61,865 nt of DNA. It comes from Desulfobacula sp. GTDB taxonomy: Bacteria; Desulfobacterota; Desulfobacteria; Desulfobacterales; Desulfobacteraceae. Within the stretch, counting starts at the first letter, position 1, and each line of letters starts with the position of its first letter. Under the pieces are notes generated by a model. The model had not been told where the DNA came from. It worked only from the letters and a program-made list of their open reading frames with translations, and did not search any database. Shown piece by piece: positions 1 through 61,865 of the stretch. The position numbers were made by a program, and so were the translations under genes. The DNA lies in the NCBI RefSeq assembly GCF_030145145.1, contig NZ_JAQYWD010000039.1, forward strand, positions 1-61,865, in the 5' to 3' direction.

Positions 1-757
1 CCTTTAAAAACGCCCAGCCTTCAAACGTATCCGGGCAGGTTATCCGGGCATATCCCTTTTTAAAGGATAACGCCTTGATTTGGAAATCACCAAACCCGGC
101 TTCCGAATACGTATCAACGGCCGCCTTAAAGCTCTCAGCCGTGTGGTTTAAAATTCCCTTTTTCAGGGCTGTCCGGGAAAAAATCTCTGCCAGGCCGGCT
201 TCGAAAAATACTCTTTTTGCGGTATCCTCGCCAACAAAAAGGGATATGGATCGCCAGAGATCCAACCATCCGCCGGAAATATCCAGCATACACATACGGG
301 TTCCTGCCAGGTCGAGCCAGCCTCTCTTTTTTTTTGACGTAAAATTGACCGTTGTTTTCCCTGATGTTTCCATCTGAATGACCTGTCGTTTGATGTGGCG
401 ATCAAATTTTAAAGCGGTTTTTTCAAGCGCGTCATCCAGATAAAAATTCAGGTGTTGCAGACCGTCTGTCTCATGGGGCAGGTGTTGATGGAAAATATCA
501 AAAAAAACAGTTCTCAGGGTTGAAATCAGGCGCACCACTTGTGGTAAATCAAGCAGGTTTTGATCCATCAGCCTAAAAATAATCTGGATGAATGGATCAA
601 CCGCCAGTGGGATTGGTTCAGCCTGAATGACCCGTGTAAAGCCGCTGATGAATCGTTCAGCAATTTCACTACCATGGATCAAGGAGTTGTTTTTTTTAGA
701 AAGGCTTGAAAGAATACTCTCTCGGTTTGAGTGTAAACACTGTAATACCTTTTTCAA
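1..757 (-). CDS. V4R/XylR-N-like sensory domain protein (C-terminus cut by window edge)
   Basis: An open frame runs off the left edge; 252 codons are visible. The proposed start is TTG at 755-757, preceded by AGGAG five bases upstream; no ATG occurs near the N-terminus. Residues 1 to about 130 are helical and resemble the N-terminal domains of RsbR-type sensors. After that comes a stretch like the XylR-N/V4R effector-binding domain (key segments GTRMCMLDISGGW, FFEAGLAEIFS and SEAGFGDF). In XylR/DmpR regulators this domain binds aromatic effectors and is followed by a sigma-54 AAA+ domain and an HTH; here that part would lie outside the window. It follows the catabolic operon on the same strand, so a role in sensing the substrate is plausible but inferred. 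It could equally be a stand-alone V4R protein. Confidence 0.6.
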   Translation of the reverse strand, partial: MKKVLQCLHSNRESILSSLSKKNNSLIHGSEIAERFISGFTRVIQAEPIPLAVDPFIQIIFRLMDQNLLDLPQVVRLISTLRTVFFDIFHQHLPHETDGLQHLNFYLDDALEKTALKFDRHIKRQVIQMETSGKTTVNFTSKKKRGWLDLAGTRMCMLDISGGWLDLWRSISLFVGEDTAKRVFFEAGLAEIFSRTALKKGILNHTAESFKAAVDTYSEAGFGDFQIKALSFKKGYARITCPDTFEGWAFLK

Positions 758-774
758 ACAGACTCCTGATGACA

Positions 775-803
775 CCCCTGCCCGGGTCACACCAGGGCAG
801 GGG
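775..803 (-). terminator. GC-rich intergenic hairpin after the aminotransferase gene
   Basis: A perfect 9-bp inverted repeat (CCCCTGCCC with GGGCAGGGG, 11-nt loop) lies just downstream of the stop codon at 814, on the transcribed strand. No T-run follows it, so it is a weak candidate for intrinsic termination. It may instead protect the end of the long mRNA or lower expression of the V4R-domain gene whose start lies about 18 bases further on. Confidence 0.4.
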
Positions 804-813
804 GGATGAAGCG

Positions 814-2067
814 TTATTGATATTTGTCTTTAATAAAGGCCAATGTTTCATCAATGGCGGTCACGGTCAGTTCCAGGTCTTTCTGGGTGTGCCGGTAGCT
901 GATGTACGAATGATGAAACGGGGTGAAAAAGAACCCTTTTCGGATGAGCTGGGTGTAAAAATCCGTGCGTTTGGATTTGTATGCGCCGCTTGCTTCCTTT
1001 TCAAAGGTAATGTAGAACATGGGGGCCACGCCGCTCAGTTCTGCGCCCACATCATATCTGTCTATGAGCTCCTGGATTTTTTTCATCATCCATTCGCCCT
1101 TTTCCCAGATATTTTCCAGCACCTTGTCCCGTTCCAGGATTTCAATGGTCTTGAGCGCGGCCACAAAAGCTTCACTGTTGGGGAAAAAGGTGGACGAAAT
1201 AAACAGCTTGGATTCAGCCGCCATCATGATGTCTCGTTTACCGGTGACAACAGAGATGGGGTATCCGTTGGCCATTGCCTTACCCATCACGGTGAGATCC
1301 GGGGTGACCCCATACAGTTTTTGGGCCCCGCCCATGGATAGCCTGAAACAGGTCCGGATTTCATCATACACCAGGACAGCCCCATATTTGTCAGCAATCT
1401 GTCTGACCCCTTCAAGGAAACCCGGTTTGGGGAGTTCCATTTTTTGATGGTTGGGATGGCCAAAGGGCGTCATGATGATGGCCGCGGTTTCATCCCCATG
1501 GGTGGCCATCAGCTCTTCCAGCTGTTCAAGGTGGTTGTATTGAAACTCAAACACATCTTCATAGAATTTGGACGGGATACCGCCTTTCATCTCAACGCAC
1601 CAGTCATGCCAGCCATGGTAGCCGCAGCGCATGACCTTTATTTTGTTGGTATGGGCCCGGGCAATACGGATGCTGGCCGTGGTGGCATCAGAACCGGTTT
1701 TCAGGAAAATGCTCATTTCCGAAGAGGGGATAATCTGGGTTAATTTTTTTGCCAGCAGGTTTTGAAATTTCTGGGTCAGGGTAAAACAAAACCCTTTGTT
1801 TTTTATCTGCTGGTAAACCGCATCATCCACTTCTTCTTCGCGATATCCTAAAATGATGGGGCCGTACCCGCACAGGAAATCAATAAATTCATTACCGTCC
1901 ACATCGGTGAGGCGACAGCCTTTACCGGATTCAAGAAAGATGGGGTATTCTCCATTGATAAAATCACCAGGCTTTCTGGCACCCAGGACCCCACCGGGGA
2001 CCAGTGTGAGTGCTTCATCATATAATTCCAGGCTTTTCGTTATATTTAATTTTTCTGTTTCTTTCAT
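814..2067 (-). CDS. Class III PLP-dependent aminotransferase, glutamate-1-semialdehyde aminomutase-like
   Basis: 417 aa, near the usual length of the family. The fold-type I signatures of class III aminotransferases are visible: the GSDATTASIRIAR segment (residues 125-137) for phosphate binding, YHGWHDW (150-156), VYDEIRT with the PLP-ring Asp at about 235, and the Schiff-base Lys at about 263 in VMGKAMANGYP. The start is preceded by AGGAGG. It resembles glutamate-1-semialdehyde 2,1-aminomutase but is unlikely to serve haem synthesis: it is the last clear gene of a catabolic gene run, 15 bases after a saccharopine-dehydrogenase-like gene. It more likely moves an amino group on a pathway intermediate. 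Substrate unknown. Confidence 0.85.
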   Translation of the reverse strand: MKETEKLNITKSLELYDEALTLVPGGVLGARKPGDFINGEYPIFLESGKGCRLTDVDGNEFIDFLCGYGPIILGYREEEVDDAVYQQIKNKGFCFTLTQKFQNLLAKKLTQIIPSSEMSIFLKTGSDATTASIRIARAHTNKIKVMRCGYHGWHDWCVEMKGGIPSKFYEDVFEFQYNHLEQLEELMATHGDETAAIIMTPFGHPNHQKMELPKPGFLEGVRQIADKYGAVLVYDEIRTCFRLSMGGAQKLYGVTPDLTVMGKAMANGYPISVVTGKRDIMMAAESKLFISSTFFPNSEAFVAALKTIEILERDKVLENIWEKGEWMMKKIQELIDRYDVGAELSGVAPMFYITFEKEASGAYKSKRTDFYTQLIRKGFFFTPFHHSYISYRHTQKDLELTVTAIDETLAFIKDKYQ

Positions 2068-2082
2068 GGAAAGCCTCCTGAT

Positions 2083-3231
2083 TTATTTGTCTACTTCAAA
2101 CATGGATTCAATTTTTTGACTCTGGTGGATTCTGGCCCCTCTTTTTAAGAAAGCACCAAGGAATTTATCCGGATCAATGCAGCCTTCCGGGGCCACAACG
2201 CCTTTTACAGTAACATCCCCGGCATCCATCATCAACGATGCAATGGATGCAGGAAGTCCGGTTCCCGGTGCCATTCGGCCCACCATGTCTGCGGTGTAGG
2301 TGATTTTTTTGCCGTCTTTTTCTCCCTTGACAATGACTTTAAGCCCTGAAGACTGGGGACCGTTGTCTCTTCCCTCGGGAATGGTTTCCCACAGTTTTAA
2401 GGCAAGGTCATAGGGGGTAACTTTTGTGCCTTTGATATCAATGGGGTCGTTGCCTAGAAGACCGGTCTGTTTCTGCTCTTGGATCAGTTCATCCACCCAT
2501 AAGGGGATCAATGCACCCTTGATAATGATATTTTTTACCCCTTTAATATATTTGGGCAGGGTGATGGGCTGGGGATGGCCGACATACCGGACATGGCAGG
2601 TGCCTAAAGGGTCAAGAAACTTTTCTGCCACCGGTTCTGTCCCGCCTTCCACATGAACCAGCTCTCCGTTGATATACTGAGGAATTTTACCCAGGGTCAT
2701 ATGGAGGCTGTGGTCCCATGCGGCGCCTTTAAGTTCGGCAATGCTGACCACCCAATACAGATAGATTTCGTCTACACGGTCCAGCCGGTCTGCATACCAT
2801 TTTACCAGCACATTGTTGGTGCCGGGATCTGATCCCATGCCCGTGAGAACGGTGATGCCCGCATCCTTGGCCATTTGGTCAATCTCGGACTCAAACAGAA
2901 TCTGGGTGCCCTCATAATCGTCGCAGATATCAATATAGTTCACTTTTGCCGCCACAGCCGCTTTGGCCACGGGCACGGCGGTTTTGTAAAAAGGTCCTGC
3001 CGTGTTGATGACTACGTTGACGTCTTTGAATGCATTGACCATGGTGTCATGATCATTGACATCCATTTTGATAAGGGATGTTTTTTCACTTTCGCGCAAT
3101 TTTTTTGACAGTCTTTCCGGATCCGGGTATAAGTCCGCTAAAATTACCTGGGTTACCTGTTCTTGTTTGATCAGGTCCCGGGCAACACCCTGACCCATAC
3201 CGCCGACTCCGCCAATGATTAATGCTCGCAT
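2083..3231 (-). CDS. Saccharopine dehydrogenase family protein (NAD(P)-dependent)
   Basis: 382 aa. The N-terminus is a Rossmann dinucleotide-binding fold (GGVGGMGQGVARDL, residues 8-21), followed by VINTAGPF (74-81) and YIDICDDYEG (about 99-108), both typical of saccharopine dehydrogenase-like oxidoreductases. The C-terminal half is the catalytic/dimer domain with the MAPGTGLPAS segment. The start has a strong AGGAGG. It lies between a thiolase and an aminotransferase on the same strand. Family members act on amino-acid adducts, carboxynorspermidine or opine-like compounds. Together with the neighbouring aminotransferase it may process a nitrogen-containing intermediate; the reaction is not deducible from sequence. 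Confidence 0.8.
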   Translation of the reverse strand: MRALIIGGVGGMGQGVARDLIKQEQVTQVILADLYPDPERLSKKLRESEKTSLIKMDVNDHDTMVNAFKDVNVVINTAGPFYKTAVPVAKAAVAAKVNYIDICDDYEGTQILFESEIDQMAKDAGITVLTGMGSDPGTNNVLVKWYADRLDRVDEIYLYWVVSIAELKGAAWDHSLHMTLGKIPQYINGELVHVEGGTEPVAEKFLDPLGTCHVRYVGHPQPITLPKYIKGVKNIIIKGALIPLWVDELIQEQKQTGLLGNDPIDIKGTKVTPYDLALKLWETIPEGRDNGPQSSGLKVIVKGEKDGKKITYTADMVGRMAPGTGLPASIASLMMDAGDVTVKGVVAPEGCIDPDKFLGAFLKRGARIHQSQKIESMFEVDK

Positions 3232-3282
3232 GTTTTTTTCCTCCTGAATGTTATTTTTATTCGTTATTTTATCTGTTATCGT

Positions 3283-4476
3283 TTAAGCCCCTATTTTTAG
3301 TACCAGGGCTGCGCCGGTATCCCCGGCTGCGCAGCCGGTGAACAGCATATATCCGCCGCCCTTGTCGGCCAGTTCCTCAATGCCTTCAATAATCAGACGC
3401 CCGGCCGTGGGGGCCTGGGGATGGCCGAAGATGAGGGAAGACCCGAAATTGTTGAAGCTGTTCACATCAATGTTCATCTGGCGGGCCAGATAGATGTCAT
3501 TGGCAGCAAAGGGATTGTGGGTCTTGATCACTTTAACGTCTTTGATGGAAATGCCGGCCCGGTCCAGGGCCATTTGAGCGGCAGGGACCACGGCCATGGC
3601 CATGAACCCTTTTTTTGCCCGGGAAAATCCATAGGAAACAATCCGGGCATCCCGGGATGCATCCTGGCTGAGGTCTGCGGCTTTTTCTTTTGAGGTGACA
3701 ATGAGGCCGCAGTTGCCGTCCGCGGGATGGGTCTGGGCGCCAAAGGTATGGGCGCCATTGGGCAGTACCGGCTTTAGATTCTCAAGGCCCTGCCGGGTGG
3801 TCGGCATCACCCCTTCATCGGCCACTACCTGGATGGTTTTCTTTTTGGATACGGCGATATTGACCGGTACCATATATTTTTTCTGGAATTCCCTGTCATT
3901 GGCAAGACTGTCCATGTACTGTTCATACCGTCTGAGAGCAACGTCATCACATTCTTCTCTTGTTACCCCGCTCTCTTTGGCCACATTTTCTGCGGTCTGA
4001 ATCATGGCATTTTTTGCCCAGGGATCATGGTTGAAATTGTCCATCATCCAGTTTTCTGAAACCACTTGTCCGCCGGGGCCCTTGGGATTGGACCAGATGG
4101 TGTGGGGGCCGTTGGAACACCGGTCTGTCATCAGGGTAAAGGCTGTTTGATAGAGTCCGGTCTCAATGCCGGTGGCCGCCTGGAAGATGCAGGTGGTAGA
4201 GGTGGAACAGGCCTGGCTGATCATCACCCCGGGAATGTCTTGAGCCCCGATCAAGGCAGATGTCCATGGTCCGCCGTAAAACATGTGGGGTTGCCCCACC
4301 GTGACCCCAAGGATGAGGTAGTCAAAGGTATCGGGACGGATGTCCTTTGTTTCAAGCCAGCTTTTTGCTGTCTGGGATCCCAGGACAATGGAATTTTCGT
4401 TTGCCAGGCTTCCCTGCCATTTTGAAAAAGGGCTGGAATAGTAGCCCTTGTATGGGATAAACGCTTTTGTCAACAT
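3283..4476 (-). CDS. Thiolase family protein (acyl-CoA acyltransferase)
   Basis: 397 aa, normal for thiolases. The nucleophilic Cys is at about residue 90 (SQACSTSTTC), the second active-site Cys at about 382 (GCAAGDTGAAL) and the catalytic His at about 352. The His motif reads GHPQAPTAGR, whereas biosynthetic and degradative thiolases usually have GHPxGxTGxR; this places it in a divergent branch close to the thiolase-like/SCP-x group. SD-like AAGGGAAA precedes the ATG. In the proposed indoleacetate pathway a thiolase is needed to split 2-aminobenzoylacetyl-CoA into anthraniloyl-CoA and acetyl-CoA. This is the only thiolase in the window, so it is the best candidate, by context only. Confidence 0.85.
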   Translation of the reverse strand: MLTKAFIPYKGYYSSPFSKWQGSLANENSIVLGSQTAKSWLETKDIRPDTFDYLILGVTVGQPHMFYGGPWTSALIGAQDIPGVMISQACSTSTTCIFQAATGIETGLYQTAFTLMTDRCSNGPHTIWSNPKGPGGQVVSENWMMDNFNHDPWAKNAMIQTAENVAKESGVTREECDDVALRRYEQYMDSLANDREFQKKYMVPVNIAVSKKKTIQVVADEGVMPTTRQGLENLKPVLPNGAHTFGAQTHPADGNCGLIVTSKEKAADLSQDASRDARIVSYGFSRAKKGFMAMAVVPAAQMALDRAGISIKDVKVIKTHNPFAANDIYLARQMNIDVNSFNNFGSSLIFGHPQAPTAGRLIIEGIEELADKGGGYMLFTGCAAGDTGAALVLKIGA

Positions 4477-4551
4477 GATTAATTTCCCTTAAATTTAGAC
4501 TGATCAGATGATCGTCTCACCCGATCTATAATAATTTGTTCTATAATCTGC

Positions 4552-5364
4552 TTAACGATTGTACTCGCTTAAAATGGCTTCCAGTACACTGCCGCCAATG
4601 GCCCGGGATTTTTCCGAGACGGTGGAACAATAATCGATATTCCCCCTGGGATCAATATCCCCGATTTTAAGCTGGTCCGTCACCTGGGTGTGGTTTCTTA
4701 TCAGTCCCCTTAAGACCCCGTCGATCCGGGAGATGACCGGCTGGGTGTCAACCTGTCCGATCACATCATTTTTTTTCACCAGGGTACCAATGGTTAAAGA
4801 AGACGTGAAGATACCGGAGCAGGGGGCCCGGAGAACCCGTTCACTGGTGTATCCGGCAATATTGCCGGGAATGCCGGTGTTCGGTTCGGGACAACCGTTT
4901 GTCAGAATCCTTCCAAGGTTATGGCCCCGGTTGGTTTCAATGGCCATATGTACATCAAGGCCTGCCTCAAATCCAGGCCCCAGACCAATTACCAGCGGTG
5001 CCTCTGAGCGATGGGTGCCCAGGTTTTTTTTTGCAATAATGGCATCGATTACCACATGGGGACGGAGGGCTTTGATGGTATGCCAGTCTGGATCAACCAC
5101 CACTGGGATCTGATGGCGGTTCCAGGCGGATTGAATCTCTGCCGTATCGGAAGTCTTTATGGCTGTAATGCCCTCTACACAGGTTGTCCCGTCATAAGCA
5201 GTCTCACAGAAACTGACGTTTCGTCGCACTGCCACAGGGTTTTGAATTTCCATCATAAAGATGTATTTAAAATTGGCATTAAAAAGACGACAAGCTGTAC
5301 CAGTGGCCATTTCTCCGGCCCCTTTTATGGCGATGACCAGGTCTTTGATTTTTTTTGATTTCAT
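4552..5364 (-). CDS. yqeB: EF2563/YqeB-type molybdenum hydroxylase maturation protein
   Basis: 270 aa. It starts with a Rossmann-like IKGAGEMATGTACRLF motif and contains LVIGLGPGFEAG and a lipoyl-like C-terminal part (APCSGIF, then a DVIGQVDTQPVISRIDGVLRGL-like stretch). This combination is characteristic of the EF2563 family, which accompanies selenium-dependent or other late-maturing molybdenum hydroxylases and is thought to act on the Mo cofactor or its sulfido/selenido ligand. It sits 75 bases before the thiolase gene and downstream of a molybdopterin-binding-like gene and the Mo-enzyme subunits, so it most likely matures the enzyme(s) encoded in this operon. The exact chemistry is unknown for the family. 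Confidence 0.8.
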   Translation of the reverse strand: MKSKKIKDLVIAIKGAGEMATGTACRLFNANFKYIFMMEIQNPVAVRRNVSFCETAYDGTTCVEGITAIKTSDTAEIQSAWNRHQIPVVVDPDWHTIKALRPHVVIDAIIAKKNLGTHRSEAPLVIGLGPGFEAGLDVHMAIETNRGHNLGRILTNGCPEPNTGIPGNIAGYTSERVLRAPCSGIFTSSLTIGTLVKKNDVIGQVDTQPVISRIDGVLRGLIRNHTQVTDQLKIGDIDPRGNIDYCSTVSEKSRAIGGSVLEAILSEYNR

Positions 5365-5522
5365 TTGTATGTCCTGTTCGATTAAGTTTTCATTATCTAT
5401 AATGGTGTGCGTTTAAGGTTGCGGGGTTAATCGGTTGGACCAACAGCCGATACAGAATCCGTTTGGTTTTAAACGGTATTTTAGATAAGGATGTTTCAAA
5501 CATGATAGGTCTTCTCTCTGGT

Positions 5523-6557
5523 TTATCTTCCAAACGAACATACCGGATAATGACACACCTTACAATTCATGCACAAGCCGCCATGCCCCATGGCGGCAAT
5601 GTCATCACCACTGATGGTCTCTCCTGCCAGAACCCTGGGAAAAATCAAGTCAAACACGGTCTGTTTATAATAAAATACGCAGGCCGGCAGACTGATAACA
5701 GGGGTGGTATCTAAAGTTGAGACCATGAGCATGGCGCCGGGAAGAACAGGGCTGCCGTAAAATGTGACATCGGCCCCGGCCTGGATAACGCCCTGGCGGG
5801 TCACATCATCCGGGTCAACAGACAGTCCTCCTGTAGTGATGATCAAATCGCACCCCAGCTTTTTCAACGCCAGAACAGCATTGGAAATGGCTGGGATATC
5901 ATCGGGAACAAGAATTTTTTTAATGAGGGTGCATCCGGCATCTGTTATTTTTTTGCCCACGGACGGATCGAAATCATCCGTGATCAGACCGTTAAAGACC
6001 TCAGAACCGGTTACCACAGCACCCACCTTTAAGGGCGTGTAGGGCTTTACCGAAACAATGGTGCCGGTCTTTTTTGTCAATGCTTCAAGTTCTTCGATGT
6101 GTTTTGTGGGAATGGTCAAGGGGATAATCCGTGTGCCGGCAATGATTTCCCCCTTTTTACAGGGAAAATTATTTTTCAATGTGGCCACAATAATCTGTCC
6201 CATCTTATTGACCTGGAGCAGTGCATCCACATTGATTTTTAAAAGGCCGGCGTGGCGGGTGACAAGATTGATTTTGCCTTCCCGTGGTTCGGTGAAGTCA
6301 AGGGTTTGATCTGAAATGGCCGTTGCAATTCTTTGGGCGGCATCGTTTTCATGGAGCTGGTCATCCCCAAGCTCTAAAACATATAAAGACTGCTTTCCAA
6401 TCCTTAAAAGTTCCGGTATATCCTCTTTTTTTACCAGATGACCTTTTTTAAACGCCACTCCTTTGAATTTCCCCCTGGTAATCCGCGTCATGTCATGGGC
6501 GAGAACTGTTCCTATGGCATCTTCAACTCTAATCTTTTTCATTCGTATACGTCCCAT
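5523..6557 (-). CDS. MoeA/MoaB-like molybdopterin-binding protein with C-terminal Cys motif
   Basis: 344 aa from the ATG at 6557; an ATG at 6542 (MKKIRVEDA) is an equally good start. Neither has a strong SD because the gene overlaps the end of the upstream VOC gene by about 29 bases. The middle contains the molybdopterin-binding fold (VGAVVTGSEVF, then DLIITTGGLSVDPDDVTRQG and LPGAMLM). The N-terminal region resembles proteins that accompany Mo hydroxylases. The C-terminus ends in CMNCKVCHYPVC, four cysteines that could hold a metal or an Fe-S cluster. It probably inserts or tailors molybdopterin (possibly the cytosine dinucleotide form) for the Mo enzymes of this operon. Confidence 0.8.
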   Translation of the reverse strand: MGRIRMKKIRVEDAIGTVLAHDMTRITRGKFKGVAFKKGHLVKKEDIPELLRIGKQSLYVLELGDDQLHENDAAQRIATAISDQTLDFTEPREGKINLVTRHAGLLKINVDALLQVNKMGQIIVATLKNNFPCKKGEIIAGTRIIPLTIPTKHIEELEALTKKTGTIVSVKPYTPLKVGAVVTGSEVFNGLITDDFDPSVGKKITDAGCTLIKKILVPDDIPAISNAVLALKKLGCDLIITTGGLSVDPDDVTRQGVIQAGADVTFYGSPVLPGAMLMVSTLDTTPVISLPACVFYYKQTVFDLIFPRVLAGETISGDDIAAMGHGGLCMNCKVCHYPVCSFGR

Positions 6558-6951
6558 CAAGTATTTCGGTCAGAACCCCGCAGGTTTCAGTGGGCGGCAT
6601 GATAAACGCATACCGGTTTCCAAACAGTTCTCTTGGTGTATCATCAATCAATTTTTTACCTTTGTTTTTTAACTCTTTTAATCCTTTTTCAACATCATCA
6701 GTCCGGTAGGAAATCAGGAAAACGCCTTCTCCTCTTTTTTCAATGAATTTTGCCACATCTCCGTCAGGAGATGTGGCTTCCATCAATTCAAGGGCAAGGT
6801 CTCCCAGATAATACCGGGCAACCTTTATCTTTTCGCTTTCCGCCACATATTCCTGGGCCAGTTCAAGTCCCAGGGTGTCTTCATATATTTTTTTGGCCTG
6901 CTCAAGGTTTTTAACGGCAAGGCAGATATGATCAATTGACGTGGCTTTCAT
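6529..6951 (-). CDS. VOC-fold protein similar to methylmalonyl-CoA epimerase, metal site incomplete
   Basis: 140 aa, the normal epimerase length. It shares the epimerase-like frame IDHICLAV (His8), LELMEAT (52-60), VAKFIEKRGEG (67-76), KKLIDDTPR and GVLTEI (Glu129). In true methylmalonyl-CoA epimerases the GEG is followed by LHHIAY, whose His binds the metal; here it reads GEGVFLISY, so that ligand is missing. The ATG follows the stop of the upstream gene directly, with GGAG in the right place. It may still bind a CoA ester as an epimerase/isomerase variant. Enzyme activity is uncertain. Confidence 0.75.
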   Translation of the reverse strand: MKATSIDHICLAVKNLEQAKKIYEDTLGLELAQEYVAESEKIKVARYYLGDLALELMEATSPDGDVAKFIEKRGEGVFLISYRTDDVEKGLKELKNKGKKLIDDTPRELFGNRYAFIMPPTETCGVLTEILDGTYTNEKD

Positions 6952-9246
6952 TTACGACTCCTTGTTTTGGGGCCTGGATTTTTTTTCCTTAATAGCGGCC
7001 AGGATTTTGTCCGGTGTCAGGGGGAAAGAATCCATGTAGACGCCAATGGCATTACTGACGGCTGCTGCATACCCCTGGGCGGCAGACATGGCAATGGACA
7101 TGCCGGCTTCCTTGGCACCATAGGGACCTAAAGGTTCTATTGATTCCACAATGATATTTTTAATGGTTGGCATGTCGCAGGCCAGGGGCACTTTGTAATC
7201 CAGCATGGTGGGATTGAGACACCTGCCGTCTTTCCATTCATGGTATTCGGTGAGCATACCGCCCTGTCCGCCCATGGCGATGGAGCCTTCAAACTGTCCT
7301 TCCAGCACAAGGGGGTTCAATGCTTTGCCCACATCCTGGCAGGCAGTGGCATTGAGTACCTCAACCTGTCCTGTTTCAGGGTCTACTTTGACCTCCACAA
7401 TGGTGGTGCCGAAGGAAAAGGCTTCACACATCTGGCCATAGGGGTTGGAGACCCATTCCCGTTTCATATCCACTTTGGGCCAGTAGCCGCCTTCGGCATT
7501 GACAGAATTAAAATTCGTAAGGCTGATTCTGACCACTTTCTTAATGGAAATGGATTTTTCAGGAGTATCTTTGACAAAAATCAGGCGGTTTTTAGCAACA
7601 AGCGTATCCGCTTTAACCTTTAATACCTTGGCGGCCACTTCAAAGAGTTTTTGTTTACAGTTTTTAGCAGCGATCTGGACGGCCTGGCCCCCCACAAAGG
7701 TGGAGACCTGGGAATAGGACCCTGGATCCGAAGAGGTGGTCTCGGTGTCGGCGGACACCAGGTGAATATCTTCGGGCAACAGTCCCAGTTCTTCGGCAGC
7801 AATCTGGACCAGCATATTGTCATTTCCCTGGCCATTATCCACGACCCCGGACATGACAGTTGCTTCTCCGTCTTCATTGAATTTGATGAAACTCTGGGAT
7901 CCCCCCCGGATGCCCATGGGAAATCCGACCTGCACCGCATTTGTGCCCATCCCTATGCCGTGAAAAGGGGGAAGCTTCCCCCATTTATCTTTAAACCCCG
8001 ATGTCACAACGGCCTTGTGAATGGTTTCATCCATGGCACAGGAGCCAACCAAAGACTTTGTGTTGGTATACTCTCCTGGTTTCCGGACGTTCCTCAAGCG
8101 CATTTCCACAGGATCGATTCCCAGGTGCTCGGCAATCATATCCAATTGAGTGTCAAGACCTGCAGCAAAACAACGGCCATGGGTCCGAATCATTCCCCTG
8201 ATGGGTTTGTTGGTATAGAGGCTGTAACCATTATACCGTACACTTTCCATTCGATACACCTGTTCCATGGAGAGAAATGGGACGCTTACCGCTATGGGCC
8301 CGGTGCTGACATAAGCACCGCCGTCCAGGTAGCAAGTGGTTTCCCTGGCCAGGACCCGTCCCTCTTTGTCTACTCCGGTTTTATGGGTGGTGATCATGGC
8401 ATGTCCCTGACGGGTGGCAATGGAATTTTCTTCCCTTGTGAACTCGATTTTGACGGGTTTGTCCGATTTTTTGGCCAGCAGGGCACAGATATAGTCAGCC
8501 GGACAGATTTCAGACCGACCACCGAATGCACCGCCAATGGCTATCTTTCGAATTTTTACCTGGTGAAGCGGGATTTTGAATGCATTGGAAAGGGGTTTGG
8601 ATTTCATATGGGGACCGCCGTTGGGACACCAGACTTCCAGGCATCCATCATAATCAAATTTGGCTACCACGGCATAGGGCTCGGCCATGAAATAGGAATC
8701 TTCCGGTGCCGTAAATGTATCTTCCCTGACATAGTGGGCTCGCTTAAAGTTTTCATCCACTTCACCGGTCTCGATGTTGACATGGACATTGATGTTATTG
8801 GGAAAATCTTCATGGATGGGTTCAGTTTGGGATGCCATGGCTTCCATGGATTCAAACACCGCCGGCAGTTCCTCGTATTCAACCTCAATGAGATCCAGTG
8901 CTTCTAACGCTGTCTCTTCATCCACAGCCGCCACACCAGCGACTTCATCTCCGATGTATCTGGCCTTTTCCATTTGAATGAACTGCTGATCCCGTGTATA
9001 GGAAAAAACCCCCCATTTAACCCCTTCGGTATCTTTCCCGGTTACCACTGCTTTAACACCGGGAAGTGCCTCAGCTTTTGACGTATCAATATTTAGAATC
9101 CGGGCATGGGCATAGGGGCTTCGTTTGATTTTTCCCACCAGCATGCCCGGTAGTTTCAGATCTGCGGTAAACCTTGCCTTTCCCATAACCTTGGCCCTGG
9201 AATCAACCCTGGGCATCCTTTTTCCGATGATGGTGTAATCAGACAT
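6952..9246 (-). CDS. Xanthine dehydrogenase family Mo-binding subunit, 4-hydroxybenzoyl-CoA reductase alpha-like
   Basis: 764 aa, full length for the large subunit. It begins with IGKRMPRVDSRAKVMGKARF and contains IGGAFGGRSE, DNGQGNDNMLVQIAAEELG and a C-terminal LGPYGAKEAG motif, all marks of Mo-cofactor binding. Where family members have the catalytic base Glu (GxGE near the C-terminus), this protein has Met at about 716 (KEAGMS). The usual RGFG/RGHG loop reads RTHGRC. It forms a three-gene set with the [2Fe-2S] and FAD/[4Fe-4S] subunits just upstream. Start preceded by AAAGGAG. It could be a CoA-thioester dehydroxylase/reductase rather than a hydroxylase; substrate unknown. Confidence 0.88.
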   Translation of the reverse strand: MSDYTIIGKRMPRVDSRAKVMGKARFTADLKLPGMLVGKIKRSPYAHARILNIDTSKAEALPGVKAVVTGKDTEGVKWGVFSYTRDQQFIQMEKARYIGDEVAGVAAVDEETALEALDLIEVEYEELPAVFESMEAMASQTEPIHEDFPNNINVHVNIETGEVDENFKRAHYVREDTFTAPEDSYFMAEPYAVVAKFDYDGCLEVWCPNGGPHMKSKPLSNAFKIPLHQVKIRKIAIGGAFGGRSEICPADYICALLAKKSDKPVKIEFTREENSIATRQGHAMITTHKTGVDKEGRVLARETTCYLDGGAYVSTGPIAVSVPFLSMEQVYRMESVRYNGYSLYTNKPIRGMIRTHGRCFAAGLDTQLDMIAEHLGIDPVEMRLRNVRKPGEYTNTKSLVGSCAMDETIHKAVVTSGFKDKWGKLPPFHGIGMGTNAVQVGFPMGIRGGSQSFIKFNEDGEATVMSGVVDNGQGNDNMLVQIAAEELGLLPEDIHLVSADTETTSSDPGSYSQVSTFVGGQAVQIAAKNCKQKLFEVAAKVLKVKADTLVAKNRLIFVKDTPEKSISIKKVVRISLTNFNSVNAEGGYWPKVDMKREWVSNPYGQMCEAFSFGTTIVEVKVDPETGQVEVLNATACQDVGKALNPLVLEGQFEGSIAMGGQGGMLTEYHEWKDGRCLNPTMLDYKVPLACDMPTIKNIIVESIEPLGPYGAKEAGMSIAMSAAQGYAAAVSNAIGVYMDSFPLTPDKILAAIKEKKSRPQNKES

Positions 9247-9263
9247 CTCTTACTCCTTTTTCA

Positions 9264-9761
9264 TTACTGCCCTGTTTTACAATCCGGACACTGGTTATCG
9301 GGACTGCCGGCATGGCAGACGGCATCAACAATTTTTGCATACCCTGTGCACCGGCAGATATTACCGGCAAGGGCTTTTCGGACGGTTTTCTCATCGGGTT
9401 TTGGATTGTTCTGCAACAGCGCATCGGCTGAAATAAGCATACCCGGGGTGCAAAAACCACACTGGACGGCACCATGGTTGATAAATGATTCCTGAAGATC
9501 TGATAATTGGTCCCCGTTTGCCAGTCCTTCTACTGTTTTAATGGTGCACCCGTCGGCTTCCAATGCCAGGGTCAGGCAGGATCGCACCGGTTTGCCGTCC
9601 ATTTGAATCGTGCAGGAACCGCACACGCCTTCCCCGCAGCTCTCTTTTGATCCGGTCAGATCAAATTTTTCCCGTAATACTTCCAACAGCGTATCATTCG
9701 GGGCCACGTTGACCTCACGAAGTTTGTCATTTATAGTTAACGTAATCTTTATTTTTTCCAT
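9264..9761 (-). CDS. [2Fe-2S] small subunit of Mo enzyme 1 (HcrC-like)
   Basis: 165 aa. A plant-type [2Fe-2S] ferredoxin domain occupies the N-terminus (Cys42, 47, 50 and 62 in SCGEGVCGSC and RSC). The helical second [2Fe-2S] domain follows (Cys101, 104, 136 and 138 in QCGFCTPGM and ICRCTGY). An extra tail of about 20 residues carries three more cysteines (149, 158, 161, including CPDC) not needed for the standard clusters. It is 17 bases upstream of the large subunit and 24 bases downstream of the FAD subunit. It passes electrons between the Mo centre and FAD. Confidence 0.92.
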   Translation of the reverse strand: MEKIKITLTINDKLREVNVAPNDTLLEVLREKFDLTGSKESCGEGVCGSCTIQMDGKPVRSCLTLALEADGCTIKTVEGLANGDQLSDLQESFINHGAVQCGFCTPGMLISADALLQNNPKPDEKTVRKALAGNICRCTGYAKIVDAVCHAGSPDNQCPDCKTGQ

Positions 9762-9785
9762 TTTATAATTCCATCCTTCACTTGA

Positions 9786-10790
9786 TTATCTATCTGCAGC
9801 CTGAGCGGCTTCTTTGAGGGCCCTGAATACCATCTGGGCCACCATCTCGCATCGATACGCCAGGGTCGCGCCCACATTATGCACGGCAAAGGCTGAGGCA
9901 CTGTTCATGGCTGTATCAGCTGCGGTTTTAAAGGCATCGATATCAGACAGTTTTTTCCCCTTTAAAGAGGATGACGCCTGGGCAAGAAACAGAGGAGACC
10001 TGCTCATGGCACCGACGACAATCCTGACGTCATCAATTTCCTCTTTTTTAGTGTCAGACGGTTTTAACAGTACGCCGGCACAGACAACAGGGTAATCAAT
10101 GGCTGACCGGTAGGCCAGGCGATGATAAGCACTTTTGGCCCCTGTTAAAGGAATGGTGATTTCCTTGAGAAGTTCATGGGATTCCATGGCAAAGGGCATG
10201 ATGCCGTCACTGGTATAAAAGTCTTCCAGATTTACGGTTCTTGCACTGCCTTTACTTGCCAGGGTGAGCTTGGCCCCTAAGGCCATCAGGGCTGTGGCCC
10301 CGTCTGACTGGCAGGTAGAGTTACACCGGTCGGCTTCATCCCGAGCATAACAGATTTTCCCCCCGTCCTTGTGACACGGTTGTCGACCAGATCTGTGAAA
10401 ACTCGACTGGTTGTAGTGAAAACATCGGTTATCCTGGAGAATATTGCCGCCAATCGTCCCCCTGTAATGTTGAAGGGTGATGGCGCCGACTTTTTCACAT
10501 GCCTGGGCCAGGGCATTTGCCTGGGTTTGAATCAGGTCAGATGCAATAATATCGGCCAGGGGGGTCCTGGCACCGATTTTAATCTCCTTGCCGTCTTCTT
10601 TAATATAGGACAATTCATTCAATGCTTTGAGGCTGATGAGCACTTTTGGTTTTAAAAGGCCTTTTTTCATCCTGACCACAAGGTCTGTTCCCCCGGCAAG
10701 TATTTTTGCCTCCTCTTTGTGGGTGGCTAACAGCTCCAGGGCAGCGTCAAGCGTATCGGGGCCTAAATAGTCAAATCTGGGTAACCGCAC
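9786..10790 (-). CDS. FAD-binding subunit with extra [4Fe-4S] loop (HcrB-like) of Mo enzyme 1
   Basis: 334 aa; the start is GTG at 10790 with AAGGAG eight bases upstream. FAD-binding motifs: ILAGGTDLVVRMKKG (30-44) and YRGTIGGNI (109-117). Between residues about 120 and 163 lies an insertion with Cys123, 139, 147, 156 and 160. The spacing 16/8/9 equals that of the [4Fe-4S] ligands I recall for HcrB of Thauera aromatica 4-hydroxybenzoyl-CoA reductase (Cys122/138/146/155). This cluster lets ferredoxin electrons be driven to the Mo site for reductive dehydroxylation. The second Mo enzyme in this window lacks the loop. This subunit therefore points to a ferredoxin-coupled, possibly reductive, enzyme. 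Confidence 0.9.
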   Translation of the reverse strand: MRLPRFDYLGPDTLDAALELLATHKEEAKILAGGTDLVVRMKKGLLKPKVLISLKALNELSYIKEDGKEIKIGARTPLADIIASDLIQTQANALAQACEKVGAITLQHYRGTIGGNILQDNRCFHYNQSSFHRSGRQPCHKDGGKICYARDEADRCNSTCQSDGATALMALGAKLTLASKGSARTVNLEDFYTSDGIMPFAMESHELLKEITIPLTGAKSAYHRLAYRSAIDYPVVCAGVLLKPSDTKKEEIDDVRIVVGAMSRSPLFLAQASSSLKGKKLSDIDAFKTAADTAMNSASAFAVHNVGATLAYRCEMVAQMVFRALKEAAQAADR

Positions 10791-10823
10791 GGTTTTTTCT
10801 CCTTACTTCTATCAATTATTCTA

Positions 10824-10925
10824 TGGGGTCAGTTCCATGGGGTCAGGCTTGATTATTGTACCAATAAGCCAAACCTGACCCCATTATGTTTTATATCAAT
10901 AAGTCAATAACCCAAGCCTGACCCC
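10824..10925. repeat. GGGGTCAGGCTT inverted/direct repeat cluster between operon segments
   Basis: Four copies of the same word lie in 102 bases: TGGGGTCAG (10824), TGGGGTCAGGCTT (10838-10850) and, inverted, AAACCTGACCCC (10871-10882) and AAGCCTGACCCC (10914-10925). The inner pair makes an imperfect hairpin of about 20 bp per arm. The same word occurs at about 38.0 kb and in part at 55.35 kb. It looks like a REP/palindromic-unit element of the kind moved by RAYT (IS200-like Y1) transposases; no such gene is in the window. It sits between the GTG start of Mo enzyme 1 (10790) and the TRAP genes (10937) and may interrupt or attenuate the long transcript. Confidence 0.75.
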
Positions 10926-10936
10926 TTTACTTTGCT

Positions 10937-12238
10937 TTATAAGAGGTTCGGTAAAAACAGAACCAATTGTGGAAACAGCATCATTATAATGATACACAAT
11001 ATATAGGCTGGCAGAAAATAAGCAACCCCTTTAAACACCTGCTCAAGTGGCACATCTTTTGCCATACCGCCAACCACATAGGTGGTGGCGCCCACAGGCG
11101 GGGTTACTGCCCCCAATGTGGTGACAATGGTAATGGTGACCCCGAACCAGATGGGGTCGTAACCGAGCTCCATGGCCACGGGAAAGAAAATGGGAATTGT
11201 GATGAGCAATAAGGCCAGGGCATCCATGACAGCGCCGCCGATGGCATAAATCAAAAAGATGATGGCCATGATGGTAATCTTTGAAAAAGGAAGGGCCACC
11301 ACCCAGTCGGCAATATCAAAGGGGATTCTGGTAATGGCCAGAAACCGCCCAAAGATCATGGCCCCGGTAATAATAACAATCACCATGCAGGATATTTTCA
11401 TGGTATCATAAATGGAATTGTAAAAATCATCCCAGGAAAGGCTTTTTTGAACCACACCAATGACAACGGCAAAAAATGATCCAATGGCACCGGCTTCTGT
11501 GGGGGTAAACAACCCGAAATAAAGCCCGAGCATGACCACCATGAAAAGAATGAGCATTTCAACGGCACCGGCAAGAGATTTGATTTTTTCCTTAAATGTG
11601 GTTTTATCTCCCACAGGTCCCCAGGAAGGATGTATGGTGCAGAGCACATAAACCGTGAGGGTCAGCAAAAGGGCTAAAAGGATGCCGGCGCCTAAGCCCC
11701 CGTAGAAAAGTTTGGCAATGGACTGCTCTGTGGACAGCCCGATAATAATCAGCACCACACTGGGGGGGATAACAACCCCCAGGGTTGATCCGCAGGCAAT
11801 GGCTCCGGTACTGAGCATGGGTTCATACTTGTATCGGTTCATCTGGGGCAGGGCCACCGTGGTCATGGTGGCTGCCGTGGCCGCATTGGAACCGCAGATG
11901 GCGGCAAAGGCCGAGCAGGCCAGGACAGTTGCCATGGCAATGCCGCCCCGGATATGACCCACCCAGGTAAAGGCAGCCGTATACAGTTTTTCATTGACGC
12001 CGGAATAAAAAGCAATCTGACCCATGAAGATAAACAGCGGGATAACCGTTAATCCGTAGCTGGAAAAGGTGTCCCAGGTGACGGTGGCCAGCATGTTGAA
12101 TCCCGCATTTAATGAAATCACATAGGAAAAACCGCAGAATCCCACAATGCCCATGGTAAACCCCACTGGGATACCAAAGACGAATAGAATAAACAGCAGT
12201 GCAAAAATACCGATAATACCAATCATTGTCAGGCTCAT
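10937..12238 (-). CDS. dctM: TRAP transporter large permease (DctM-like)
   Basis: 433 aa, a typical DctM length, with about twelve hydrophobic segments. Recognisable family stretches are IPLFIFMGQIAFYSG (about 47-61), ACSAFAAICGSNAATAATM and GVVIPPSVVLIIIG. It is the ion-coupled membrane channel of a tripartite TRAP importer. Its ATG overlaps the DctQ stop by four bases. Gene order P-Q-M inside a catabolic run suggests uptake of the substrate acid, such as an aryl acetate; TRAP systems of this type carry carboxylates using an ion gradient. Confidence 0.93.
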   Translation of the reverse strand: MSLTMIGIIGIFALLFILFVFGIPVGFTMGIVGFCGFSYVISLNAGFNMLATVTWDTFSSYGLTVIPLFIFMGQIAFYSGVNEKLYTAAFTWVGHIRGGIAMATVLACSAFAAICGSNAATAATMTTVALPQMNRYKYEPMLSTGAIACGSTLGVVIPPSVVLIIIGLSTEQSIAKLFYGGLGAGILLALLLTLTVYVLCTIHPSWGPVGDKTTFKEKIKSLAGAVEMLILFMVVMLGLYFGLFTPTEAGAIGSFFAVVIGVVQKSLSWDDFYNSIYDTMKISCMVIVIITGAMIFGRFLAITRIPFDIADWVVALPFSKITIMAIIFLIYAIGGAVMDALALLLITIPIFFPVAMELGYDPIWFGVTITIVTTLGAVTPPVGATTYVVGGMAKDVPLEQVFKGVAYFLPAYILCIIIMMLFPQLVLFLPNLL

Positions 12239-12726
12239 CTGGCACCTTCCTTTTTGGGCAGCACTGCCTTTAATAAATCTGTAAAAAGGGCCAGGGCAAG
12301 GATTAAACAGCCCAATGCCACGGCCAGGGTAAACGGATAATAAATAATCCGCAGGGTTTCGGAAACTTCATTTGCATTTTTCAGGGTCAATGCCTTTTGA
12401 ACAATCTGCCAGGAAGCGATCAAGAAAAAAGTGCAGCAAACGATATGGTTGATAATGGAGATAATCCGTTTCAGCGGTTTGGGGTAGATGTTGACAAGGA
12501 CATCAACAGAAATATGGCCATTGGTAAGCTGGGTGTATCCAAGGGCAAAGGCCGCTACAACGGCCCCGGCATATCCCATAAGTTCAAAGGTTCCCCTGAT
12601 GGGAATATACATCTGTCGGATAAAAATGTTGGCACAGGTCAGAAGGATCATACCCAGAAGAAGGGCACCGCCGGTCAGTGTGAGCAGCTTATTCAAAAAC
12701 TTATTTATTTTCGTTAAAAGATCCAT
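12235..12726 (-). CDS. dctQ: TRAP transporter small permease (DctQ-like)
   Basis: 163 aa from the ATG at 12726, chosen over longer frames because GGAG lies six bases upstream and the protein then begins MDLLTKINKFLNK, a normal DctQ N-terminus. Four transmembrane segments are predicted by eye, with GYAGAVVAAFALGYTQLTNGHISVDVL in the middle being typical (only part is quoted as evidence: GHISVDVL). It lies between the binding protein and the large permease and overlaps the latter by four bases. It completes the membrane part of the importer. Confidence 0.88.
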   Translation of the reverse strand: MDLLTKINKFLNKLLTLTGGALLLGMILLTCANIFIRQMYIPIRGTFELMGYAGAVVAAFALGYTQLTNGHISVDVLVNIYPKPLKRIISIINHIVCCTFFLIASWQIVQKALTLKNANEVSETLRIIYYPFTLAVALGCLILALALFTDLLKAVLPKKEGAR

Positions 12727-12804
12727 GGGAGGCTCCGAGGTCTGGGGACGAGGGGACAAGATGGAACATCTGTCCCCCGTCAACCCAGTCAAATTACAAA
12801 GGGG

Positions 12805-13815
12805 TTATTGAATAAATGCTTTTATATCCTTGATGATCGCTTCTGCCGGAAGGCCTTTTTCATTGGCGTTCTTAATCCAGTTTTCAGTAATAAACTCAAG
12901 TTTGCTGTCCCATTTGGCTTTTTCATCAGCAGAAAAGGAGATAAATTCAACATTATGGGCTTCTTTTGACCAGGCAATGGCTTTTTGAATCTGGTCATCC
13001 ATATACGTTCCAGTCCAGAGCGATTGTTCTTCTTTCAGATCCATCATGACCTTTTGTACATCTGCCGGAAGTGCATTCCATTTTTGTTTGTTCATAATAA
13101 CGGCAAAGGGGTAGATGACCGTTTCGGTCATGGTGACATATTTGCAGTATTCAGCAAATTTAAAGTCCTTCATGACTTCCAGGGAAGAAAAAAGACCTTT
13201 GACGGTGCCTTTCTGCAATGCTTCAACCGTTGCCGGCATGGGCATTCCCACCGGGTTGGCGCCCCAGGCTTTCAGGATCTGTGCGGCACCACCGGAAGCT
13301 CTTAAAGACAGACCTTTCATATCATCCAGGGTTTTTACCGGCGCCTTGGTCATGACATTTCCCGGGGCATTGGCAAACATGGTCAGAACAACAACATCCT
13401 TAAAGGCTTGGGGTTGATACTTTTCATAGAGCTTGAGAAGGGCAAGGCTGCCGGTTTTGGCATCCGGGATGCCCAAGGGAAGGCTTGTGGCATTGGTGAC
13501 AATGAACCGGCCCGGCTGATATGCCATACAGATGTTCCCGATGTCGGCCTGGCCTGCAATAACACCGTCCATCATGCCTTTTGCTCCCAGAAGGGTTCCG
13601 CCGGGAAAGGTATTGATCATCACCTGTCCATTGGTACGTTTTTCTACTTCTACCTTCCATCGTTCCATTTGAACACAGGGAAATGTGGGTGCGGGAGGGA
13701 AATTGGCATAATTGAGTTTTATTTTACCGGCCATTACCGGCGCTTGAAATACCAGAAGACAAATGACAATCGTAAACAAAAACAAAGTTGCTGATACAAT
13801 AGATCGTTTTACCAT
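12805..13815 (-). CDS. dctP: TRAP transporter solute-binding protein (DctP-like)
   Basis: 336 aa with a clear signal peptide (positive MVKRS, hydrophobic core, cleavage probably after PVMA near residue 29). The mature part contains the conserved arginine region (LSLRASGGAAQILKAWGANP, about 172-191), where the Arg binds the substrate carboxylate, and PMPATVEALQKGTVKG. A strong AGGAGG precedes the ATG. It is a periplasmic binding protein for an organic acid. It is 81 bases downstream of Mo enzyme 2; a weak hairpin lies in that gap. The ligand cannot be read from sequence; the context suggests the acid degraded by this cluster. Confidence 0.92.
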   Translation of the reverse strand: MVKRSIVSATLFLFTIVICLLVFQAPVMAGKIKLNYANFPPAPTFPCVQMERWKVEVEKRTNGQVMINTFPGGTLLGAKGMMDGVIAGQADIGNICMAYQPGRFIVTNATSLPLGIPDAKTGSLALLKLYEKYQPQAFKDVVVLTMFANAPGNVMTKAPVKTLDDMKGLSLRASGGAAQILKAWGANPVGMPMPATVEALQKGTVKGLFSSLEVMKDFKFAEYCKYVTMTETVIYPFAVIMNKQKWNALPADVQKVMMDLKEEQSLWTGTYMDDQIQKAIAWSKEAHNVEFISFSADEKAKWDSKLEFITENWIKNANEKGLPAEAIIKDIKAFIQ

Positions 13816-13896
13816 GGGTTGATCCTCCTTGATTAAGAGCGTGTTTGCTCTGTTAAAAAATGATCGGTTATTAAAAAACGGATAGCTGTATTGTTT

Positions 13897-16179
13897 TTAA
13901 CCGTTTTTTTCCTTTAACGCGGCCAGTATTTTTTCAGGTGTAATCGGCAGATCCTTAATCCTGACACCGACGGCATTATAGATGGCATTGGCTATGGCAG
14001 GCGCTGTTGGAACACATCCGGGCTCTCCAATGCCTTTGGCACCAAAAGGGCCGTCTTTGTCATCTGTTTCAATTACCGGGGCTTTGATTTTAACCGCATC
14101 TTTGGCTGTAAACAGTTTGTAATCCCGGAAGTTGGCATTCATGATTTCGCCATTTGCCACTGTCACTTCTTCTGTCAGGGCATACCCAAGCCCCATCACA
14201 ACGCCGCCATAGACCTGACCTTCAAGGAGTAAAGGATTGATGGCACGGCCGACATCATGGGCTGCCACGTATTCCAGTACCTCTACTTTACCGGTTTCTT
14301 CATCTACCTTGACTTTTGCGCCATGGGCGCCGAAAGAGTATGTCATGGACATATTCCCTTTTAGTTCCTTGCCCATGTTTTGATTGTCAGGATCATAAAA
14401 GTGTTCTGCCATGAGCATGTTACCACCCGGTGAAAAGTGGGCTTTTCTTAACAGTTTTCCAATGGGCATATTTTTTTCCGGGTTGCCTGTTACAAATACC
14501 ATCTTGTCCTTGAGCTCAATCTCTTCTGCAGGCGTTTCAAACAGTTTTGACGCAAAGTCCTGGATTTTCTTTTTCACTTTTTTGGCCGCACCTAATGCCG
14601 CATTACCGGCTACAAACGTGCTGCGGCTGGCATGGGCACCCACATCCCAGGGACAGATATCCGTATCGGAATGCACGACATTGATATCTTCGGCAAGAAG
14701 TCCGAGCTCTTCTGCCACGATCTGGGCGGTGATATTGTCCAAGCCCTGTCCCATGTCTGTGCCGCCGGTAAAAATATCAACCTTGCCGTAATCATCCATT
14801 TTTAAGATAGCACCACATCCGTCAGAACCGTAGATCCTTGCACCACCTCCCACATGAATTAAAGAAGCAATGCCCGTGCCCACGCCTTTTTCGCTTTTAT
14901 CCTTAAAGTCTAACTCTTTTTCAACCGATTCAATACATTCGGCAAGACCGCAGGAGGTTATTTTGAGTCCTTGGGGTGTTTCCTCTCCGGCATGGTTTTT
15001 GTTGATTTTCCTGAACTCAATACGATCAATACCGGCCTTTTCCGCCAGCATGTCTATGCTGCTTTCAATGGCAAATGTGGCCTGGGGATTTCCATACCCT
15101 CTCATGGCCTGGGAATATGTATTGTTTGTATAAACACATTTTGCAGTATATTTCACATTTTTAACCGTGTAAAGAGAACTTATCGGCATCAGCATAACAG
15201 AAGGGGTAGTGGCTCCCCAGGAGGTATGTCCACCGTTATCCAATACCATTCTCATATCCCTGAATGTCAGTTTGCCGGTCTTGTCGCATCCTTGTTTGAT
15301 ATAGATGATGGTCGGCTGTCTTGTTGACGTTGCCTTGAATTCTTCCACACGGTCAAACACCATTTTTACCGGTTTCCGGCAGGCATATGCCAGAAGAATG
15401 GCAATATGCTCGTAGGCATACGTATCTAATTTACTTCCAAAACCACCACCGATGGTCGGTTTGATAACCCTGACGCGTTTGTTTTTAAGACCCATGGCCT
15501 TTAACGCTTCAAGGAAGTCTTTCTGGGCAAGGGAAGGAATTTGTGTGTTGGTGTAAATCGTCAGGTTTTCGGATGCATCAAACAGTGCAACCGCTCCGCT
15601 GGTACCCATACAGCAGTGGGTAACCCATGTCGTTGTAAATCTGTCTTCCACAACAAAAGCAGATTCTTTTTCTGCTTTTTCCACATCTCCATAATGAATG
15701 TCCCAGGGCATTTTAAGTACATTTGATTTAAGATGGTCATGAACCAGGGGTGAATCTTTTTCCATGGCTCGTTCAGGATCAAAAATACCTTCAAGCTCTT
15801 CATACTCAACTTCAATCAGGTCAAGCGCCTTTTTGGCAATTTCCGGGCTTATGGCAGCAACCGCGGCCACTTCATCCCTGAAACAACTGACCTTGCCTTT
15901 TTTTATGGGGGGATTGTCCTTGATAAATCCCATTTTCATTTTTTCCGGAACATCCTCTCCAGTGAGAACGGCATGGACGCCTGGTAATGCCCGGGCTTTT
16001 GATGTGTCAATTTTAATGATATTGGCACTGGCATATTTGCTGTAAAGAATTTTTCCATATAGCATTTGCGGCAGCTTGATATCTTGAATATACGCTGCCC
16101 TTCCCATGGCTTTCTGGGCTGCATCCAGCTTGGGGATTCGTTTGCCGACCACACTGAATTCTCTTTTAGTGTTACTCAT
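13897..16179 (-). CDS. Xanthine dehydrogenase family Mo-binding subunit of Mo enzyme 2
   Basis: 760 aa from the ATG at 16179 (GGGAGG six bases upstream; protein begins MSNTKREFSVVGKRIPKLDA). A longer in-frame start would overlap the upstream gene heavily. Mo-cofactor motifs are complete: TIGGGFGSK, RGYGNPQATFAIES, TDMGQGLDN and PFGAKGIGEPG with the catalytic Glu at about 719. This is a canonical hydroxylase that would add oxygen from water to an N-heteroaromatic or aldehyde carbon. It is adjacent to a PaaK-like CoA ligase and HyuAB. The best context-based guess is hydroxylation of indoleacetyl-CoA (or indoleacetate) to the 2-oxindole derivative. Confidence 0.88.
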   Translation of the reverse strand: MSNTKREFSVVGKRIPKLDAAQKAMGRAAYIQDIKLPQMLYGKILYSKYASANIIKIDTSKARALPGVHAVLTGEDVPEKMKMGFIKDNPPIKKGKVSCFRDEVAAVAAISPEIAKKALDLIEVEYEELEGIFDPERAMEKDSPLVHDHLKSNVLKMPWDIHYGDVEKAEKESAFVVEDRFTTTWVTHCCMGTSGAVALFDASENLTIYTNTQIPSLAQKDFLEALKAMGLKNKRVRVIKPTIGGGFGSKLDTYAYEHIAILLAYACRKPVKMVFDRVEEFKATSTRQPTIIYIKQGCDKTGKLTFRDMRMVLDNGGHTSWGATTPSVMLMPISSLYTVKNVKYTAKCVYTNNTYSQAMRGYGNPQATFAIESSIDMLAEKAGIDRIEFRKINKNHAGEETPQGLKITSCGLAECIESVEKELDFKDKSEKGVGTGIASLIHVGGGARIYGSDGCGAILKMDDYGKVDIFTGGTDMGQGLDNITAQIVAEELGLLAEDINVVHSDTDICPWDVGAHASRSTFVAGNAALGAAKKVKKKIQDFASKLFETPAEEIELKDKMVFVTGNPEKNMPIGKLLRKAHFSPGGNMLMAEHFYDPDNQNMGKELKGNMSMTYSFGAHGAKVKVDEETGKVEVLEYVAAHDVGRAINPLLLEGQVYGGVVMGLGYALTEEVTVANGEIMNANFRDYKLFTAKDAVKIKAPVIETDDKDGPFGAKGIGEPGCVPTAPAIANAIYNAVGVRIKDLPITPEKILAALKEKNG

Positions 16180-16651
16180 TTTGCCCTCCCATTTTTTTGG
16201 CCGCCTCAACCGATTCAAATATCGGTATATATCCGGTGCATCTGCAGATATTTCCGGCAAGTGCATGCTGTATTTCTTCACGATTCGCATCTGGGTTTTC
16301 ATCCAGCAGCGCCTTGGAAGACATGATCATGCCCGGTGAACAGAATCCGCACTGGATGCCGCCGTTGTCCACAAAGGACTGCTGGAGCGGGTGCAATGTG
16401 CCGTCAGTTGAGGCAAGGCCTTCAATGGTTTCAATGGTGGTCCCGTCGGCTTCAATGGCCAGATAAAGGCAGGAATTCACCGCCAGTTTGTCAACAATAA
16501 CCGTGCAGGCACCGCACTCACCATTCCCGCACCCTTCTTTTGTTCCGATCAGTCCCATTTCTTCCCTGAGAAGATGCAGCAGGGTCCAATGGTCCTTAAT
16601 CTCATAAGAGATCTTGTCGCCATTTAATGAAAAAGATATAGTGGTTGTCAT
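16172..16651 (-). CDS. [2Fe-2S] small subunit of Mo enzyme 2
   Basis: 159 aa from the ATG at 16651 (protein MTTTISFSLNG; AGGAG 11 bases upstream). The longer frame would start inside the upstream gene. Two [2Fe-2S] clusters: Cys41, 46, 49 and 61 (GCGNGECGAC and NSC), and Cys101, 104, 136 and 138 (QCGFCSPGM and ICRCTGY). No extra C-terminal cysteines are present, unlike the small subunit of Mo enzyme 1. The end overlaps the large-subunit start by eight bases, indicating translational coupling. Confidence 0.92.
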   Translation of the reverse strand: MTTTISFSLNGDKISYEIKDHWTLLHLLREEMGLIGTKEGCGNGECGACTVIVDKLAVNSCLYLAIEADGTTIETIEGLASTDGTLHPLQQSFVDNGGIQCGFCSPGMIMSSKALLDENPDANREEIQHALAGNICRCTGYIPIFESVEAAKKMGGQNE

Positions 16652-16665
16652 GGGTAAAGTTTCTC

Positions 16666-17547
16666 CTAATTGTTCGCTCGTATTATGTTCATACATTTGA
16701 GACCCATCCTTTTTACATGGACCCGGACCATTTCTCGCCTGTGCCAGGCTTTGCCTCTGACAGAGTCCCTTACCTTGGATTCGTCAGCCGCAAGTTTTCC
16801 CGCCTCAATCAATAGATCTTCATTAATTTTTTTTCCGACCAGATAATTTTCCGCATCAAATGCCCGCATGGGGGTGGGGCCTGCGACTCCCAGGACAATT
16901 CTTGCCCGGGTGCAGGTCTCAAGATCATCATCCAATGTTAAAAGAACACCAATACCGACCAGGGGCAGCTCCATGGCGGCCCTGCGGCCAAATTTAGTAT
17001 AGGCGCTTCCGGTATGGGGCGCCTGGGCGGGAATGGTGATCTTTTTCAATATTTCGCCGGGCTTTAAAATGGTTTTATAGGGTGCCAGGAACAAGTCTTT
17101 GACATCTGAAGACCGTTCACCGTCAGGTCCGTGAAGCAGGGCGACCCCGTCCAGGGCAATCATGGGGACGGCCCCGTCGGCGGACGGCACCGCATTGATC
17201 AGGTTGCCACCGATGGTGCCGACATTCCTGACCTGTAAGGATCCGATATTGGAGACGGCATCATAAATGATGGGGTACTCGTTTTTAATCATGAGTGATT
17301 TTTCAAGGGTAGCATGGGTGACAAGGGCCCCGATGGACAGTTCTTTGGTGGCCTCATTTTTATGGAGTTCACTCATTTCTTTGATTCTTTTCAAAGAAAT
17401 CAGAAAGTCCGGTTCCATCCAGCCTTCTTTGACCTTCACAATCACATCTGTTCCCCCGGCCATGAATTTGGCTGTTTCACTATGCTGGCCATAAAAAGAA
17501 ATGGCCTCTTCAACGGTTGTGGGGGATAAGTATGTAAATGGTTTCAT
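16666..17547 (-). CDS. FAD-binding subunit of Mo enzyme 2 (CoxM-like)
   Basis: 293 aa, the standard length without insertion. FAD-binding motifs are KFMAGGTDVIVKVKEG (27-42) and RNVGTIGGNL (about 107-116). Directly after IGGNL the chain continues NAVPSADGA, so the [4Fe-4S] loop found in the FAD subunit of Mo enzyme 1 is absent; this subunit should use ordinary acceptors in the oxidative direction. AAAGGAA precedes the ATG. Order FAD, [2Fe-2S], Mo follows transcription. It lies 14 bases after the CoA ligase gene. Confidence 0.92.
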   Translation of the reverse strand: MKPFTYLSPTTVEEAISFYGQHSETAKFMAGGTDVIVKVKEGWMEPDFLISLKRIKEMSELHKNEATKELSIGALVTHATLEKSLMIKNEYPIIYDAVSNIGSLQVRNVGTIGGNLINAVPSADGAVPMIALDGVALLHGPDGERSSDVKDLFLAPYKTILKPGEILKKITIPAQAPHTGSAYTKFGRRAAMELPLVGIGVLLTLDDDLETCTRARIVLGVAGPTPMRAFDAENYLVGKKINEDLLIEAGKLAADESKVRDSVRGKAWHRREMVRVHVKRMGLKCMNIIRANN

Positions 17548-17561
17548 ATGGGTTCCTTTCT

Positions 17562-18851
17562 TTAGCTGCGGTTATCAAAGATCCGCTTGGTTTTTCCTTC
17601 AAACCGCGGCAATTGGCCATAGGCACAAATTTGTGCATCACAGCTGACCATGATCTTTGAGTGAACAGTTTTCTTTATTTTGTTCCTGATATCATCCGTA
17701 TTTGCCAAATCAAATCCCTGAACGGCTTCAGCCCTGATGGTCATGTAATCCTTGCCGTCATCCTTTCTTTCAAGATGAAGCTGGTACTCACTGCCCACCT
17801 CGGGAATGGACGACAATACCTCATCAATCTGGCCGGGATAGATATTCACCCCTTTTAAAATGATCATGTCATCGGAGCGTCCCATGATTTTATCATGCAT
17901 GAAAAGGATGTTTCCACAAGAGCAGGGGGCACTAATCTTTCGGGTAAGATCCCTTGTCCGGTAGCGCACGAGGGGAGCCGCTTCTTTACACAGGCTTGTG
18001 ACCACCATTTCACCGACTTCGCCGTCTTGAACAGGTTCCAGGGTATCCGGGTCTAAAATTTCAAGAATAAACTTGTCTGCCCAATAGTGAATCCCTTCAT
18101 GTTTTGGGCAGTCAAGGCCGGTCCCAGGGCCGTAAAGCTCTGTCATACCAGTGATGTCAAACATATCTTCAAGCCCAAGAAGATCTTTGATCTTCGCATG
18201 CATGGCCGCACTGCACCGCTCTGATCCTAAAATGATTTTCTTTAAATTGATCTTGTCTTTCAGTCCCCTTTTATGGACCTCTTCGGCCATGAGAAGCGCC
18301 ATGGATGCGGTACAGCAAAAGACAGTGGCCTGCAGATCCTCAAGGAACTGGCATTGCATGTCAATATTGCCGGGGCCTATGGGAATGGCCATGGCACCGA
18401 ACCGTTCACATCCCATCTGAAATCCCATGCCGGCGGTCCAGACACCATAGCCAACGGCAATCTGTACCCTGTCCAGTTGCGTCAGGCCGGCCAATTCATA
18501 GCACCGGGCAAACATGTCAAACCAGTCATCCAGATCTTTTTGGGTATAGGCAAGGACTTTCCGTTTTCCCGTGGTGCCCGAGGAGGCATGAATGCGGACC
18601 ACCTGTTCTTCCGGTACGGACAAAAGGGGCAATGGATAGCCGTCCTTTAGATCCCTTCCCGTGGTAAAGGGAAGCTTTGACAGATCATCGAGACTCTTGA
18701 TGTCATCCGGGGTCACGCCGGCGGATTCAAATTGTTTTTTGTAAAAGGCGGATCCATTATAGGTATGGGCAACAGTCCACTTCAGTCCGTCCAATTGATG
18801 GTCAAAAATTTGCCCTGGATCATTAAACTGGGGCATAAAGGTTTTTTTCAT
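17562..18851 (-). CDS. PaaK-like aryl-CoA ligase (candidate indoleacetate-CoA ligase)
   Basis: 429 aa from the ATG at 18851, which has GGAG six bases upstream; a GTG four codons earlier is also possible. AMP-forming ligase motifs: HASSGTTGKRKV (about 87-98), TGMTELYGPG, VRYRTRDLT and DDMIILKGVNIYP, typical of phenylacetate-CoA ligases. It forms a CoA thioester from an aryl acid with ATP. It sits between HyuB and Mo enzyme 2. In Aromatoleum, the indoleacetate-CoA ligase IaaB is a PaaK relative encoded with the same set of partner enzymes, so indoleacetate is the leading substrate guess; phenylacetate or other aryl acetates remain possible. Confidence 0.88.
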   Translation of the reverse strand: MKKTFMPQFNDPGQIFDHQLDGLKWTVAHTYNGSAFYKKQFESAGVTPDDIKSLDDLSKLPFTTGRDLKDGYPLPLLSVPEEQVVRIHASSGTTGKRKVLAYTQKDLDDWFDMFARCYELAGLTQLDRVQIAVGYGVWTAGMGFQMGCERFGAMAIPIGPGNIDMQCQFLEDLQATVFCCTASMALLMAEEVHKRGLKDKINLKKIILGSERCSAAMHAKIKDLLGLEDMFDITGMTELYGPGTGLDCPKHEGIHYWADKFILEILDPDTLEPVQDGEVGEMVVTSLCKEAAPLVRYRTRDLTRKISAPCSCGNILFMHDKIMGRSDDMIILKGVNIYPGQIDEVLSSIPEVGSEYQLHLERKDDGKDYMTIRAEAVQGFDLANTDDIRNKIKKTVHSKIMVSCDAQICAYGQLPRFEGKTKRIFDNRS

Positions 18852-18870
18852 TTTCTGCTCCACTAAGTGC

Positions 18871-20598
18871 TCAATTGTTATTCTTACGACATTGTCGGGT
18901 CGCAGTAAGATCGAGTGTTAAGGTGTCTGGCTCAATAATCACACCATAATCCACTTTCGCTCGTTCAATACTTACATAGCCATATTGTACATCTTTTTCC
19001 ACGGCTTCTGGGTCCCGTTCAAAGGGGTCGCCGTACCCACCGCCACCGGCGCTGACAAAGGAAACGGTATCACCCGGCTCACAGAAGGTCAGACCGCTGG
19101 GGTCTGCATTCTCACCGTTTTTCAAGAATTTGGCCAATGATCCGTCTTTCCCTCCAAAGATGCCCTCAGGCGGATAAATATAGCGCCCTGCCTGCACGGC
19201 AATGGATGTCGTTCCCGGAGAATTATCCCCATCGTCGGGTGATCGGATGATCATCTGTCTGCCAATCCCCCCCCGCTGCTTACCAGGACCCCCTGAGTCT
19301 TGTATCAGGCTTCTTGATTCAACGATCATGGAGGTATCGCTTTCAAGAATTTCGACAGGCGTATTTGCGCCGTTGGCCGGGAAAATGGCACAGTGATGAC
19401 CGTCAAGCCGGGAAGAGGCTCCCATGCCGCCGCCGCGGATAATCATGGTATGCCAGGGTTTGCCGTTGGCAAAAGTCCCATGGAAAATATTGGTCTGGGC
19501 AGGCGTTCCGCCCGATCCGGCAATAATATTATCCGGTGCGGCCTGGCCCAGTGCCTTGAACACCATCTCCGTCATGAAATGACCCACCACCATCCTGGCA
19601 GCCACAGCTGCAGGGAACTTACAATTGACAACAGAGCCGTGCGGTGCTGACATGGTGATCGGCCGAATCGCACCGTCATTAATGGGGACGCCAGGGTCAA
19701 AAGCAGACTTAACCGCCATGAACACATAGGCATAGGTAAAATTGTAAACAACATTAACCCCCCAAGCCACCTGTTTGGAGGTACCGTCAAAATCAACATG
19801 GATCTCGGATCCGTCCACGGTTACGGTGAGTTTGATGGGGATGTCCGATTTATCGCCCGCACCTTCGATAATCCCCTCGTGGGTATAGGTACCGTCTTTA
19901 ATCCCTTCAATGGAAGCGCGCATGCTTTTCTCGGTCCGGTCAAAAATTTCGTCAGCAAGGTCATCTAAGGTATCAAGCCCTTCGTCTTCCATCATCTCTA
20001 TGATTTTCTGGGAACAGACATGGTTGGCCGCGACCTGGGAACGGATATCCCCGTCAAATTCCTTGGGTGTCCTTACATTCCAGCGGATCATGTTCACAAT
20101 ATCCTGGTTGAGCTTGCCTGCATCATAGAGTTTGGTCAACGGGATATAAAGACCTTCGGCATAAACATCCCGGTTGTCCGAGGCAGTTCTGCCGCCGATG
20201 TCGGTGTGATGGAAAATACATGCCGTAAACGCCACAACCCTGCCTTTAAAAAAGATGGGACTCCAGACGCAGACATCATTTAAATGCCCGGCCAGGAGCC
20301 ACGGATCGTTCACAATAAACACATCCCCGTCATGATAGTCTTCCAGGGGTATGGATTTGACAATTTTTTTCATGCCCAGGGCCATGGCACCGGCCATTCC
20401 CGGTGTGCAAAGCGTTCCCTGGACCAGTTCCTGTCCCCGGCTGTCGGTGAACATGCAGGTATAATCGTGGGCATCCCGTAACAGGCTTGAAAAGGCGGTC
20501 CTGATAACGGATGCATCAGATTCATCCACAATGGAGACCAGGCGTTTCCAAAGGATTTCCAATGTAATCGGGTCGAATTCTCTTTTTAAATTTTTCAT
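18871..20598 (-). CDS. hyuB: Hydantoinase B / oxoprolinase family subunit (HyuB-like)
   Basis: 575 aa, the typical HyuB length. Family stretches include DPITLEILWKRLVSI at the N-terminus, VNDPWLLAGHLNDV, FHHTDIGGR with metal-ligand-like His/Asp residues, and GGGYGDPFERDP near the C-terminus. A GGAGG precedes the ATG, which overlaps the HyuA stop by four bases. HyuA and HyuB together form ATP-dependent enzymes that open cyclic amides (hydantoins, 5-oxoproline) or carboxylate ketones. Next to a Mo hydroxylase that could make a 2-oxindole, lactam-ring opening is the most natural role. Acetophenone/acetone carboxylase-type activity is the alternative. Confidence 0.9.
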   Translation of the reverse strand: MKNLKREFDPITLEILWKRLVSIVDESDASVIRTAFSSLLRDAHDYTCMFTDSRGQELVQGTLCTPGMAGAMALGMKKIVKSIPLEDYHDGDVFIVNDPWLLAGHLNDVCVWSPIFFKGRVVAFTACIFHHTDIGGRTASDNRDVYAEGLYIPLTKLYDAGKLNQDIVNMIRWNVRTPKEFDGDIRSQVAANHVCSQKIIEMMEDEGLDTLDDLADEIFDRTEKSMRASIEGIKDGTYTHEGIIEGAGDKSDIPIKLTVTVDGSEIHVDFDGTSKQVAWGVNVVYNFTYAYVFMAVKSAFDPGVPINDGAIRPITMSAPHGSVVNCKFPAAVAARMVVGHFMTEMVFKALGQAAPDNIIAGSGGTPAQTNIFHGTFANGKPWHTMIIRGGGMGASSRLDGHHCAIFPANGANTPVEILESDTSMIVESRSLIQDSGGPGKQRGGIGRQMIIRSPDDGDNSPGTTSIAVQAGRYIYPPEGIFGGKDGSLAKFLKNGENADPSGLTFCEPGDTVSFVSAGGGGYGDPFERDPEAVEKDVQYGYVSIERAKVDYGVIIEPDTLTLDLTATRQCRKNNN

Positions 20599-22700
20599 CG
20601 TTTATCCTCCCCGTCAACGATATTAATCCAGATGAAACCGAAGTCATCCACCCTTGCAGTGGTATCCTCACCGATGACAATGGTGGATTCCCGTTCCTCG
20701 ATAATGGCCGGCCCGTTGAACTGGGCATTGGGGAAAAGTTTTGCCCGGTCATAAACGGTAAAGGGGAGATAGTCCTTTTTAATGACGGAAAATGCCGGCC
20801 GCTGCCCTTTGATACACGCTTGAATATCCCTGTTCTCTGTGGACAGCTTTGAAATGGTAAATGGTTTTTTCGGCAGGCTTGCCCGCACTTTAAAGGTGAC
20901 AAATTCCACGGGAGATTCAGCACTGCTCCTGCCGTACAGCCTTTTATATTCATCATCAAACATGGTTCTGATGTCATCTTTTGAAAACTGCTGAAACTCT
21001 TTTTGTTCAATGCCCAGGTCGATCTCGGCACCCTGGCCGACAAACCGCATCAACAGCGTTCGTTCAAAAATAACATCATCACCGGTCTGGGCGCCTTCCA
21101 GAATTTTAGCCGCCTCATTTTCAAGCTGGCTGAAAAGGTCTTCAATCTCATTAAAATCGGCTTCTTCCAGTACTTTCCGGTGACTTCTTGACATATCAAA
21201 CGCCACGGGAGCGGTAAAGAAACCCAGGGCCGATCCAACACCGGCAAGGGGCGGTACAAGGATGGATCCGGCACCGATTTTCTTGGCAAGCCCGTAAGTG
21301 TGGACGGGTCCTGCTCCGCCAAAAGCGGTGACAGTAACGATATTTGGGTTACCGCCCTTTTCTGCAATATGGGTTTTTGCCGCTGCCGCCATGGTTTCGT
21401 TGATCAAATCGTGAATACCAAAGGCCGCCTCCACCATGGTGGTTCCCAGGGGCCCGGCAATCTTCTCCTGTATGGCTTTTTTGGACAATTCTATATCCAG
21501 CCGCATGGTGCCGCCCAGAAAGAAGTCGGGATCCAGATATCCCAGGACCAAGTCGGCATCGGTAACGGTTGGGTTCTCACCGCCCTGGCAATAGGCCGCA
21601 GGTCCGGGATCCGCACCAGAGCTTTCAGGGCCTACCTGGAGCAGTCCCATCCGGTTAATATGGGCAATGGAACCGCCGCCGGCCCCGATTTCCATCAAAT
21701 CAACAACCGGCACCTGTATGGGCAGCCCGCTGCCTTTTTGAAACCGCTGGACCCGGCCGACCTCAAAGGTGGACACCAGTCCTGCGTGGCCGTCCTGGAT
21801 CAGGCAGGATTTGGCGGTGGTCCCACCCATGTCAAAGCAGAACATATCTTTAATATTGAACATTTTCCCGTAATACTGGGATGCAATCACGGCTGCCGTA
21901 GGTCCGGATTCAATGATCCTCACCGGAAAATCCTTTGCGGTTTCCACCGAGGTGATCCCGCCCGAAGAAAGCATGATAAACAGTTTGCCGCCAAAACCGA
22001 TGGTTCCCAGTCTGTTCACCAGTTTATTCAAATACCAGTAGGTGATGGGTTTGACATAGGCATTCACCGATGTGGTGCAGGTCCGTTCATATTCCTTTAT
22101 TTCCGGAAGCACCTCAAACGAACTGGAAAGAAACAACTCCGGCACTTCCCGTTCAATGATCTCTTTTATCTTTCGTTCATTGACCGGGTTTTCATAGGAG
22201 TTGATAAGGCAAACGGCAATGGATTCCACGCCGTCTTTTTTAATTTTTTCAACCAGGGCCAACACCTCTGGTTCATCCACATCTTTGAGTATCCGGCCGT
22301 CAAAGGTCATCCGCTCGTCAATTTCATACCTGTCTGACCGGGGTACGATGGGTTCGGGGTATTCGCTGAAAATATCATAGGCATCATACCGTTTTTCCCT
22401 GCCCAGTTCTAAAACATCTCTGAATCCCCTGGTCGTTATCAATGCTGTTCTGGCACCTTTTCTTTCAATGATGGCATTGATGACCAGGGTGGTGCCGTGG
22501 ATAATCTCCTCGACATTGTCCAAAAATCCGGGAAGGACTTGTGTCAGTTCCCGAATGCCCTGTTCAATGGCATTCGATGGATCCGAAGGGGTGGTCAGGC
22601 ATTTGTTCGTATGAAATTCTCCTGTTGTATTATTTACAAGGACAAAATCTGTAAACGTGCCGCCGATATCGCATCCCAGTCGATAGGTTTCCTGTTCCAA
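20595..22700 (-). CDS. hyuA: Hydantoinase A / oxoprolinase family ATPase subunit (HyuA-like)
   Basis: 701 aa, the family length. The start is TTG at 22700 with AAGGAG eight bases upstream. The N-terminal ASKHA-fold ATP-binding motif is GCDIGGTFTDFVLV (residues about 9-22); a second is FDMGGTTAKSCLI, and AFGGAGPVHTYGLA lies further on. It hydrolyses ATP to activate a lactam or a carbonyl for attack. It is 11 bases downstream of the mutase gene and coupled to HyuB. In the proposed pathway it would open the oxindole ring of oxindole-3-acetyl-CoA to an aminophenylsuccinyl product. Confidence 0.9.
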   Translation of the reverse strand: MEQETYRLGCDIGGTFTDFVLVNNTTGEFHTNKCLTTPSDPSNAIEQGIRELTQVLPGFLDNVEEIIHGTTLVINAIIERKGARTALITTRGFRDVLELGREKRYDAYDIFSEYPEPIVPRSDRYEIDERMTFDGRILKDVDEPEVLALVEKIKKDGVESIAVCLINSYENPVNERKIKEIIEREVPELFLSSSFEVLPEIKEYERTCTTSVNAYVKPITYWYLNKLVNRLGTIGFGGKLFIMLSSGGITSVETAKDFPVRIIESGPTAAVIASQYYGKMFNIKDMFCFDMGGTTAKSCLIQDGHAGLVSTFEVGRVQRFQKGSGLPIQVPVVDLMEIGAGGGSIAHINRMGLLQVGPESSGADPGPAAYCQGGENPTVTDADLVLGYLDPDFFLGGTMRLDIELSKKAIQEKIAGPLGTTMVEAAFGIHDLINETMAAAAKTHIAEKGGNPNIVTVTAFGGAGPVHTYGLAKKIGAGSILVPPLAGVGSALGFFTAPVAFDMSRSHRKVLEEADFNEIEDLFSQLENEAAKILEGAQTGDDVIFERTLLMRFVGQGAEIDLGIEQKEFQQFSKDDIRTMFDDEYKRLYGRSSAESPVEFVTFKVRASLPKKPFTISKLSTENRDIQACIKGQRPAFSVIKKDYLPFTVYDRAKLFPNAQFNGPAIIEERESTIVIGEDTTARVDDFGFIWINIVDGEDKR

Positions 22701-22711
22701 TTTTTATCTCC

Positions 22712-24364
22712 TTAGTAAAAATCCGGTTCGTTCCATTCACCAAATACATCCCTGAAAACACCGGCCATTTCTCCCACCGTGGCATAGGCATGGCAGCAGT
22801 TTACCAGGTGCGGCATGACGTTATCACTGCCCCTGGCTGCCGTCTCAAGATCTTTAAGGCTTTTTGTTACCGCTTTGTTGTCTCTGGTCCTGCGAAGTTC
22901 TTTTAAGTTGGCCTTGGATTTTTCAGCCCATTCCTGATTGTATTCATGCAGTTCAACCGCTGTTTTTTCCGTTTCCTGGTCTGGTGAATCTCCTGATTCC
23001 GAGGTCGGGACAACGCCTACTTTTCTGTATTCTCCGGACTGGAGGCCTTTTTCATATTCATAGGCCTGTCTGGAGACTTTTCTTTGAATAAACCCTTCAG
23101 AGATACTCTTGGTCATGCCGCCCCATTTTTGGACTTCTTTCATCTCCTCAACGATTTTTTCTTCCATCTCAAGGGTGAGGGTTTCAATAAAATAGGAACC
23201 TGCCAGGGGATCTACGGTGTCTCGTAATCCCACTTCATCCATGAGCATTTCAAGGGTCCGCAAAGAGAGCAGCGCCGATCTTGGGGTGGGGATGGTATAG
23301 GCTTCGTCAAAAGAACACAACGCGGTTGTCTGTGCACCGGACAAGGCCGCACCCAGTGCGTAATAGGCCCCCCGCATGATATTGTTTTCCGGCTGTTCCT
23401 TGGTGAGACCGGAGCCGCCGCCACCAAACAACCCTCTTAAGAAAAGGGTTTTCTTGTTGGTGACACCATATTCAGTTTTCAGCATTTTTGCCCAGAGTTT
23501 TCTGGCAGCCCTGAATTTGGCAATCTGTTCCCAGAGATTTCCATATACATTGAAATTAAAGGAAAACCGTCCAACAAAATCTTCCGGTTTGATGCCCCTT
23601 GCTGTGACATTGTCAATATAGGCTTTGGCAATCTCAAAGGCATAGGCGATTTCCTGGGCCGGTGTGGCACCGGATTCACGGATATGGTACCCACAGATAC
23701 TGACCGGGTTGGATTTGGGTAGTTCCTTCACTGCATATTCAATAGAGTCTCCAACCAGCCTTACCCCATGTTCCACCGGGAATATCCATGCACCGCGGCC
23801 GATCATTTCCTTTAGGATATCGTTCTGGGGTGTTGTGGAAATCTGGTCTTTGGAATATCCGAATTTTTCTGCTGCTGCCTGGTACATGGCCATCATGATG
23901 GTGGCCACCGCATTGATGGTTAATCCGGACCCAATTTTGTCCAGGGGAATACCGGCAAAAGCGGTTTCAAAATCTTTTAATGAGTCAATGGCCATGCCAA
24001 CACGGCCGACTTCCCCTTCCGCCAGGGGATGATCCGAGTCATAGCCCATCTGTGTGGGCAGGTCAAAGGCCACATTCAATCCGTTCTGGCCATTGGCAAT
24101 CATCAATTTAAACCGTTCATTTGTCTCTTCCGGGGTGCCGAATCCCGTGTATTGCCTTGTGGTCCAGGCCCGACTGCGATAGCTTTGAGGATGAATACTC
24201 CTGGTAAAGGGGTATTCTCCAGGGGCTCCTAAATCTTGTTCATACGTGAAACCCGCTTTTTTAAGGTCTTCAGGACCGTAGACCGGTTTTACCCTTATTC
24301 CGGACTGGTAGGTCACCTCTTTTATTGCGCCTCTTTCATCCTTGGTATATTTTGCAACACCCAT
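22712..24364 (-). CDS. B12-dependent acyl-CoA mutase large subunit (methylmalonyl-CoA mutase family)
   Basis: 550 aa: the substrate-binding TIM-barrel part without the cobalamin domain, which is the next gene upstream. Numbering is offset by 17 throughout from P. shermanii MutB, so the key residues are easy to place: Arg70/Tyr72 (RQYTGFG; MutB Y89), Gln180 (Q197), Arg190 (R207, binds the substrate carboxylate) and His227 (H244). All are kept, so the substrate should be a dicarboxylic acyl-CoA. Flanking residues differ: RGAW replaces RNTY after Arg190, and HIRES replaces HMQEA. GAGAGG precedes the ATG. The context suggests a (2-aminophenyl)succinyl-CoA/(2-aminobenzyl)malonyl-CoA mutase rather than propionate metabolism. 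Confidence 0.9.
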   Translation of the reverse strand: MGVAKYTKDERGAIKEVTYQSGIRVKPVYGPEDLKKAGFTYEQDLGAPGEYPFTRSIHPQSYRSRAWTTRQYTGFGTPEETNERFKLMIANGQNGLNVAFDLPTQMGYDSDHPLAEGEVGRVGMAIDSLKDFETAFAGIPLDKIGSGLTINAVATIMMAMYQAAAEKFGYSKDQISTTPQNDILKEMIGRGAWIFPVEHGVRLVGDSIEYAVKELPKSNPVSICGYHIRESGATPAQEIAYAFEIAKAYIDNVTARGIKPEDFVGRFSFNFNVYGNLWEQIAKFRAARKLWAKMLKTEYGVTNKKTLFLRGLFGGGGSGLTKEQPENNIMRGAYYALGAALSGAQTTALCSFDEAYTIPTPRSALLSLRTLEMLMDEVGLRDTVDPLAGSYFIETLTLEMEEKIVEEMKEVQKWGGMTKSISEGFIQRKVSRQAYEYEKGLQSGEYRKVGVVPTSESGDSPDQETEKTAVELHEYNQEWAEKSKANLKELRRTRDNKAVTKSLKDLETAARGSDNVMPHLVNCCHAYATVGEMAGVFRDVFGEWNEPDFY

Positions 24365-24400
24365 TGTTTACCTCTCTTAAGTTTTCGGAAATGATCCGGA

Positions 24401-24799
24401 TTATTCAAACAGGTTGTTCATGCCGGTAATAATGTCCTCAAAAGAGGTTCCGCCGGGAAACACAGCTGCCACCCCCATTTCTTTGAGTCCAGGAATATCC
24501 TGGTAGGGAATAACGCCTCCCACGGTCAGGCGGATATCATCAAGCCCCTGTTTTTTCATCATGGTGATGAGTCGTTTACAAATGGGCAGATGTGCCCCGG
24601 ACATAATGCTTAACCCGATGATATCCACGGCTTCCTGGGTGGCTGTCTGCACGATTTGTTCAAGGGTCTGGTGGAGACCTGAATAAATCACTTCCATGCC
24701 TGCATCCCTTAAGGCCAGGGCCACAATTTTGGCGCCCTTGTCATGTCCGTCAAGACCGGGTTTTGCAATCAATACCCGAATTTTGTGTGTTGTTTCCAT
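24401..24799 (-). CDS. Cobalamin-binding subunit of the acyl-CoA mutase
   Basis: 132 aa, the usual size of a free B12-binding domain. The DxHxxG motif is DGHDKG (His19 is the lower cobalt ligand), followed by [10 protein letters not shown] and the VGGVIP loop, all hallmarks of base-off/His-on cobalamin binding. It lies 36 bases upstream of the mutase catalytic gene and 18 bases downstream of meaB. It acts with the 550-aa subunit as a heteromeric mutase. Confidence 0.93.
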
Positions 24800-24817
24800 C
24801 AGTCATTTTCCTTTTAA

Positions 24818-25783
24818 TTATTTTAAAATAATCATTGTATTGACCACATGTTCTGCCGCACTGATCGGATCCATCTCATGGGTCTGTATTTTTTTTAAAA
24901 CGGCGTCATATTTTGGAGAGGCTTCCATGAATGAGCGAATTTTTTCCAGGGTCAGATCATTTAGCAAGGATTTGAAATAGAGGGTTTCCTGGGTTCTTTT
25001 CGTTTGATCGGTCAGGCTGTTTTTTTTCAAGAAATCAAAATGGGACAAAAACGTGTCAGCCAGTTCATCAACACCGGTTCCGTCCAGGGCCTTGGTCTTG
25101 AGTACCAAAGGCGTCCACTTTGGGGATGGATTTGACAGTTGTGTTCCCCTGTTGCGCATCCCGATCATCATGGTCAGTGCATGCACAGACGCGTCAGCAC
25201 CCGGCCGGTCACATTTGTTGACAATAAAGACATCCCCTGTTTCAAGAATACCGGCCTTGACGGCCTGGATGCCGTCTCCTGTTCCGGGGATGCTGACGAT
25301 CCCGGTTGAATGGGCAAGGCTTGCAATGTCAAACTCTCCTTGCCCGGCACCCACGGTTTCAATCAGGATGATGTCATACCCCATGGCATCCAGGACAATG
25401 GCTGTATCTTTTGTGGCCCGGGAAAGACCCCCCGTCTGTCCCCTTGATGCCATGGACCGGATAAAAACGGCTTCATCTGTTGCATGGCGCTGCATGCGCA
25501 GCCGGTCTCCTAAAATCGCTCCCCCGGAAAAAGGACTTGACGGGTCCACGGCAATGACCGCGATCCGTTTATCCCGTTTACGAAATTCCAGGATCAAGGC
25601 ATCCATCAGGGTGGATTTGCCCACGCCGGGTGATCCGGTAATGCCGATGATAAAGGCGTTACCGGAATGGGGATACAGCTGTTTGAGCAGCGGAAAGGCT
25701 TTGGGACTTCCCTCTTCAATCAGTCGGATCATCCGTGCACCGGCTCTCTGGTTTCCCAGCAGTATGTCCTTTATTTCAGGCAC
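24818..25783 (-). CDS. meaB: MeaB/ArgK-type G-protein chaperone of the mutase
   Basis: 321 aa. P-loop GSPGVGKSTLMDAL (about 51-64), AVDPSSPFSGGAILGDR, ETVGAGQGE (switch region) and NKCDRPGAD (base recognition) identify the MeaB GTPase. It protects B12 mutases and gates cofactor loading. Its start overlaps the end of the regulator gene by eight bases and it is followed by the mutase small subunit. A dedicated chaperone in the same operon shows that the mutase is a functional part of this pathway. Confidence 0.93.
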   Translation of the reverse strand: MPEIKDILLGNQRAGARMIRLIEEGSPKAFPLLKQLYPHSGNAFIIGITGSPGVGKSTLMDALILEFRKRDKRIAVIAVDPSSPFSGGAILGDRLRMQRHATDEAVFIRSMASRGQTGGLSRATKDTAIVLDAMGYDIILIETVGAGQGEFDIASLAHSTGIVSIPGTGDGIQAVKAGILETGDVFIVNKCDRPGADASVHALTMMIGMRNRGTQLSNPSPKWTPLVLKTKALDGTGVDELADTFLSHFDFLKKNSLTDQTKRTQETLYFKSLLNDLTLEKIRSFMEASPKYDAVLKKIQTHEMDPISAAEHVVNTMIILK

Positions 25784-26483
25784 TTTTTTTGTTGCCTTCC
25801 TCTTTTTCCAATTTGTTCAAAACAGCAGCCTTTCCTTTGATAATGTGCTGCCTTACGAGGTGTTCAACCGTTTTGCCATCCCGGTTTTTAATGGCCTCAA
25901 GCATTCTGATATGGTCGTCGTTGCTCTGCTCTGCATATCCTTCCTGTTTAAGAATAATCTGCCGGAACCTGGAGATCTGGGCCCGAAGCTGGTTGATCAT
26001 TTTGATCAGCCGTGGGCTTTTGCTCAAACTGTAGAGAAGATCATGAAATTCCGTATTGATTCGCTGAAGGTTGGCAGTGTCCTTTTCTCCCAGGCAGTTC
26101 TGGTATTCCATCATCTTTTTTTCCAATGGAATCAGATCCTTTTCCTGGTGGTTTTCAGCAGCAAGTTTTGCTGCATATGCCTCAAGCACACTCCGGATAC
26201 CAAAGGTCTGCTCAATTTCATTTTTTGTGAGTGTCACTACCTGAAATCCGCCGGAAGGAATTTTTTCAATCCAGTCCTCTCTTTCCAGCTTGTGCAGGGC
26301 TTCCCGCAACGGTGTCCTGCTGATCCCCAGCATATCGGCAAGCTTGCTTTCCACAAGCCTTGCACCCGGCTCAATGGTCTGGTCAATGATGGCATTTTTC
26401 AAATAGTCAAATACGTTCTGACCTAATGATTTTCTTTCCTTAAATTTGTTGTCCAGCTTCATTGGACTATAGTTCCCATGCAA
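25776..26483 (-). CDS. GntR family regulator, FadR/FCD type
   Basis: 235 aa. The N-terminal winged helix (about residues 20-85) contains KSLGQNVFDYLKNAIID and LADMLGISRTPLREALHKLE, the GntR HTH signature. The C-terminal part is an all-helical FCD effector domain that usually binds a small carboxylic acid and a metal (EFHDLLYSLS and HIRMLEAIKNRD segments). A start at 26462 is also possible. It lies inside the operon between the CoA-transferase and meaB. The two TGTATACTGTATACA palindromes at about 27.75 and 30.81 kb fit FadR-family operators and make this protein the likely pathway repressor. Confidence 0.88.
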   Translation of the reverse strand: MHGNYSPMKLDNKFKERKSLGQNVFDYLKNAIIDQTIEPGARLVESKLADMLGISRTPLREALHKLEREDWIEKIPSGGFQVVTLTKNEIEQTFGIRSVLEAYAAKLAAENHQEKDLIPLEKKMMEYQNCLGEKDTANLQRINTEFHDLLYSLSKSPRLIKMINQLRAQISRFRQIILKQEGYAEQSNDDHIRMLEAIKNRDGKTVEHLVRQHIIKGKAAVLNKLEKEEGNKKSA

Positions 26484-26495
26484 TTATGCTTTCTG

Positions 26496-27686
26496 TTAAA
26501 CAATTCCTTTTTCCTTAAACTCAGCAAGCGTTGCCGCATCATATCCCAGGAGGTCACCATAGATTTCCTGGTTTTGTTCGCCAAAACGGGGGGGAAAGGA
26601 CAATTTCTGATCATGTTCTTCAAGAAAGGGCGTCATGTTGGGTGGCGGCGCAAGGGTCACCTTTGTGCCTGTTTTGGGATCTGTTGACGTGAGAATCCGT
26701 CTTGCGATTAAGGGATCTTCCAGTACTTCATTGATTTTCTTGATTTTTGAAATGGGTACGGTAATCGCCGTGAAGAGCTCAATGAGTTCTTCCGAGGTGT
26801 GCTGTTCCGTAATGGCCGTAATGGCGGTGTTCAGGTTGTCGACATCTGCAATTCTTCCCTTGTTTTTCTTGTATTCTTCCTTTGCAAGGGATTTGAACAT
26901 GTCCTGGGAAACCATGGATTCCCACTGACGGTCATTGCCCACGGCCAGATAAACAAATCCGTTGCTGGTTTTATAAACCGATACCGGGCTGAAAAATTCA
27001 TGGGTGTTTCCCCGGCGGGAAACGGTTGCACCAAAGCTTTTTGTAAGGGAAATGGGGGTGGTCATCCAGGAGACTGTAGATTCAAACATGGAAAGGTCAA
27101 TGCGGGTACCTTCGCCTGTGACAGATCGTTTGAAAAGGGCTTTCATCAACAGCCCGTATCCGTGTTCACTGGTTCCCATGTCCGGCAGCGGAATCCCCAG
27201 AACCTGGGGATCTCCATCGGCTTCTCCCGTGAGTTCCATTAACCCGGATCTTGCCTGGAGGATGGGATCATAGGCGCCTTCATTGGAGTCCGGTCCAAAT
27301 CCGGTGAGACCCAGCCAGATGATATCGGGTTTAATTTCTTTCATTATGTCATAGGCCATGCCCAGCTTGGTGTAATTCTTGGGCAATTGGTTGGTGATGA
27401 AAATATCAACATCCAGCTTTTGGACCAGTTCTTTAAATATCTCCTGGCCCTTGGGGTCGGCCATATTCAAAGTTAATGCTTTTTTCCCGGAGTTGATGCA
27501 CAGAAAATAGGCGTTCATCCGTTCTTCATCCAGAACGTTTTCTCCGATAAACCGGTTTGGATCTCCATATATCGGATGTTCAAGGCGGATGACATTCATC
27601 CCGTCCTGGGCCAGCCTGTAAGTGAGATAGGGGGCAACGGTTGCCTGTTCAAGTGATAGTACCGTAAGGTTTTTAAAAATTTTCAT
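26496..27686 (-). CDS. Family III (CaiB/BaiF) CoA-transferase
   Basis: 396 aa from the ATG at 27686 (GGAGG five bases upstream; protein MKIFKNLTVLSLEQ). Family III marks: LEQATVAPYLTYRLAQDGMNVIRLEHP at the N-terminus, Asp169 in PLPDMGTSEHGYGLL (the nucleophile that carries the acyl anhydride; same number as in formyl-CoA transferase), and GEGTRIDLSMFES. It moves CoA between acids without ATP. First gene of the long operon, behind a palindromic operator. In Aromatoleum indoleacetate degradation, IaaL is a family III transferase acting on phenylsuccinyl compounds; a similar role is proposed here. Confidence 0.9.
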   Translation of the reverse strand: MKIFKNLTVLSLEQATVAPYLTYRLAQDGMNVIRLEHPIYGDPNRFIGENVLDEERMNAYFLCINSGKKALTLNMADPKGQEIFKELVQKLDVDIFITNQLPKNYTKLGMAYDIMKEIKPDIIWLGLTGFGPDSNEGAYDPILQARSGLMELTGEADGDPQVLGIPLPDMGTSEHGYGLLMKALFKRSVTGEGTRIDLSMFESTVSWMTTPISLTKSFGATVSRRGNTHEFFSPVSVYKTSNGFVYLAVGNDRQWESMVSQDMFKSLAKEEYKKNKGRIADVDNLNTAITAITEQHTSEELIELFTAITVPISKIKKINEVLEDPLIARRILTSTDPKTGTKVTLAPPPNMTPFLEEHDQKLSFPPRFGEQNQEIYGDLLGYDAATLAEFKEKGIV

Positions 27687-27728
27687 AAAGGCCTCCATGG
27701 GCAATGGCTAAAGGTTGTCCTGCGGTGA

Positions 27729-27760
27729 ATTATAGTACACTGTATACTGTATACAATTGG
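27729..27760 (-). promoter_or_regulatory. Promoter with palindromic operator before the CoA-transferase gene
   Basis: On the minus strand, TATAAT (complement at 27729-27734) is preceded at 16 bases by TTGTAT (complement at 27751-27756). The palindrome TGTATACTGTATACA (27741-27755) covers the -35/spacer region. The identical 15-mer lies before the carboxyltransferase gene. Binding here would block RNA polymerase, which fits a FadR-type repressor; the regulator gene is the second gene of this operon. Confidence 0.7.
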
Positions 27761-27852
27761 CTGTCAAGATGTTTTTTTTGTTGCTTATGTCTCATGAAAT
27801 TCGTAACACGCACAGAAAAAATGCCAATAGTCTATTTTGGATTTCAGGCACA

Positions 27853-27901
27853 AAAAAAACCGGGGCTGACACCTTTAAAAGATACCTTCCCCGATTTTTT
27901 T
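27853..27901 (-). terminator. Intrinsic terminator after the acyl-CoA dehydrogenase gene
   Basis: An inverted repeat with arms AAAAAAACCGGGG and CCCCGATTTTTTT surrounds a 23-base loop. On the minus strand the second arm ends in a run of eight T, as expected for an intrinsic terminator. Its A/T symmetry would let it work in both directions. It separates the carboxyltransferase-dehydrogenase transcript from the operon that starts at the CoA-transferase. Confidence 0.75.
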
Positions 27902-27943
27902 AAGCCAATGGTTTGATGAAATTTTATTGCAACCGGTTGAACC

Positions 27944-29089
27944 TTATCTGCCCACGATGGTTCGTCCGATGATCATTTTTTCGATTTCTTTTGCCCCTTC
28001 ATAGATTTCAAGGACTTTTGCAGATCGGTAGAAGCGCTCGATATCATAATCATCAAAATATCCGTATCCGCCGTGGAGCTGAAGGGCCTCATCAACCACT
28101 TCAACCGCGATGCGGGACGCATACAGTTTTGCCATGGCTGTCACATGCGTATCGGGTGTCCCGTTGTCAAGCAGCCAGGCAGCCTTGTACATGAGGGTTC
28201 TGGCCAGTTCAATTTTTACCGCCATATCCGCGATTTTGAACTGGACACCTTGGAAACTGCCAATGGGTTTTCCAAATTGTTTCCGGTCTCTGACGTGTTT
28301 CACTGCCATATCCAGTGCTCCCTGGGCCAGTCCAACACCATGGGCACTGACATAGGCCCGGCTCCTGTCAAAAAAAGCCATAAGCTGGTGAAATCCGTTT
28401 CCCCGGGTTCCAATCAGGTTTTCTTCGGGTACACGGACATTGTTCAGATAGATGGCCGCCGTATCTGAACAGCGCAGCCCCATTTTTCCGTGCATGGATT
28501 CGGCCGTGTATCCTTGCCGGTCTGTCTCAACAATAATGATGCTGTGCCGTTTGGACCTGGATTTTGCCTCGGGATCCGTCAGGCAGTAAATGAGCATGAA
28601 GGTTCCCCGGGTTCCGTTCCCAATCATGACTTTTGATCCGTTAATCACCCATTCATTGCCGTCTTTCACGGCTGTCGTCGATGCTGCCAGCGTATCGGAC
28701 CCCGCGTCCGGTTCTGTGATGGCAAATCCCATCACCGCGTCTCCTGTAAAAATGGGGTCAAGATATTTTTTACCCTGTTCTTCGGTACCGAAAAGGATAA
28801 ATTCTTCCGCACCAAACGTTAAAGAGCAAAGCTGCTGGCTGATACCGGGATCCACTTTCCAGAGCTCTTCTAAAACAATGGCCTGCTCAAGATATCCCAG
28901 ACCCGGACCGCCGAATTTTTCAGGAATGAAAAGCCCGATAAGATCCAGTTCCCTGGCTTTTTTCACAATGTCTGCCGGATAGGTTTCATTCAGATCAAAT
29001 TCCCGTCCCACGGCTGCCAATTCCCCCCGGGCAAATTCTTTTGCTGCTTTTTGAATATATTTTTGTTCTTTTGTCAGTAAAAAATCCAT
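27944..29089 (-). CDS. Acyl-CoA dehydrogenase
   Basis: 381 aa, the standard length. Motifs: GFAITEPDAGSDTLA (flavin/substrate binding, about 134-148), VINGSKVMIGNG, and LQLHGGYGYFDDYDIERFYR followed by IYEGAKEIEK; the catalytic Glu is in the YEG motif as in short-chain and glutaryl-type dehydrogenases. FAD-dependent alpha,beta-oxidation of an acyl-CoA, with electrons going to ETF. It lies 71 bases downstream of the carboxyltransferase gene and just ahead of a terminator. In the proposed pathway it would oxidise the 2-aminophenylpropionyl-CoA formed after decarboxylation. Confidence 0.92.
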   Translation of the reverse strand: MDFLLTKEQKYIQKAAKEFARGELAAVGREFDLNETYPADIVKKARELDLIGLFIPEKFGGPGLGYLEQAIVLEELWKVDPGISQQLCSLTFGAEEFILFGTEEQGKKYLDPIFTGDAVMGFAITEPDAGSDTLAASTTAVKDGNEWVINGSKVMIGNGTRGTFMLIYCLTDPEAKSRSKRHSIIIVETDRQGYTAESMHGKMGLRCSDTAAIYLNNVRVPEENLIGTRGNGFHQLMAFFDRSRAYVSAHGVGLAQGALDMAVKHVRDRKQFGKPIGSFQGVQFKIADMAVKIELARTLMYKAAWLLDNGTPDTHVTAMAKLYASRIAVEVVDEALQLHGGYGYFDDYDIERFYRSAKVLEIYEGAKEIEKMIIGRTIVGR

Positions 29090-29160
29090 TTGTTTATCTC
29101 CTATATTTCAAATTTTATGACTATTGAGTTCAAATGATTGATGCATATTTTATTTTCCGG

Positions 29161-30720
29161 TTACAACGGGATGTTTCCATGTCGCCGGAACGGCTCTGGC
29201 CGTCGCTTATTTTTCAACATTTGAAGTCCCTTGATGATCTGGGTTCGGGTTTCAGACGGTTCAATAACCTTGTCAACCAGCATATTGGAGGCGGAATGAA
29301 ACGGATTTGAATACTTGAAATCATATTCTTCGATTTTCTGCTGTTTGAAGGCTTCCGGGTCTTCTGCCGCCTGGATCTCCTTGCGATATATGATATTGAT
29401 GGCTGCCGCAGTATCCAGTACGACCAGCTGGGCAATGGGCCAGGCCAGCATCAGGTCCACCCCCATTCCTTCGCAGCACATGGCCATGACAGCCCCGCCG
29501 TATTCTTTTCTCAAGGCCAGGGTAATCTTGGGTACCGTGGCTTCTGCATAGGCATACAGCATTTTTGCACCATGCCGGATGATACCGGCATGTTCCTGGT
29601 CAACCCCGGGAAAATATCCGGGTACATCCACAAAATTCACCAGGGGGATGTTAAAACAATCACAGAACCGGATAAACCGACCGGCTTTGTCTGCGGAATG
29701 ATAATCCAGGCATCCGGCCATAATGGTCGGCTGATTGCCGACGATGCCGACGGTGTTGCCGTCAAGTCGGGCTAGGCCCGTTATAATGTTGGGTGAAAAC
29801 TCAGGCAGGACCTCTAAAAAATCTTGATTGTCCACCACCTCGGAGATGACCTGGTGCATGTCATAGCCCCTTCTAAAGTTTGCCGGTACGATCTCGGTGA
29901 GGATGTCATTTTTTCTGTCCGGCGCATCGTTGCAGGGACTGGAAGGGGGGGGTTCATCATGATTGGATGGCAGAAAGCTTAACAGGTGACGGATAAGGGC
30001 GATGCTTTCCTGGTCGGTTTTTGTTACAAAATGGGCCTGCCCTGTGACCCGGCTGTGAATATCGGCACCGCCCAGCTCCTCCAGGGTCACGGTTTCACCG
30101 GTCACATCCGCGATGACTTTGGGGCCGGTGATGACCATCTGGCTCTGTTTTTCCACCATGATGATAAAATCCGTCAACGCCGGTGAATATACGGACACAC
30201 CGGCACAGGGTCCCATGATGCACGAAATCTGGGGTATGACTCCGGATGCAGCGGTATTCCTCAAGAACATGCCGGCCACTCCCCTGGAGGCAAAAAAGCC
30301 TTCATGAAGCCGCCCTCCGCCGGAATCATTCAGGCCGATCAAGGGGGCTTTTACTTTCAGGGCCTCATCCATGATCCTGCAGATTTTCTGGCCATGGATT
30401 GTTCCGACTGATCCGCCCAGCACTGTCGCATCCTGGGCATATGCAAAGACGGTCCGTTCGTCAATGGACCCATACCCAATAACCACACCATCTCCGGGGA
30501 CTTTTCTTTTTTCCATGCCGAAATCCATGCACTGGCTTTCGGCCAGGTCATTCAACTCTACAAAACTGCCCGGGTCAAACAACAGGTTCAATCGTTCCCT
30601 TGCGGTCAATCTGCCTTTGGAACGATGGCGATCCATTGCTTTCTCACCACCTCCCATAAAGGCTCTCTGTTGAAGGCTCTTTAATCTTTCAAGTTCTTTC
30701 TGGTGTGTTTTTTCGGTCAT
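29161..30720 (-). CDS. Biotin-dependent acyl-CoA carboxyltransferase subunit (PccB/MmdA-like)
   Basis: 519 aa from the ATG at 30720 (AAGGA eight bases upstream); an ATG at 30729 is too close to the SD. Two crotonase-fold carboxyltransferase halves are visible: LGGSVGTIHGQKI and NDSGGGRLHEG in the first, GIVGNQPT, FVDVPGYFPG, EYGGAVMAM and AWPIAQLVVLD in the second. No biotin carboxylase, biotin carrier or membrane decarboxylase subunit is in the window, so partners must be encoded elsewhere. It could decarboxylate a malonyl-type CoA ester (for example aminobenzylmalonyl-CoA) or carboxylate an acyl-CoA. A palindromic operator lies in front. Confidence 0.9.
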   Translation of the reverse strand: MTEKTHQKELERLKSLQQRAFMGGGEKAMDRHRSKGRLTARERLNLLFDPGSFVELNDLAESQCMDFGMEKRKVPGDGVVIGYGSIDERTVFAYAQDATVLGGSVGTIHGQKICRIMDEALKVKAPLIGLNDSGGGRLHEGFFASRGVAGMFLRNTAASGVIPQISCIMGPCAGVSVYSPALTDFIIMVEKQSQMVITGPKVIADVTGETVTLEELGGADIHSRVTGQAHFVTKTDQESIALIRHLLSFLPSNHDEPPPSSPCNDAPDRKNDILTEIVPANFRRGYDMHQVISEVVDNQDFLEVLPEFSPNIITGLARLDGNTVGIVGNQPTIMAGCLDYHSADKAGRFIRFCDCFNIPLVNFVDVPGYFPGVDQEHAGIIRHGAKMLYAYAEATVPKITLALRKEYGGAVMAMCCEGMGVDLMLAWPIAQLVVLDTAAAINIIYRKEIQAAEDPEAFKQQKIEEYDFKYSNPFHSASNMLVDKVIEPSETRTQIIKGLQMLKNKRRPEPFRRHGNIPL

Positions 30721-30789
30721 GGGAGACATCCTTGATTTTAAGTTATATGGACGTTAAAAAAAAGCCATGAAATGCGGGTTTCATGACGG

Positions 30790-30819
30790 ATTATAGCCAT
30801 TGTATACTGTATACAATGG
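30790..30819 (-). promoter_or_regulatory. Promoter with 23-bp palindromic operator before the carboxyltransferase gene
   Basis: A perfect palindrome with a one-base centre spans 30797-30819 (half site CCATTGTATAC). Its core TGTATACTGTATACA (30801-30815) is identical to the one at 27741-27755. On the minus strand TATAAT (complement at 30790-30795) follows immediately. TTGTAT (complement at 30811-30816) would be a -35 at a short 15-base spacing. The shared architecture of both sites supports common control by the FadR-type regulator. Confidence 0.72.
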
Positions 30820-30910
30820 ATCAGTGTCAAGCCTATAATTGAAAAAAAATCTATTGGGTCAGAAGGGATACTGCAACAGCCATCCGGCGGGTGACACCGA
30901 TCATGAGGTG

Positions 30911-30944
30911 AAAAAAAACAGGGGTGTGCGGGTCAATACCCTGT
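30911..30944 (-). terminator. Probable intrinsic terminator of iorAB
   Basis: On the minus strand, ACAGGG and CCCTGT form a 6-bp stem with a 15-base loop, directly followed by about seven T. It lies 150 bases downstream of the iorB stop codon and upstream of the carboxyltransferase promoter. Confidence 0.5.
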
Positions 30945-31093
30945 GGGTTAGTGATGATATCAACCCAGGGGGGTGTTTCTCATAAATGCTGTGGCAACAG
31001 CCACAAAAAAAAATCAGATACCTTAGTTTTGGGAACAAAACAGGCAGCACTTTTTCAGGCAGATTTTTTTTCATGACTGTTGCCCTGATGGCA

Positions 31094-31666
31094 CTAATTT
31101 CCCATGGCCATTTGTTTGCCGGTCTCGTAACAGGCATCAAAAATTTTTAAATTGGTGCGATTAAAAGGTCCGGGACTCATTTTATCCACCGTCATCCGCA
31201 GATCTGCCGCACTCAGGGGGCCGACGTCAAAGGCGGCATAAAACGCCACCATGGCCAGGTTGGTTGACTTGGAAGACCCCATCGCCATGGCTGTTTTGGC
31301 CGCTTCCATGGCCCAGGTCTTGATGTTTTGTCCTTCAAGATAAGCCGCGGTCCGTTCATCCGGAAACTGGTTTGAAGGGGCATTGGCAAATAATTTTCCG
31401 CCTTTTTTCAGGTAGGGCAGATACCGATACGCCTCGGACTCATCCATGGACAAAAGAAAGTCGGCAGCGCCTGCCCGGATCAAGCTGGATCGGGCATCCC
31501 CGATCCTTAAGTGCGATACGACAGACCCGCCCCGTTGTGCCATGCCATGGGTTTCCGCACCCAGGATATTATACCCTTTGTCTAAAGCAGCGGTGGCCAG
31601 CACTTTTGTCATAAAAAGAATTCCCTGCCCACCAAGGCCGGTTAATACATAATTGATCGTCTTCAT
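31094..31666 (-). CDS. iorB: Indolepyruvate:ferredoxin oxidoreductase beta subunit
   Basis: 190 aa from the ATG at 31666 (GGAG nine bases upstream; protein MKTINYVLTGLGGQGILFMTK), which is the family length; a longer frame would run into iorA. The GLGGQG motif near the N-terminus and AETHGMAQRGGSVVSHLRIG are typical of the gamma domain of 2-oxoacid:ferredoxin oxidoreductases. With IorA it converts aryl pyruvates to aryl acetyl-CoA, reducing ferredoxin. It lies 22 bases downstream of iorA. Confidence 0.92.
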   Translation of the reverse strand: MKTINYVLTGLGGQGILFMTKVLATAALDKGYNILGAETHGMAQRGGSVVSHLRIGDARSSLIRAGAADFLLSMDESEAYRYLPYLKKGGKLFANAPSNQFPDERTAAYLEGQNIKTWAMEAAKTAMAMGSSKSTNLAMVAFYAAFDVGPLSAADLRMTVDKMSPGPFNRTNLKIFDACYETGKQMAMGN

Positions 31667-31688
31667 ATTATTTTTCTCCGTAAAAGGG

Positions 31689-33548
31689 TTAGGCTTTTTC
31701 AATGGCATGTTGCGGGCAGATCTGTATACAGACACCACACTCGGCACAAAGCAGTTCGTTGATTTCCGTCTTTCCATTTTCTTTGTCCTGAATCAGGGCA
31801 GGGCACTCAAACCGCGTGTGGCAGAATCCGCAGTCATTGCACTCGTCTGAAACACGCACCTTTATCTGTTCAGGAATGGCCTGATCCTTGAATGCAATCA
31901 CACAGGGATGGCGGGAGATGATCACGGCAATACCGCCGTCCGGATCATTTACATGGTCTGCTGCATCCTTTACGGTCTGAATCATGGTTTTCGTATCATA
32001 GGGGTCAACCACTTTTAAATAGTTAATCCCGCATCCTTTGACAATGGTTTCAAGGGAAATGGCATTGCCTTTTCTGCCGTCCACCCGGTCTCCCTGGGTA
32101 ATGGATGGCTGCATGCCGGTCATGGCGGTAACATGATTGTCCAGGATCACCAGGATAAATCGTGAGTCATTGTAAACCGCATTGATGAGGCCTGTGGTGC
32201 CGGAATGAAAAAAAGTGGAGTCGCCTATGGTGGCCACAATGGGTTTTTTTACATCATCCTGGATATAGGCGTTCCAGAACCCGGATGCCATGGTAATCCC
32301 GGCCCCCATGTCAAGGACGGTGTCCACAACGCCTAAATTGCTGCCAAGGGTGTAACACCCGATGTCGGACGGGTAAATGGCCTTTGGCAGGGCTTTTCTG
32401 ATGGAATAAAAAGAGGCCCTGTGGGGACATCCGGGACACAGGGTCGGCTTTCTTATGGGAAGATCAAGACCGCCCACAAGCGTGAAGGCTTCTGTGCCGC
32501 AGTCATGGTCTGATAATGGCGGCAGTCCGCAGTCTGAAAGGGCTTTGTTCAACACCCCTTCTATTTTTTCCGGCACCAGTTCACCTTCCATGGGCACATG
32601 ATGGGTGAGTCTTCCCAGGGTTTTGTGTTTATCCCTTAACATATATTCAATCAGTGTGTCGGTTTCTTCAATGACCAATACCTTGTCACAGGCATCCATG
32701 AATTCATCAGCCAGTCGTTCCGGGAAAGGGTAGGGTGCACCCAGTTTCAGGACCGGGATGTCTTTCCTGTCATACTCTTCAAACATGTCTTGAACCACGC
32801 ATGAGGGAACGCCACCGGTGACAACACCAAACGGATAGGACGTTCCTTTTTCAAGGGTATGCATATTAAACGGCGTCAAGGTATTGAATCGTTCACTGAT
32901 CCTTTCATGTTTTTCATTCAAGGCCTTGTGTTGAATAAGCCTGAACTTTGGTGTGGATGCCCAGCGACTTGGCTCCCGTTTAAAATCAGCCTTGGTCAAA
33001 TTACTTTCAAGGGCACCGTACGTGATATTCTGCCGGGCATGGCAGACCCGGATGGCGGGTCTCACCATCACTGGCACCTGGAATTCTTCGGAAAGATCAA
33101 AGGCGACTTTGATCATTTCCCTTGCCTCTTCAGGGCTTCCCGGATCAAGTACCGGCACTTTGCCCAGGCGTGCCATGAGCCGGGAGTCTTGTTCCGTTTG
33201 GGAGGAGTGGGGCCCCGGGTCATCACAGGAGATAATCACAAGACCGCCGATGTTGCCGATATAGGCTGCAGACATAAACGAGTCGGCCGCAACATTCAGG
33301 CCCACCATTTTCATGCAGCAGGCAGCCCGTTTGCCGGATATGGCAGCTGCAAACGCATTGTCAAAGGCCACTTTTTCATTAACGGACCATTCAATGCTGG
33401 TGTTCAGGTTAGCCGCTTTGGAAAACCGGACAACTTCGGGAAGGATTTCGCTGGAGGGGGTCCCGGGGTAGGAGGTCATGATCTGGCAGCCGGCCTCTAA
33501 AATTCCAAGAGCAATGGCGCCGTTTCCAAGTAAAAATTCTTCTTTCAT
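31689..33548 (-). CDS. iorA: Indolepyruvate:ferredoxin oxidoreductase alpha subunit
   Basis: 619 aa from the ATG at 33548 (AAGGA seven bases upstream; protein MKEEFLLGNGAIALG). The pyrimidine-binding domain comes first (TSYPGTPSSEI), the TPP-binding domain follows (CPGCPHRASF, then IGDSTFFHSGTTGLINAVYN), and a C-terminal two-cluster ferredoxin domain ends it (CNDCGFCHTRFECP; CAECGVCIQICPQ). It oxidatively decarboxylates indolepyruvate and other aryl pyruvates from aromatic amino acids to the CoA esters. Its location next to a predicted indoleacetyl-CoA pathway is suggestive: its product would enter without the CoA ligase, and the reduced ferredoxin could feed the [4Fe-4S]-carrying Mo enzyme 1. 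Confidence 0.92.
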   Translation of the reverse strand: MKEEFLLGNGAIALGILEAGCQIMTSYPGTPSSEILPEVVRFSKAANLNTSIEWSVNEKVAFDNAFAAAISGKRAACCMKMVGLNVAADSFMSAAYIGNIGGLVIISCDDPGPHSSQTEQDSRLMARLGKVPVLDPGSPEEAREMIKVAFDLSEEFQVPVMVRPAIRVCHARQNITYGALESNLTKADFKREPSRWASTPKFRLIQHKALNEKHERISERFNTLTPFNMHTLEKGTSYPFGVVTGGVPSCVVQDMFEEYDRKDIPVLKLGAPYPFPERLADEFMDACDKVLVIEETDTLIEYMLRDKHKTLGRLTHHVPMEGELVPEKIEGVLNKALSDCGLPPLSDHDCGTEAFTLVGGLDLPIRKPTLCPGCPHRASFYSIRKALPKAIYPSDIGCYTLGSNLGVVDTVLDMGAGITMASGFWNAYIQDDVKKPIVATIGDSTFFHSGTTGLINAVYNDSRFILVILDNHVTAMTGMQPSITQGDRVDGRKGNAISLETIVKGCGINYLKVVDPYDTKTMIQTVKDAADHVNDPDGGIAVIISRHPCVIAFKDQAIPEQIKVRVSDECNDCGFCHTRFECPALIQDKENGKTEINELLCAECGVCIQICPQHAIEKA

Positions 33549-34019
33549 TGTAAAATCCTTAAAATTTGATTCATGCAAATTTTTAAATTATCCGCCGTTG
33601 TTAAACACGTGTCAACCCGTGTCACAATGGGGGGTAAATTACAGTCCGTCGTGAACTAAGGTCTGGGGTCAGACCGCATTCAGGGGGGGCCAGTGGTAGA
33701 GAAAAGGGGAGGCGGTTGCCTGTTTAGGAGATAAAACATTGTCAATCCTGCAAGGGTCCATAAACGTCTCCATTTTTATAATAGATACGATTGTTTACAA
33801 TACTGACTCGTATACCTTACAGAATTGTTGAAAGTCAAGCACTGTTTTTTGGGAAGAATCTTTACAGCAATAGCGTTACCATTTAAAATTGGTTTTATTG
33901 CCCAGACCTTTACACGGCATTTAAATATTGTTATTTAGTCTGCTGATAATGGTCACGTTTGGGGCTGCAGACCCGTTAAACATGAAACCTGTGCAAAATG
34001 TCTTATGGAGTTGTGATGC
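33549..34019. other. Divergent gene-free region between iorA and the CitE-like gene
   Basis: About 470 bases without a credible gene. Near 33784-33815 an interrupted inverted repeat (ATACGA ... TCGTAT) encloses ATTGTTTACAAT (33790-33801), which resembles a half of the FadR-type palindromes further left but is not the same sequence. A single GGGGTCAG word occurs near 33665. The right part is AT-rich and must contain the promoter of the plus-strand gene at 34020; no confident -35/-10 pair was assigned. Confidence 0.5.
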
Positions 34020-34949
34020 ATGAAAACGAATCCCATGAAACCCAACCGATCAAATCTTTCCGTTCCCGGGCATGTAAAAAAAATGCATGGAAAAGCAATC
34101 GACTGCGCTGCAGATGTTGTCATGCTGGACCTTGAAGATAGTGTGCCACCGGATAAAAAAGTCACGGCACGCGAATTGGTCGTTCAGTCGCTTCGGCATA
34201 TGAACTGGAAAGAAAAAACCGTAACGGTTCGCGTCAATTCCCTGGATACGCCATTTGCGTATCGGGATATTCTTGACATCGCTGAAAAGGCAGGAGATAT
34301 AATCAATGCCATTGTCCTTCCAAAAATACATCATCCGGGTGATGTTCATTTTGTCAGCCGCCTTTTGGACGGGATAGAAATGGCCAAAAGATTTAAGCGT
34401 GAGATACAAATCGAAGCCTCCATTGAAACCGCCCGGGGGATGGCGGCTGTTTCACAGATTGCCCAGGCAAGTCGCCGCCTTAAAACCCTTGTGTTTGGTG
34501 TTGCAGACTATTCCAATTCCATTGGTGCCGGATTGATGTCGATTTCAGGTCATGGCGAAAACGAAGCCAACCTTTATCCGGGCCACCGGTGGCACTATTC
34601 AATGAGTAAAATGGTCATGGCTGCAAAAGCCAATAACCTTTTGGCCATTGATGCACCCTACGGTTACTTTAAAGATCGTGAAGGCCTTTGCCATTCTGCT
34701 TCACTGGCCCGGGCACTGGGGTTTAATGGCAAGTGGGTGATACACCCCGATCAAATTGATGTCGTAAACCAGGTTTTTTCGCCTTCCCCGGAAGATATCA
34801 AAAGGGCAAAAACCATTCTTGATGCCTGTGAAGCTGCCGAACATAACGGAAAAGGCGCCATTGGCATTGAGGGTAGAATGGTTGATCAGGCCACTTTGCG
34901 GCTTGCAAAAACATTATGGGCTCAGGCCGCTTATCTGGGTCTTGTATAA
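34020..34949 (+). CDS. HpcH/HpaI (CitE-like) CoA-ester lyase
   Basis: 309 aa. The fold signatures are RSNLSVPGHVKKMHGKA (10-26), the acidic VVMLDLEDSVPPDKK (34-48), VRVNSLDTPF, an acidic metal site in IQIEASIETARG, and GVADYS. This family comprises citrate lyase beta, malyl-CoA, citramalyl-CoA and methylmalyl-CoA lyases. GGAG lies ahead of the ATG. It is a lone plus-strand gene; neither citrate lyase alpha/gamma nor their maturation genes are near, so a stand-alone malyl/citramalyl-CoA-type lyase is more likely. Its end overlaps the convergent surE gene by 36 bases. Confidence 0.85.
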   Translation: MKTNPMKPNRSNLSVPGHVKKMHGKAIDCAADVVMLDLEDSVPPDKKVTARELVVQSLRHMNWKEKTVTVRVNSLDTPFAYRDILDIAEKAGDIINAIVLPKIHHPGDVHFVSRLLDGIEMAKRFKREIQIEASIETARGMAAVSQIAQASRRLKTLVFGVADYSNSIGAGLMSISGHGENEANLYPGHRWHYSMSKMVMAAKANNLLAIDAPYGYFKDREGLCHSASLARALGFNGKWVIHPDQIDVVNQVFSPSPEDIKRAKTILDACEAAEHNGKGAIGIEGRMVDQATLRLAKTLWAQAAYLGLV

Positions 34950-35690
34950 CAATGGTTTTAATTCAGCGATTGTTTTATAATCCGTGATATCGCATTGAAT
35001 AGGTGTTATGGAAATATGGTTTTGGGATAAAGCGGTGACATCGGTGTCCGGTTCTCCATCCCCTTGATTTGGGGTGCTGTACCAGTAATACGGCCTGTTT
35101 TTGGGGTCCACCCGTTTTTCAAATTGCCGGGAAAGATTTTTAGAGGCTTGCCTTGTAATTTTGATGCCGCGCATATCCGTCAGCAACAGATCCGGCGCAT
35201 TGATATTTAAAAATGTGCCAAAAGGAAGTCCGTCATCGTGCAGCGTGTTCACAAGGGTTGCAATAAAGCCGGATACGCCTTTAAAATCTACAACTTTCCC
35301 CTGCTTTATGGAAACAGCCATGCTGAACACCCCATTTAATGCCCCTTCTCTGGCAGCGGCAACCGTACCTGAATAGTTGATATCTATGCCGAGGTTGCAC
35401 CCTGAATTAATCCCTGAAATAACCAGGTCCGGCGGTGTGGAGAAAAGTTCAAACAACCCCAGCTTGACACAGTCTGAAGGCGTTCCCGTTACGATATACC
35501 CGGTGTCGTCCCCCTTCAGGGGGATGGGATTCATCCGCAGGGGTTTATGAAGGGTGAGACTATGACTCACGGCACTTCTCTCTCTCTCCGGTGCGATCAG
35601 AACAATTTCGTGATCAAAGCGAAGGGTTTCATACAATACCTGAATTCCGGGCGCATTGTAGCCATCGTCATTTGTAAGGAGAATTTTCAT
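34914..35690 (-). CDS. surE: 5'/3'-nucleotidase SurE
   Basis: 258 aa. N-terminal LLTNDDGYNAPGI carries the Asp-Asp metal site, SAVSHSLTLHKPLR and GTPSDCVKLGL follow, and SGINSGCNLGIDINYSGTVAAAREG holds the Asn that completes the site (segments quoted separately). It removes phosphate from nucleoside monophosphates. Convergent with, and overlapping the last 36 bases of, the CitE-like gene. Confidence 0.95.
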   Translation of the reverse strand: MKILLTNDDGYNAPGIQVLYETLRFDHEIVLIAPERERSAVSHSLTLHKPLRMNPIPLKGDDTGYIVTGTPSDCVKLGLFELFSTPPDLVISGINSGCNLGIDINYSGTVAAAREGALNGVFSMAVSIKQGKVVDFKGVSGFIATLVNTLHDDGLPFGTFLNINAPDLLLTDMRGIKITRQASKNLSRQFEKRVDPKNRPYYWYSTPNQGDGEPDTDVTALSQNHISITPIQCDITDYKTIAELKPLLYKTQISGLSP

Positions 35691-35724
35691 TATTTTTCTA
35701 TATAATTTTAAACCTCAATGCGGA

Positions 35725-35755
35725 AAAGACCGATTCCACAACAGAAGCGGTCTTT
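35725..35755 (-). terminator. Hairpin terminator after the dodecin gene
   Basis: An 8-bp perfect inverted repeat (AAAGACCG and CGGTCTTT, 15-base loop) with a short T-run on the minus strand. It lies about 80 bases downstream of the dodecin stop codon and just upstream of surE. Confidence 0.6.
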
Positions 35756-35835
35756 AAAAATTCCGATTCCATCTATGTTTCAGTGACAAGACGATGCAAT
35801 TTTATTTTAAATGGTATCTGATTAAAATGGATGAA

Positions 35836-36042
35836 TTATTCAAGTTTAAATGACACTTTTAATTTGGTACGATATCCAACAATTCGGTTATCCTCCAAAC
35901 GCATATCCATCATAACCACCTCAGCCACACGAATATCTCGAACCGATTTGTCAACAGCGGCAACAGCAGCCTTGGCAGCATCTTCCCAAGACTTTTCAGA
36001 AAACCCTACGACTTCAATTATTTTGTAAACACTTTTTTCCAT
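35836..36042 (-). CDS. Dodecin family flavin-binding protein
   Basis: 68 aa, exactly dodecin size. The order VYKIIEVVGFSEKSWEDAAK, then AAVDKSVRDIRVAEVVMMDMR and YRTKLKVSFKLE matches the beta-alpha-beta-beta dodecin fold, with the Trp (SW) that stacks on the flavin. AAGGAG lies ahead of the ATG. It stores or buffers flavins as a dodecamer. It is a single gene with its own terminator. Confidence 0.93.
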   Translation of the reverse strand: MEKSVYKIIEVVGFSEKSWEDAAKAAVAAVDKSVRDIRVAEVVMMDMRLEDNRIVGYRTKLKVSFKLE

Positions 36043-36237
36043 GACAATCTCCTTTCAAAAGTTAAAATGACCTTAAAATGAGTTTGGTACAATCCTAAGA
36101 AGTGTGTGAGTAATATTGCACCTGTTATCTTGATGATACAGATAACCAAACACTTTGCAAAGTTATTTTTAAAAAAAACCAGAATAATATTTTTTTTGAA
36201 ATGCCTGGATGGGTTTTTTAAACCGTATCGTCTGGTT

Positions 36238-37125
36238 TTATCGTCTGTTTACAAGATATATGCCTGTTCCCACCAGAACAAGTGCACAAACGAGTGACAG
36301 GGTTATCTGTTCGTTTAAAAAGATGGCCCCGGCAATTACCCCGAAAAAAGGGGTTAAAAACGTGAAAGATGCCAGCTTTGACACGGCGTAATTGCTGATC
36401 AACCAGAACCAGACAATATAGGTAATAAAAGCGATCCAGACAATTTGGTAAAAAAGGCTTCCGATAACCAGCGGCGACAGGTTCGTGATGCCGGGTTCTC
36501 CCAATGCCAGGGAAGCGGCAGGAAGCACCATTGCAGAAACACCAATCTGGTATAAAAGGGTTTTGCTCGGTGCAATAAAGGCAAGGGGACCGGTTTTTAT
36601 GACCACGGTGGTTGCCCCCCAGAAGACCGCAGCACCCATCAACATGACATCTCCCAGGAGTGTCTCCCGGGTGGGAAGGTTTAAGGATTCATTGAATGCG
36701 ACAATAATACCGATAAAAGCCAGGCAAAGACCGGACAACTGGACTTTACTGAGGGTTCCTCCGGGAATGAAAAGTTGGGAACCCAGGGCCACAACAAATG
36801 GCGATGTGTTCAGGAAAATGACGGCCCGGGAGGCATTGGTGAAATTAAGCCCCCAATAGATCAGAATAAATTCCGCTGAAAAGAGAAGGCCCACAGTGAT
36901 GCCCCACCAAAGGGTCTTGTCTTTTGACAGGACGGGGATGTGGCGCAGGGTCATCCACACCAGCACCAGCAATGTGGCGCCCATGGACCGGATGCCCGCC
37001 TGGAGTATGGGAGAGATGTCCTGAAGGATCACCTTGATGGCCACTTGATTAAAGCCCCAACTGGCACAAAGAAGGACAAGCAGCGTGATCCCTTTAAAAT
37101 CTAAAGCCGCATTATTGGGTTTCAT
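36238..37125 (-). CDS. EamA/DMT family transporter
   Basis: 295 aa with ten hydrophobic segments and two EamA repeats (about residues 10-140 and 150-290). Typical pieces are ASWGFNQVAIKV, NASRAVIFLNTSPFVVALG, LLGDVMLMGAAVFWG and FLTPFFGVIAGAIFLNEQI. It is an inner-membrane permease of the drug/metabolite superfamily, probably an exporter of small metabolites. Single gene; the substrate cannot be predicted. Confidence 0.9.
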   Translation of the reverse strand: MKPNNAALDFKGITLLVLLCASWGFNQVAIKVILQDISPILQAGIRSMGATLLVLVWMTLRHIPVLSKDKTLWWGITVGLLFSAEFILIYWGLNFTNASRAVIFLNTSPFVVALGSQLFIPGGTLSKVQLSGLCLAFIGIIVAFNESLNLPTRETLLGDVMLMGAAVFWGATTVVIKTGPLAFIAPSKTLLYQIGVSAMVLPAASLALGEPGITNLSPLVIGSLFYQIVWIAFITYIVWFWLISNYAVSKLASFTFLTPFFGVIAGAIFLNEQITLSLVCALVLVGTGIYLVNRR

Positions 37126-37197
37126 AGGGTATTCATTCCTTTCAAATTACCAAAAGACAATTCATTCAACAGCAGGATCATGAACCATCGTATCCTT

Positions 37198-37926
37198 CTA
37201 ACTTTTTCCATACTTTTTCAAAAGTGTGCTGTAGGGGGTGAACAATGCCTCATAATCTACACGGCCTTTTTTCAACAGGACGGAAAGGTATTCCGCCTCG
37301 CTGGTATTGACCACGAGATTTGCACTAAAGGTTAATGCCTCCAGATCAAAGAGCGTCTGAAATTCCGGCCCCATAAGAATATAGTAAATCGACCGTCGTT
37401 TTGACATGTTCAGCTGCATCATAAACCGATGAAAATCCTGGGCGTTTAATGGTGATGTTTCGTATTTGCTGTGATAAACCACTACGGCAAAATCCCGGAA
37501 TCTCATGCTGTTAATGGCTTCGTCCACTGTGTCAGGAAAATAGAGCTGATATGTTTGTTCTTCAAGGGCGTTGGTAATGGTCTGTTTTATAGGGCCTTCC
37601 GGCATCAGAACCATGGCAGTGGGAATCGTATTTATAACCTGGTCCTCTTTTAATTTTCCATTGGCGAGCCATCCGATATCCTGGGGGTTGGGGGGCGTGA
37701 CAGGGACCCGGGGGGAGGGGGAGGGTAAAATTGGTGCCCCAGAGGCTGATTCCTTTACAGAGACGGGGAATCCGTCTGATTGGATCTCTATGGGCTTCTT
37801 GCATTTTGGACAGGCAAATTTCAGGGTCCTGTCAGGGGGCAATCTGTTAATGGCGGTGGTCAATTTCTGTCGATGGGCATCTGAAAAGCGCAGGGCCTGA
37901 TGGCAATGGGGGCATTCTGAAATCAT
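37198..37926 (-). CDS. Zinc-ribbon protein of unknown function next to pilT
   Basis: 242 aa. The N-terminus carries two CxxC pairs (CPHCH at 5-9 and CPKCK at about 38-42), forming an MJ0042-like zinc ribbon. A Pro/Ser-rich linker follows (about 62-82), then a domain of about 150 residues (PTAMVLMPEGPIKQTITNAL to the end) that looks like an alpha/beta fold similar to receiver domains (FRDFAVVVYHSKY; RRSIYYILMGPEFQTL). I do not recognise the family as a named protein. The pilT gene and a repeat element lie upstream on the same strand. Regulation of pilus or motility is a guess from context. Confidence 0.7.
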   Translation of the reverse strand: MISECPHCHQALRFSDAHRQKLTTAINRLPPDRTLKFACPKCKKPIEIQSDGFPVSVKESASGAPILPSPSPRVPVTPPNPQDIGWLANGKLKEDQVINTIPTAMVLMPEGPIKQTITNALEEQTYQLYFPDTVDEAINSMRFRDFAVVVYHSKYETSPLNAQDFHRFMMQLNMSKRRSIYYILMGPEFQTLFDLEALTFSANLVVNTSEAEYLSVLLKKGRVDYEALFTPYSTLLKKYGKS

Positions 37927-37970
37927 GTGGTTTTCCTTTTAATCATCCAAAACATAAGGGGTTAATCATT

Positions 37971-38109
37971 CAACTTTCGGACTTTAGCTTTAATCGACGG
38001 GGTCAGGCTTTTTTTATGGTGCTTTTTATCACTATCTCATAAATAGTATGGGTAAAAGTGCCATAAAGAAAGCCTGACCCCATGTGAAAATGGCCAACTC
38101 CGAAAGTTG
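37971..38109. repeat. Nested inverted repeat with GGGGTCAGG ends
   Basis: The inner element (37999-38081, 83 bp) begins GGGGTCAGGCTTT and ends with its complement; about 25 of 28 terminal bases pair. It is enclosed by a second inverted repeat, CAACTTTCGG (37971-37980) and CCGAAAGTTG (38100-38109). The right end almost touches the pilT stop codon. The outer repeat is shared with the element at 55326-55393. The structure suggests a palindromic mobile or REP-type element inserted into another palindrome. Confidence 0.75.
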
Positions 38110-38111
38110 AG

Positions 38112-39314
38112 TTAATCGTGTTCACCTGACAGGTTGTCATCGTTTTCTTCCAGGGTTTCATTGTCCCGCCAGTCAATGGTCAGGCCTTCAATGGCCGACG
38201 TTTTTTCTCCTTTTTCCCGTTTTAATATGTCCATTTCCTGGGACATCACATTTTTATGGGAACAATAGGCAAATGCGGTTTCTTCTGAGATCAGACCCTC
38301 TTGGAACAGATCCAGGATATGCTGGTCAAAGGCCTGCATGCCGAATGCCCGGGAGTTGGTGATAATATCGTTAATGGTCTTGCCTTCAGACTCCCCGTTC
38401 AGGATAATATCATTGATTCTCAGGTTCATCCCCAGGATTTCCAGGGCCGCAATCCTTCCACCACCGATTTTGGGCAGCAGGCGTTGGCAGACGATGTATC
38501 GAATGGTATCCGCCAGTCTGTGGCGGATCTGGGGTTGTTCCTCCTGGTCAAACATGCCCAGAATCCGATTGATGGTCTGCCCGGCATCAACGGTATGCAG
38601 GGTGGAAACTACCAGGTGGCCGGTTTCAGCAGCAGACAGACCGATTTCCATGGTCTCCCGGTCCCGCATTTCTCCCACCAGGATGACCTTGGGTGCCTGG
38701 CGCAGGGCAGCCCTCAGTCCCGTGGGAAAGGCATCAAAATCATTTCCCAGTTCCCGCTGGTTAAAGGTTGCTTTTTTATGGGGGTGGACAAATTCCACCG
38801 GGTCTTCAAGGGTCACCACATGGATGGATTTTTCTTCGTTGATCTGGTTGAGCAGCGCAGCCAGTGTGGTGGATTTCCCCGAACCGGTTGCTCCGGTTAC
38901 CAGGATCAGCCCGTTTTTTTCCTGGCCCATTTTATGAAAAATAGGGGGAAGCCCCAGCTTTTCAATGCTGGGGATGATGGTTTCCAGCTTTCTTAAGATG
39001 GTTGTCAAATGGTTTTTTTGTTTAAAAATATTGACCCGGAACCTGGCCTTGTTGCCCAGCCAATAGGACAGATCGCAGGACCCCGTGGTAACGAGATCTT
39101 TAAGGAGTCTGGGATCCCCCCCAATAAGGTTTAGGGCAAAGACCTCTGCCTGGAACGGGGTTAGCTCGGTGACTTCCGGGACCACGGGAACCGGGGTCAG
39201 TTGTCCGGATGATTCTACCTGCAGACTCTTTCCCACGGTGATATTCAGGTCGGATACATTGCTGAAGGTTTCCAGCATGCAGGTGATCCAATAATCAATT
39301 TCAGGTTGTTTCAT
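38112..39314 (-). CDS. pilT: PilT/PilU-type pilus retraction ATPase
   Basis: 400 aa. Walker A GATGSGKSTTLAALL (about 140-154), Asp box VVTLEDPVEFVH, Walker B PKVILVGEMRDRETMEIGLSAAETGHLV (quoted in part: VILVGEMRDRET), His box STLHTVDAGQTINRI, and the PilT-typical C-terminal helix with an acidic tail (EENDDNLSGEHD). The AIRNLIRE motif of classical PilT is not visible; the region reads RDNETLEE, so it is closer to PilU or a PilT paralogue. It powers retraction of type IV pili. AAGGAAAG lies ahead of the ATG. Confidence 0.9.
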   Translation of the reverse strand: MKQPEIDYWITCMLETFSNVSDLNITVGKSLQVESSGQLTPVPVVPEVTELTPFQAEVFALNLIGGDPRLLKDLVTTGSCDLSYWLGNKARFRVNIFKQKNHLTTILRKLETIIPSIEKLGLPPIFHKMGQEKNGLILVTGATGSGKSTTLAALLNQINEEKSIHVVTLEDPVEFVHPHKKATFNQRELGNDFDAFPTGLRAALRQAPKVILVGEMRDRETMEIGLSAAETGHLVVSTLHTVDAGQTINRILGMFDQEEQPQIRHRLADTIRYIVCQRLLPKIGGGRIAALEILGMNLRINDIILNGESEGKTINDIITNSRAFGMQAFDQHILDLFQEGLISEETAFAYCSHKNVMSQEMDILKREKGEKTSAIEGLTIDWRDNETLEENDDNLSGEHD

Positions 39315-39386
39315 TTTTCTTTCCTTGGTAAAGAATTAAACTCACCCCTAGCGGCACGATTAATGCGGCCCTGAAATTTTTCACGG

Positions 39387-39932
39387 TTATCGTCTCCCGC
39401 TTCTAATGAAACCATAACCCGCGCCAATGAATCCGCCGACAAGGTGGCTGAATTGGGATATCCGGTCTATCTTCAGGGTTGATACCACTTCATTGCCAAT
39501 GAACAGCACTGCAATGATGATAAAGGTCAAGGGGATCTCCTTTGATCGGATATTTGAAAATGAGCTGAGCAGAATCAGCATGAAAGCAATACCACTTCCC
39601 CCTAACAGGGATGTTGAAAATATAAAGGCATTCAAGAGTGCTGTGACAATGGCGGTGATGAATATCATTTCCAACAGTTTGCCTGAACCGTGTTTTTCTT
39701 CCAGCAGGGGGCCCACCAGAAGGATAATCATAAAATTTCCCATCAAGTGACCCCAACCCTCATGACCGGCAATATGGGACACCAATCGCAGATAAAAATA
39801 GGGGTTTGAAAAGGATAAATGAGAAGGGGAAGAAAAATATGCAGCTAAAACCTGGTTAGAACAAAAGAACAGAACGCCTAAGGACAGGATGGAATAGGTT
39901 AAAATGACCGGGGCATTGTATTTGATTTTCAT
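39387..39932 (-). CDS. Rhomboid family intramembrane protease
   Basis: 181 aa, about six transmembrane segments. The rhomboid signature is complete: GHEGWGHLMGNFMIILLVGP (His and Asn of the oxyanion region), GGSGIAFML with the catalytic Ser, and FSHLVGGFIGAGYGF with the catalytic His near the end. It cleaves membrane proteins within the bilayer. It is small for the family and has no extra domain. Downstream of the YheU-like and GIY-YIG genes on the same strand. Confidence 0.88.
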   Translation of the reverse strand: MKIKYNAPVILTYSILSLGVLFFCSNQVLAAYFSSPSHLSFSNPYFYLRLVSHIAGHEGWGHLMGNFMIILLVGPLLEEKHGSGKLLEMIFITAIVTALLNAFIFSTSLLGGSGIAFMLILLSSFSNIRSKEIPLTFIIIAVLFIGNEVVSTLKIDRISQFSHLVGGFIGAGYGFIRSGRR

Positions 39933-39962
39933 GGGGTGTTTCTCTTTTTTGCATTGAAAAAA

Positions 39963-40205
39963 TTACGCTTCAAGGTTTTTTAAAACAGGGTTATCGCTTC
40001 TCAAAATTGTGCAGGTTTCAGAGTCATGGTCAAAAACAATTACGGCTTTTCCTGTTTTGAGTTGCGCCATCACCTGGGTGATTTTGGTTTCCAGGGGGAC
40101 CTCAGTTTCTCCATAATCTGTCCCATCCCTTGTCACAAATTCTTCAATAACGCCATGAAGTGCCACTGGGTTTAATTGATCATGGGGAATTTTAACGGCC
40201 TTCAT
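39963..40205 (-). CDS. YheU/UPF0270 family protein
   Basis: 80 aa. The pattern IPHDQLNPVALHGVIEEFVTRDGTDYGE followed by PLETKITQVMAQLKTGKAVIVFD closely matches enterobacterial YheU (LSPETLxxLIExFVLREGTDYGE). No function is established for the family. Its ATG overlaps the stop of the GIY-YIG gene by four bases, so both are co-translated. Confidence 0.85.
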   Translation of the reverse strand: MKAVKIPHDQLNPVALHGVIEEFVTRDGTDYGETEVPLETKITQVMAQLKTGKAVIVFDHDSETCTILRSDNPVLKNLEA

Positions 40206-40462
40206 TCTTTAAAATTCCTGTTTTCCAACGCCAGAATTTTTTTTTCAGCTGACAGCTTTTTAATTTGATATTCCAGTTTAAACGCCTCCTTTTTTGTCAA
40301 ATCCTTTCTCACGGCTACAACATCCACCGGAAGTCTTGATCTTGTGTATTTTGATGCGGTGCCCGCGTTATGTTTTGACACCCGGTTCTCAAGATTATTT
40401 GTGACACCGCAGTACAGGGAGCGGTCAGAACATTTTAATAAATACACCTGCCAGTTGTTCAA
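40202..40462 (-). CDS. GIY-YIG nuclease superfamily protein (YhbQ-like)
   Basis: 86 aa, a single GIY-YIG domain: WQVYLLKCSDRSLYCGVTNNLENRVSKHNAG contains the VYLL/YCGVT motif pair and the catalytic Arg, followed by KYTRSRLPVDVV and EYQIKKLS. It is the size of the UPF0213/YhbQ group, proposed to act in DNA repair or transposon-derived roles. Divergent from recD2 with a short shared promoter region. Confidence 0.9.
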   Translation of the reverse strand: MNNWQVYLLKCSDRSLYCGVTNNLENRVSKHNAGTASKYTRSRLPVDVVAVRKDLTKKEAFKLEYQIKKLSAEKKILALENRNFKE

Positions 40463-40552
40463 ATTTTATCCTTTTGATTCCCCTATTGAAACTGCCTGTT
40501 GTTTTAGTGTATTTACTGTCATTGCATGGACCTTGTCAAGGATTAGGATAAA

Positions 40553-43048
40553 ATGAAGCAACCGGCAGTCAACCAGACAGGTGTTATCACGGAGGTTCTC
40601 AAAGGAATCGTGGATCGGGTGACCTTTCATAACCCGGATAACGGATGGTCTATTCTTCGGGTATTGCCCTTTAATAATCCCCATGGTCAGGAAACAGTCA
40701 TTGTCCATCAAACACAGGTATTTGCCGGTGCCACAATGGAATTTGAAGGGTCATGGACGGTTCACCCCAAATATGGGCGCCAGTTTCAGGCCAGCCTTGC
40801 CAGGGAAAAAAAGCCGGCAACAATCGCTGCATTGGAAAAATATCTGGGTTCAGGATTGATTAAAGGAGTGGGGCCCAAGACGGCTAAAAAAATTGTCAGG
40901 TATTTTGATCATCAAACCCTTGCTGTTTTTGAAGAATCCATTGAAAGACTTATCGAAATTCCCGGCATTGCCCAAAAAAAACTGGATATGATAAGCCGGG
41001 CCTGGACAGAGCACAAGGCCATTCGGGAAGTGATGATGTTTCTGCAGTCGCATGGTATCAGTACCTTGTTTGCGGTTCGGATTTATAAAGTGTACAAAGA
41101 GGATGCCATAAAAATTGTGACCAAAGATCCCTACCGGTTGGCAAATGACTTTTATGGCATTGGTTTTTTTTCTGCTGACAAGGTGGCGTTAAGTATCGGG
41201 CTTGAACCTGACAGTCGCCAGCGGATCATGGCCGGTATCCGGCATGTTTTAGCGGCCAGCAGGAATTTTGGACACTGCTATCTGACAGCCGCCCAGATTG
41301 ATGAGCAGGTTAAAACTGTCTTACAATTAGATTTGTCTCATAAACTGGTTGAGCTGCTGCAATATATGGAACGAGAAAAGCTTTTGATGCGTCGGGAACT
41401 CGTGGGGGAAAAGGGGACAACTGAGCACTGTTATTATTCAAAATCTTTATATTTTGATGAAGGCTATGTCGCAAAAAGAATCGTTAATATGGGACCCCCT
41501 CCACGGGTTGATATGGTGAGGGTCGATCAGTGGATGGCCATGTACTGCAAAGCAAATACCCTTTCTTTAAGCACTGAACAGGCAGACGCGGCCAAGGGCA
41601 TTGTCTGTGAAAAATTTTCAATTCTTACGGGGGGGCCGGGGTGTGGTAAAACAACCATTACCCGTGTCATTGTTAAATTAATCCAGGCAATGGGGTTAAC
41701 GGTTCTTCTGGCAGCACCCACCGGCAGAGCGGCTCAACGGATGACGGATGTGATTGGACAGGAATCCAAAACAATTCATCGGGTGCTGGGATGGCAGAAC
41801 GGCAAATTTAAAAAAAATGAGGAAGCGCCTCTAAAAACAGATTTTCTCGTTGTTGATGAATGCTCAATGCTGGATATCAACCTCACCGCATCACTGCTCA
41901 AGGCGGTTCCTGAAACGGCCCAGGTGTTGTTCATTGGCGATCCTGACCAGTTGCCGTCGGTGGGTGCGGGCAATGTGCTCAAAGATATCATTGCATCCGG
42001 GCGGGTGCCGTGTTTTAAACTGACCCAGATATTTCGACAGGCCCAGGCCTCCCTTATTATTAAATATGCCCACCAGATCAATAAAGGGGACATGCCCTGG
42101 ATTCAATCCCCGTTTAAAAGCCCTGACATATGGCAGGATAAGATCGATTGTTTGTTCCTTGATTCAGATGAGGCCACCCAGGAGCAGATACAGTTTATTG
42201 CACGGGTGAAACGATTTTATGCGCTAACGTCTTCTGAATTGGAAAACACGGTATTTGAGGCATCTGATGACGGTGATTTTTTTGAATTCCGGATCCAGGA
42301 ACCCGTTATCCCCTATGAAACGGAAATCAGCATCCCAAAAAAATTTGAGCATGTGAATCTGAAAAAAGTGTCTGAAGCCCAAACCAGGATTGAAGAGTTG
42401 CTTTTGGTTGTGAAAAAGGTTCATCCCTGGTCAACGCTCCATTATGGACTCGCTGCATTCGATGTTATCAGAAAGCTTTACCAGGAATGGATCCCCAAAT
42501 ATTATGGCCAGTGTGAAATACAGATCCTTTCTCCGATGACCCGGGGAAGCCTTGGGACGGTCAGTTTAAATAAACTCATCCAGGAAACCGCAAATCCCTA
42601 TGCCCAGGGCAAGCGCCAATTGAAGGTCGGAGAAAGAATTTTCAGGGTGGGGGACCGGGTGATTCACCGGCGAAACAATTATGACCTGGGTGTCTTTAAT
42701 GGGGATATTGGTGTTATCAGAGATATTGATACGATGGCGTTAACCTGCACGGTTGTTTTTTATCCGGATAACCGGCGGGTTCATTACAAGCAAACCGATA
42801 TTATGGAACTGGATCTGGCGTATGCCATCACCATCCATAAATCCCAGGGCAGTGAATTTGAAATTGTTATTATCCCGGTGCTTACCCAGCATTATAAAAT
42901 GCTGTTTCGGAATTTGATCTATACCGGGATAACCCGGGCAAAAAAACTGGTCGTGTTTGTCGGTACCCGAAAGGCCCTTTCCATGGCAGTTAAAAACCAT
43001 GATATCAGCAAACGGCAAACCGCTTTGCAGGTTTTACTGATGTCCTGA
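40553..43048 (+). CDS. recD2: ATP-dependent DNA helicase RecD2
   Basis: 831 aa, within the range of RecD2 (YrrC). N-terminal OB-like region (FHNPDNGWSILRV) and helix-hairpin-helix motifs (GSGLIKGVGPKTAKKIV, IPGIAQKKLDMI) are followed by the helicase core: Walker A TGGPGCGKTT (about 361-370), Walker B VVDECSMLD, LFIGDPDQLPSVGAGNVL, QIFRQAQAS, and motif VI TIHKSQGSEFE...YTGITRAKKL. An acidic insertion of about 100 residues lies between motifs III and V. It is a 5'-3' helicase acting outside RecBCD. SD AGGAT lies ahead of the ATG. Confidence 0.95.
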   Translation: MKQPAVNQTGVITEVLKGIVDRVTFHNPDNGWSILRVLPFNNPHGQETVIVHQTQVFAGATMEFEGSWTVHPKYGRQFQASLAREKKPATIAALEKYLGSGLIKGVGPKTAKKIVRYFDHQTLAVFEESIERLIEIPGIAQKKLDMISRAWTEHKAIREVMMFLQSHGISTLFAVRIYKVYKEDAIKIVTKDPYRLANDFYGIGFFSADKVALSIGLEPDSRQRIMAGIRHVLAASRNFGHCYLTAAQIDEQVKTVLQLDLSHKLVELLQYMEREKLLMRRELVGEKGTTEHCYYSKSLYFDEGYVAKRIVNMGPPPRVDMVRVDQWMAMYCKANTLSLSTEQADAAKGIVCEKFSILTGGPGCGKTTITRVIVKLIQAMGLTVLLAAPTGRAAQRMTDVIGQESKTIHRVLGWQNGKFKKNEEAPLKTDFLVVDECSMLDINLTASLLKAVPETAQVLFIGDPDQLPSVGAGNVLKDIIASGRVPCFKLTQIFRQAQASLIIKYAHQINKGDMPWIQSPFKSPDIWQDKIDCLFLDSDEATQEQIQFIARVKRFYALTSSELENTVFEASDDGDFFEFRIQEPVIPYETEISIPKKFEHVNLKKVSEAQTRIEELLLVVKKVHPWSTLHYGLAAFDVIRKLYQEWIPKYYGQCEIQILSPMTRGSLGTVSLNKLIQETANPYAQGKRQLKVGERIFRVGDRVIHRRNNYDLGVFNGDIGVIRDIDTMALTCTVVFYPDNRRVHYKQTDIMELDLAYAITIHKSQGSEFEIVIIPVLTQHYKMLFRNLIYTGITRAKKLVVFVGTRKALSMAVKNHDISKRQTALQVLLMS

Positions 43049-43081
43049 ATTCATGATCGGCACTTCTATTGTCGTACCGGA

Positions 43082-43861
43082 TTATTTTTCCTGCCAGACC
43101 GGGATCCGTTTTTCAAAAAATGCCGTGACCCCTTCTTTTGCATCATCTGTGGTGCACAGGCGGGCAAAGGCTTCATTCATATAGGCAAACTGGGCATCGT
43201 AGGACATATCTTCGGAATGATAAAACGCCGTCTTTGCAATCTGGACCGCAATGGGGCTTTTTTGTGCCAGTTCTTCGGCCCACAGGCGGGCCTGGACATC
43301 CAGTGCTTCGTTGGCGACGATTTTATTTATCAGACCCAGGGAAAGGGCTTCCGGGGCTTTGATCAAGTTTCCGTAAAGCAGGAGTTCCAGGGCCTTTTTC
43401 CGGCCCACACACCTGGCAACAGGAAGGATGGGCCCAATACAGTTCAGTCCGACATTAATGGCCGTCAGTCCCATGCGCGAGGTCTCTGCAGCAATGACCA
43501 GGTCTGCAGCGGCAATCAATCCCATGCCGTTTGCAGCGGCAACGCCATGAAGCTGTGCAATGACCGGTTTTTTTATTTTTGAAAGGGTAACAAGGGGTGC
43601 CTCCATTCGTTCGATCCATTCGCGGTATTCAATGGCAGTCTTCCCGGCAAGTTCGGTTACGTCAATTCCAGCACAAAATGCCCTGCCTGCGCCCTTTATC
43701 AGAATCACCCTGACCGATGGATCGGTATCCAGCTCAACCAGCGCCTGATTCAGTTCGACAGCCATCTGGGTGCTGAAAGTATTCATGCTTTCAGGGCGGT
43801 TCAAGGTGAGTGTTGCCACATGATTCCCACCAATTTCAATGATCACCTGTTCAAATTTCAT
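43082..43861 (-). CDS. Enoyl-CoA hydratase/isomerase family protein
   Basis: 259 aa from the ATG at 43861 (AGGAG eight bases upstream; protein MKFEQVIIEIGG); a longer frame has no SD. Crotonase motifs: LNRPESMNTFS, KGAGRAFCAGIDVTELAG (oxyanion loop) and QLHGVAAANGMGLIAAADLVIA (second oxyanion Gly). The usual catalytic Glu pair region reads TAINVGLNCIGP, lacking the first Glu of true hydratases, so isomerase, thioesterase or decarboxylase activity is possible. Single gene after recD2, convergent to it. Confidence 0.88.
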   Translation of the reverse strand: MKFEQVIIEIGGNHVATLTLNRPESMNTFSTQMAVELNQALVELDTDPSVRVILIKGAGRAFCAGIDVTELAGKTAIEYREWIERMEAPLVTLSKIKKPVIAQLHGVAAANGMGLIAAADLVIAAETSRMGLTAINVGLNCIGPILPVARCVGRKKALELLLYGNLIKAPEALSLGLINKIVANEALDVQARLWAEELAQKSPIAVQIAKTAFYHSEDMSYDAQFAYMNEAFARLCTTDDAKEGVTAFFEKRIPVWQEK

Positions 43862-43975
43862 TATGACATCTCCTTTTGTATCGGTTGTCATCATCATCCT
43901 GTCCAAATTCCTGATTTACATGTTACCGTAGCAGTTACCAGGGGGAATGAAAAGAGTTGTCATATTATTTTGATG

Positions 43976-44278
43976 TTATCGGGTTTTCCAGACCGGGTAC
44001 AAGGTCGCGTTATTAAATCGGATATACAGGTCTTTAAACGGTTTTGATACCATGAGAACCGCCTTTTTTTCAACGGAACCGGTAGCACTGCACTGGTTTC
44101 TGAGGTCAGAAAAATCCGCTTTTTCCAGGAGATATTTTAATGCACTGATGTGTGTTTCAATGATGCTGCTGTCCGGGTCAGTGTCGTCACATTTAAAACA
44201 CTGCCTGACCAATCGCTCATATTCTCTTTTGGACGCAGTTTCAATACAGTGATGGCTTAAGTCTAAAATAATTGTCAT
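43976..44278 (-). CDS. Small hypothetical protein
   Basis: 100 aa, not recognised. It begins MTIILDLSHHCIETASKREY, is mostly helical in appearance, and has four cysteines (HHC, RQCFKCDD, RNQC). It follows the carbonic anhydrase gene by 16 bases on the same strand, which supports a real gene, but the SD is weak. It could be a small regulatory or metal-binding protein. Confidence 0.5.
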   Translation of the reverse strand: MTIILDLSHHCIETASKREYERLVRQCFKCDDTDPDSSIIETHISALKYLLEKADFSDLRNQCSATGSVEKKAVLMVSKPFKDLYIRFNNATLYPVWKTR

Positions 44279-44293
44279 AGCAAAAAGAGCCTG

Positions 44294-44815
44294 CTATAGT
44301 TTTTTTAATTTATCAGGGTATTCCCTGGCAAGGTCAACGTAAAGCTGTTTCCCCCAAGTCCAGAAATCTTTGTGTTTTTGTTTGACATCACCAAGGATTT
44401 TGAACGGCACCCCCCCTGTGATTTTTCCGTCAGGAATGATGGTGTTCTGGGGTATGACACAGCCTTCGGCTACAATGGCCCATGATCCGATGACCACATC
44501 AAAACCAATGATAGAACCAATGCCGATGACAGCATGGGATTTTATATATTTGCCGTGGACAATGGCCCCATGACCCACGGTAACTCTTTCTTCGAACTCC
44601 TGAACCCCATCGGGCTGGATATGGAGAATGGCATTCTCTTCTATGGCAGTTCCGGCCCCAATGATAATTTTACCATAATCTCCCCGGACAATGGCCCCAT
44701 GACCGATATAACACTGGTCACCGATGGTGACATCGCCAATGACCCTTGCAGAATCGCTGATATATGCATCTTTTCCAATTTTGGGGATTTTTTCACCATA
44801 TTGGTATACTGCCAT
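44294..44815 (-). CDS. Gamma carbonic anhydrase family protein
   Basis: 173 aa from the ATG at 44815 (GGGAG five bases upstream). Left-handed beta-helix hexapeptide repeats run through it (ARVIGDVTIGDQCYIGHGAIVRGDYG in part; GAGTAIEENAILH). The zinc-ligand histidines of the gamma class are at VTVGHGAIVHG and IQPDG-flanking ILH. It ends with a helical tail packing on the helix. It may hydrate CO2 or act as a ferripyochelin-binding-like protein. First in transcription after it is the small hypothetical gene; the PocR-domain gene is just upstream. Confidence 0.9.
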   Translation of the reverse strand: MAVYQYGEKIPKIGKDAYISDSARVIGDVTIGDQCYIGHGAIVRGDYGKIIIGAGTAIEENAILHIQPDGVQEFEERVTVGHGAIVHGKYIKSHAVIGIGSIIGFDVVIGSWAIVAEGCVIPQNTIIPDGKITGGVPFKILGDVKQKHKDFWTWGKQLYVDLAREYPDKLKKL

Positions 44816-44836
44816 GTTGTCTCCCGTTTTCAACCT

Positions 44837-45355
44837 TTATAATTTAGCAGGGTTTTTGTAATGATCTAAAATCGCATCTAATTTTTTTTGAATATAGTCA
44901 CACGCCGAGCGGGCTTTTTTATAGGTGATGGTGGGCATGTCTGAAGACAGGTGTTCTATTTCCTGCTCATCCATCCCGGAAATTTTGTTGATGGCAAACA
45001 CATCCACTTCACCCTCCTCTGCTAACAGCCCGCATCCGCTGATAACCCCAAGATACTCGTCGTTTAAAAAAATGGGGACCACCACCTTGAGCAGTCCGGC
45101 ATCACATTCGTCAATTATATATTTTTTTGTCTGCATGGCCTGGTTAGACATATTCATATGGGCAACAGCACAGATAAACGTCTGCCCTTTATCCAGGGAT
45201 TTGATGGCCGGACATAATTTGTTGGACCAGTTTTTGCTGTCGGTGATTCTAATCCCCTCTGTATTGAAGACAGAGGTTTGCAGGGTATAGGTTTTTGACA
45301 CGTCAGATTCAAGTAAACGCCATCCTTCAAGGGATTGGATCTGGTTTAATTCCAT
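44837..45355 (-). CDS. PocR sensory domain protein
   Basis: 172 aa from the ATG at 45355 (AAGGA nine bases upstream); an ATG three codons earlier overlaps the SD. The whole protein is a single PocR ligand-binding domain: CPAIKSLDKGQTFICAVAH and the GLLKVVVPIFLNDEYLGVISGCGLL core with conserved cysteines. Such domains bind small hydrophobic or organic ligands in regulators; here no HTH or kinase is attached, so it would act as a separate sensor or binding protein. It is part of the Fe-S cluster gene group. Confidence 0.82.
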   Translation of the reverse strand: MELNQIQSLEGWRLLESDVSKTYTLQTSVFNTEGIRITDSKNWSNKLCPAIKSLDKGQTFICAVAHMNMSNQAMQTKKYIIDECDAGLLKVVVPIFLNDEYLGVISGCGLLAEEGEVDVFAINKISGMDEQEIEHLSSDMPTITYKKARSACDYIQKKLDAILDHYKNPAKL

Positions 45356-45377
45356 TTTACGCATTCCTTGTTTGATT

Positions 45378-45815
45378 TTACAGGTTTTTCAAATTTTTTG
45401 ACATGTAATTGCTCAATGCCTCCTGAACGGTCCTTGCCGCAAGTTCAGCGCAATGGACATCTTTATCCGGAAGCCTGCCGATGGTGGTTAAAACCATTTC
45501 TGATGTGATATCTGTTATTTCATCCGGGTCTTTGCCCAGGGTCAGTTCTGCAGCAAAGGAGCCGCTGACAGAACTTGAGGCACAGCCGTTGGTAAAATAG
45601 GATGCATCAGAAACCCGGTCATTCTCAAATTTTAAATAAATTTCCATGGTGTCACCACATTCTCCGGTCACACTGGCGTGGCCATCCGGATGTTCCATTC
45701 TGCCATTAAATTGGGGATGGCGCCATCTCTGAAATCCTTTTTCTCCCAGTTCCCGTTTGGCATCCTCAAATATTTCGTTTTGAAGGTTATCTATAAAGTC
45801 GTCTAAATTTTTCAT
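45378..45815 (-). CDS. NifU/IscU-like iron-sulfur scaffold protein
   Basis: 145 aa from the ATG at 45815 (protein MKNLDDFIDNLQNEI), located three bases after the upstream stop codon. Cysteines in the scaffold arrangement: TGECGDTMEIYLKF, NGCASSSVSGS and KDVHCAELA. An Asp follows the first Cys in GECGD as in IscU. It would assemble Fe-S clusters for the neighbouring ferredoxin-domain ATPases; this link is inferred from position. Confidence 0.88.
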   Translation of the reverse strand: MKNLDDFIDNLQNEIFEDAKRELGEKGFQRWRHPQFNGRMEHPDGHASVTGECGDTMEIYLKFENDRVSDASYFTNGCASSSVSGSFAAELTLGKDPDEITDITSEMVLTTIGRLPDKDVHCAELAARTVQEALSNYMSKNLKNL

Positions 45816-45817
45816 GA

Positions 45818-46072
45818 TTAAAATTTCTTCCCACAGCAGCTTCCCGGTCCTGCACATCCTTCAGCCTTGCCGGGAGAAGCCCCGCAACATGCCGTGTCTC
45901 CTAATCCGGGCAGGCTGTTTCTGGTTGGGCCTGACATGGCTGAATGGGCCGATACCTGCTTTGTCATGTTTGTACTACCGCATGATTTACATACGGGCGT
46001 ATCGTGTCTCCCGATAATGAGGAGTTCATTTGATGCGTTGCAGTCCTTACATTTATATTCATAAAGGGGCAT
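45818..46072 (-). CDS. FmdB-like zinc ribbon protein
   Basis: 84 aa. The N-terminus MPLYEYKCKDC and CKSCGS form the FmdB zinc ribbon. The tail is rich in Cys and Gly (ACCGASPGKAEGCAGPGSCC). FmdB-type proteins are often linked to formate/acetamide regulation or metal handling, but roles are vague. It lies immediately upstream of the NifU-like gene. Confidence 0.85.
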   Translation of the reverse strand: MPLYEYKCKDCNASNELLIIGRHDTPVCKSCGSTNMTKQVSAHSAMSGPTRNSLPGLGDTACCGASPGKAEGCAGPGSCCGKKF

Positions 46073-46113
46073 TCATCTCTCCTTTTTGTGAATGAATCAA
46101 CCGGTGGGGGGAT

Positions 46114-46174
46114 GAAGAAAAGCACCCTGTCTGTGAATGGGCATTTATTTGGTTTGGAAAGAGTGCTTTTCTTC
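46114..46174 (-). terminator. Perfect 12-bp inverted repeat between the nifX-like and FmdB genes
   Basis: GAAGAAAAGCAC (46114-46125) and GTGCTTTTCTTC (46163-46174) pair perfectly around a 37-base spacer, 16 bases after the stop of the nifX-like gene. The second arm on the minus strand is T-rich but no pure T-run follows. It is a likely terminator or processing site that divides the cluster into two transcripts. Confidence 0.5.
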
Positions 46175-46190
46175 TCCACTCGTGAACCGA

Positions 46191-46550
46191 TTACCAGTGA
46201 CCATCCTTATTGGCATCATCGGCAAAAACAACATTGCCCTGTTTAAATTTCTGGACCGCATCAATGACCCGTCCGCTCTGATCATTGACCACTTTTACAC
46301 CGGCAGCTTCCAGGGTTTTAAAGGCATTGGGACCGCAGAATCCCGTCAACAATACCTCAACGTCCTTATCACTGACCGTTGTTGCCGCTTGAATCCCGGC
46401 GCCTTTGAATGAATCTTTATTCTCTTGATTATTAAATGCTTCAAATTCAAGTGTTTCCGTATCGACAATGAGGATATACGCAGCCCTTCCAAATCTTGGA
46501 TCCAGTTGAGCATCCAGCGTATCTCCCTGTGATGTGACAGCTACTTTCAT
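46191..46550 (-). CDS. NifX/NifB-associated Fe-Mo cofactor-type protein 1
   Basis: 119 aa, a single dinitrogenase-cofactor-biosynthesis domain (MTH1175 type): MKVAVTSQGDTLDAQLDPRFGRAAYILIVD, with the typical DPRFGRA, then GAGIQAATTVSDKDVEVLLTGFCGPNAF. Such proteins bind Fe-S or Mo-containing clusters. No nitrogenase genes are near. It is directly downstream of a second, different NifX-like gene and of two MinD/ferredoxin ATPases. Confidence 0.88.
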   Translation of the reverse strand: MKVAVTSQGDTLDAQLDPRFGRAAYILIVDTETLEFEAFNNQENKDSFKGAGIQAATTVSDKDVEVLLTGFCGPNAFKTLEAAGVKVVNDQSGRVIDAVQKFKQGNVVFADDANKDGHW

Positions 46551-46574
46551 TTTTGCGTTCTCCTATACCCTATG

Positions 46575-46964
46575 TTACACCTGTCCGCCGCCGCCGCCAC
46601 AGACTTGATCATTGCTGATTTCAGCCAGTTTGCCGGCAATCAGATCTTTTACAACCGGTTCTATTTCCGGGCGTTGATCATCATGATATACATCAATGCC
46701 CACCTGTCTGAAGCCCATCAACGGCCGCATGCCGATACCGCCGACGATGAGCGCATTAACCCTGTTTTCAGACAAAAGATTGACCGGTACCATGCAGCCG
46801 CCTTGGGCATGCTCCTGATTTTGGAGAATGGATACTTTTTTGATTTCACCATCTTCCACGTCAACAAAGGTAAAGACATCACAATGACCGAAATGGCCGG
46901 CCCTTGTTCCATTGAGTCCGCCCTGGCCGTTAGATGGAACTGCTATTCTTCCGTTTTTCATCAT
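46575..46964 (-). CDS. NifX/NifB-associated Fe-Mo cofactor-type protein 2
   Basis: 129 aa, the same domain as the neighbour but divergent: RIAVPSNGQGGLNGTRAGHFGHCDVFTFVD, EHAQGGCMVPVNLL and LIVGGIGMRPLMGF. It ends in a Gly-rich tail (CGGGGGQV) that could hold a metal. AGGAG lies seven bases ahead of the ATG. Order in transcription: MinD-type ATPases, this gene, then NifX-like 1. Confidence 0.86.
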   Translation of the reverse strand: MMKNGRIAVPSNGQGGLNGTRAGHFGHCDVFTFVDVEDGEIKKVSILQNQEHAQGGCMVPVNLLSENRVNALIVGGIGMRPLMGFRQVGIDVYHDDQRPEIEPVVKDLIAGKLAEISNDQVCGGGGGQV

Positions 46965-46974
46965 TTTATTGCTC

Positions 46975-47874
46975 CTATAAATGTTGCATTATATTGTTCA
47001 CAGGTGTGTTGAATTCCGGCAGAGACACAATGGTGTCCCACACCTTTTGTATTTCAATACTGGCCTGTGAGTTCTTGTCGTATTCAAAAATCGTTTTTGC
47101 CTGGATCATGGATTCCGTAAACGTCTGATCAAATGAGATTTTGCCGGCAATCGCGATATGGGTCTTTTGGGCAAGGTCTTCAATTCTTTTTGTTTGATCC
47201 GGATTCAGATCATACTTATTGATGCAGACCATGGCAGGAATGTTAAAATGTCTGGCAAGTTCCCCCACCCGTTCCATATCATGGAAGCCTGAAACCGTGG
47301 GTTCTGCTATGATCAGTATGGCGGAAGCCTGACCGATGGCGGCAATGACCGGGCATCCGATGCCGGGAGGGCCGTCCGTCAGAATAAGGTCAAGATTGTT
47401 TTGGGTTGCCATTTTTTTTGCTTCCTGCCGGACAAGGGCCACAAGTTTCCCTGAATTTTCCTGGGCAATGCCAAGTCTTGCATGGACCATGGGGCCAAAC
47501 CGGGTTCCTGAAATATACCATTGTCCGCAAATGGTCTCGGGAAAATCAATGGCCTGTTCCGGGCACAGGTCTACACAAACCCCGCAGCCCTCGCATGCAA
47601 TGGAATCAATTTCAAAGGTGTCCCGGACCGCATCAAATTTGCAGACCTCAATGCAACGGCCGCATTGGGTGCACATGTCCGGGTTGATCACGGCTTCATG
47701 GCCGCCTACAAAATCAGTGGATTGTTTGAAATCAGGGTCCAAAATCAGGTGAAGGTCTGCTGCATCAACATCCGCATCACACATCACCATGTTTTTAGCC
47801 AGGGAAGCAAACGCTGCTGTGATGGTTGTTTTACCTGTTCCGCCTTTCCCACTTAAAATTACCAGTTCTTTCAT
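46975..47874 (-). CDS. MinD-superfamily P-loop ATPase with inserted ferredoxin domain (1)
   Basis: 299 aa. Deviant Walker A GKGGTGKTTITAAF at residues 9-22, then an inserted two-cluster ferredoxin (CTQCGRCIEVCKF and CEGCGVCVDLCPE, about 92-137), then LILTDGPPGIGCPVIAAI (Walker B region) and CINKYDLN. Proteins of this kind are widespread in anaerobes next to NifX-type proteins and are thought to be ATP-driven Fe-S cluster carriers related to Mrp/NBP35. Its start overlaps the end of the partner gene by four bases. Confidence 0.9.
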   Translation of the reverse strand: MKELVILSGKGGTGKTTITAAFASLAKNMVMCDADVDAADLHLILDPDFKQSTDFVGGHEAVINPDMCTQCGRCIEVCKFDAVRDTFEIDSIACEGCGVCVDLCPEQAIDFPETICGQWYISGTRFGPMVHARLGIAQENSGKLVALVRQEAKKMATQNNLDLILTDGPPGIGCPVIAAIGQASAILIIAEPTVSGFHDMERVGELARHFNIPAMVCINKYDLNPDQTKRIEDLAQKTHIAIAGKISFDQTFTESMIQAKTIFEYDKNSQASIEIQKVWDTIVSLPEFNTPVNNIMQHL

Positions 47875-48725
47875 CTGTTTTGTCCCCCCTTTTCTACCAA
47901 TTGCGCTATTTTTTCGAACAAGTCCTGAAATTTTTCTTTATACTCAGGCAGTTTGTCAACAACCATCTGGCCGTTGGAATAAATTTGTGCAATTTTTTTA
48001 TCAAAAGGGATTTCCATGAGGATGGGCAGGTGTTCCTTTTCTGAATATCGTTTAACATCGTCATTGCCCAGACCTGCCCGGTTGATGACAAGCCCGTGGG
48101 GGATGCCGAGGATTTTGACCGTTTCAACGGCAAGTTTGAGATCATGCAGACCAAACGGGGTGGGCTCGGTGACCAGCAGGACAAAATCCGCTTTGTTCAT
48201 TGCGGCAATCACCGGGCATGAGGTCCCGGGAGGCGCGTCAATGATGGTGACAAGGTTCGGATCTGTATAGGACCTGACTTTTCGTATAATGGGGGGGGCC
48301 ATTACCTGTCCGACATCCATGCAGCCCCGGACGAAAGAGATGCCCCTTGCTGATCCATGCTCAATGTCACCCAATGATCGTTTTTTTTCAAGAACCGCAC
48401 CTTCGGGGCAGACTTCAAAGCAGCCTCCGCAGGAATGGCAGAGGGTGTCAAAGGTAAGGACTTCTTTTTTTAAAACAGCAAGGGCACCAAACCTGCAGAT
48501 GTCCATGCATTTTTTACAAAACGTGCATTTTTCCAGGTCAATTTCCGGTACCGGTGCAATGACCGGTTCTTTTTTCCCCATGACCGGATTTAGAAAAAGG
48601 TGGCAATTGGGTTCTTCAACATCACAGTCAAAAAGTTGTACCTTCTGTTCAATGGAAAGTGCAAGATTGGTTGAAACCGTTGTTTTTCCGGTCCCTCCTT
48701 TACCACTTGCAACACTGATAATCAT
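47871..48725 (-). CDS. MinD-superfamily P-loop ATPase with inserted ferredoxin domain (2)
   Basis: 284 aa, the same architecture as its neighbour: GKGGTGKTTVSTNLAL at residues 9-24, ferredoxin clusters CTFCKKCMDICRF and CHSCGGCFEVCPE, then IIDAPPGTSCPVIAAM. The two ATPases are paralogues that probably form a heterodimer, as adjacent pairs of this family usually occur together. It starts exactly at the last base of the receiver-like gene stop. Confidence 0.9.
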   Translation of the reverse strand: MIISVASGKGGTGKTTVSTNLALSIEQKVQLFDCDVEEPNCHLFLNPVMGKKEPVIAPVPEIDLEKCTFCKKCMDICRFGALAVLKKEVLTFDTLCHSCGGCFEVCPEGAVLEKKRSLGDIEHGSARGISFVRGCMDVGQVMAPPIIRKVRSYTDPNLVTIIDAPPGTSCPVIAAMNKADFVLLVTEPTPFGLHDLKLAVETVKILGIPHGLVINRAGLGNDDVKRYSEKEHLPILMEIPFDKKIAQIYSNGQMVVDKLPEYKEKFQDLFEKIAQLVEKGGQNR

Positions 48726-49129
48726 TATATGGGTTCTCCTTTTGGTTTGCTTGTCCGGTTTGAAATTCGGGCGATGTGGTTCAGGTGATCCAAAAGATTC
48801 TGGGCCTGCTCTTTACCCGGCACCAAAGGAAACTGCATCAGAACGCCTAAGCCTTCATAGGCTTCATGAAACGCCTTGTGGTCCAGTGCGCTTAATACCA
48901 CACAATTCATCATGGCATTCTTAAAAAGGACATTTTCGATCAGCTTTCTTCCTGTCATGTCCGAAAGGTGTTCATGGGTAATGAACAGGTCGAAGTTTTC
49001 TTCAGAAAGTTTAGAAAGGGCATTTTGCGCCGTATCTGTCCATTCAGTGGTGACATTATTTTCTGAAAAGGCTGTTTCCAGTTCTGAAAAATTGTTTTTT
49101 TTCTGGCTTACCAGCAGTACATGCGTCAT
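48725..49129 (-). CDS. Degenerate receiver-domain protein
   Basis: 134 aa. The fold of a response-regulator receiver is recognisable (VLLVSQKKNNF; FDLFITHEHLSDMTGRKLIE; MNCVVLSALDHKAFHEAYEGLGVLMQFP), but the residues for phosphorylation are gone: the acidic pair after strand 1 is Ser-Gln, the phospho-acceptor Asp is His in FITHEHL, and the Lys after strand 5 is replaced in LMQFP. It is coupled to the MinD-type ATPase gene by a one-base overlap. A phosphorylation-independent, protein-binding role is likely. Confidence 0.75.
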   Translation of the reverse strand: MTHVLLVSQKKNNFSELETAFSENNVTTEWTDTAQNALSKLSEENFDLFITHEHLSDMTGRKLIENVLFKNAMMNCVVLSALDHKAFHEAYEGLGVLMQFPLVPGKEQAQNLLDHLNHIARISNRTSKPKGEPI

Positions 49130-49275
49130 ATGTTGTTAACTCCCTTGATGTTTCATATTTGGTCCTGCGTTTATCCCATATGCAAGCCATGTGCCATAAA
49201 TAAAAATAAAAGAATTAATTGATAATAATATAATGATTTTAGGATGTTAAGAAATTGTTGGGTGGGTTGGTTTGT

Positions 49276-49311
49276 TTAAAAAAAAGAAATGGTCGCGGTT
49301 ATGCGACCATT
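49276..49311 (-). terminator. Intrinsic terminator after the RsbW-like gene
   Basis: On the minus strand AATGGTCGC and GCGACCATT form a 9-bp stem with a short loop, directly followed by TCTTTTTTTT. It lies eight bases after the stop codon at 49319. A clear rho-independent terminator for the RsbW-like/phosphatase transcript. Confidence 0.85.
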
Positions 49312-49318
49312 CGAATCG

Positions 49319-49744
49319 TTAATGATTCGATGGGGCGGGTATTTGTTTGACCATTTTTATTTTATTGAATCCCTCCGGGGTATGACTGTATTCGACGGTA
49401 TCCATCACCTGCTGAATAATATAAATGCCCAGTCCCCCGGGTTTGATCTCATCCATTTTGCGTGCTTCAATCGAATCGATATCAAATTGAATCCCATCAT
49501 CAAGAACCGAGATGATGATACGATGGGTTTCCTGTCGAATGGTCAGATCAATCGTCCGGTTATGATCATTTTTATAACTGTGCTTGATTATATTGGAGCA
49601 GGCCTCATCAACCGCCAGAATGATATTTGTCGATTCTTTTTTTGACAGATCTGTTTTCGAGAGGGCATCTGTGATCACTCTCCTGATACGTTTCAAGTTC
49701 CTGGGGTGTGACCTTACGCTGAAAAAAATGGGTTCCGGGTTCAT
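49319..49744 (-). CDS. RsbW-like anti-sigma/partner-switch serine kinase (HATPase_c)
   Basis: 141 aa. GHKL ATPase boxes: N box VDEACSNIIKHSY (about 45-57), G1 VLDDGIQFD, G2 PGGLGIYIIQQVMD. This is the size and order of RsbW/SpoIIAB-type kinases. These phosphorylate STAS antagonists and bind a partner. It is co-transcribed with a SpoIIE-type phosphatase upstream. No sigma factor gene is near; a STAS gene lies in the divergent Mla operon. Confidence 0.9.
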   Translation of the reverse strand: MNPEPIFFSVRSHPRNLKRIRRVITDALSKTDLSKKESTNIILAVDEACSNIIKHSYKNDHNRTIDLTIRQETHRIIISVLDDGIQFDIDSIEARKMDEIKPGGLGIYIIQQVMDTVEYSHTPEGFNKIKMVKQIPAPSNH

Positions 49745-49776
49745 AACGGTGTCAATCCGGTATTCGTTGAAGCATA

Positions 49777-51099
49777 TTAATACGGACCAAATACCATCAG
49801 GGTCAAATCGTCGCTCTGGCCCTGGGTTTCGGTAAATTTATCGACAGCACCCTTGATGCCTTTGATCATTAAATCAGGATCATTGGTCTGTCGTGCAATT
49901 ACGGATAAAAGCCTGTCAATCCCAAACAGGTCATTGTTGTTGTTTTTTGCCTCAATAACCCCATCCGTATACAGCGTGATACTTGAATTCTTTTGAAGCG
50001 TAAAATTTTCCTGGGCATATTCAAGGTCCGGGATAATCCCCAATGGCGGCCCTTTTTTGGTGTCATGACCTAATAGTAAAACCCCTTCATCGTCAGAATA
50101 AATGGGGAAGACATGCCCTGCGTTTGCCATTTGTATGCTGTTCTCAACAGTATCCAGCAGCATGTAAACAAGGGTAACAAACATCCCCCGTTTTGCCCGT
50201 TCACACAGCACGTTATTTATATGGCTCAACAGTTCCCGGGGCTCGGGATATAAAAGGGCGAAATATTGAAAATCACTGGTAAGCCTCGCCATGAAGAGGG
50301 AAGCTGAAATGCCTTTTCCTGAAACATCCCCCAGCACAATTCCCAATTTGTTTGTGGGCAATTTGAAAAAATTGTAAAAATCTCCTCCGATTTCCAGGGC
50401 CGGTTGATTTAAAGCGGCAAACCGATAGGTTTCAAGTGTGGGAAGCATTCTGGGTAAGAAGCTTTCCTGTACCTCTTTGGCAAGTTTTAAATCCCTTTCA
50501 AGGGTTTCCCTTTGCAGAATGATTTTATGCATTTTAGCCGTATCAATGGCCACCGCAGCGCTGCTGCTGATGGTGACCAGCATGTCCAGTTCTTCATTAG
50601 AAAAAATAAAGGGGGGCGTGATTTTGTTAATCACCTGGATAACCCCGATGATTTTATTGCGAACCTTAAGGGGAACACAGAGCATGGCCCGGGTTCGGTA
50701 GTTTGTTTTTTTGTCATGCTCAGTAGAAAATTTCGGGTGCTGGTAAGCATCTTTAATATTAAGGGGGATGCCGGTTTCTGCGACGAGTCCTGCAATCCCC
50801 TGTCCCTTTTTCAATCGGTAGATTTCTTTGATGTCATCGCCGACATCCCCAAGGGCAATATGAAATATCAGGTCTCCTGTTTTTTCGTCTAGTAACAGCA
50901 TACTGACCGCATCAGCTGAAAAGGCTTTTCTAGTCGTCTCCATGACATTGGACAAAAGCTTTCCAATAGAAAGTTCGGAGTTTATCAGGTTAGCGATTTC
51001 AATGCAGTTGGACAGACGTTCAACTTTGCTGATACAGGCCTTGAGATCTGAGGCATTATCGGTAATCATATAGGGGTAAATGTTTTTTTCCATGACCAT
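49777..51099 (-). CDS. GAF domain SpoIIE/RsbU-type protein phosphatase
   Basis: 440 aa. A GAF domain (about 40-185: SADAVSMLLLDEKTGDLIF, AMLCVPLKVRNKIIGVIQVIN in part) is followed by a short coiled stretch (ILQRETLERDLKLAKEVQESFLP in part) and a PP2C/SpoIIE domain (LGIVLGDVSGKGISASLFMA with the metal Asp; LYTDGVIEAKNN). It dephosphorylates STAS-domain antagonists in partner-switching systems. Start at 51099 or 51093; neither has an SD, and the promoter -10 is only nine bases upstream, so a leaderless mRNA is possible. Confidence 0.92.
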   Translation of the reverse strand: MVMEKNIYPYMITDNASDLKACISKVERLSNCIEIANLINSELSIGKLLSNVMETTRKAFSADAVSMLLLDEKTGDLIFHIALGDVGDDIKEIYRLKKGQGIAGLVAETGIPLNIKDAYQHPKFSTEHDKKTNYRTRAMLCVPLKVRNKIIGVIQVINKITPPFIFSNEELDMLVTISSSAAVAIDTAKMHKIILQRETLERDLKLAKEVQESFLPRMLPTLETYRFAALNQPALEIGGDFYNFFKLPTNKLGIVLGDVSGKGISASLFMARLTSDFQYFALLYPEPRELLSHINNVLCERAKRGMFVTLVYMLLDTVENSIQMANAGHVFPIYSDDEGVLLLGHDTKKGPPLGIIPDLEYAQENFTLQKNSSITLYTDGVIEAKNNNNDLFGIDRLLSVIARQTNDPDLMIKGIKGAVDKFTETQGQSDDLTLMVFGPY

Positions 51100-51107
51100 A
51101 TTAAATT

Positions 51108-51136
51108 TTTATATAAAGCCTTGCCGGGTTTGTCAA
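51108..51136 (-). promoter_or_regulatory. Sigma-70 promoter for the phosphatase gene
   Basis: On the minus strand TTGACA (complement 51131-51136) and TATAAA (complement 51108-51113) are separated by 17 bases, the optimum. The start of transcription should fall near 51101, practically at the ATG at 51099. Confidence 0.72.
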
Positions 51137-51151
51137 TCTTTGTAATTATCG

Positions 51152-51179
51152 TTGACACGGAAAATCGGGTACGTTATCT
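51152..51179 (+). promoter_or_regulatory. Sigma-70 promoter for the Mla operon
   Basis: TTGACA (51152-51157) and TTATCT (51174-51179) with a 16-base spacer, about 36 bases ahead of the first codon of the ATPase gene. It lies back to back with the phosphatase promoter within 116 bases. Confidence 0.65.
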
Positions 51180-51215
51180 TGAAATCCATAAACAGATAAG
51201 TGATAAATAAACGCT

Positions 51216-52001
51216 ATGATCAAAGTAGAAAATCTTGTAAAAAAATATGGCAATGTTACCGCTTTAAATCACTTGAATTGTCGGTTTGAGACGGGAAAAG
51301 TCACTGTTATCCTCGGTGGCAGCGGGTCAGGGAAAAGTACCCTGCTACGGCAGCTTACCGGCCTTGAAAAACCGGATTCAGGGTCTGTTTACTTTGATGG
51401 CGTGAACCTGACAACGGCAAACAAGAAAAAATTATATGGCATCAGAAGAAAGATGGGAATGCTGTTCCAGGGATCTGCTCTTTTTAATTATTTAAACATT
51501 TTTGAGAATATAGCGTTTCCCTTGCGGGAACACACAAAAATAGCCGATAATATCATAAAGACCATCGTGACCATGAAACTGGAGATGGTGGGATTACGGG
51601 GGACTGAGAAGCTCATGCCCTCCCAGTTGTCCGGGGGGATGATGAAACGGGTGGGGCTTGCCAGGGCCATGGTGATGGATCCTAAAATCATTTTTTATGA
51701 TGAGCCCACATCCGGTCTAGACCCTATCTCTACCGGAGTGATTGACAAGCTGATCAAGGACCTTAATCAGGCGCTGAATATTACCTCTGTCGTGGTTTCC
51801 CATGATATGGAGTCCTGTTTTAGAATTGCCGATAATATCATGATTCTTTTTTTCGGGGATATTATTGCAGAAGGGACCGTGGAAGAAATACGTAATAGTA
51901 AAGATTTGAGGGTGAAACAGTTTATCAATGGGGAGCCTGAAGGGCCCATTCCATTTACCCGGACGGATAAAAATTATTTAGATGAAATTCTATTCAGATG
52001 A
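51216..52001 (+). CDS. mlaF: Lipid-asymmetry ABC transporter ATPase (MlaF-like)
   Basis: 261 aa. Walker A GGSGSGKSTLLRQL (about 35-48), Q-loop GMLFQGSALFNYL, signature LSGGMMKRVGLARA, Walker B IIFYDEPTSGLDP and H-loop VVVSHDM. The SGGMMKRV form of the signature is typical of MlaF/Ttg2A. It drives transport of phospholipids across the periplasm between inner and outer membranes. First gene of a six-gene plus-strand operon. Confidence 0.93.
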   Translation: MIKVENLVKKYGNVTALNHLNCRFETGKVTVILGGSGSGKSTLLRQLTGLEKPDSGSVYFDGVNLTTANKKKLYGIRRKMGMLFQGSALFNYLNIFENIAFPLREHTKIADNIIKTIVTMKLEMVGLRGTEKLMPSQLSGGMMKRVGLARAMVMDPKIIFYDEPTSGLDPISTGVIDKLIKDLNQALNITSVVVSHDMESCFRIADNIMILFFGDIIAEGTVEEIRNSKDLRVKQFINGEPEGPIPFTRTDKNYLDEILFR

Positions 52002-52026
52002 CATTTCGTTTGATTAAAGGAGCGTT

Positions 52027-52800
52027 GTGAGTTTGGAAATTGCCGCATCACTTGGCCGTATCACTTTAAATCGTCTTCAGATCCTGGGCAGGAGTGGCAT
52101 CTTTTTGTTCATGAGTGTTTTCCAGGCGTTTTTACCGCCGTTCAGGATACCCCGCCTGGTGAAAGAAATTGAATTTATCGGATCAAAGTCCTTTTTGATT
52201 GTTTTTGTCACCGCCCTTTTCACTGGGATGGTATTGGGTATTCAGGGGTATTATTCATTAAGCCAGTTTGGCGCAGAAGCAGCTTTAGGGGTGATGGTGG
52301 CCCTTTCAATCATCCGAGAGTTGGGGCCGGTGCTTTGTGCATTGATGGTCACCGGCAGGGCCGGGTCTGCCATTACTGCGGAAATTGGCATCATGAAAAT
52401 TACGGATCAGTTTCCGGCGCTTGAAATGATGGCCATTGATCCGTTGAAATATGTGATCAGCCCTAAGGTGGTTGCCGGAATTATTTCCCTGCCGCTTTTA
52501 ACGGCTTTTTTTGATCTGGTGGGCATTGCCGGGGGGTACCTTGTCGGGGTGAAGTTACTAGGGGTCAATGAAGGCGCCTATTTAGGCAAGATGGTGAAAG
52601 CCATCACATTTACCGATATCCATGGGGGAATCCTGAAATCGCTGTGTTTTGGCCTTTTGATTACGTGGATATCATCATTTATGGGGTTTACAGCTGAACC
52701 CACCACCGAGGGCGTGAGCCGTGCAACTACCAATGCGGTTGTCCTGACCTCTCTGTCTATTCTCATTGTGGATTATATCTTGACATCTTTATTACTATAG
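52027..52800 (+). CDS. mlaE: Lipid-asymmetry ABC transporter permease (MlaE-like)
   Basis: 257 aa; GTG start with AAAGGAG four bases upstream. About five or six transmembrane segments. MlaE motifs: RELGPVLCALMVTGRAGSAITAEIGIMKITDQ (in part) and ALEMMAIDPLKYVISPKVVAG (in part). It is the membrane subunit partnering the ATPase 25 bases upstream. Confidence 0.93.
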   Translation: MSLEIAASLGRITLNRLQILGRSGIFLFMSVFQAFLPPFRIPRLVKEIEFIGSKSFLIVFVTALFTGMVLGIQGYYSLSQFGAEAALGVMVALSIIRELGPVLCALMVTGRAGSAITAEIGIMKITDQFPALEMMAIDPLKYVISPKVVAGIISLPLLTAFFDLVGIAGGYLVGVKLLGVNEGAYLGKMVKAITFTDIHGGILKSLCFGLLITWISSFMGFTAEPTTEGVSRATTNAVVLTSLSILIVDYILTSLLL

Positions 52801-52817
52801 GATTTAACGTATTCATC

Positions 52818-53255
52818 ATGTATGGAAGAAAAACAGAAGTATCCGTCGGTATTTTCATGATGGTGGGCATTGCCTGCCTGGTCTATTTATCCGTTAACCT
52901 GGGCAATGTTGACCTTTTTGGATCTGACGATTTTGTGATTGATGCCAGCTTCGGATCCATAGAAGGTCTTGAGATTAGTGCCTCCGTTGAAATTGCCGGC
53001 GTGCAGGTGGGGAAAGTAACAAGAATTACCCTGGAAGAAAATCAAGCCCTTGTACAGATGGAAATTAAAAAAGGAACTCAAATATCCGATGATACCATTG
53101 CTTCCATTCGGACAAAGGGGGTTATCGGAGACAAATTTGTCAAATTATCACCGGGCGGTTCTGATGAAATGTTGGGAGATAACGACTCATTGATGGATAC
53201 AGAGTCTGCTATCAGCCTGGAAGAATTGGTCAGCAAATATATTTTTGAAAAATAA
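52818..53255 (+). CDS. mlaD: MCE-domain periplasmic lipid-binding protein (MlaD-like)
   Basis: 145 aa. A single N-terminal membrane anchor (VGIFMMVGIACLVYLSVNLG, about 10-29) is followed by an MCE domain (FGSIEGLEISASVEIAGVQVGKV in part; ASIRTKGVIGDKFVKLSPG in part). Standard size for MlaD. It forms a hexameric ring on the permease that passes lipid. Confidence 0.92.
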   Translation: MYGRKTEVSVGIFMMVGIACLVYLSVNLGNVDLFGSDDFVIDASFGSIEGLEISASVEIAGVQVGKVTRITLEENQALVQMEIKKGTQISDDTIASIRTKGVIGDKFVKLSPGGSDEMLGDNDSLMDTESAISLEELVSKYIFEK

Positions 53256-53262
53256 CAGGCTT

Positions 53263-53610
53263 ATGAGTTTTAAAATCAAGAACACAGAAAAAGAAAATAT
53301 CGGTATTATCATCGTTGAGGGTGAAGTTGATATGTTCACCTCTCCAAGTTTGCGGGATAAACTGCTGCCCTACTTTGAACGAGGGGTTAAGGGGGTTATC
53401 GTAGACCTTTCCGGGGTCTCATTCATGGACAGTTCCGGCATTGCAACCCTTGTCGAGGGGCTTCAATGGAGTAAAAAAAATATAAAGGAATTTATATTGA
53501 CAGGATTGGGTGACAATGTGCTGAACGCACTTTCCCTGACAAAGCTGGATAGAGTGTTCAATATAAAAGCAGATACAGATGATGCATATAAAGAATTGTC
53601 TGAACGGTAA
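53263..53610 (+). CDS. STAS domain protein (MlaB-like or anti-anti-sigma factor)
   Basis: 115 aa from the ATG at 53263, eight bases after the mlaD stop. A full STAS domain: GIIIVEGEVDMFTSPSLRDKL in part, VIVDLSGVSFMDSSGIATLVEG in part. The MDSSG motif carries the Ser phosphorylated by RsbW-type kinases in partner-switch antagonists. MlaB proteins are STAS domains too but usually shorter. Its place inside the mla operon argues for MlaB; the intact DSSG and the RsbW-like/SpoIIE pair next door leave room for phospho-control. Confidence 0.85.
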   Translation: MSFKIKNTEKENIGIIIVEGEVDMFTSPSLRDKLLPYFERGVKGVIVDLSGVSFMDSSGIATLVEGLQWSKKNIKEFILTGLGDNVLNALSLTKLDRVFNIKADTDDAYKELSER

Positions 53611-53637
53611 AAATCTTTTTTATTTCAGGAGGTATCA

Positions 53638-54237
53638 ATGAAACGGGTTGGAATGGGTGTGCTTATTGTCTTTGCGGTCTGTATCTTTTTTTCGGTAAAT
53701 AATGCCGGTGCGTCATCTGTTCAGGATCAGTTGAAAGCCACCATTGATCAAGTGATGGCCATATTGCGGGATCCATCTCTCAAGGGAGACGCCCAGACTG
53801 AAAAAAGAAGAGCCGCCCTTCGGCGGGTGATCCATGAAAGATTTTCTTTTGCCAGAATGTCACAACTGAGTCTTGCCCGACATTGGAAAACAAGAAGTGA
53901 TGCGGAAAAAAAAGTCTTTGTCGAGCTGTTTGGGCAACTCCTTGAGCAAACCTATGTCGCCAAAGTAGAAGCCTATAACGATGAGAAGGTGGTCTATTTA
54001 AAAGAATTTGTAAAAGAAAAACGAGCACAGGTCAATACAACGGTTATTACCGGCACACTTGAAATCCCCATTGATTATCGACTGTATCAATCAACAGATG
54101 GCTCATGGATGGTCTATGACATCGTCATCGAAGGTGTCAGCCTGGTGGGAAATTACCGCTCCCAGTTTGATCAGATCCTGCAGAAAGATCCGTATGAAAA
54201 ATTAGTGGAAGAATTGAAAAAGAAAATTAACAGCTGA
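53638..54237 (+). CDS. mlaC: Periplasmic phospholipid shuttle (MlaC/Ttg2D-like)
   Basis: 199 aa with a signal peptide (MKRVGMGVLIVFAVCIFFSVNNAGA, cleavage near residue 25). The mature part has the MlaC pattern: RRVIHERFSFARMSQLSLARHWK in part, VYLKEFVKEKRAQVNT and YDIVIEGVSLVGNYRSQF in part. A strong AGGAGG precedes the ATG. It carries phospholipids between MlaD and the outer-membrane component. Confidence 0.93.
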   Translation: MKRVGMGVLIVFAVCIFFSVNNAGASSVQDQLKATIDQVMAILRDPSLKGDAQTEKRRAALRRVIHERFSFARMSQLSLARHWKTRSDAEKKVFVELFGQLLEQTYVAKVEAYNDEKVVYLKEFVKEKRAQVNTTVITGTLEIPIDYRLYQSTDGSWMVYDIVIEGVSLVGNYRSQFDQILQKDPYEKLVEELKKKINS

Positions 54238-54860
54238 TGGGTGCCATAAAACCGGTTGATTGGGATCAGGGCTGGGAAATCCAGGACACTTTTTACAATA
54301 CCCTCTACAACAAGGCAGCGCACCTGTTAAAGATACGGCTGAATACCCTTCATACCCGAGTATCTTACCATTGTGCCCTGAATCTCCTGGCAACAGAAGG
54401 GGGAAACCCACGGGTTGTTCTCCCGGCGATCTTACTGCATGATATCGGCTATTCGCAACTTCCTGAAACCGAGATTAAGGATGCCTTTGGCCCGAAAATC
54501 AAAAACCCCGAACTCCAGAGATGTCATGAGCTTGAAGGAGTTCATCTTGCCGGGAAGATACTGCGGGAAATAGACTATCCGGCTGATATGATTCAGCGTG
54601 TTCAAGCAATTATTGATGGCCACGATACAAGGGAAACGGCTCACGATAGAAACGATATGATTGTCAAAGATGCCGATAAGCTTTGGCGCTACAGCTTCGA
54701 GGGGTTTTATTTGAACTATCAATGGTTCGATTTAACACCGCGAGCGTATATGGATAGATTGATATCAAAAATTCCAGTATGGTTTTTTACGAACACAGCC
54801 AAAACCTCAGCCATTGAACAAGCAGAAAAACGCAGGAAAGATTTAAAAATACTGAAATGA
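54237..54860 (+). CDS. HD domain phosphohydrolase at the end of the mla operon
   Basis: 207 aa. The ATG shares one base with the mlaC stop (TGATG), so translation is coupled. HD-superfamily metal residues are visible: TRVSYHCALNLL (His), ILLHDIGYSQLP (His-Asp pair), HELEGVHLAGKIL (His) and IIDGHDTRETAHDRNDMIVKDADKLWRYSF in part (final Asp). Probable nucleotide or phosphate-ester hydrolase. An HD enzyme is not a standard Mla component; its coupling suggests a regulatory or lipid-head-group role. Confidence 0.85.
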   Translation: MGAIKPVDWDQGWEIQDTFYNTLYNKAAHLLKIRLNTLHTRVSYHCALNLLATEGGNPRVVLPAILLHDIGYSQLPETEIKDAFGPKIKNPELQRCHELEGVHLAGKILREIDYPADMIQRVQAIIDGHDTRETAHDRNDMIVKDADKLWRYSFEGFYLNYQWFDLTPRAYMDRLISKIPVWFFTNTAKTSAIEQAEKRRKDLKILK

Positions 54861-54879
54861 AGAAGGCGGGTTTGTTGAG

Positions 54880-55296
54880 TCAATAATTCATTTTACCCGG
54901 AATAACCCCCCGGACGCCTCCCCGGGGATTCGGGGTGTCATCCTTTCTTCGGGGAATGAGGTGAATGTGGGTATGAAAGATGGTCTGGCCTGCGGTTTCT
55001 CCGCAATTGACACCAATATTAAAGCCATTCACCATTGGATCCTGTTCCAGGATTTTTTTTTTCAGTGCTATCATTAATTCATGGGCATCGCATCTTTCCT
55101 GCCGGGTCATTTCAAAATAATCAAGACAATGCCGCCTGGGGATGACCAGCATGTGGTCCAGACTGACGGGTGAACTGTCCCGGATGGCAAAAACCGTTTT
55201 GTTTTCACCGATGATTGTTAAGTGTTCCGTCCGGCAAAATGGACAATGGATCGGTGATCCCGGGCGGCTTTCTGGTAAAATAATAGGGTCGCTCAT
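54880..55296 (-). CDS. HIT family hydrolase
   Basis: 138 aa from the ATG at 55296 (MSDPIILPESRPG). A longer frame would begin inside the repeat element at 55326, which speaks against it. CPFCR near the N-terminus may bind zinc. The catalytic HIT motif is IFHTHIHLIPRRKDD, preceded by GFNIGVNCGETAGQT. It hydrolyses nucleoside phosphoramidates or dinucleoside polyphosphates. Convergent to the HD-domain gene. Confidence 0.9.
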   Translation of the reverse strand: MSDPIILPESRPGSPIHCPFCRTEHLTIIGENKTVFAIRDSSPVSLDHMLVIPRRHCLDYFEMTRQERCDAHELMIALKKKILEQDPMVNGFNIGVNCGETAGQTIFHTHIHLIPRRKDDTPNPRGGVRGVIPGKMNY

Positions 55297-55325
55297 TTGA
55301 TCTTGGATGGCATGGTTATAATAAC

Positions 55326-55393
55326 AACTCAATTTTCGGGGTGCCATTTATGTCTGACCCCTTCCGTTAAAACTGAAGACCGAACGTTGAGTT
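55326..55393. repeat. Inverted repeat related to the 38-kb element
   Basis: AACTCAATTTTCGG (55326-55339) and CCGAACGTTGAGTT (55380-55393) pair at 12 of 14 positions and correspond to the outer arms of the element at 37971-38109. Between them is one GTCTGACCCC word, the same word as in the GGGGTCAG repeats. The 200 bases to the right, up to the rubrerythrin-like gene, are very AT-rich and contain no gene; a promoter must lie there. Confidence 0.65.
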
Positions 55394-55593
55394 AACAATA
55401 ATCAATGTATGTATTATCAGGGTATACCATAAACAAAATATTTTTTAAAAATAAATTTTTAATTGAAAATGGATGGGGTTATCATATAGTATATTAAGGT
55501 ATGTATATTTTTATGGATATGAGATACAATATGTTATTAATTATTTAATATAAAACGACAATATAAAACCGCTAACACAAAAGGAGAATAAGC

Positions 55594-56055
55594 ATGGAAT
55601 TTGGATCGATTGATGAAATATTAAGTTTTGCTGTTGACAAGGAAGAAGAAGCTGTTGCATTTTACCTGGCGTTAGCCAAAGAAGCCACCAGGGCTTCCCT
55701 TAAAGAAACGTTTGAGAGATTTGCAAAAGAAGAAGAAAAACATGTGGCACTTCTTTCAGATATTTCAGGCAACAAAGAGAAAATTGATTCCTATGAGTTT
55801 AAGAAAGTTACAGATCTTAAAATCAGTGATTACATGGTGGAAGTGGAGTATGAAGAGGGGATGCCCATGCCGGAAATCCTTAAACTGGCCATGAAAAGAG
55901 AAGAAAAAGCGGTTAAGCTTTACTCCATGCTGGCAGATCAGACGGACAATGCGGATGCTAAAAAGGTGTTTACGATTCTTGTTCAGGAGGAATCAAAACA
56001 CAAGCTGGGTTTAGAATCAATGTACGATGATTATCTGGCAGATCAGGATAATTAA
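55594..56055 (+). CDS. Rubrerythrin/ferritin-like diiron protein
   Basis: 153 aa, four-helix ferritin-like fold without a rubredoxin tail. Two Glu/ExxH metal sets are visible: EEEAVAFYLALA and EEEKHVALL in the first half; REEKAVKLYSMLA and QEESKHKLGLE in the second. A strong AAAGGAG precedes the ATG. Such erythrins reduce peroxide or store iron in anaerobes. Single gene with a long AT-rich leader and its own terminator. Confidence 0.9.
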   Translation: MEFGSIDEILSFAVDKEEEAVAFYLALAKEATRASLKETFERFAKEEEKHVALLSDISGNKEKIDSYEFKKVTDLKISDYMVEVEYEEGMPMPEILKLAMKREEKAVKLYSMLADQTDNADAKKVFTILVQEESKHKLGLESMYDDYLADQDN

Positions 56056-56067
56056 TTTGTATTAGTC

Positions 56068-56102
56068 AAAAAAGGTTGATGGGGTATCCTGTCAGCCTTT
56101 TT
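56068..56102 (+). terminator. Terminator after the rubrerythrin-like gene
   Basis: AAAAAGGTTGA and TCAGCCTTTTT form an 11-bp stem with one G-T pair and a T-run at the end, starting 13 bases after the stop codon. It supports placing the start of the next gene downstream at 56163. Confidence 0.75.
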
Positions 56103-56162
56103 ATCCCTCCTGATACCCCTTTCATCCCAGTGAATTCAGCGTGCCGGAAAAAAGGAAGAAAA

Positions 56163-57530
56163 GTGGATTTAAAATGTCTATTCAGACCAGCGACCATGGC
56201 AGTTATCGGTGTGTCCACATCCCAGGACAACCACCCCGCTAATGTGATTTACAATAAAAACAATTTGCGGTATCCGGTGAAAACATTTCCCGTGAATCCA
56301 AAGGGGGGACTTTTGAACCGGGAACCCCTTTATCCCAGTGTCGGGCATATCCAGGAGGATGTTGATATGGCCGTCATTGCCGTCCGGGCAGCGTTTGTTC
56401 CCACGGTGGTGGAACAATGTATACAAAAGGGCGTCAGGGGTGCGGTGATTGTCTCGGGCGGATTTGCAGAAGCCGGAAATTCAAGTTTGCAGCAGCGGGT
56501 GGTGGATATTGCCAGAGAGGCAGCTTTCCCTTTTGTCGGTCCCAATTGTCTGGGGATTTATGCCCCTGATCATGTGGATACCTTTTTCCTTCCCGGTGAA
56601 AGAATCATTCGCCCGGACAAAGGAAATATCGGGTTTGTCAGCCAGAGCGGCGGCGTCCTGGTGGATCAGATGGTCAATTTTGCAGGCCAGGGGATTGGTT
56701 TGTCTCTTGCCGTGAGCATTGGAAACAAGGCCTATGTCAGGGAAACAGACATGCTGGACTGGTTTGATCGGGACCTTGGGACAAAGGTGATTGCTTTTTA
56801 CGTTGAAGGGTTTGAACGAAGGGAAGGGCGACTTTTTGTTGAAAAAGTCGAGCAATGTTCCAAACCGGTGGTCATCCTGAAGGCGGGAAAGAGTAAAAAG
56901 GGGAGTGAGGCGGTTTCCAGTCATACGGCATCGTTGGCCGGGGATTACAGGGTCTTTTCTGAAATCATGAAACAGCATTGTGTGGCTGAGGCAGAGAATG
57001 AATATGAACTGGCCGCCTTTTGTGAGGCATTGAGTTGCTATCCCCAAGGGATTAACGGCAAGATCGGTATTCTTTCTCTGAGTGGCGGTCATGGTGTTAT
57101 CGCTGTTGATGCCTGTGAATTGAACGATATCGCCGTCCCCCGTTTAGAACAGGAAACAATGGATAGCATTAAAAAGCGACTGTCACCGGAAATCAGAAAA
57201 ATCGCCTCCCTTGTCAATCCCCTGGATCTTACCGGGAGTTCTGTGGACAGTGATATTGTTATGGCTGCAACGTATTTGTCAAGGGATAAAAATGTTGAGT
57301 GTGTACTGGCGTTGCTGCTTCCCTATTCGCCGGGTGTTTCAGCCGATATTGGGGCAAAGCTCAGCCAGGTGGCAAGAAATGAGGGCAAACCCATGATTGC
57401 ATATGTTCCCAAGGAAGATAAATATAAAATTATCATCGAAGGGTTTGAACTCAATAATATCCCGGTGGCCTCTTCTGTGGATGGGGCTGTTTTGATGGCA
57501 AAAGCATTGAAGAGGTGTCGACCATGGTAA
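56163..57530 (+). CDS. NDP-forming acyl-CoA synthetase, alpha (CoA-binding/ligase) subunit
   Basis: 455 aa from the GTG at 56163, which has AAAGGAAG four bases upstream; a longer frame would start inside the preceding terminator. CoA-binding Rossmann domain MAVIGVSTSQDNHPAN, then FPVNPKG, GFAEAGN and VGPNCLGIY, the SQSGGVLVDQM phosphate loop and SSHTASLAGDY. It matches the alpha part of ADP-forming acetyl/aryl-acetyl-CoA synthetases (succinate-CoA ligase-like). It conserves energy as ATP from an acyl-CoA. Overlaps the beta subunit gene. Confidence 0.88.
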   Translation: MDLKCLFRPATMAVIGVSTSQDNHPANVIYNKNNLRYPVKTFPVNPKGGLLNREPLYPSVGHIQEDVDMAVIAVRAAFVPTVVEQCIQKGVRGAVIVSGGFAEAGNSSLQQRVVDIAREAAFPFVGPNCLGIYAPDHVDTFFLPGERIIRPDKGNIGFVSQSGGVLVDQMVNFAGQGIGLSLAVSIGNKAYVRETDMLDWFDRDLGTKVIAFYVEGFERREGRLFVEKVEQCSKPVVILKAGKSKKGSEAVSSHTASLAGDYRVFSEIMKQHCVAEAENEYELAAFCEALSCYPQGINGKIGILSLSGGHGVIAVDACELNDIAVPRLEQETMDSIKKRLSPEIRKIASLVNPLDLTGSSVDSDIVMAATYLSRDKNVECVLALLLPYSPGVSADIGAKLSQVARNEGKPMIAYVPKEDKYKIIIEGFELNNIPVASSVDGAVLMAKALKRCRPW

Positions 57531-58225
57531 ACGAAAACAGCGGGAAAATCCTGGAAAAAAACAAGTCCTTAGGATGGGTACAGGAACCGGATGCCAAAGC
57601 CTTGATGAAATTACAGGGGCTTGATATCCCGGATTTTATTTTAACCGATTCCTTTGAAGCGGCAGATCAGTTTTTAAAGGCATCTAAATCTCCGGTTGTC
57701 GCAAAAGCGGTTTCAAAGAAAATCCTTCATAAGACAGAGGCCCAGGCCGTTGTTACAGGAATTAGCTCCAGTGAGCATCTGAAAACTGAAATGGCCAGAC
57801 TGCAAACCCTTGACGGGTGTGAGCACATATTGGTTGAACAGATGGTTCAGGGCCTTGAGATTATCATCGGGGCCAAAAATGATTATCAGTTCGGCCCTGT
57901 TATTGTTTTTGGCATTGGCGGCACTTCTGTTGAAATCTATAATGATACGGCTATCCGAATGGCCCCCCTTAAGCCGGGGGATGTTTATTCAATGGTGGAA
58001 TCACTTACGGCAAAAGAGATCATATCCGGATACCGGGGAAGCGCCGGGGTGAACATGCAGATCCTGACGCATTTAATGGTCAATTTTTCCTATTTGATCA
58101 TGGCGTTTGAAAAGGAGATTGAATCCGTGGATTTGAATCCCGTGATCTGTACCCGGAACCGGTGTGTCATAGCGGATGCAAGGATTATATTGTCGTCTTT
58201 TCGAACGGCAGGGGAAGTGGGTTGA
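57524..58225 (+). CDS. NDP-forming acyl-CoA synthetase, beta (ATP-grasp) subunit
   Basis: 233 aa from the ATG at 57524 (AGAGG eight bases upstream), overlapping the alpha gene by seven bases. ATP-grasp elements: SPVVAKAVSKKILHKTE (about 66-82), ILVEQMVQGLEIIIGAKND in part, PVIVFGIGGTSVEIYND, and SVDLNPVICTRNRCVIADARI in part. The separate alpha/beta organisation is like archaeal Acd enzymes. Acyl specificity unknown; aryl-acetyl-CoA would fit the iorAB nearby but is speculative. Confidence 0.88.
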   Translation: MVNENSGKILEKNKSLGWVQEPDAKALMKLQGLDIPDFILTDSFEAADQFLKASKSPVVAKAVSKKILHKTEAQAVVTGISSSEHLKTEMARLQTLDGCEHILVEQMVQGLEIIIGAKNDYQFGPVIVFGIGGTSVEIYNDTAIRMAPLKPGDVYSMVESLTAKEIISGYRGSAGVNMQILTHLMVNFSYLIMAFEKEIESVDLNPVICTRNRCVIADARIILSSFRTAGEVG

Positions 58226-58275
58226 CACACACCTGTATCACGAGACAATAGCACGATAAAATTCAGGAAAGGCCT

Positions 58276-59067
58276 ATGTCTGATCACCAGCAGTTAAAAA
58301 TAATGTCCTGGAATGTAAACGGGTTGCGGGCTGTCATGAAAAAAGAGTTTGTCACCTGTATCCATGATCTTGATCCCGATATCCTCCTGCTCCAGGAAAC
58401 AAAGCTTCAGGAGGACCAGCGGACCGATGAAATGATTCGGTTATTGTCCTATGAATCGTTCTGGTCCTATTCAACCGTTAAAAAGGGCTACAGTGGGGTT
58501 GCTGCCTATTCAAAACAAACACCGGATCGCGTGACCACCTCATTTTCCATGCCTGAATTTGATAATGAAGGCCGGGTTATTCGATTGGATTATCCGGGGT
58601 TTATCTTGTTTAATGTTTATTTTCCCAATGGTCAGATGAGTGATGAGCGGCTGCAGTATAAGCTTGATTTTTATGATTGGTTTTTAACCTATGCCAATCA
58701 ATTGAAAGACCAGGGCAAAAGCCTGATCGTGACGGGTGATTTTAATACGGCTCACAATGAAATCGATTTAAAAAATCCCGGACCCAATGCCAAGCGATCC
58801 GGTTTTTTAAGGGTCGAAAGGGATGTTTTGGACCGGATGATTGACATGGGGTATGTGGATACCTTCCGGCATTTTTATCCTGAAAAAGTCAAGTATTCAT
58901 GGTGGTCTTACCGCTTTAATGCGAGAAAAAACAATGCCGGCTGGCGCATTGATTATTTTTTTGTCACAAAAGACATTATCGATAAAGGCGTGGTCAAAAA
59001 CGCCTTTATCGATAATGATGTCTTTGGATCAGATCATTGCCCCGTTGGTATTGTCATCAATATCTGA
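58276..59067 (+). CDS. xthA: Exodeoxyribonuclease III
   Basis: 263 aa. Catalytic motifs of the ExoIII/APE1 family: MSWNVNGLRAV, LLQETKLQ (metal Glu), VTGDFNTAHNEIDL, YSWWSYRFNARKNNAGWRIDYFF in part, and SDHCPVGI with the terminal Asp-His. It is an AP endonuclease and 3'-exonuclease in base-excision repair. AGGAAAGG lies ahead of the ATG. Confidence 0.95.
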   Translation: MSDHQQLKIMSWNVNGLRAVMKKEFVTCIHDLDPDILLLQETKLQEDQRTDEMIRLLSYESFWSYSTVKKGYSGVAAYSKQTPDRVTTSFSMPEFDNEGRVIRLDYPGFILFNVYFPNGQMSDERLQYKLDFYDWFLTYANQLKDQGKSLIVTGDFNTAHNEIDLKNPGPNAKRSGFLRVERDVLDRMIDMGYVDTFRHFYPEKVKYSWWSYRFNARKNNAGWRIDYFFVTKDIIDKGVVKNAFIDNDVFGSDHCPVGIVINI

Positions 59068-59164
59068 CCGGGGCTGCCCATGCCCGAACCGGTTTCCCGG
59101 CCAAACTCAGCGCATGTCTATCGGACGGACCCCGTAATCTGACATGGCGAATCCGGTTGGAAGA

Positions 59165-59827
59165 TTAATCTTTAAACACCAGTTTGCCACCAATAAGTCC
59201 GGCAGCACCTGCAGCCGCCAGCATGATGATGTTGATGAGAATAAATACCCAGGCCGTGGAAGACGATAAAATCTGGGGATCCAGCAGGTACCAGGCAAAA
59301 CTGATGACACATGAAACCGTCGTCAGTGTGACAGCCATGATTTTTAATTTAAAAATCACCGTCAGGGCCCCATTGTATTTTTTCTTCCATTCCAGAATGC
59401 CTGTGAAAATAACAAACGGGAGGGTAATGATGACAAAAATCAGGTTGATGAATGCGACCCGGGCAAAAAGGTCAGAGCTGAAAGCCCAGGCGATGAGCCA
59501 GAAAATAACAACTGCCGGCAGTATGCCGTTGGGGGAGTGCACGGATACCGGGTGCGCATGGTGCTGGATCAACAGGGTGGTGATTTTTTTAAATCCTTTT
59601 TCATCCGGTGGCGGTGCTTGAGCCGGTTGGGGCTCAGATTTACTGGGCCCGGACTCTATTGCGGCTGTTTTTGTTTTCGGCGGTATTTTTTTGGGGGATT
59701 TTTCCGGTATGGAAGCCTCATCAATTTGCACAAACTTGCTTGCATCCACGCCGCAAACCGGACATTTTTCAGGCGGTGTATCCCCCCTGTGTATATATTT
59801 GCATACACTGCATTGCCAAACTTTCAT
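59165..59827 (-). CDS. Rubredoxin-like domain fused to DUF2231-type membrane protein
   Basis: 220 aa from the ATG at 59827 (AAGGAA seven bases upstream; protein MKVWQCSVCKYIHRG). Residues 1-38 are a rubredoxin-like iron/zinc site (CSVC and CPVCG). A Pro/Lys-rich linker follows (about 45-85), then four transmembrane helices (FWLIAWAFSS; LPFVIFTGILEW; VTLTTVSCVISFAWYL; FILINIIMLAAAGAAGL) with a His-rich start HHAHPVSVHSPNG, similar to DUF2231. It may be a membrane electron carrier. A longer frame would overlap citrate synthase. Confidence 0.82.
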   Translation of the reverse strand: MKVWQCSVCKYIHRGDTPPEKCPVCGVDASKFVQIDEASIPEKSPKKIPPKTKTAAIESGPSKSEPQPAQAPPPDEKGFKKITTLLIQHHAHPVSVHSPNGILPAVVIFWLIAWAFSSDLFARVAFINLIFVIITLPFVIFTGILEWKKKYNGALTVIFKLKIMAVTLTTVSCVISFAWYLLDPQILSSSTAWVFILINIIMLAAAGAAGLIGGKLVFKD

Positions 59828-59849
59828 TGGTGGTTTCCTTATTTGATAG

Positions 59850-61028
59850 TTAACGGTCATCCATATCCGTAAATACACATTCATCCGGTCCACAATAGTC
59901 ACCGACATATGCAGCACCCGGCCTGTAGAGAGAGGGCTTGGGTGCTGCCATGGCAAATTGCTCTTCAATGACATGGGCGGCCCATCCACTGACCCTTGAA
60001 ACAGCAAAAACCGGTGAGAAAAGATCCGTGACAATACCCATGGCATAGAACAGGGACGCACTGTAGAAATCTACATTACTATAGATCTCCCGTTGCTTTT
60101 TTGCCTTGAACGCTGCTTTTCCTTTTTGTTCAAGTTCCCTTGACAGCTCATACCACAGGGGTTGCTGGGCGATTTGCCCCATCCGTTTGCTCATGGGGGC
60201 AAGGATGATGGCCCGGGGGTCATCTGTCTGGTAAACCGCATGGCCCAGTCCCATGATCAACCCGCCCGAGTTCAACACATTATTGATGTAAGCATCAATT
60301 TTTTCAGCAGAGCCGATTTCCATTAACATTTTCATCACCTTGACATTGGCACCCCCATGAAGGGAACCGGAAAGAGACCCGATGGCTGCAGATATGGCCG
60401 CATAAATATGGGCCCGGGTGGATGCCACCTGCCGTGCCGTAAATGTTGACGCATTGAACGAGTGTTCCGCATGCAGAACAAGGCTTGTGTCAAAAAAGTG
60501 ACTGGTTTCATCATCAGGGATGTCACCGGTGAGCATATACAGAAAATTTGCCGCATGGGATAAGGTATTGTCCGGTGAAATGACCTCTTTTTTGTTTCTG
60601 ATCCGGTCCCATGCAGCCGTTATGATGGCGATGCCGGCGATAAGATTTTCCGCACTGTAAAGTGTATTTTCAATGCCGGGCTGTCCAATGGTCTTATCGG
60701 TTTGAATCAACAAAGGTGTTGCCATTTGCAGGACGTCCATGGGGCTCATATCCGGGGGAAGTGTTTTGAGAAAAGAAAAGATATTCTCAGGAACACGTCG
60801 TTTTTGTTTCAGGCTTTCCTGAAAATCTGCCAATTCCTGTTTTTTGGGAAGCCGTTCGTACAACAACAGAAAACAAACTTCTTCAAACGTTGCATGCCGG
60901 GCCAGATCTTCAATCAGAAAGCCTCGATAGATCAGCTTTCCTTCTTTCCCCAGTACATTACAGATTTTTGAACTGGCCACATCAACACCACGAAGGCCGG
61001 TATTCATGACCGGTATACATTCATCCAT
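59850..61028 (-). CDS. Citrate synthase
   Basis: 392 aa. Active-site elements: HAEHSFNASTFTAR, GSLSGSLHGGANVKVM (catalytic His), GLGHAVYQTDDPRA (catalytic His) and the catalytic Asp in NVDFYSASL. The usual GHRVY reads GHAVY, where the Arg is absent. It forms citrate from oxaloacetate and acetyl-CoA; 2-methylcitrate synthase is an alternative. A complete-oxidising sulfate reducer using a TCA cycle would need it. Next upstream is the FTR-like gene. Confidence 0.9.
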   Translation of the reverse strand: MDECIPVMNTGLRGVDVASSKICNVLGKEGKLIYRGFLIEDLARHATFEEVCFLLLYERLPKKQELADFQESLKQKRRVPENIFSFLKTLPPDMSPMDVLQMATPLLIQTDKTIGQPGIENTLYSAENLIAGIAIITAAWDRIRNKKEVISPDNTLSHAANFLYMLTGDIPDDETSHFFDTSLVLHAEHSFNASTFTARQVASTRAHIYAAISAAIGSLSGSLHGGANVKVMKMLMEIGSAEKIDAYINNVLNSGGLIMGLGHAVYQTDDPRAIILAPMSKRMGQIAQQPLWYELSRELEQKGKAAFKAKKQREIYSNVDFYSASLFYAMGIVTDLFSPVFAVSRVSGWAAHVIEEQFAMAAPKPSLYRPGAAYVGDYCGPDECVFTDMDDR

Positions 61029-61046
61029 GAATATCTCCTAAATAAA

Positions 61047-61376
61047 TTAAACGGTTTTTTCAGGGGGTCTTCTTTCGGGAACATATTCCGCCTCAATTTC
61101 TTTGTTATGAAGCGCCTGGGAAATATAAAGGCCACAAAAGCAGGCCCCGAATTCCTCCAGGTCAGGTTCCCTGTAATCACAGGGACAGATAATATCTTTG
61201 TCCTTTTCCCTGTCATTACAGGCAAGTCTGCAGGGGCAGGCCATATATCCATATCGTTCTTTGTTTAAAAGAAGGGCTTCAAGCAGTTCAAATACCAGAT
61301 CCTTGTCTTTATTAAAAAAGATGCCTTTTGCCTCCTGGGATTTTCTCAATGCCGCATATAATTCTTCAACTTTCAT
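61047..61376 (-). CDS. Ferredoxin:thioredoxin reductase catalytic subunit-like protein
   Basis: 109 aa. Cysteine pattern CPCRLAC, then CPCDYREPDLEEFGACFCGLY, the FTR beta-chain arrangement of a [4Fe-4S] cluster next to a redox-active disulfide. It reduces a thioredoxin-like partner with ferredoxin electrons. Its start overlaps the glutaredoxin gene by 11 bases, pointing to that protein as partner. Confidence 0.9.
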   Translation of the reverse strand: MKVEELYAALRKSQEAKGIFFNKDKDLVFELLEALLLNKERYGYMACPCRLACNDREKDKDIICPCDYREPDLEEFGACFCGLYISQALHNKEIEAEYVPERRPPEKTV

Positions 61377-61632
61377 TATGAATCCCTAATGCCTCCTTGA
61401 TTTGTTTTTCTTTATATCCGACAATAACAATTTCGTTGATTTTAATGGTGGGAAAAGAACAGCGGGGATTCAGCTGTTTAATGTCCGCCAGAATGGCTTT
61501 TCTCTCTTCCCCTTCCAGATCGTCCACTTCAATGTACTCATATTCAACATTACATTCGGAAAGCAGTTTTTTGGTTGACTTGCAATGGCTGCAAGTACTT
61601 AATGCATATAATGTTGTTTTAGCCGTTGCCAT
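61366..61632 (-). CDS. Glutaredoxin family protein
   Basis: 88 aa, thioredoxin fold with the active site CSHC (TTLYALSTCSHCKSTKKLL in part) and a cis-Pro in CSFPTIKIN. The family residue GYKE follows. AGGAG lies upstream of the ATG. Coupled to the FTR-like gene; probably a ferredoxin-linked disulfide reductant in place of glutathione chemistry. Confidence 0.92.
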   Translation of the reverse strand: MATAKTTLYALSTCSHCKSTKKLLSECNVEYEYIEVDDLEGEERKAILADIKQLNPRCSFPTIKINEIVIVGYKEKQIKEALGIHNES

Positions 61633-61804
61633 TTAATTCTCCTTTGATAGTATGGGGTTTAAAAAACAGTCCTGTCCTGATTTGATTTTAGATATTTGAT
61701 TTTTGCATGTTTTATGCCGGATTTGCAAGTTTAAAGTATGATTTGGCCAGGGCCAACGCAAGTAAATATTATAAGGTCCCTATGGTCTTGGTAACTGGCA
61801 ATGG

Positions 61805-61865
61805 TCAGCCGAACATGACTTCCTCCAGATATTTCGGGTCTAAAGCTGCATTCAATCTTTTCGTT
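61805..61865 (-). CDS. C-terminal end of an unknown protein (cut by the right edge)
   Basis: Nineteen codons and a TGA (61805-61807) read in from the right edge on the minus strand: the protein end is TKRLNAALDPKYLEEVMFG. The codon use looks coding, but it is too short to assign. The 170 bases between it and the glutaredoxin gene hold a short inverted repeat (TTGGCC/GGCCAA near 61742-61757) and no gene. Confidence 0.4.
   Translation of the reverse strand, partial: TKRLNAALDPKYLEEVMFG

Follow-up and report, generated by a model that had tools for sequence, protein, structure and literature searches.

Gene content and organization of the cluster

The window, i.e., the whole analyzed stretch of 61,865 nucleotides from Desulfobacula sp., carries on its minus strand a co-directional run of 27 genes between positions 814 and 33578, with a largest gap of 364 bp. 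The first-pass annotation had placed a ligase, a Mo hydroxylase, HyuA/HyuB, a mutase, MeaB, a CoA-transferase and a FadR regulator on one strand within 13897–27686, which the open reading frames and HMM scans bear out; from CaiB to XdhA the intergenic spacing is −131 to 36 bp. The run is longer than this segment and adds IorAB, an MmdA-like carboxyltransferase, an acyl-CoA dehydrogenase, a TRAP transporter, an HBCR-type Mo enzyme and a thiolase. Since many of 80 related loci have these genes next to their mutase as well, e.g., the Desulfobacula cluster L012 in the window’s order and at 72–90% identity, the earlier view that such a grouping is unlikely by chance holds.

The upstream half starts with genes for the alpha subunit of a predicted arylpyruvate (indolepyruvate-type) ferredoxin oxidoreductase, IorA (31689–33578; TIGR03336, 637 bits, cut-off 651), and its beta subunit IorB (31094–31777; below the cut-off of the NCBIfam IOR beta models), for which the listed start is probably too early. 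Ten of the 80 related loci contain an IorA at 75% or more; many loci of this set end before that point. The next genes encode the MmdA-like carboxyltransferase, a proposed (2-aminobenzyl)malonyl-CoA decarboxylase subunit (29161–30729; PF01039, 592 bits), and an acyl-CoA dehydrogenase with YEG at residue 363, proposed to act on 3-(2-aminophenyl)propionyl-CoA (27944–29089). They are followed by an IaaL-like CaiB-type (family III) CoA-transferase (26496–27704; HMM), 35–36% identical to the CoA-transferase of loci L075, L078 and L082, a GntR/FadR-type regulator (25776–26483; HMM), the mutase chaperone MeaB, a GTPase (24818–25783; TIGR00750, 341 bits, above the cut-off of 240.75), and the acyl-CoA mutase, with its B12-binding small subunit (24401–24799; TIGR00640, 148 bits, above 57.45) and IaaGH-type large subunit (22712–24364; TIGR00641, 525 bits, above 303.8).

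Further downstream lie the alpha and beta subunits of the putative ATP-dependent lactamase, HyuA (20595–22700) and HyuB (18871–20598), and a PaaK-like, IaaB-like acyl-CoA ligase (17562–18863; TIGR02155, 403 bits, cut-off 646). The XdhABC-type Mo hydroxylase consists of an FAD subunit (16666–17547; NF043083, 224 bits, cut-off 310), a [2Fe-2S] subunit (16172–16696, likely start near 16651; NF043084, 193 bits, cut-off 217) and a Mo subunit (13897–16302, likely start near 16179), whose closest solved relative by sequence is 4-hydroxybenzoyl-CoA reductase alpha (1rm6_A, 413 bits). A TRAP transporter, DctP/DctQ/DctM, probably for uptake of the acid (10937–13815), precedes the HBCR-like Mo enzyme HcrB/HcrC/HcrA, a candidate deaminating 2-aminobenzoyl-CoA reductase (6952–10790). 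The run then continues with a methylmalonyl-CoA-epimerase-like protein (6529–6951; TIGR03081, 96 bits, cut-off 115), a MoCF_biosynth-domain protein related to the Mo cofactor (5523–6560; PF00994), YqeB for Mo hydroxylase maturation (4552–5364; TIGR03309, 358 bits, above the cut-off of 220) and a thiolase (3283–4476; PF00108/PF02803), 47–51% identical to the thiolase of L075, L082 and L083 and proposed to catalyze the last step to 2-aminobenzoyl-CoA. At the end, a saccharopine-dehydrogenase-like protein (2083–3231) and a class III aminotransferase (814–2067) are kept with the cluster in 6 of 14 downstream stretches of relatives. Among these 14, TRAP and then Hcr genes are present in eight (L121–L125, L131, L133, L134), six of which continue to the aminotransferase gene, with L124 and L131 stopping early. 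The remaining six (L126–L130, L132) are without the whole Hcr-to-aminotransferase block, and some of them have TRAP, MoCF or YqeB.

Type assignment of the enzymes

For comparisons, the IaaF-bearing loci of alphaproteobacterial type (L075, L078, L082–L084) served as stand-ins for Aromatoleum aromaticum. The first-pass annotation proposed checking whether the mutase sides with iaa or propionate enzymes; the window protein is 55–59% identical to these five loci versus 35% to the methylmalonyl-CoA mutase (MCM) of its own genome. It shares a GGGG loop with iaa-type mutases, reading RGLFGGGGSGLT where the own MCM reads RTHCQTSGWSLT, and retains the MCM residues that we take to be Tyr89, Gln197, Arg207 and His244. 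Homology thus supports an assignment to the mutases of indoleacetate rather than propionate metabolism. The low identity to the own MCM and the remodelled loop speak against a propionate-type MCM; Tyr72 and Arg190 of the window protein speak against a 2-hydroxyisobutyryl-CoA mutase, which has Ile and Gln for MCM Tyr89 and Arg207.

The lactamase comprises two subunits only, of 701 and 575 aa. The nearest models in the HMM scan are those of caprolactamase, with HyuA and HyuB below the cut-off of 1000 (CapA, 525 bits; CapB, 291 bits). HyuA scores 366–412 bits (33–36% identity, full-length blastp) against alphaproteobacterial-type iaa HyuA and 362 bits against N-methylhydantoinase in another program, phmmer; it is barely nearer to the former than to the latter, and these scores do not tie HyuAB to the Aromatoleum-type clade. 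By family, the ligase, the Mo hydroxylase and the family III CoA-transferase are all likely of the types that belong, as we partly presume, to the known iaa pathway. HcrB has the extra four-Cys loop ([4Fe-4S]) of 4-hydroxybenzoyl-CoA reductase (1rm6); the difference is that none of the three window subunits reaches the equivalog cut-off of the NCBIfam HBCR models (616 vs. 995, 198 vs. 405 and 165 vs. 258 bits).

Absence of IaaF and ETF

The window shares the ligase, Mo hydroxylase, HyuAB-type lactamase, CoA-transferase and B12 mutase types with the A. aromaticum iaa operon and with the iaa operons predicted for sulfate reducers (PMC8360864). It differs from them in having neither IaaF with GGG nor an operon ETF, and in having MmdA, the YEG dehydrogenase, IorAB and the HBCR-like enzyme in the cluster. 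The GGG motif, in place of YEG, characterizes IaaF, the benzylmalonyl-CoA dehydrogenase that is the marker of the iaa pathway (PMC8360864). None of the 27 genes in the window cluster encodes IaaF, the dehydrogenase there reading YEG, and GGG is absent from the best 10 of 14 IaaF matches in the same genome, all at most 36% identical. Two dehydrogenases of this genome (L091, L092; 25–26% to IaaF) read WLG, and therefore another decarboxylating dehydrogenase is conceivable. With this marker missing from the cluster, and not found among those best genome matches, the enzyme set differs from that of Aromatoleum, with which it had initially been equated; the reading as an indoleacetate operon stands with respect to mutase type and homology to L012, and not with respect to IaaF.

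A dedicated ETF in the cluster is an iaa criterion for strict anaerobes, and no ETF was found among the 27 genes. Of 22 loci whose IaaF reaches 60% or more, 20 contain EtfA, as against none of seven more distant IaaF-type loci (L065, L066, L075, L078, L082–L084), so not all IaaF clusters come with ETF. No ETF match was found in the loci of 28 MmdA genomes. In the Desulfobacula-type loci L012, L015 and L022–L024, unlike in the window, IaaF is present in five of five (in L012 with the GGG motif), with ETF genes beside it (just the alpha subunit in L022, both subunits in the other four), and the MmdA orthologue is found in none of the five genomes.

The MmdA protein and its distribution

The carboxyltransferase domain shared with methylmalonyl-CoA decarboxylase and propionyl-CoA carboxylase beta covers nearly the whole of MmdA, a family that includes propionyl-CoA carboxylases. 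The window protein differs in passing no curated decarboxylase cut-off (719 vs. 998.8 bits, TIGR01117, Na+-pumping methylmalonyl-CoA decarboxylase alpha). It is 50% identical to a paralogue in the same genome that adjoins a biotin carboxyltransferase. No biotin carrier or pump subunit was found in the window cluster; the genome has one full-length gene for the membrane beta subunit (OAD_beta, PF03977), unlinked to the cluster. As OAD_beta occurs in 44 of 50 genomes whatever the mode, it cannot separate the MmdA and IaaF modes.

Among 50 mutase-bearing genomes, 19 have IaaF, 27 the MmdA orthologue, four neither and none both. An overlapping sample of 146 genomes of the order gives mutase in 27, MmdA in 15 (14 of them mutase-positive), IaaF in nine (all mutase-positive) and both in none, with four mutase genomes having neither. 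In 30 further genomes, MmdA was found at 72% in one (L063) and at 51–53% in nine, and had no match in 20; an IaaF-type frame occurs in the locus stretch of 13 (L066 reads AGG), none with MmdA above 53%, and in 16 neither was seen, IaaF having been sought there in the locus stretch only. On the mutase tree the IaaF/MmdA label changes seven times (at least five forced; bootstrap range 6–8).

MmdA and the YEG dehydrogenase adjoin each other, inside the mutase cluster or elsewhere. Of the 50 genomes, 25 carry the dehydrogenase homologue at 73% or more, 24 of these with MmdA and none with IaaF. Three MmdA genomes are without it at that level: G050 has a dehydrogenase at 57% beside CaiB, G021 a short contig, and G030 MmdA without dehydrogenase at that place. 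Six IaaF genomes (G037, G039, G041, G043, G044, G046) carry a homologue at 64–70%, and the YEG dehydrogenase is thus less exclusive than MmdA to IaaF-free genomes.

Proposed route and alternative readings

Homology supports well that the cluster very probably breaks down indoleacetate without oxygen. In the window cluster and many relatives IaaF is missing, and two other enzymes appear to take its place. From the gene content, we infer the substrate, each reaction and the splitting of one step as follows. Indoleacetate would be taken up via TRAP and activated by the ligase; alternatively, IorAB may convert indolepyruvate to indoleacetyl-CoA. The XdhABC-type Mo hydroxylase would yield 2-oxindole-3-acetyl-CoA, the lactam of which HyuAB would open with ATP. 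The CaiB transferase is proposed to shift CoA from one carboxyl of (2-aminophenyl)succinate to the other, after which the B12 mutase would form (2-aminobenzyl)malonyl-CoA. IaaF oxidizes and decarboxylates this product in one step in Aromatoleum, and gene content points to the same in many Desulfobacterales. In the window, decarboxylation would fall to MmdA, using a biotin carrier whose gene lies elsewhere, and the arylpropionyl-CoA would be oxidized to 2-aminocinnamoyl-CoA by the YEG-type dehydrogenase via ordinary ETF; beta-oxidation and thiolase may then lead to 2-aminobenzoyl-CoA. It is probable that the cluster is such an iaa variant, in which biotin-dependent decarboxylation plus ordinary dehydrogenation replaces the one-step oxidative decarboxylation by IaaF.

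An ordinary iaa pathway with an unrecognized IaaF elsewhere, and with MmdA and the YEG dehydrogenase working in a different route, e.g., glutaryl-CoA or branched-chain acid breakdown, seems fairly unlikely. Both proteins come from broad families, in some genomes they are encoded apart from the mutase cluster, and the dehydrogenase has its 64–70% homologues in six IaaF genomes; however, no GGG-type homologue is among the best 10 of 14 own matches, 14 of the 15 genomes with the MmdA orthologue are mutase-positive and none of the 15 has IaaF, and glutaconyl-CoA decarboxylase chains resemble MmdA weakly (5e-25 to 1.5e-28). It is unlikely, too, that another N-heteroaromatic acid is degraded by the same chemistry and that clusters of the MmdA type and of the IaaF type act on different substrates. 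The substrate is not readable from sequence, and HyuA is just 33–36% identical to its alphaproteobacterial-type iaa counterpart, but HyuA, HyuB, the mutase and XdhA are 87–90% identical between the MmdA-type window and the IaaF-type L012. The repeated type switches on the mutase tree, the carboxylate-binding Arg kept in the mutase and the presence of IorAB, by family converting arylpyruvates to arylacetyl-CoA, likewise speak against this reading.

A propionate or hydantoin gene cluster beside an unrelated Mo hydroxylase is highly improbable. By family, the mutase, MeaB, the epimerase-like protein and MmdA do resemble propionate enzymes, yet the genome has its own methylmalonyl-CoA mutase at L002 with epimerase-like and MeaB-like neighbours and a separate MmdA paralogue beside a biotin carboxyltransferase, and the window mutase is distant from that MCM, with a remodelled loop. 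Beyond the proposed IaaF-free variant, a tentative and rather doubtful extension is anaerobic auxin breakdown of a second kind, in which an energy-conserving, Na+-pumping biotin-dependent decarboxylase and an ordinary ETF-linked dehydrogenase would be fed from indolepyruvate (tryptophan) by IorAB, an HBCR-type enzyme would deaminate 2-aminobenzoyl-CoA to benzoyl-CoA, and the module would have been swapped repeatedly with IaaF plus ETF.

Implications

IaaF stands out within the pathway, as its electron acceptor in denitrifiers is unknown (PMC8360864). If the proposed variant is correct, the substitution of IaaF by two widespread kinds of enzyme, in a strictly complementary pattern, would show how anaerobes avoid this acceptor problem, and such anaerobes could save the energy of decarboxylation. 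Testable claims follow for the HBCR-like enzyme and the link of IorAB to tryptophan. The MmdA type would also be a marker for auxin degradation that is missed by an IaaF search; in the sample of the order, this applies to 14 of the 27 genomes with the mutase.

Gene cluster and its relation to indoleacetate clusters

The minus strand of the window carries, at 814-33578, 27 genes that run in one direction throughout, with a largest gap of 364 bp. From 33578 downward, the order is IorA, IorB, MmdA-like carboxyltransferase, acyl-CoA dehydrogenase, CaiB CoA-transferase, and GntR/FadR regulator, followed by MeaB, the small and then the large mutase subunit, HyuA, HyuB, and PaaK-like ligase. Next come XdhB, XdhC, XdhA, TRAP DctP, DctQ, DctM, HcrB, HcrC, and HcrA, and the run closes with epimerase-like protein, MoCF protein, YqeB, thiolase, saccharopine-dehydrogenase-like protein, and class III aminotransferase, which ends at 814. 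The first-pass annotation placed a candidate operon for anaerobic indoleacetate degradation (iaa) at 13897..27686; each of the enzymes it named is present, rightly named and inside that interval, but the interval falls short of the co-directional run. Divergent from IorA, the plus strand encodes an HpcH/HpaI (CitE-like) lyase at 34020-34949.

Relatives were collected by scanning genome contigs with the mutase, and the best 80 of 258 were kept; most are metagenome genomes whose titles name Desulfobacula, Desulfotignum, Desulfobacterales, Desulfobacteraceae, or Deltaproteobacteria. In many of these 80 loci, the window's genes are found again next to the mutase. According to the accessible part of one report, IaaF, which oxidises and decarboxylates benzylmalonyl-CoA, is the marker of the anaerobic indoleacetate pathway, and its orthologues have GGG at the position of YEG in other acyl-CoA dehydrogenases (PMC8360864). 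Among 38 dehydrogenase frames in the loci, 28 have GGG, nine YEG, and one AGG, the last in an IaaF-like dehydrogenase of a Syntrophorhabdaceae genome (L066:3079-4233). GGG frames sit within the mutase stretch in Desulfobacula-type loci (L012, L015, L022, L023, L024) and also in other Desulfobacterota and alphaproteobacterial-type loci (L075, L078, L082-L084); therefore, by the published marker, these are iaa clusters. In L075 and L078, the gene order is HyuA, HyuB, IaaF, mutase, Mo hydroxylase, and CoA-transferase, which appears to agree with letters F, GH, and L in the accessible part of PMC8360864, gene letters and not Aromatoleum sequences being compared. The window cluster is of the same kind as the IaaF-bearing iaa clusters. 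Its identity to L012, one of these from Desulfobacula, is 87% for HyuA, 88% for HyuB, 90, 84, and 88% for XdhA, XdhB, and XdhC, 89 and 85% for the mutase, 81% for the ligase, 86% for the CoA-transferase, and 72% for MeaB. HyuA is scarcely nearer to the alphaproteobacterial-type iaa HyuA than to N-methylhydantoinase, on scores from two different programs; predicted indoleacetate lactamases are described, in the accessible part of the source, as a cluster inside the hydantoinase branch (PMC5214803).

Other layouts occur: TRAP genes directly follow the mutase in L041, L043, L045, L050, L054, and L057, and HyuA follows XdhA in L045 and L050. Anchoring the cluster to a named plasmid record was abandoned; the alphaproteobacterial-type iaa mutase matched 427 plasmid records, all below 60% identity (44-47% among the matches listed).

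A carboxyltransferase and a YEG dehydrogenase instead of IaaF

IaaF is absent from the window cluster, whose dehydrogenase (27944..29089) has the motif YEG. Nor was GGG found in the ten best of 14 own-genome matches to the L012 IaaF. These show 25-36% identity, include the window's own dehydrogenase, and carry YEG (four), GEG, VEG (two, one from a frame end), LEG, and WLG (two). ETF, which iaa operons of strict anaerobes are also said to contain (PMC8360864, accessible part), is likewise missing from the window cluster. Instead, the MmdA-like carboxyltransferase (29161..30729; MmdA) stands 71 bp from the YEG dehydrogenase. It is proposed that MmdA would decarboxylate (2-aminobenzyl)malonyl-CoA, and that the YEG dehydrogenase would next oxidise the product via ordinary ETF. 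No report of MmdA in indoleacetate degradation was found in the literature searched, which covered few subscription papers; among the matches listed in one of these searches, PMC8360864 alone was on topic.

A biotin carrier is present in the carboxyltransferase at L103, which adjoins a second MmdA of the same genome (the paralogue). The genome has one full-length OAD_beta gene; since OAD_beta occurs in both modes (44/50 genomes, of IaaF or MmdA type alike), it was dropped as evidence of sodium pumping. Solved structures did not separate carboxylase from decarboxylase, as carboxylase beta chains and a hypothetical decarboxylase score alike. In two genomes (L106, L107), an enoyl-CoA hydratase gene, which beta-oxidation of aminocinnamoyl-CoA would require, lies divergent beside the MmdA-dehydrogenase pair; the window has one outside the cluster (43082-43906). 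At L104:6118-7683, an FAD-dependent oxidoreductase adjoins the pair, with the mutase on another contig.

Distribution of IaaF and MmdA

The IaaF and MmdA sets are mutually exclusive. Of 50 genomes drawn from the 80 loci, 19 have IaaF (counted at at least 60%), 27 an MmdA orthologue (at least 71%), none both, and four (G006, G010, G015, G049) neither (Fisher p 3e-10, relatedness ignored). For the other 30, MmdA was searched genome-wide and IaaF in the mutase stretch only: MmdA matched at 72% in one (L063) and at 51-53% in nine, counted as the paralogue because the own paralogue is 50%, with no match in 20; an IaaF-type frame was seen in 13/30 and neither enzyme in 16/30. Over all 80 genomes, this gives IaaF in 32 and MmdA in 28, with both seen in none and neither seen in 20. 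A sample of 146 genomes evenly drawn from the order, which shares genomes with the 50 (identical coordinates in several places), contains the mutase in 27, MmdA in 15, IaaF in nine, and both in none. The mutase accompanies 9/9 IaaF and 14/15 MmdA genomes, the exception being G125 (83% complete, 740 contigs), and occurs with neither in four.

The distribution of the YEG dehydrogenase is less clean-cut than that of MmdA. A homologue of at least 73% occurs in 25/50 genomes, 24 with MmdA plus G010 (a fragment at 92%) and none with IaaF; none at that level was found in three MmdA genomes, and a homologue at 64-70% is present in six IaaF genomes. EtfA was found in 20/22 loci with IaaF of at least 60% and in 0/7 more distant IaaF-type loci. 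The 28 MmdA genomes showed no EtfA in their loci, although many of these loci are short.

Mutase pocket and the ends of the pathway

Tyr89, Gln197, Arg207, and His244 of methylmalonyl-CoA mutase (MCM) are conserved in the window mutase, which is therefore expected to accommodate a free carboxylate, in contrast to 2-hydroxyisobutyryl-CoA mutase. One loop reads RTHCQTSGWSLT in the own MCM and RGLFGGGGSGLT in the window, with GGGG there in 17/17 other relatives aligned; judging from the alignment, this change may provide space for an aryl group.

At the upper end, IorAB suggests entry from indolepyruvate. The class III aminotransferase and saccharopine-dehydrogenase-like protein (814-3231), conserved at the cluster end in 6/14 downstream stretches fetched from relatives, perhaps serve tryptophan transamination feeding IorAB. 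At the lower end, the thiolase is 66-68% identical to the in-cluster thiolase of L029, L030, L034, L036, and L046, and 47-51% to that of L075, L082, and L083. The Mo enzyme at 6952-10790 is 4-hydroxybenzoyl-CoA reductase (HBCR)-like, with the four-Cys loop of that reductase in HcrB, and Hcr genes follow the cluster in 8/14 downstream stretches. The putative 4-aminobenzoyl-CoA reductase of Desulfatiglans anilini is described as HBCR-like (PMC7500099, accessible part). By analogy, a guess with good precedent, the window enzyme may be a candidate for reductive deamination of 2-aminobenzoyl-CoA to benzoyl-CoA. At L031, an IaaF-type cluster, an HBCR-like enzyme is divergent beside the CoA-transferase, with IorAB and an epimerase-like gene farther on the same strand (L135). 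The epimerase-like protein was rejected as a mark of one mode, as its distribution cuts across both: of the MmdA type, the window and L134 have it, and it was not seen in L122 and L123; of the IaaF type, it lies beside the L031 cluster and was not seen in L121 and L133.

Evolution of the two forms

The two forms do not reflect a single ancient split. In a mutase tree of 79 rows (21 unlabelled), the label switches 7 times (bootstrap range 6-8), at least 5 of these forced by supported branches; this careful tree superseded a quick one, which gave 6 changes with at least 4 of them forced. The closely related Desulfobacula-type group itself contains both forms. The L012 IaaF is 76-79% identical to that of L041, L049, L050, and L053 and 60-61% to that of L031 and L037, while its mutase shows the opposite, 72-76% and 79%, respectively. 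Because the two identities run opposite ways, the comparison suggests that IaaF was gained again by transfer.
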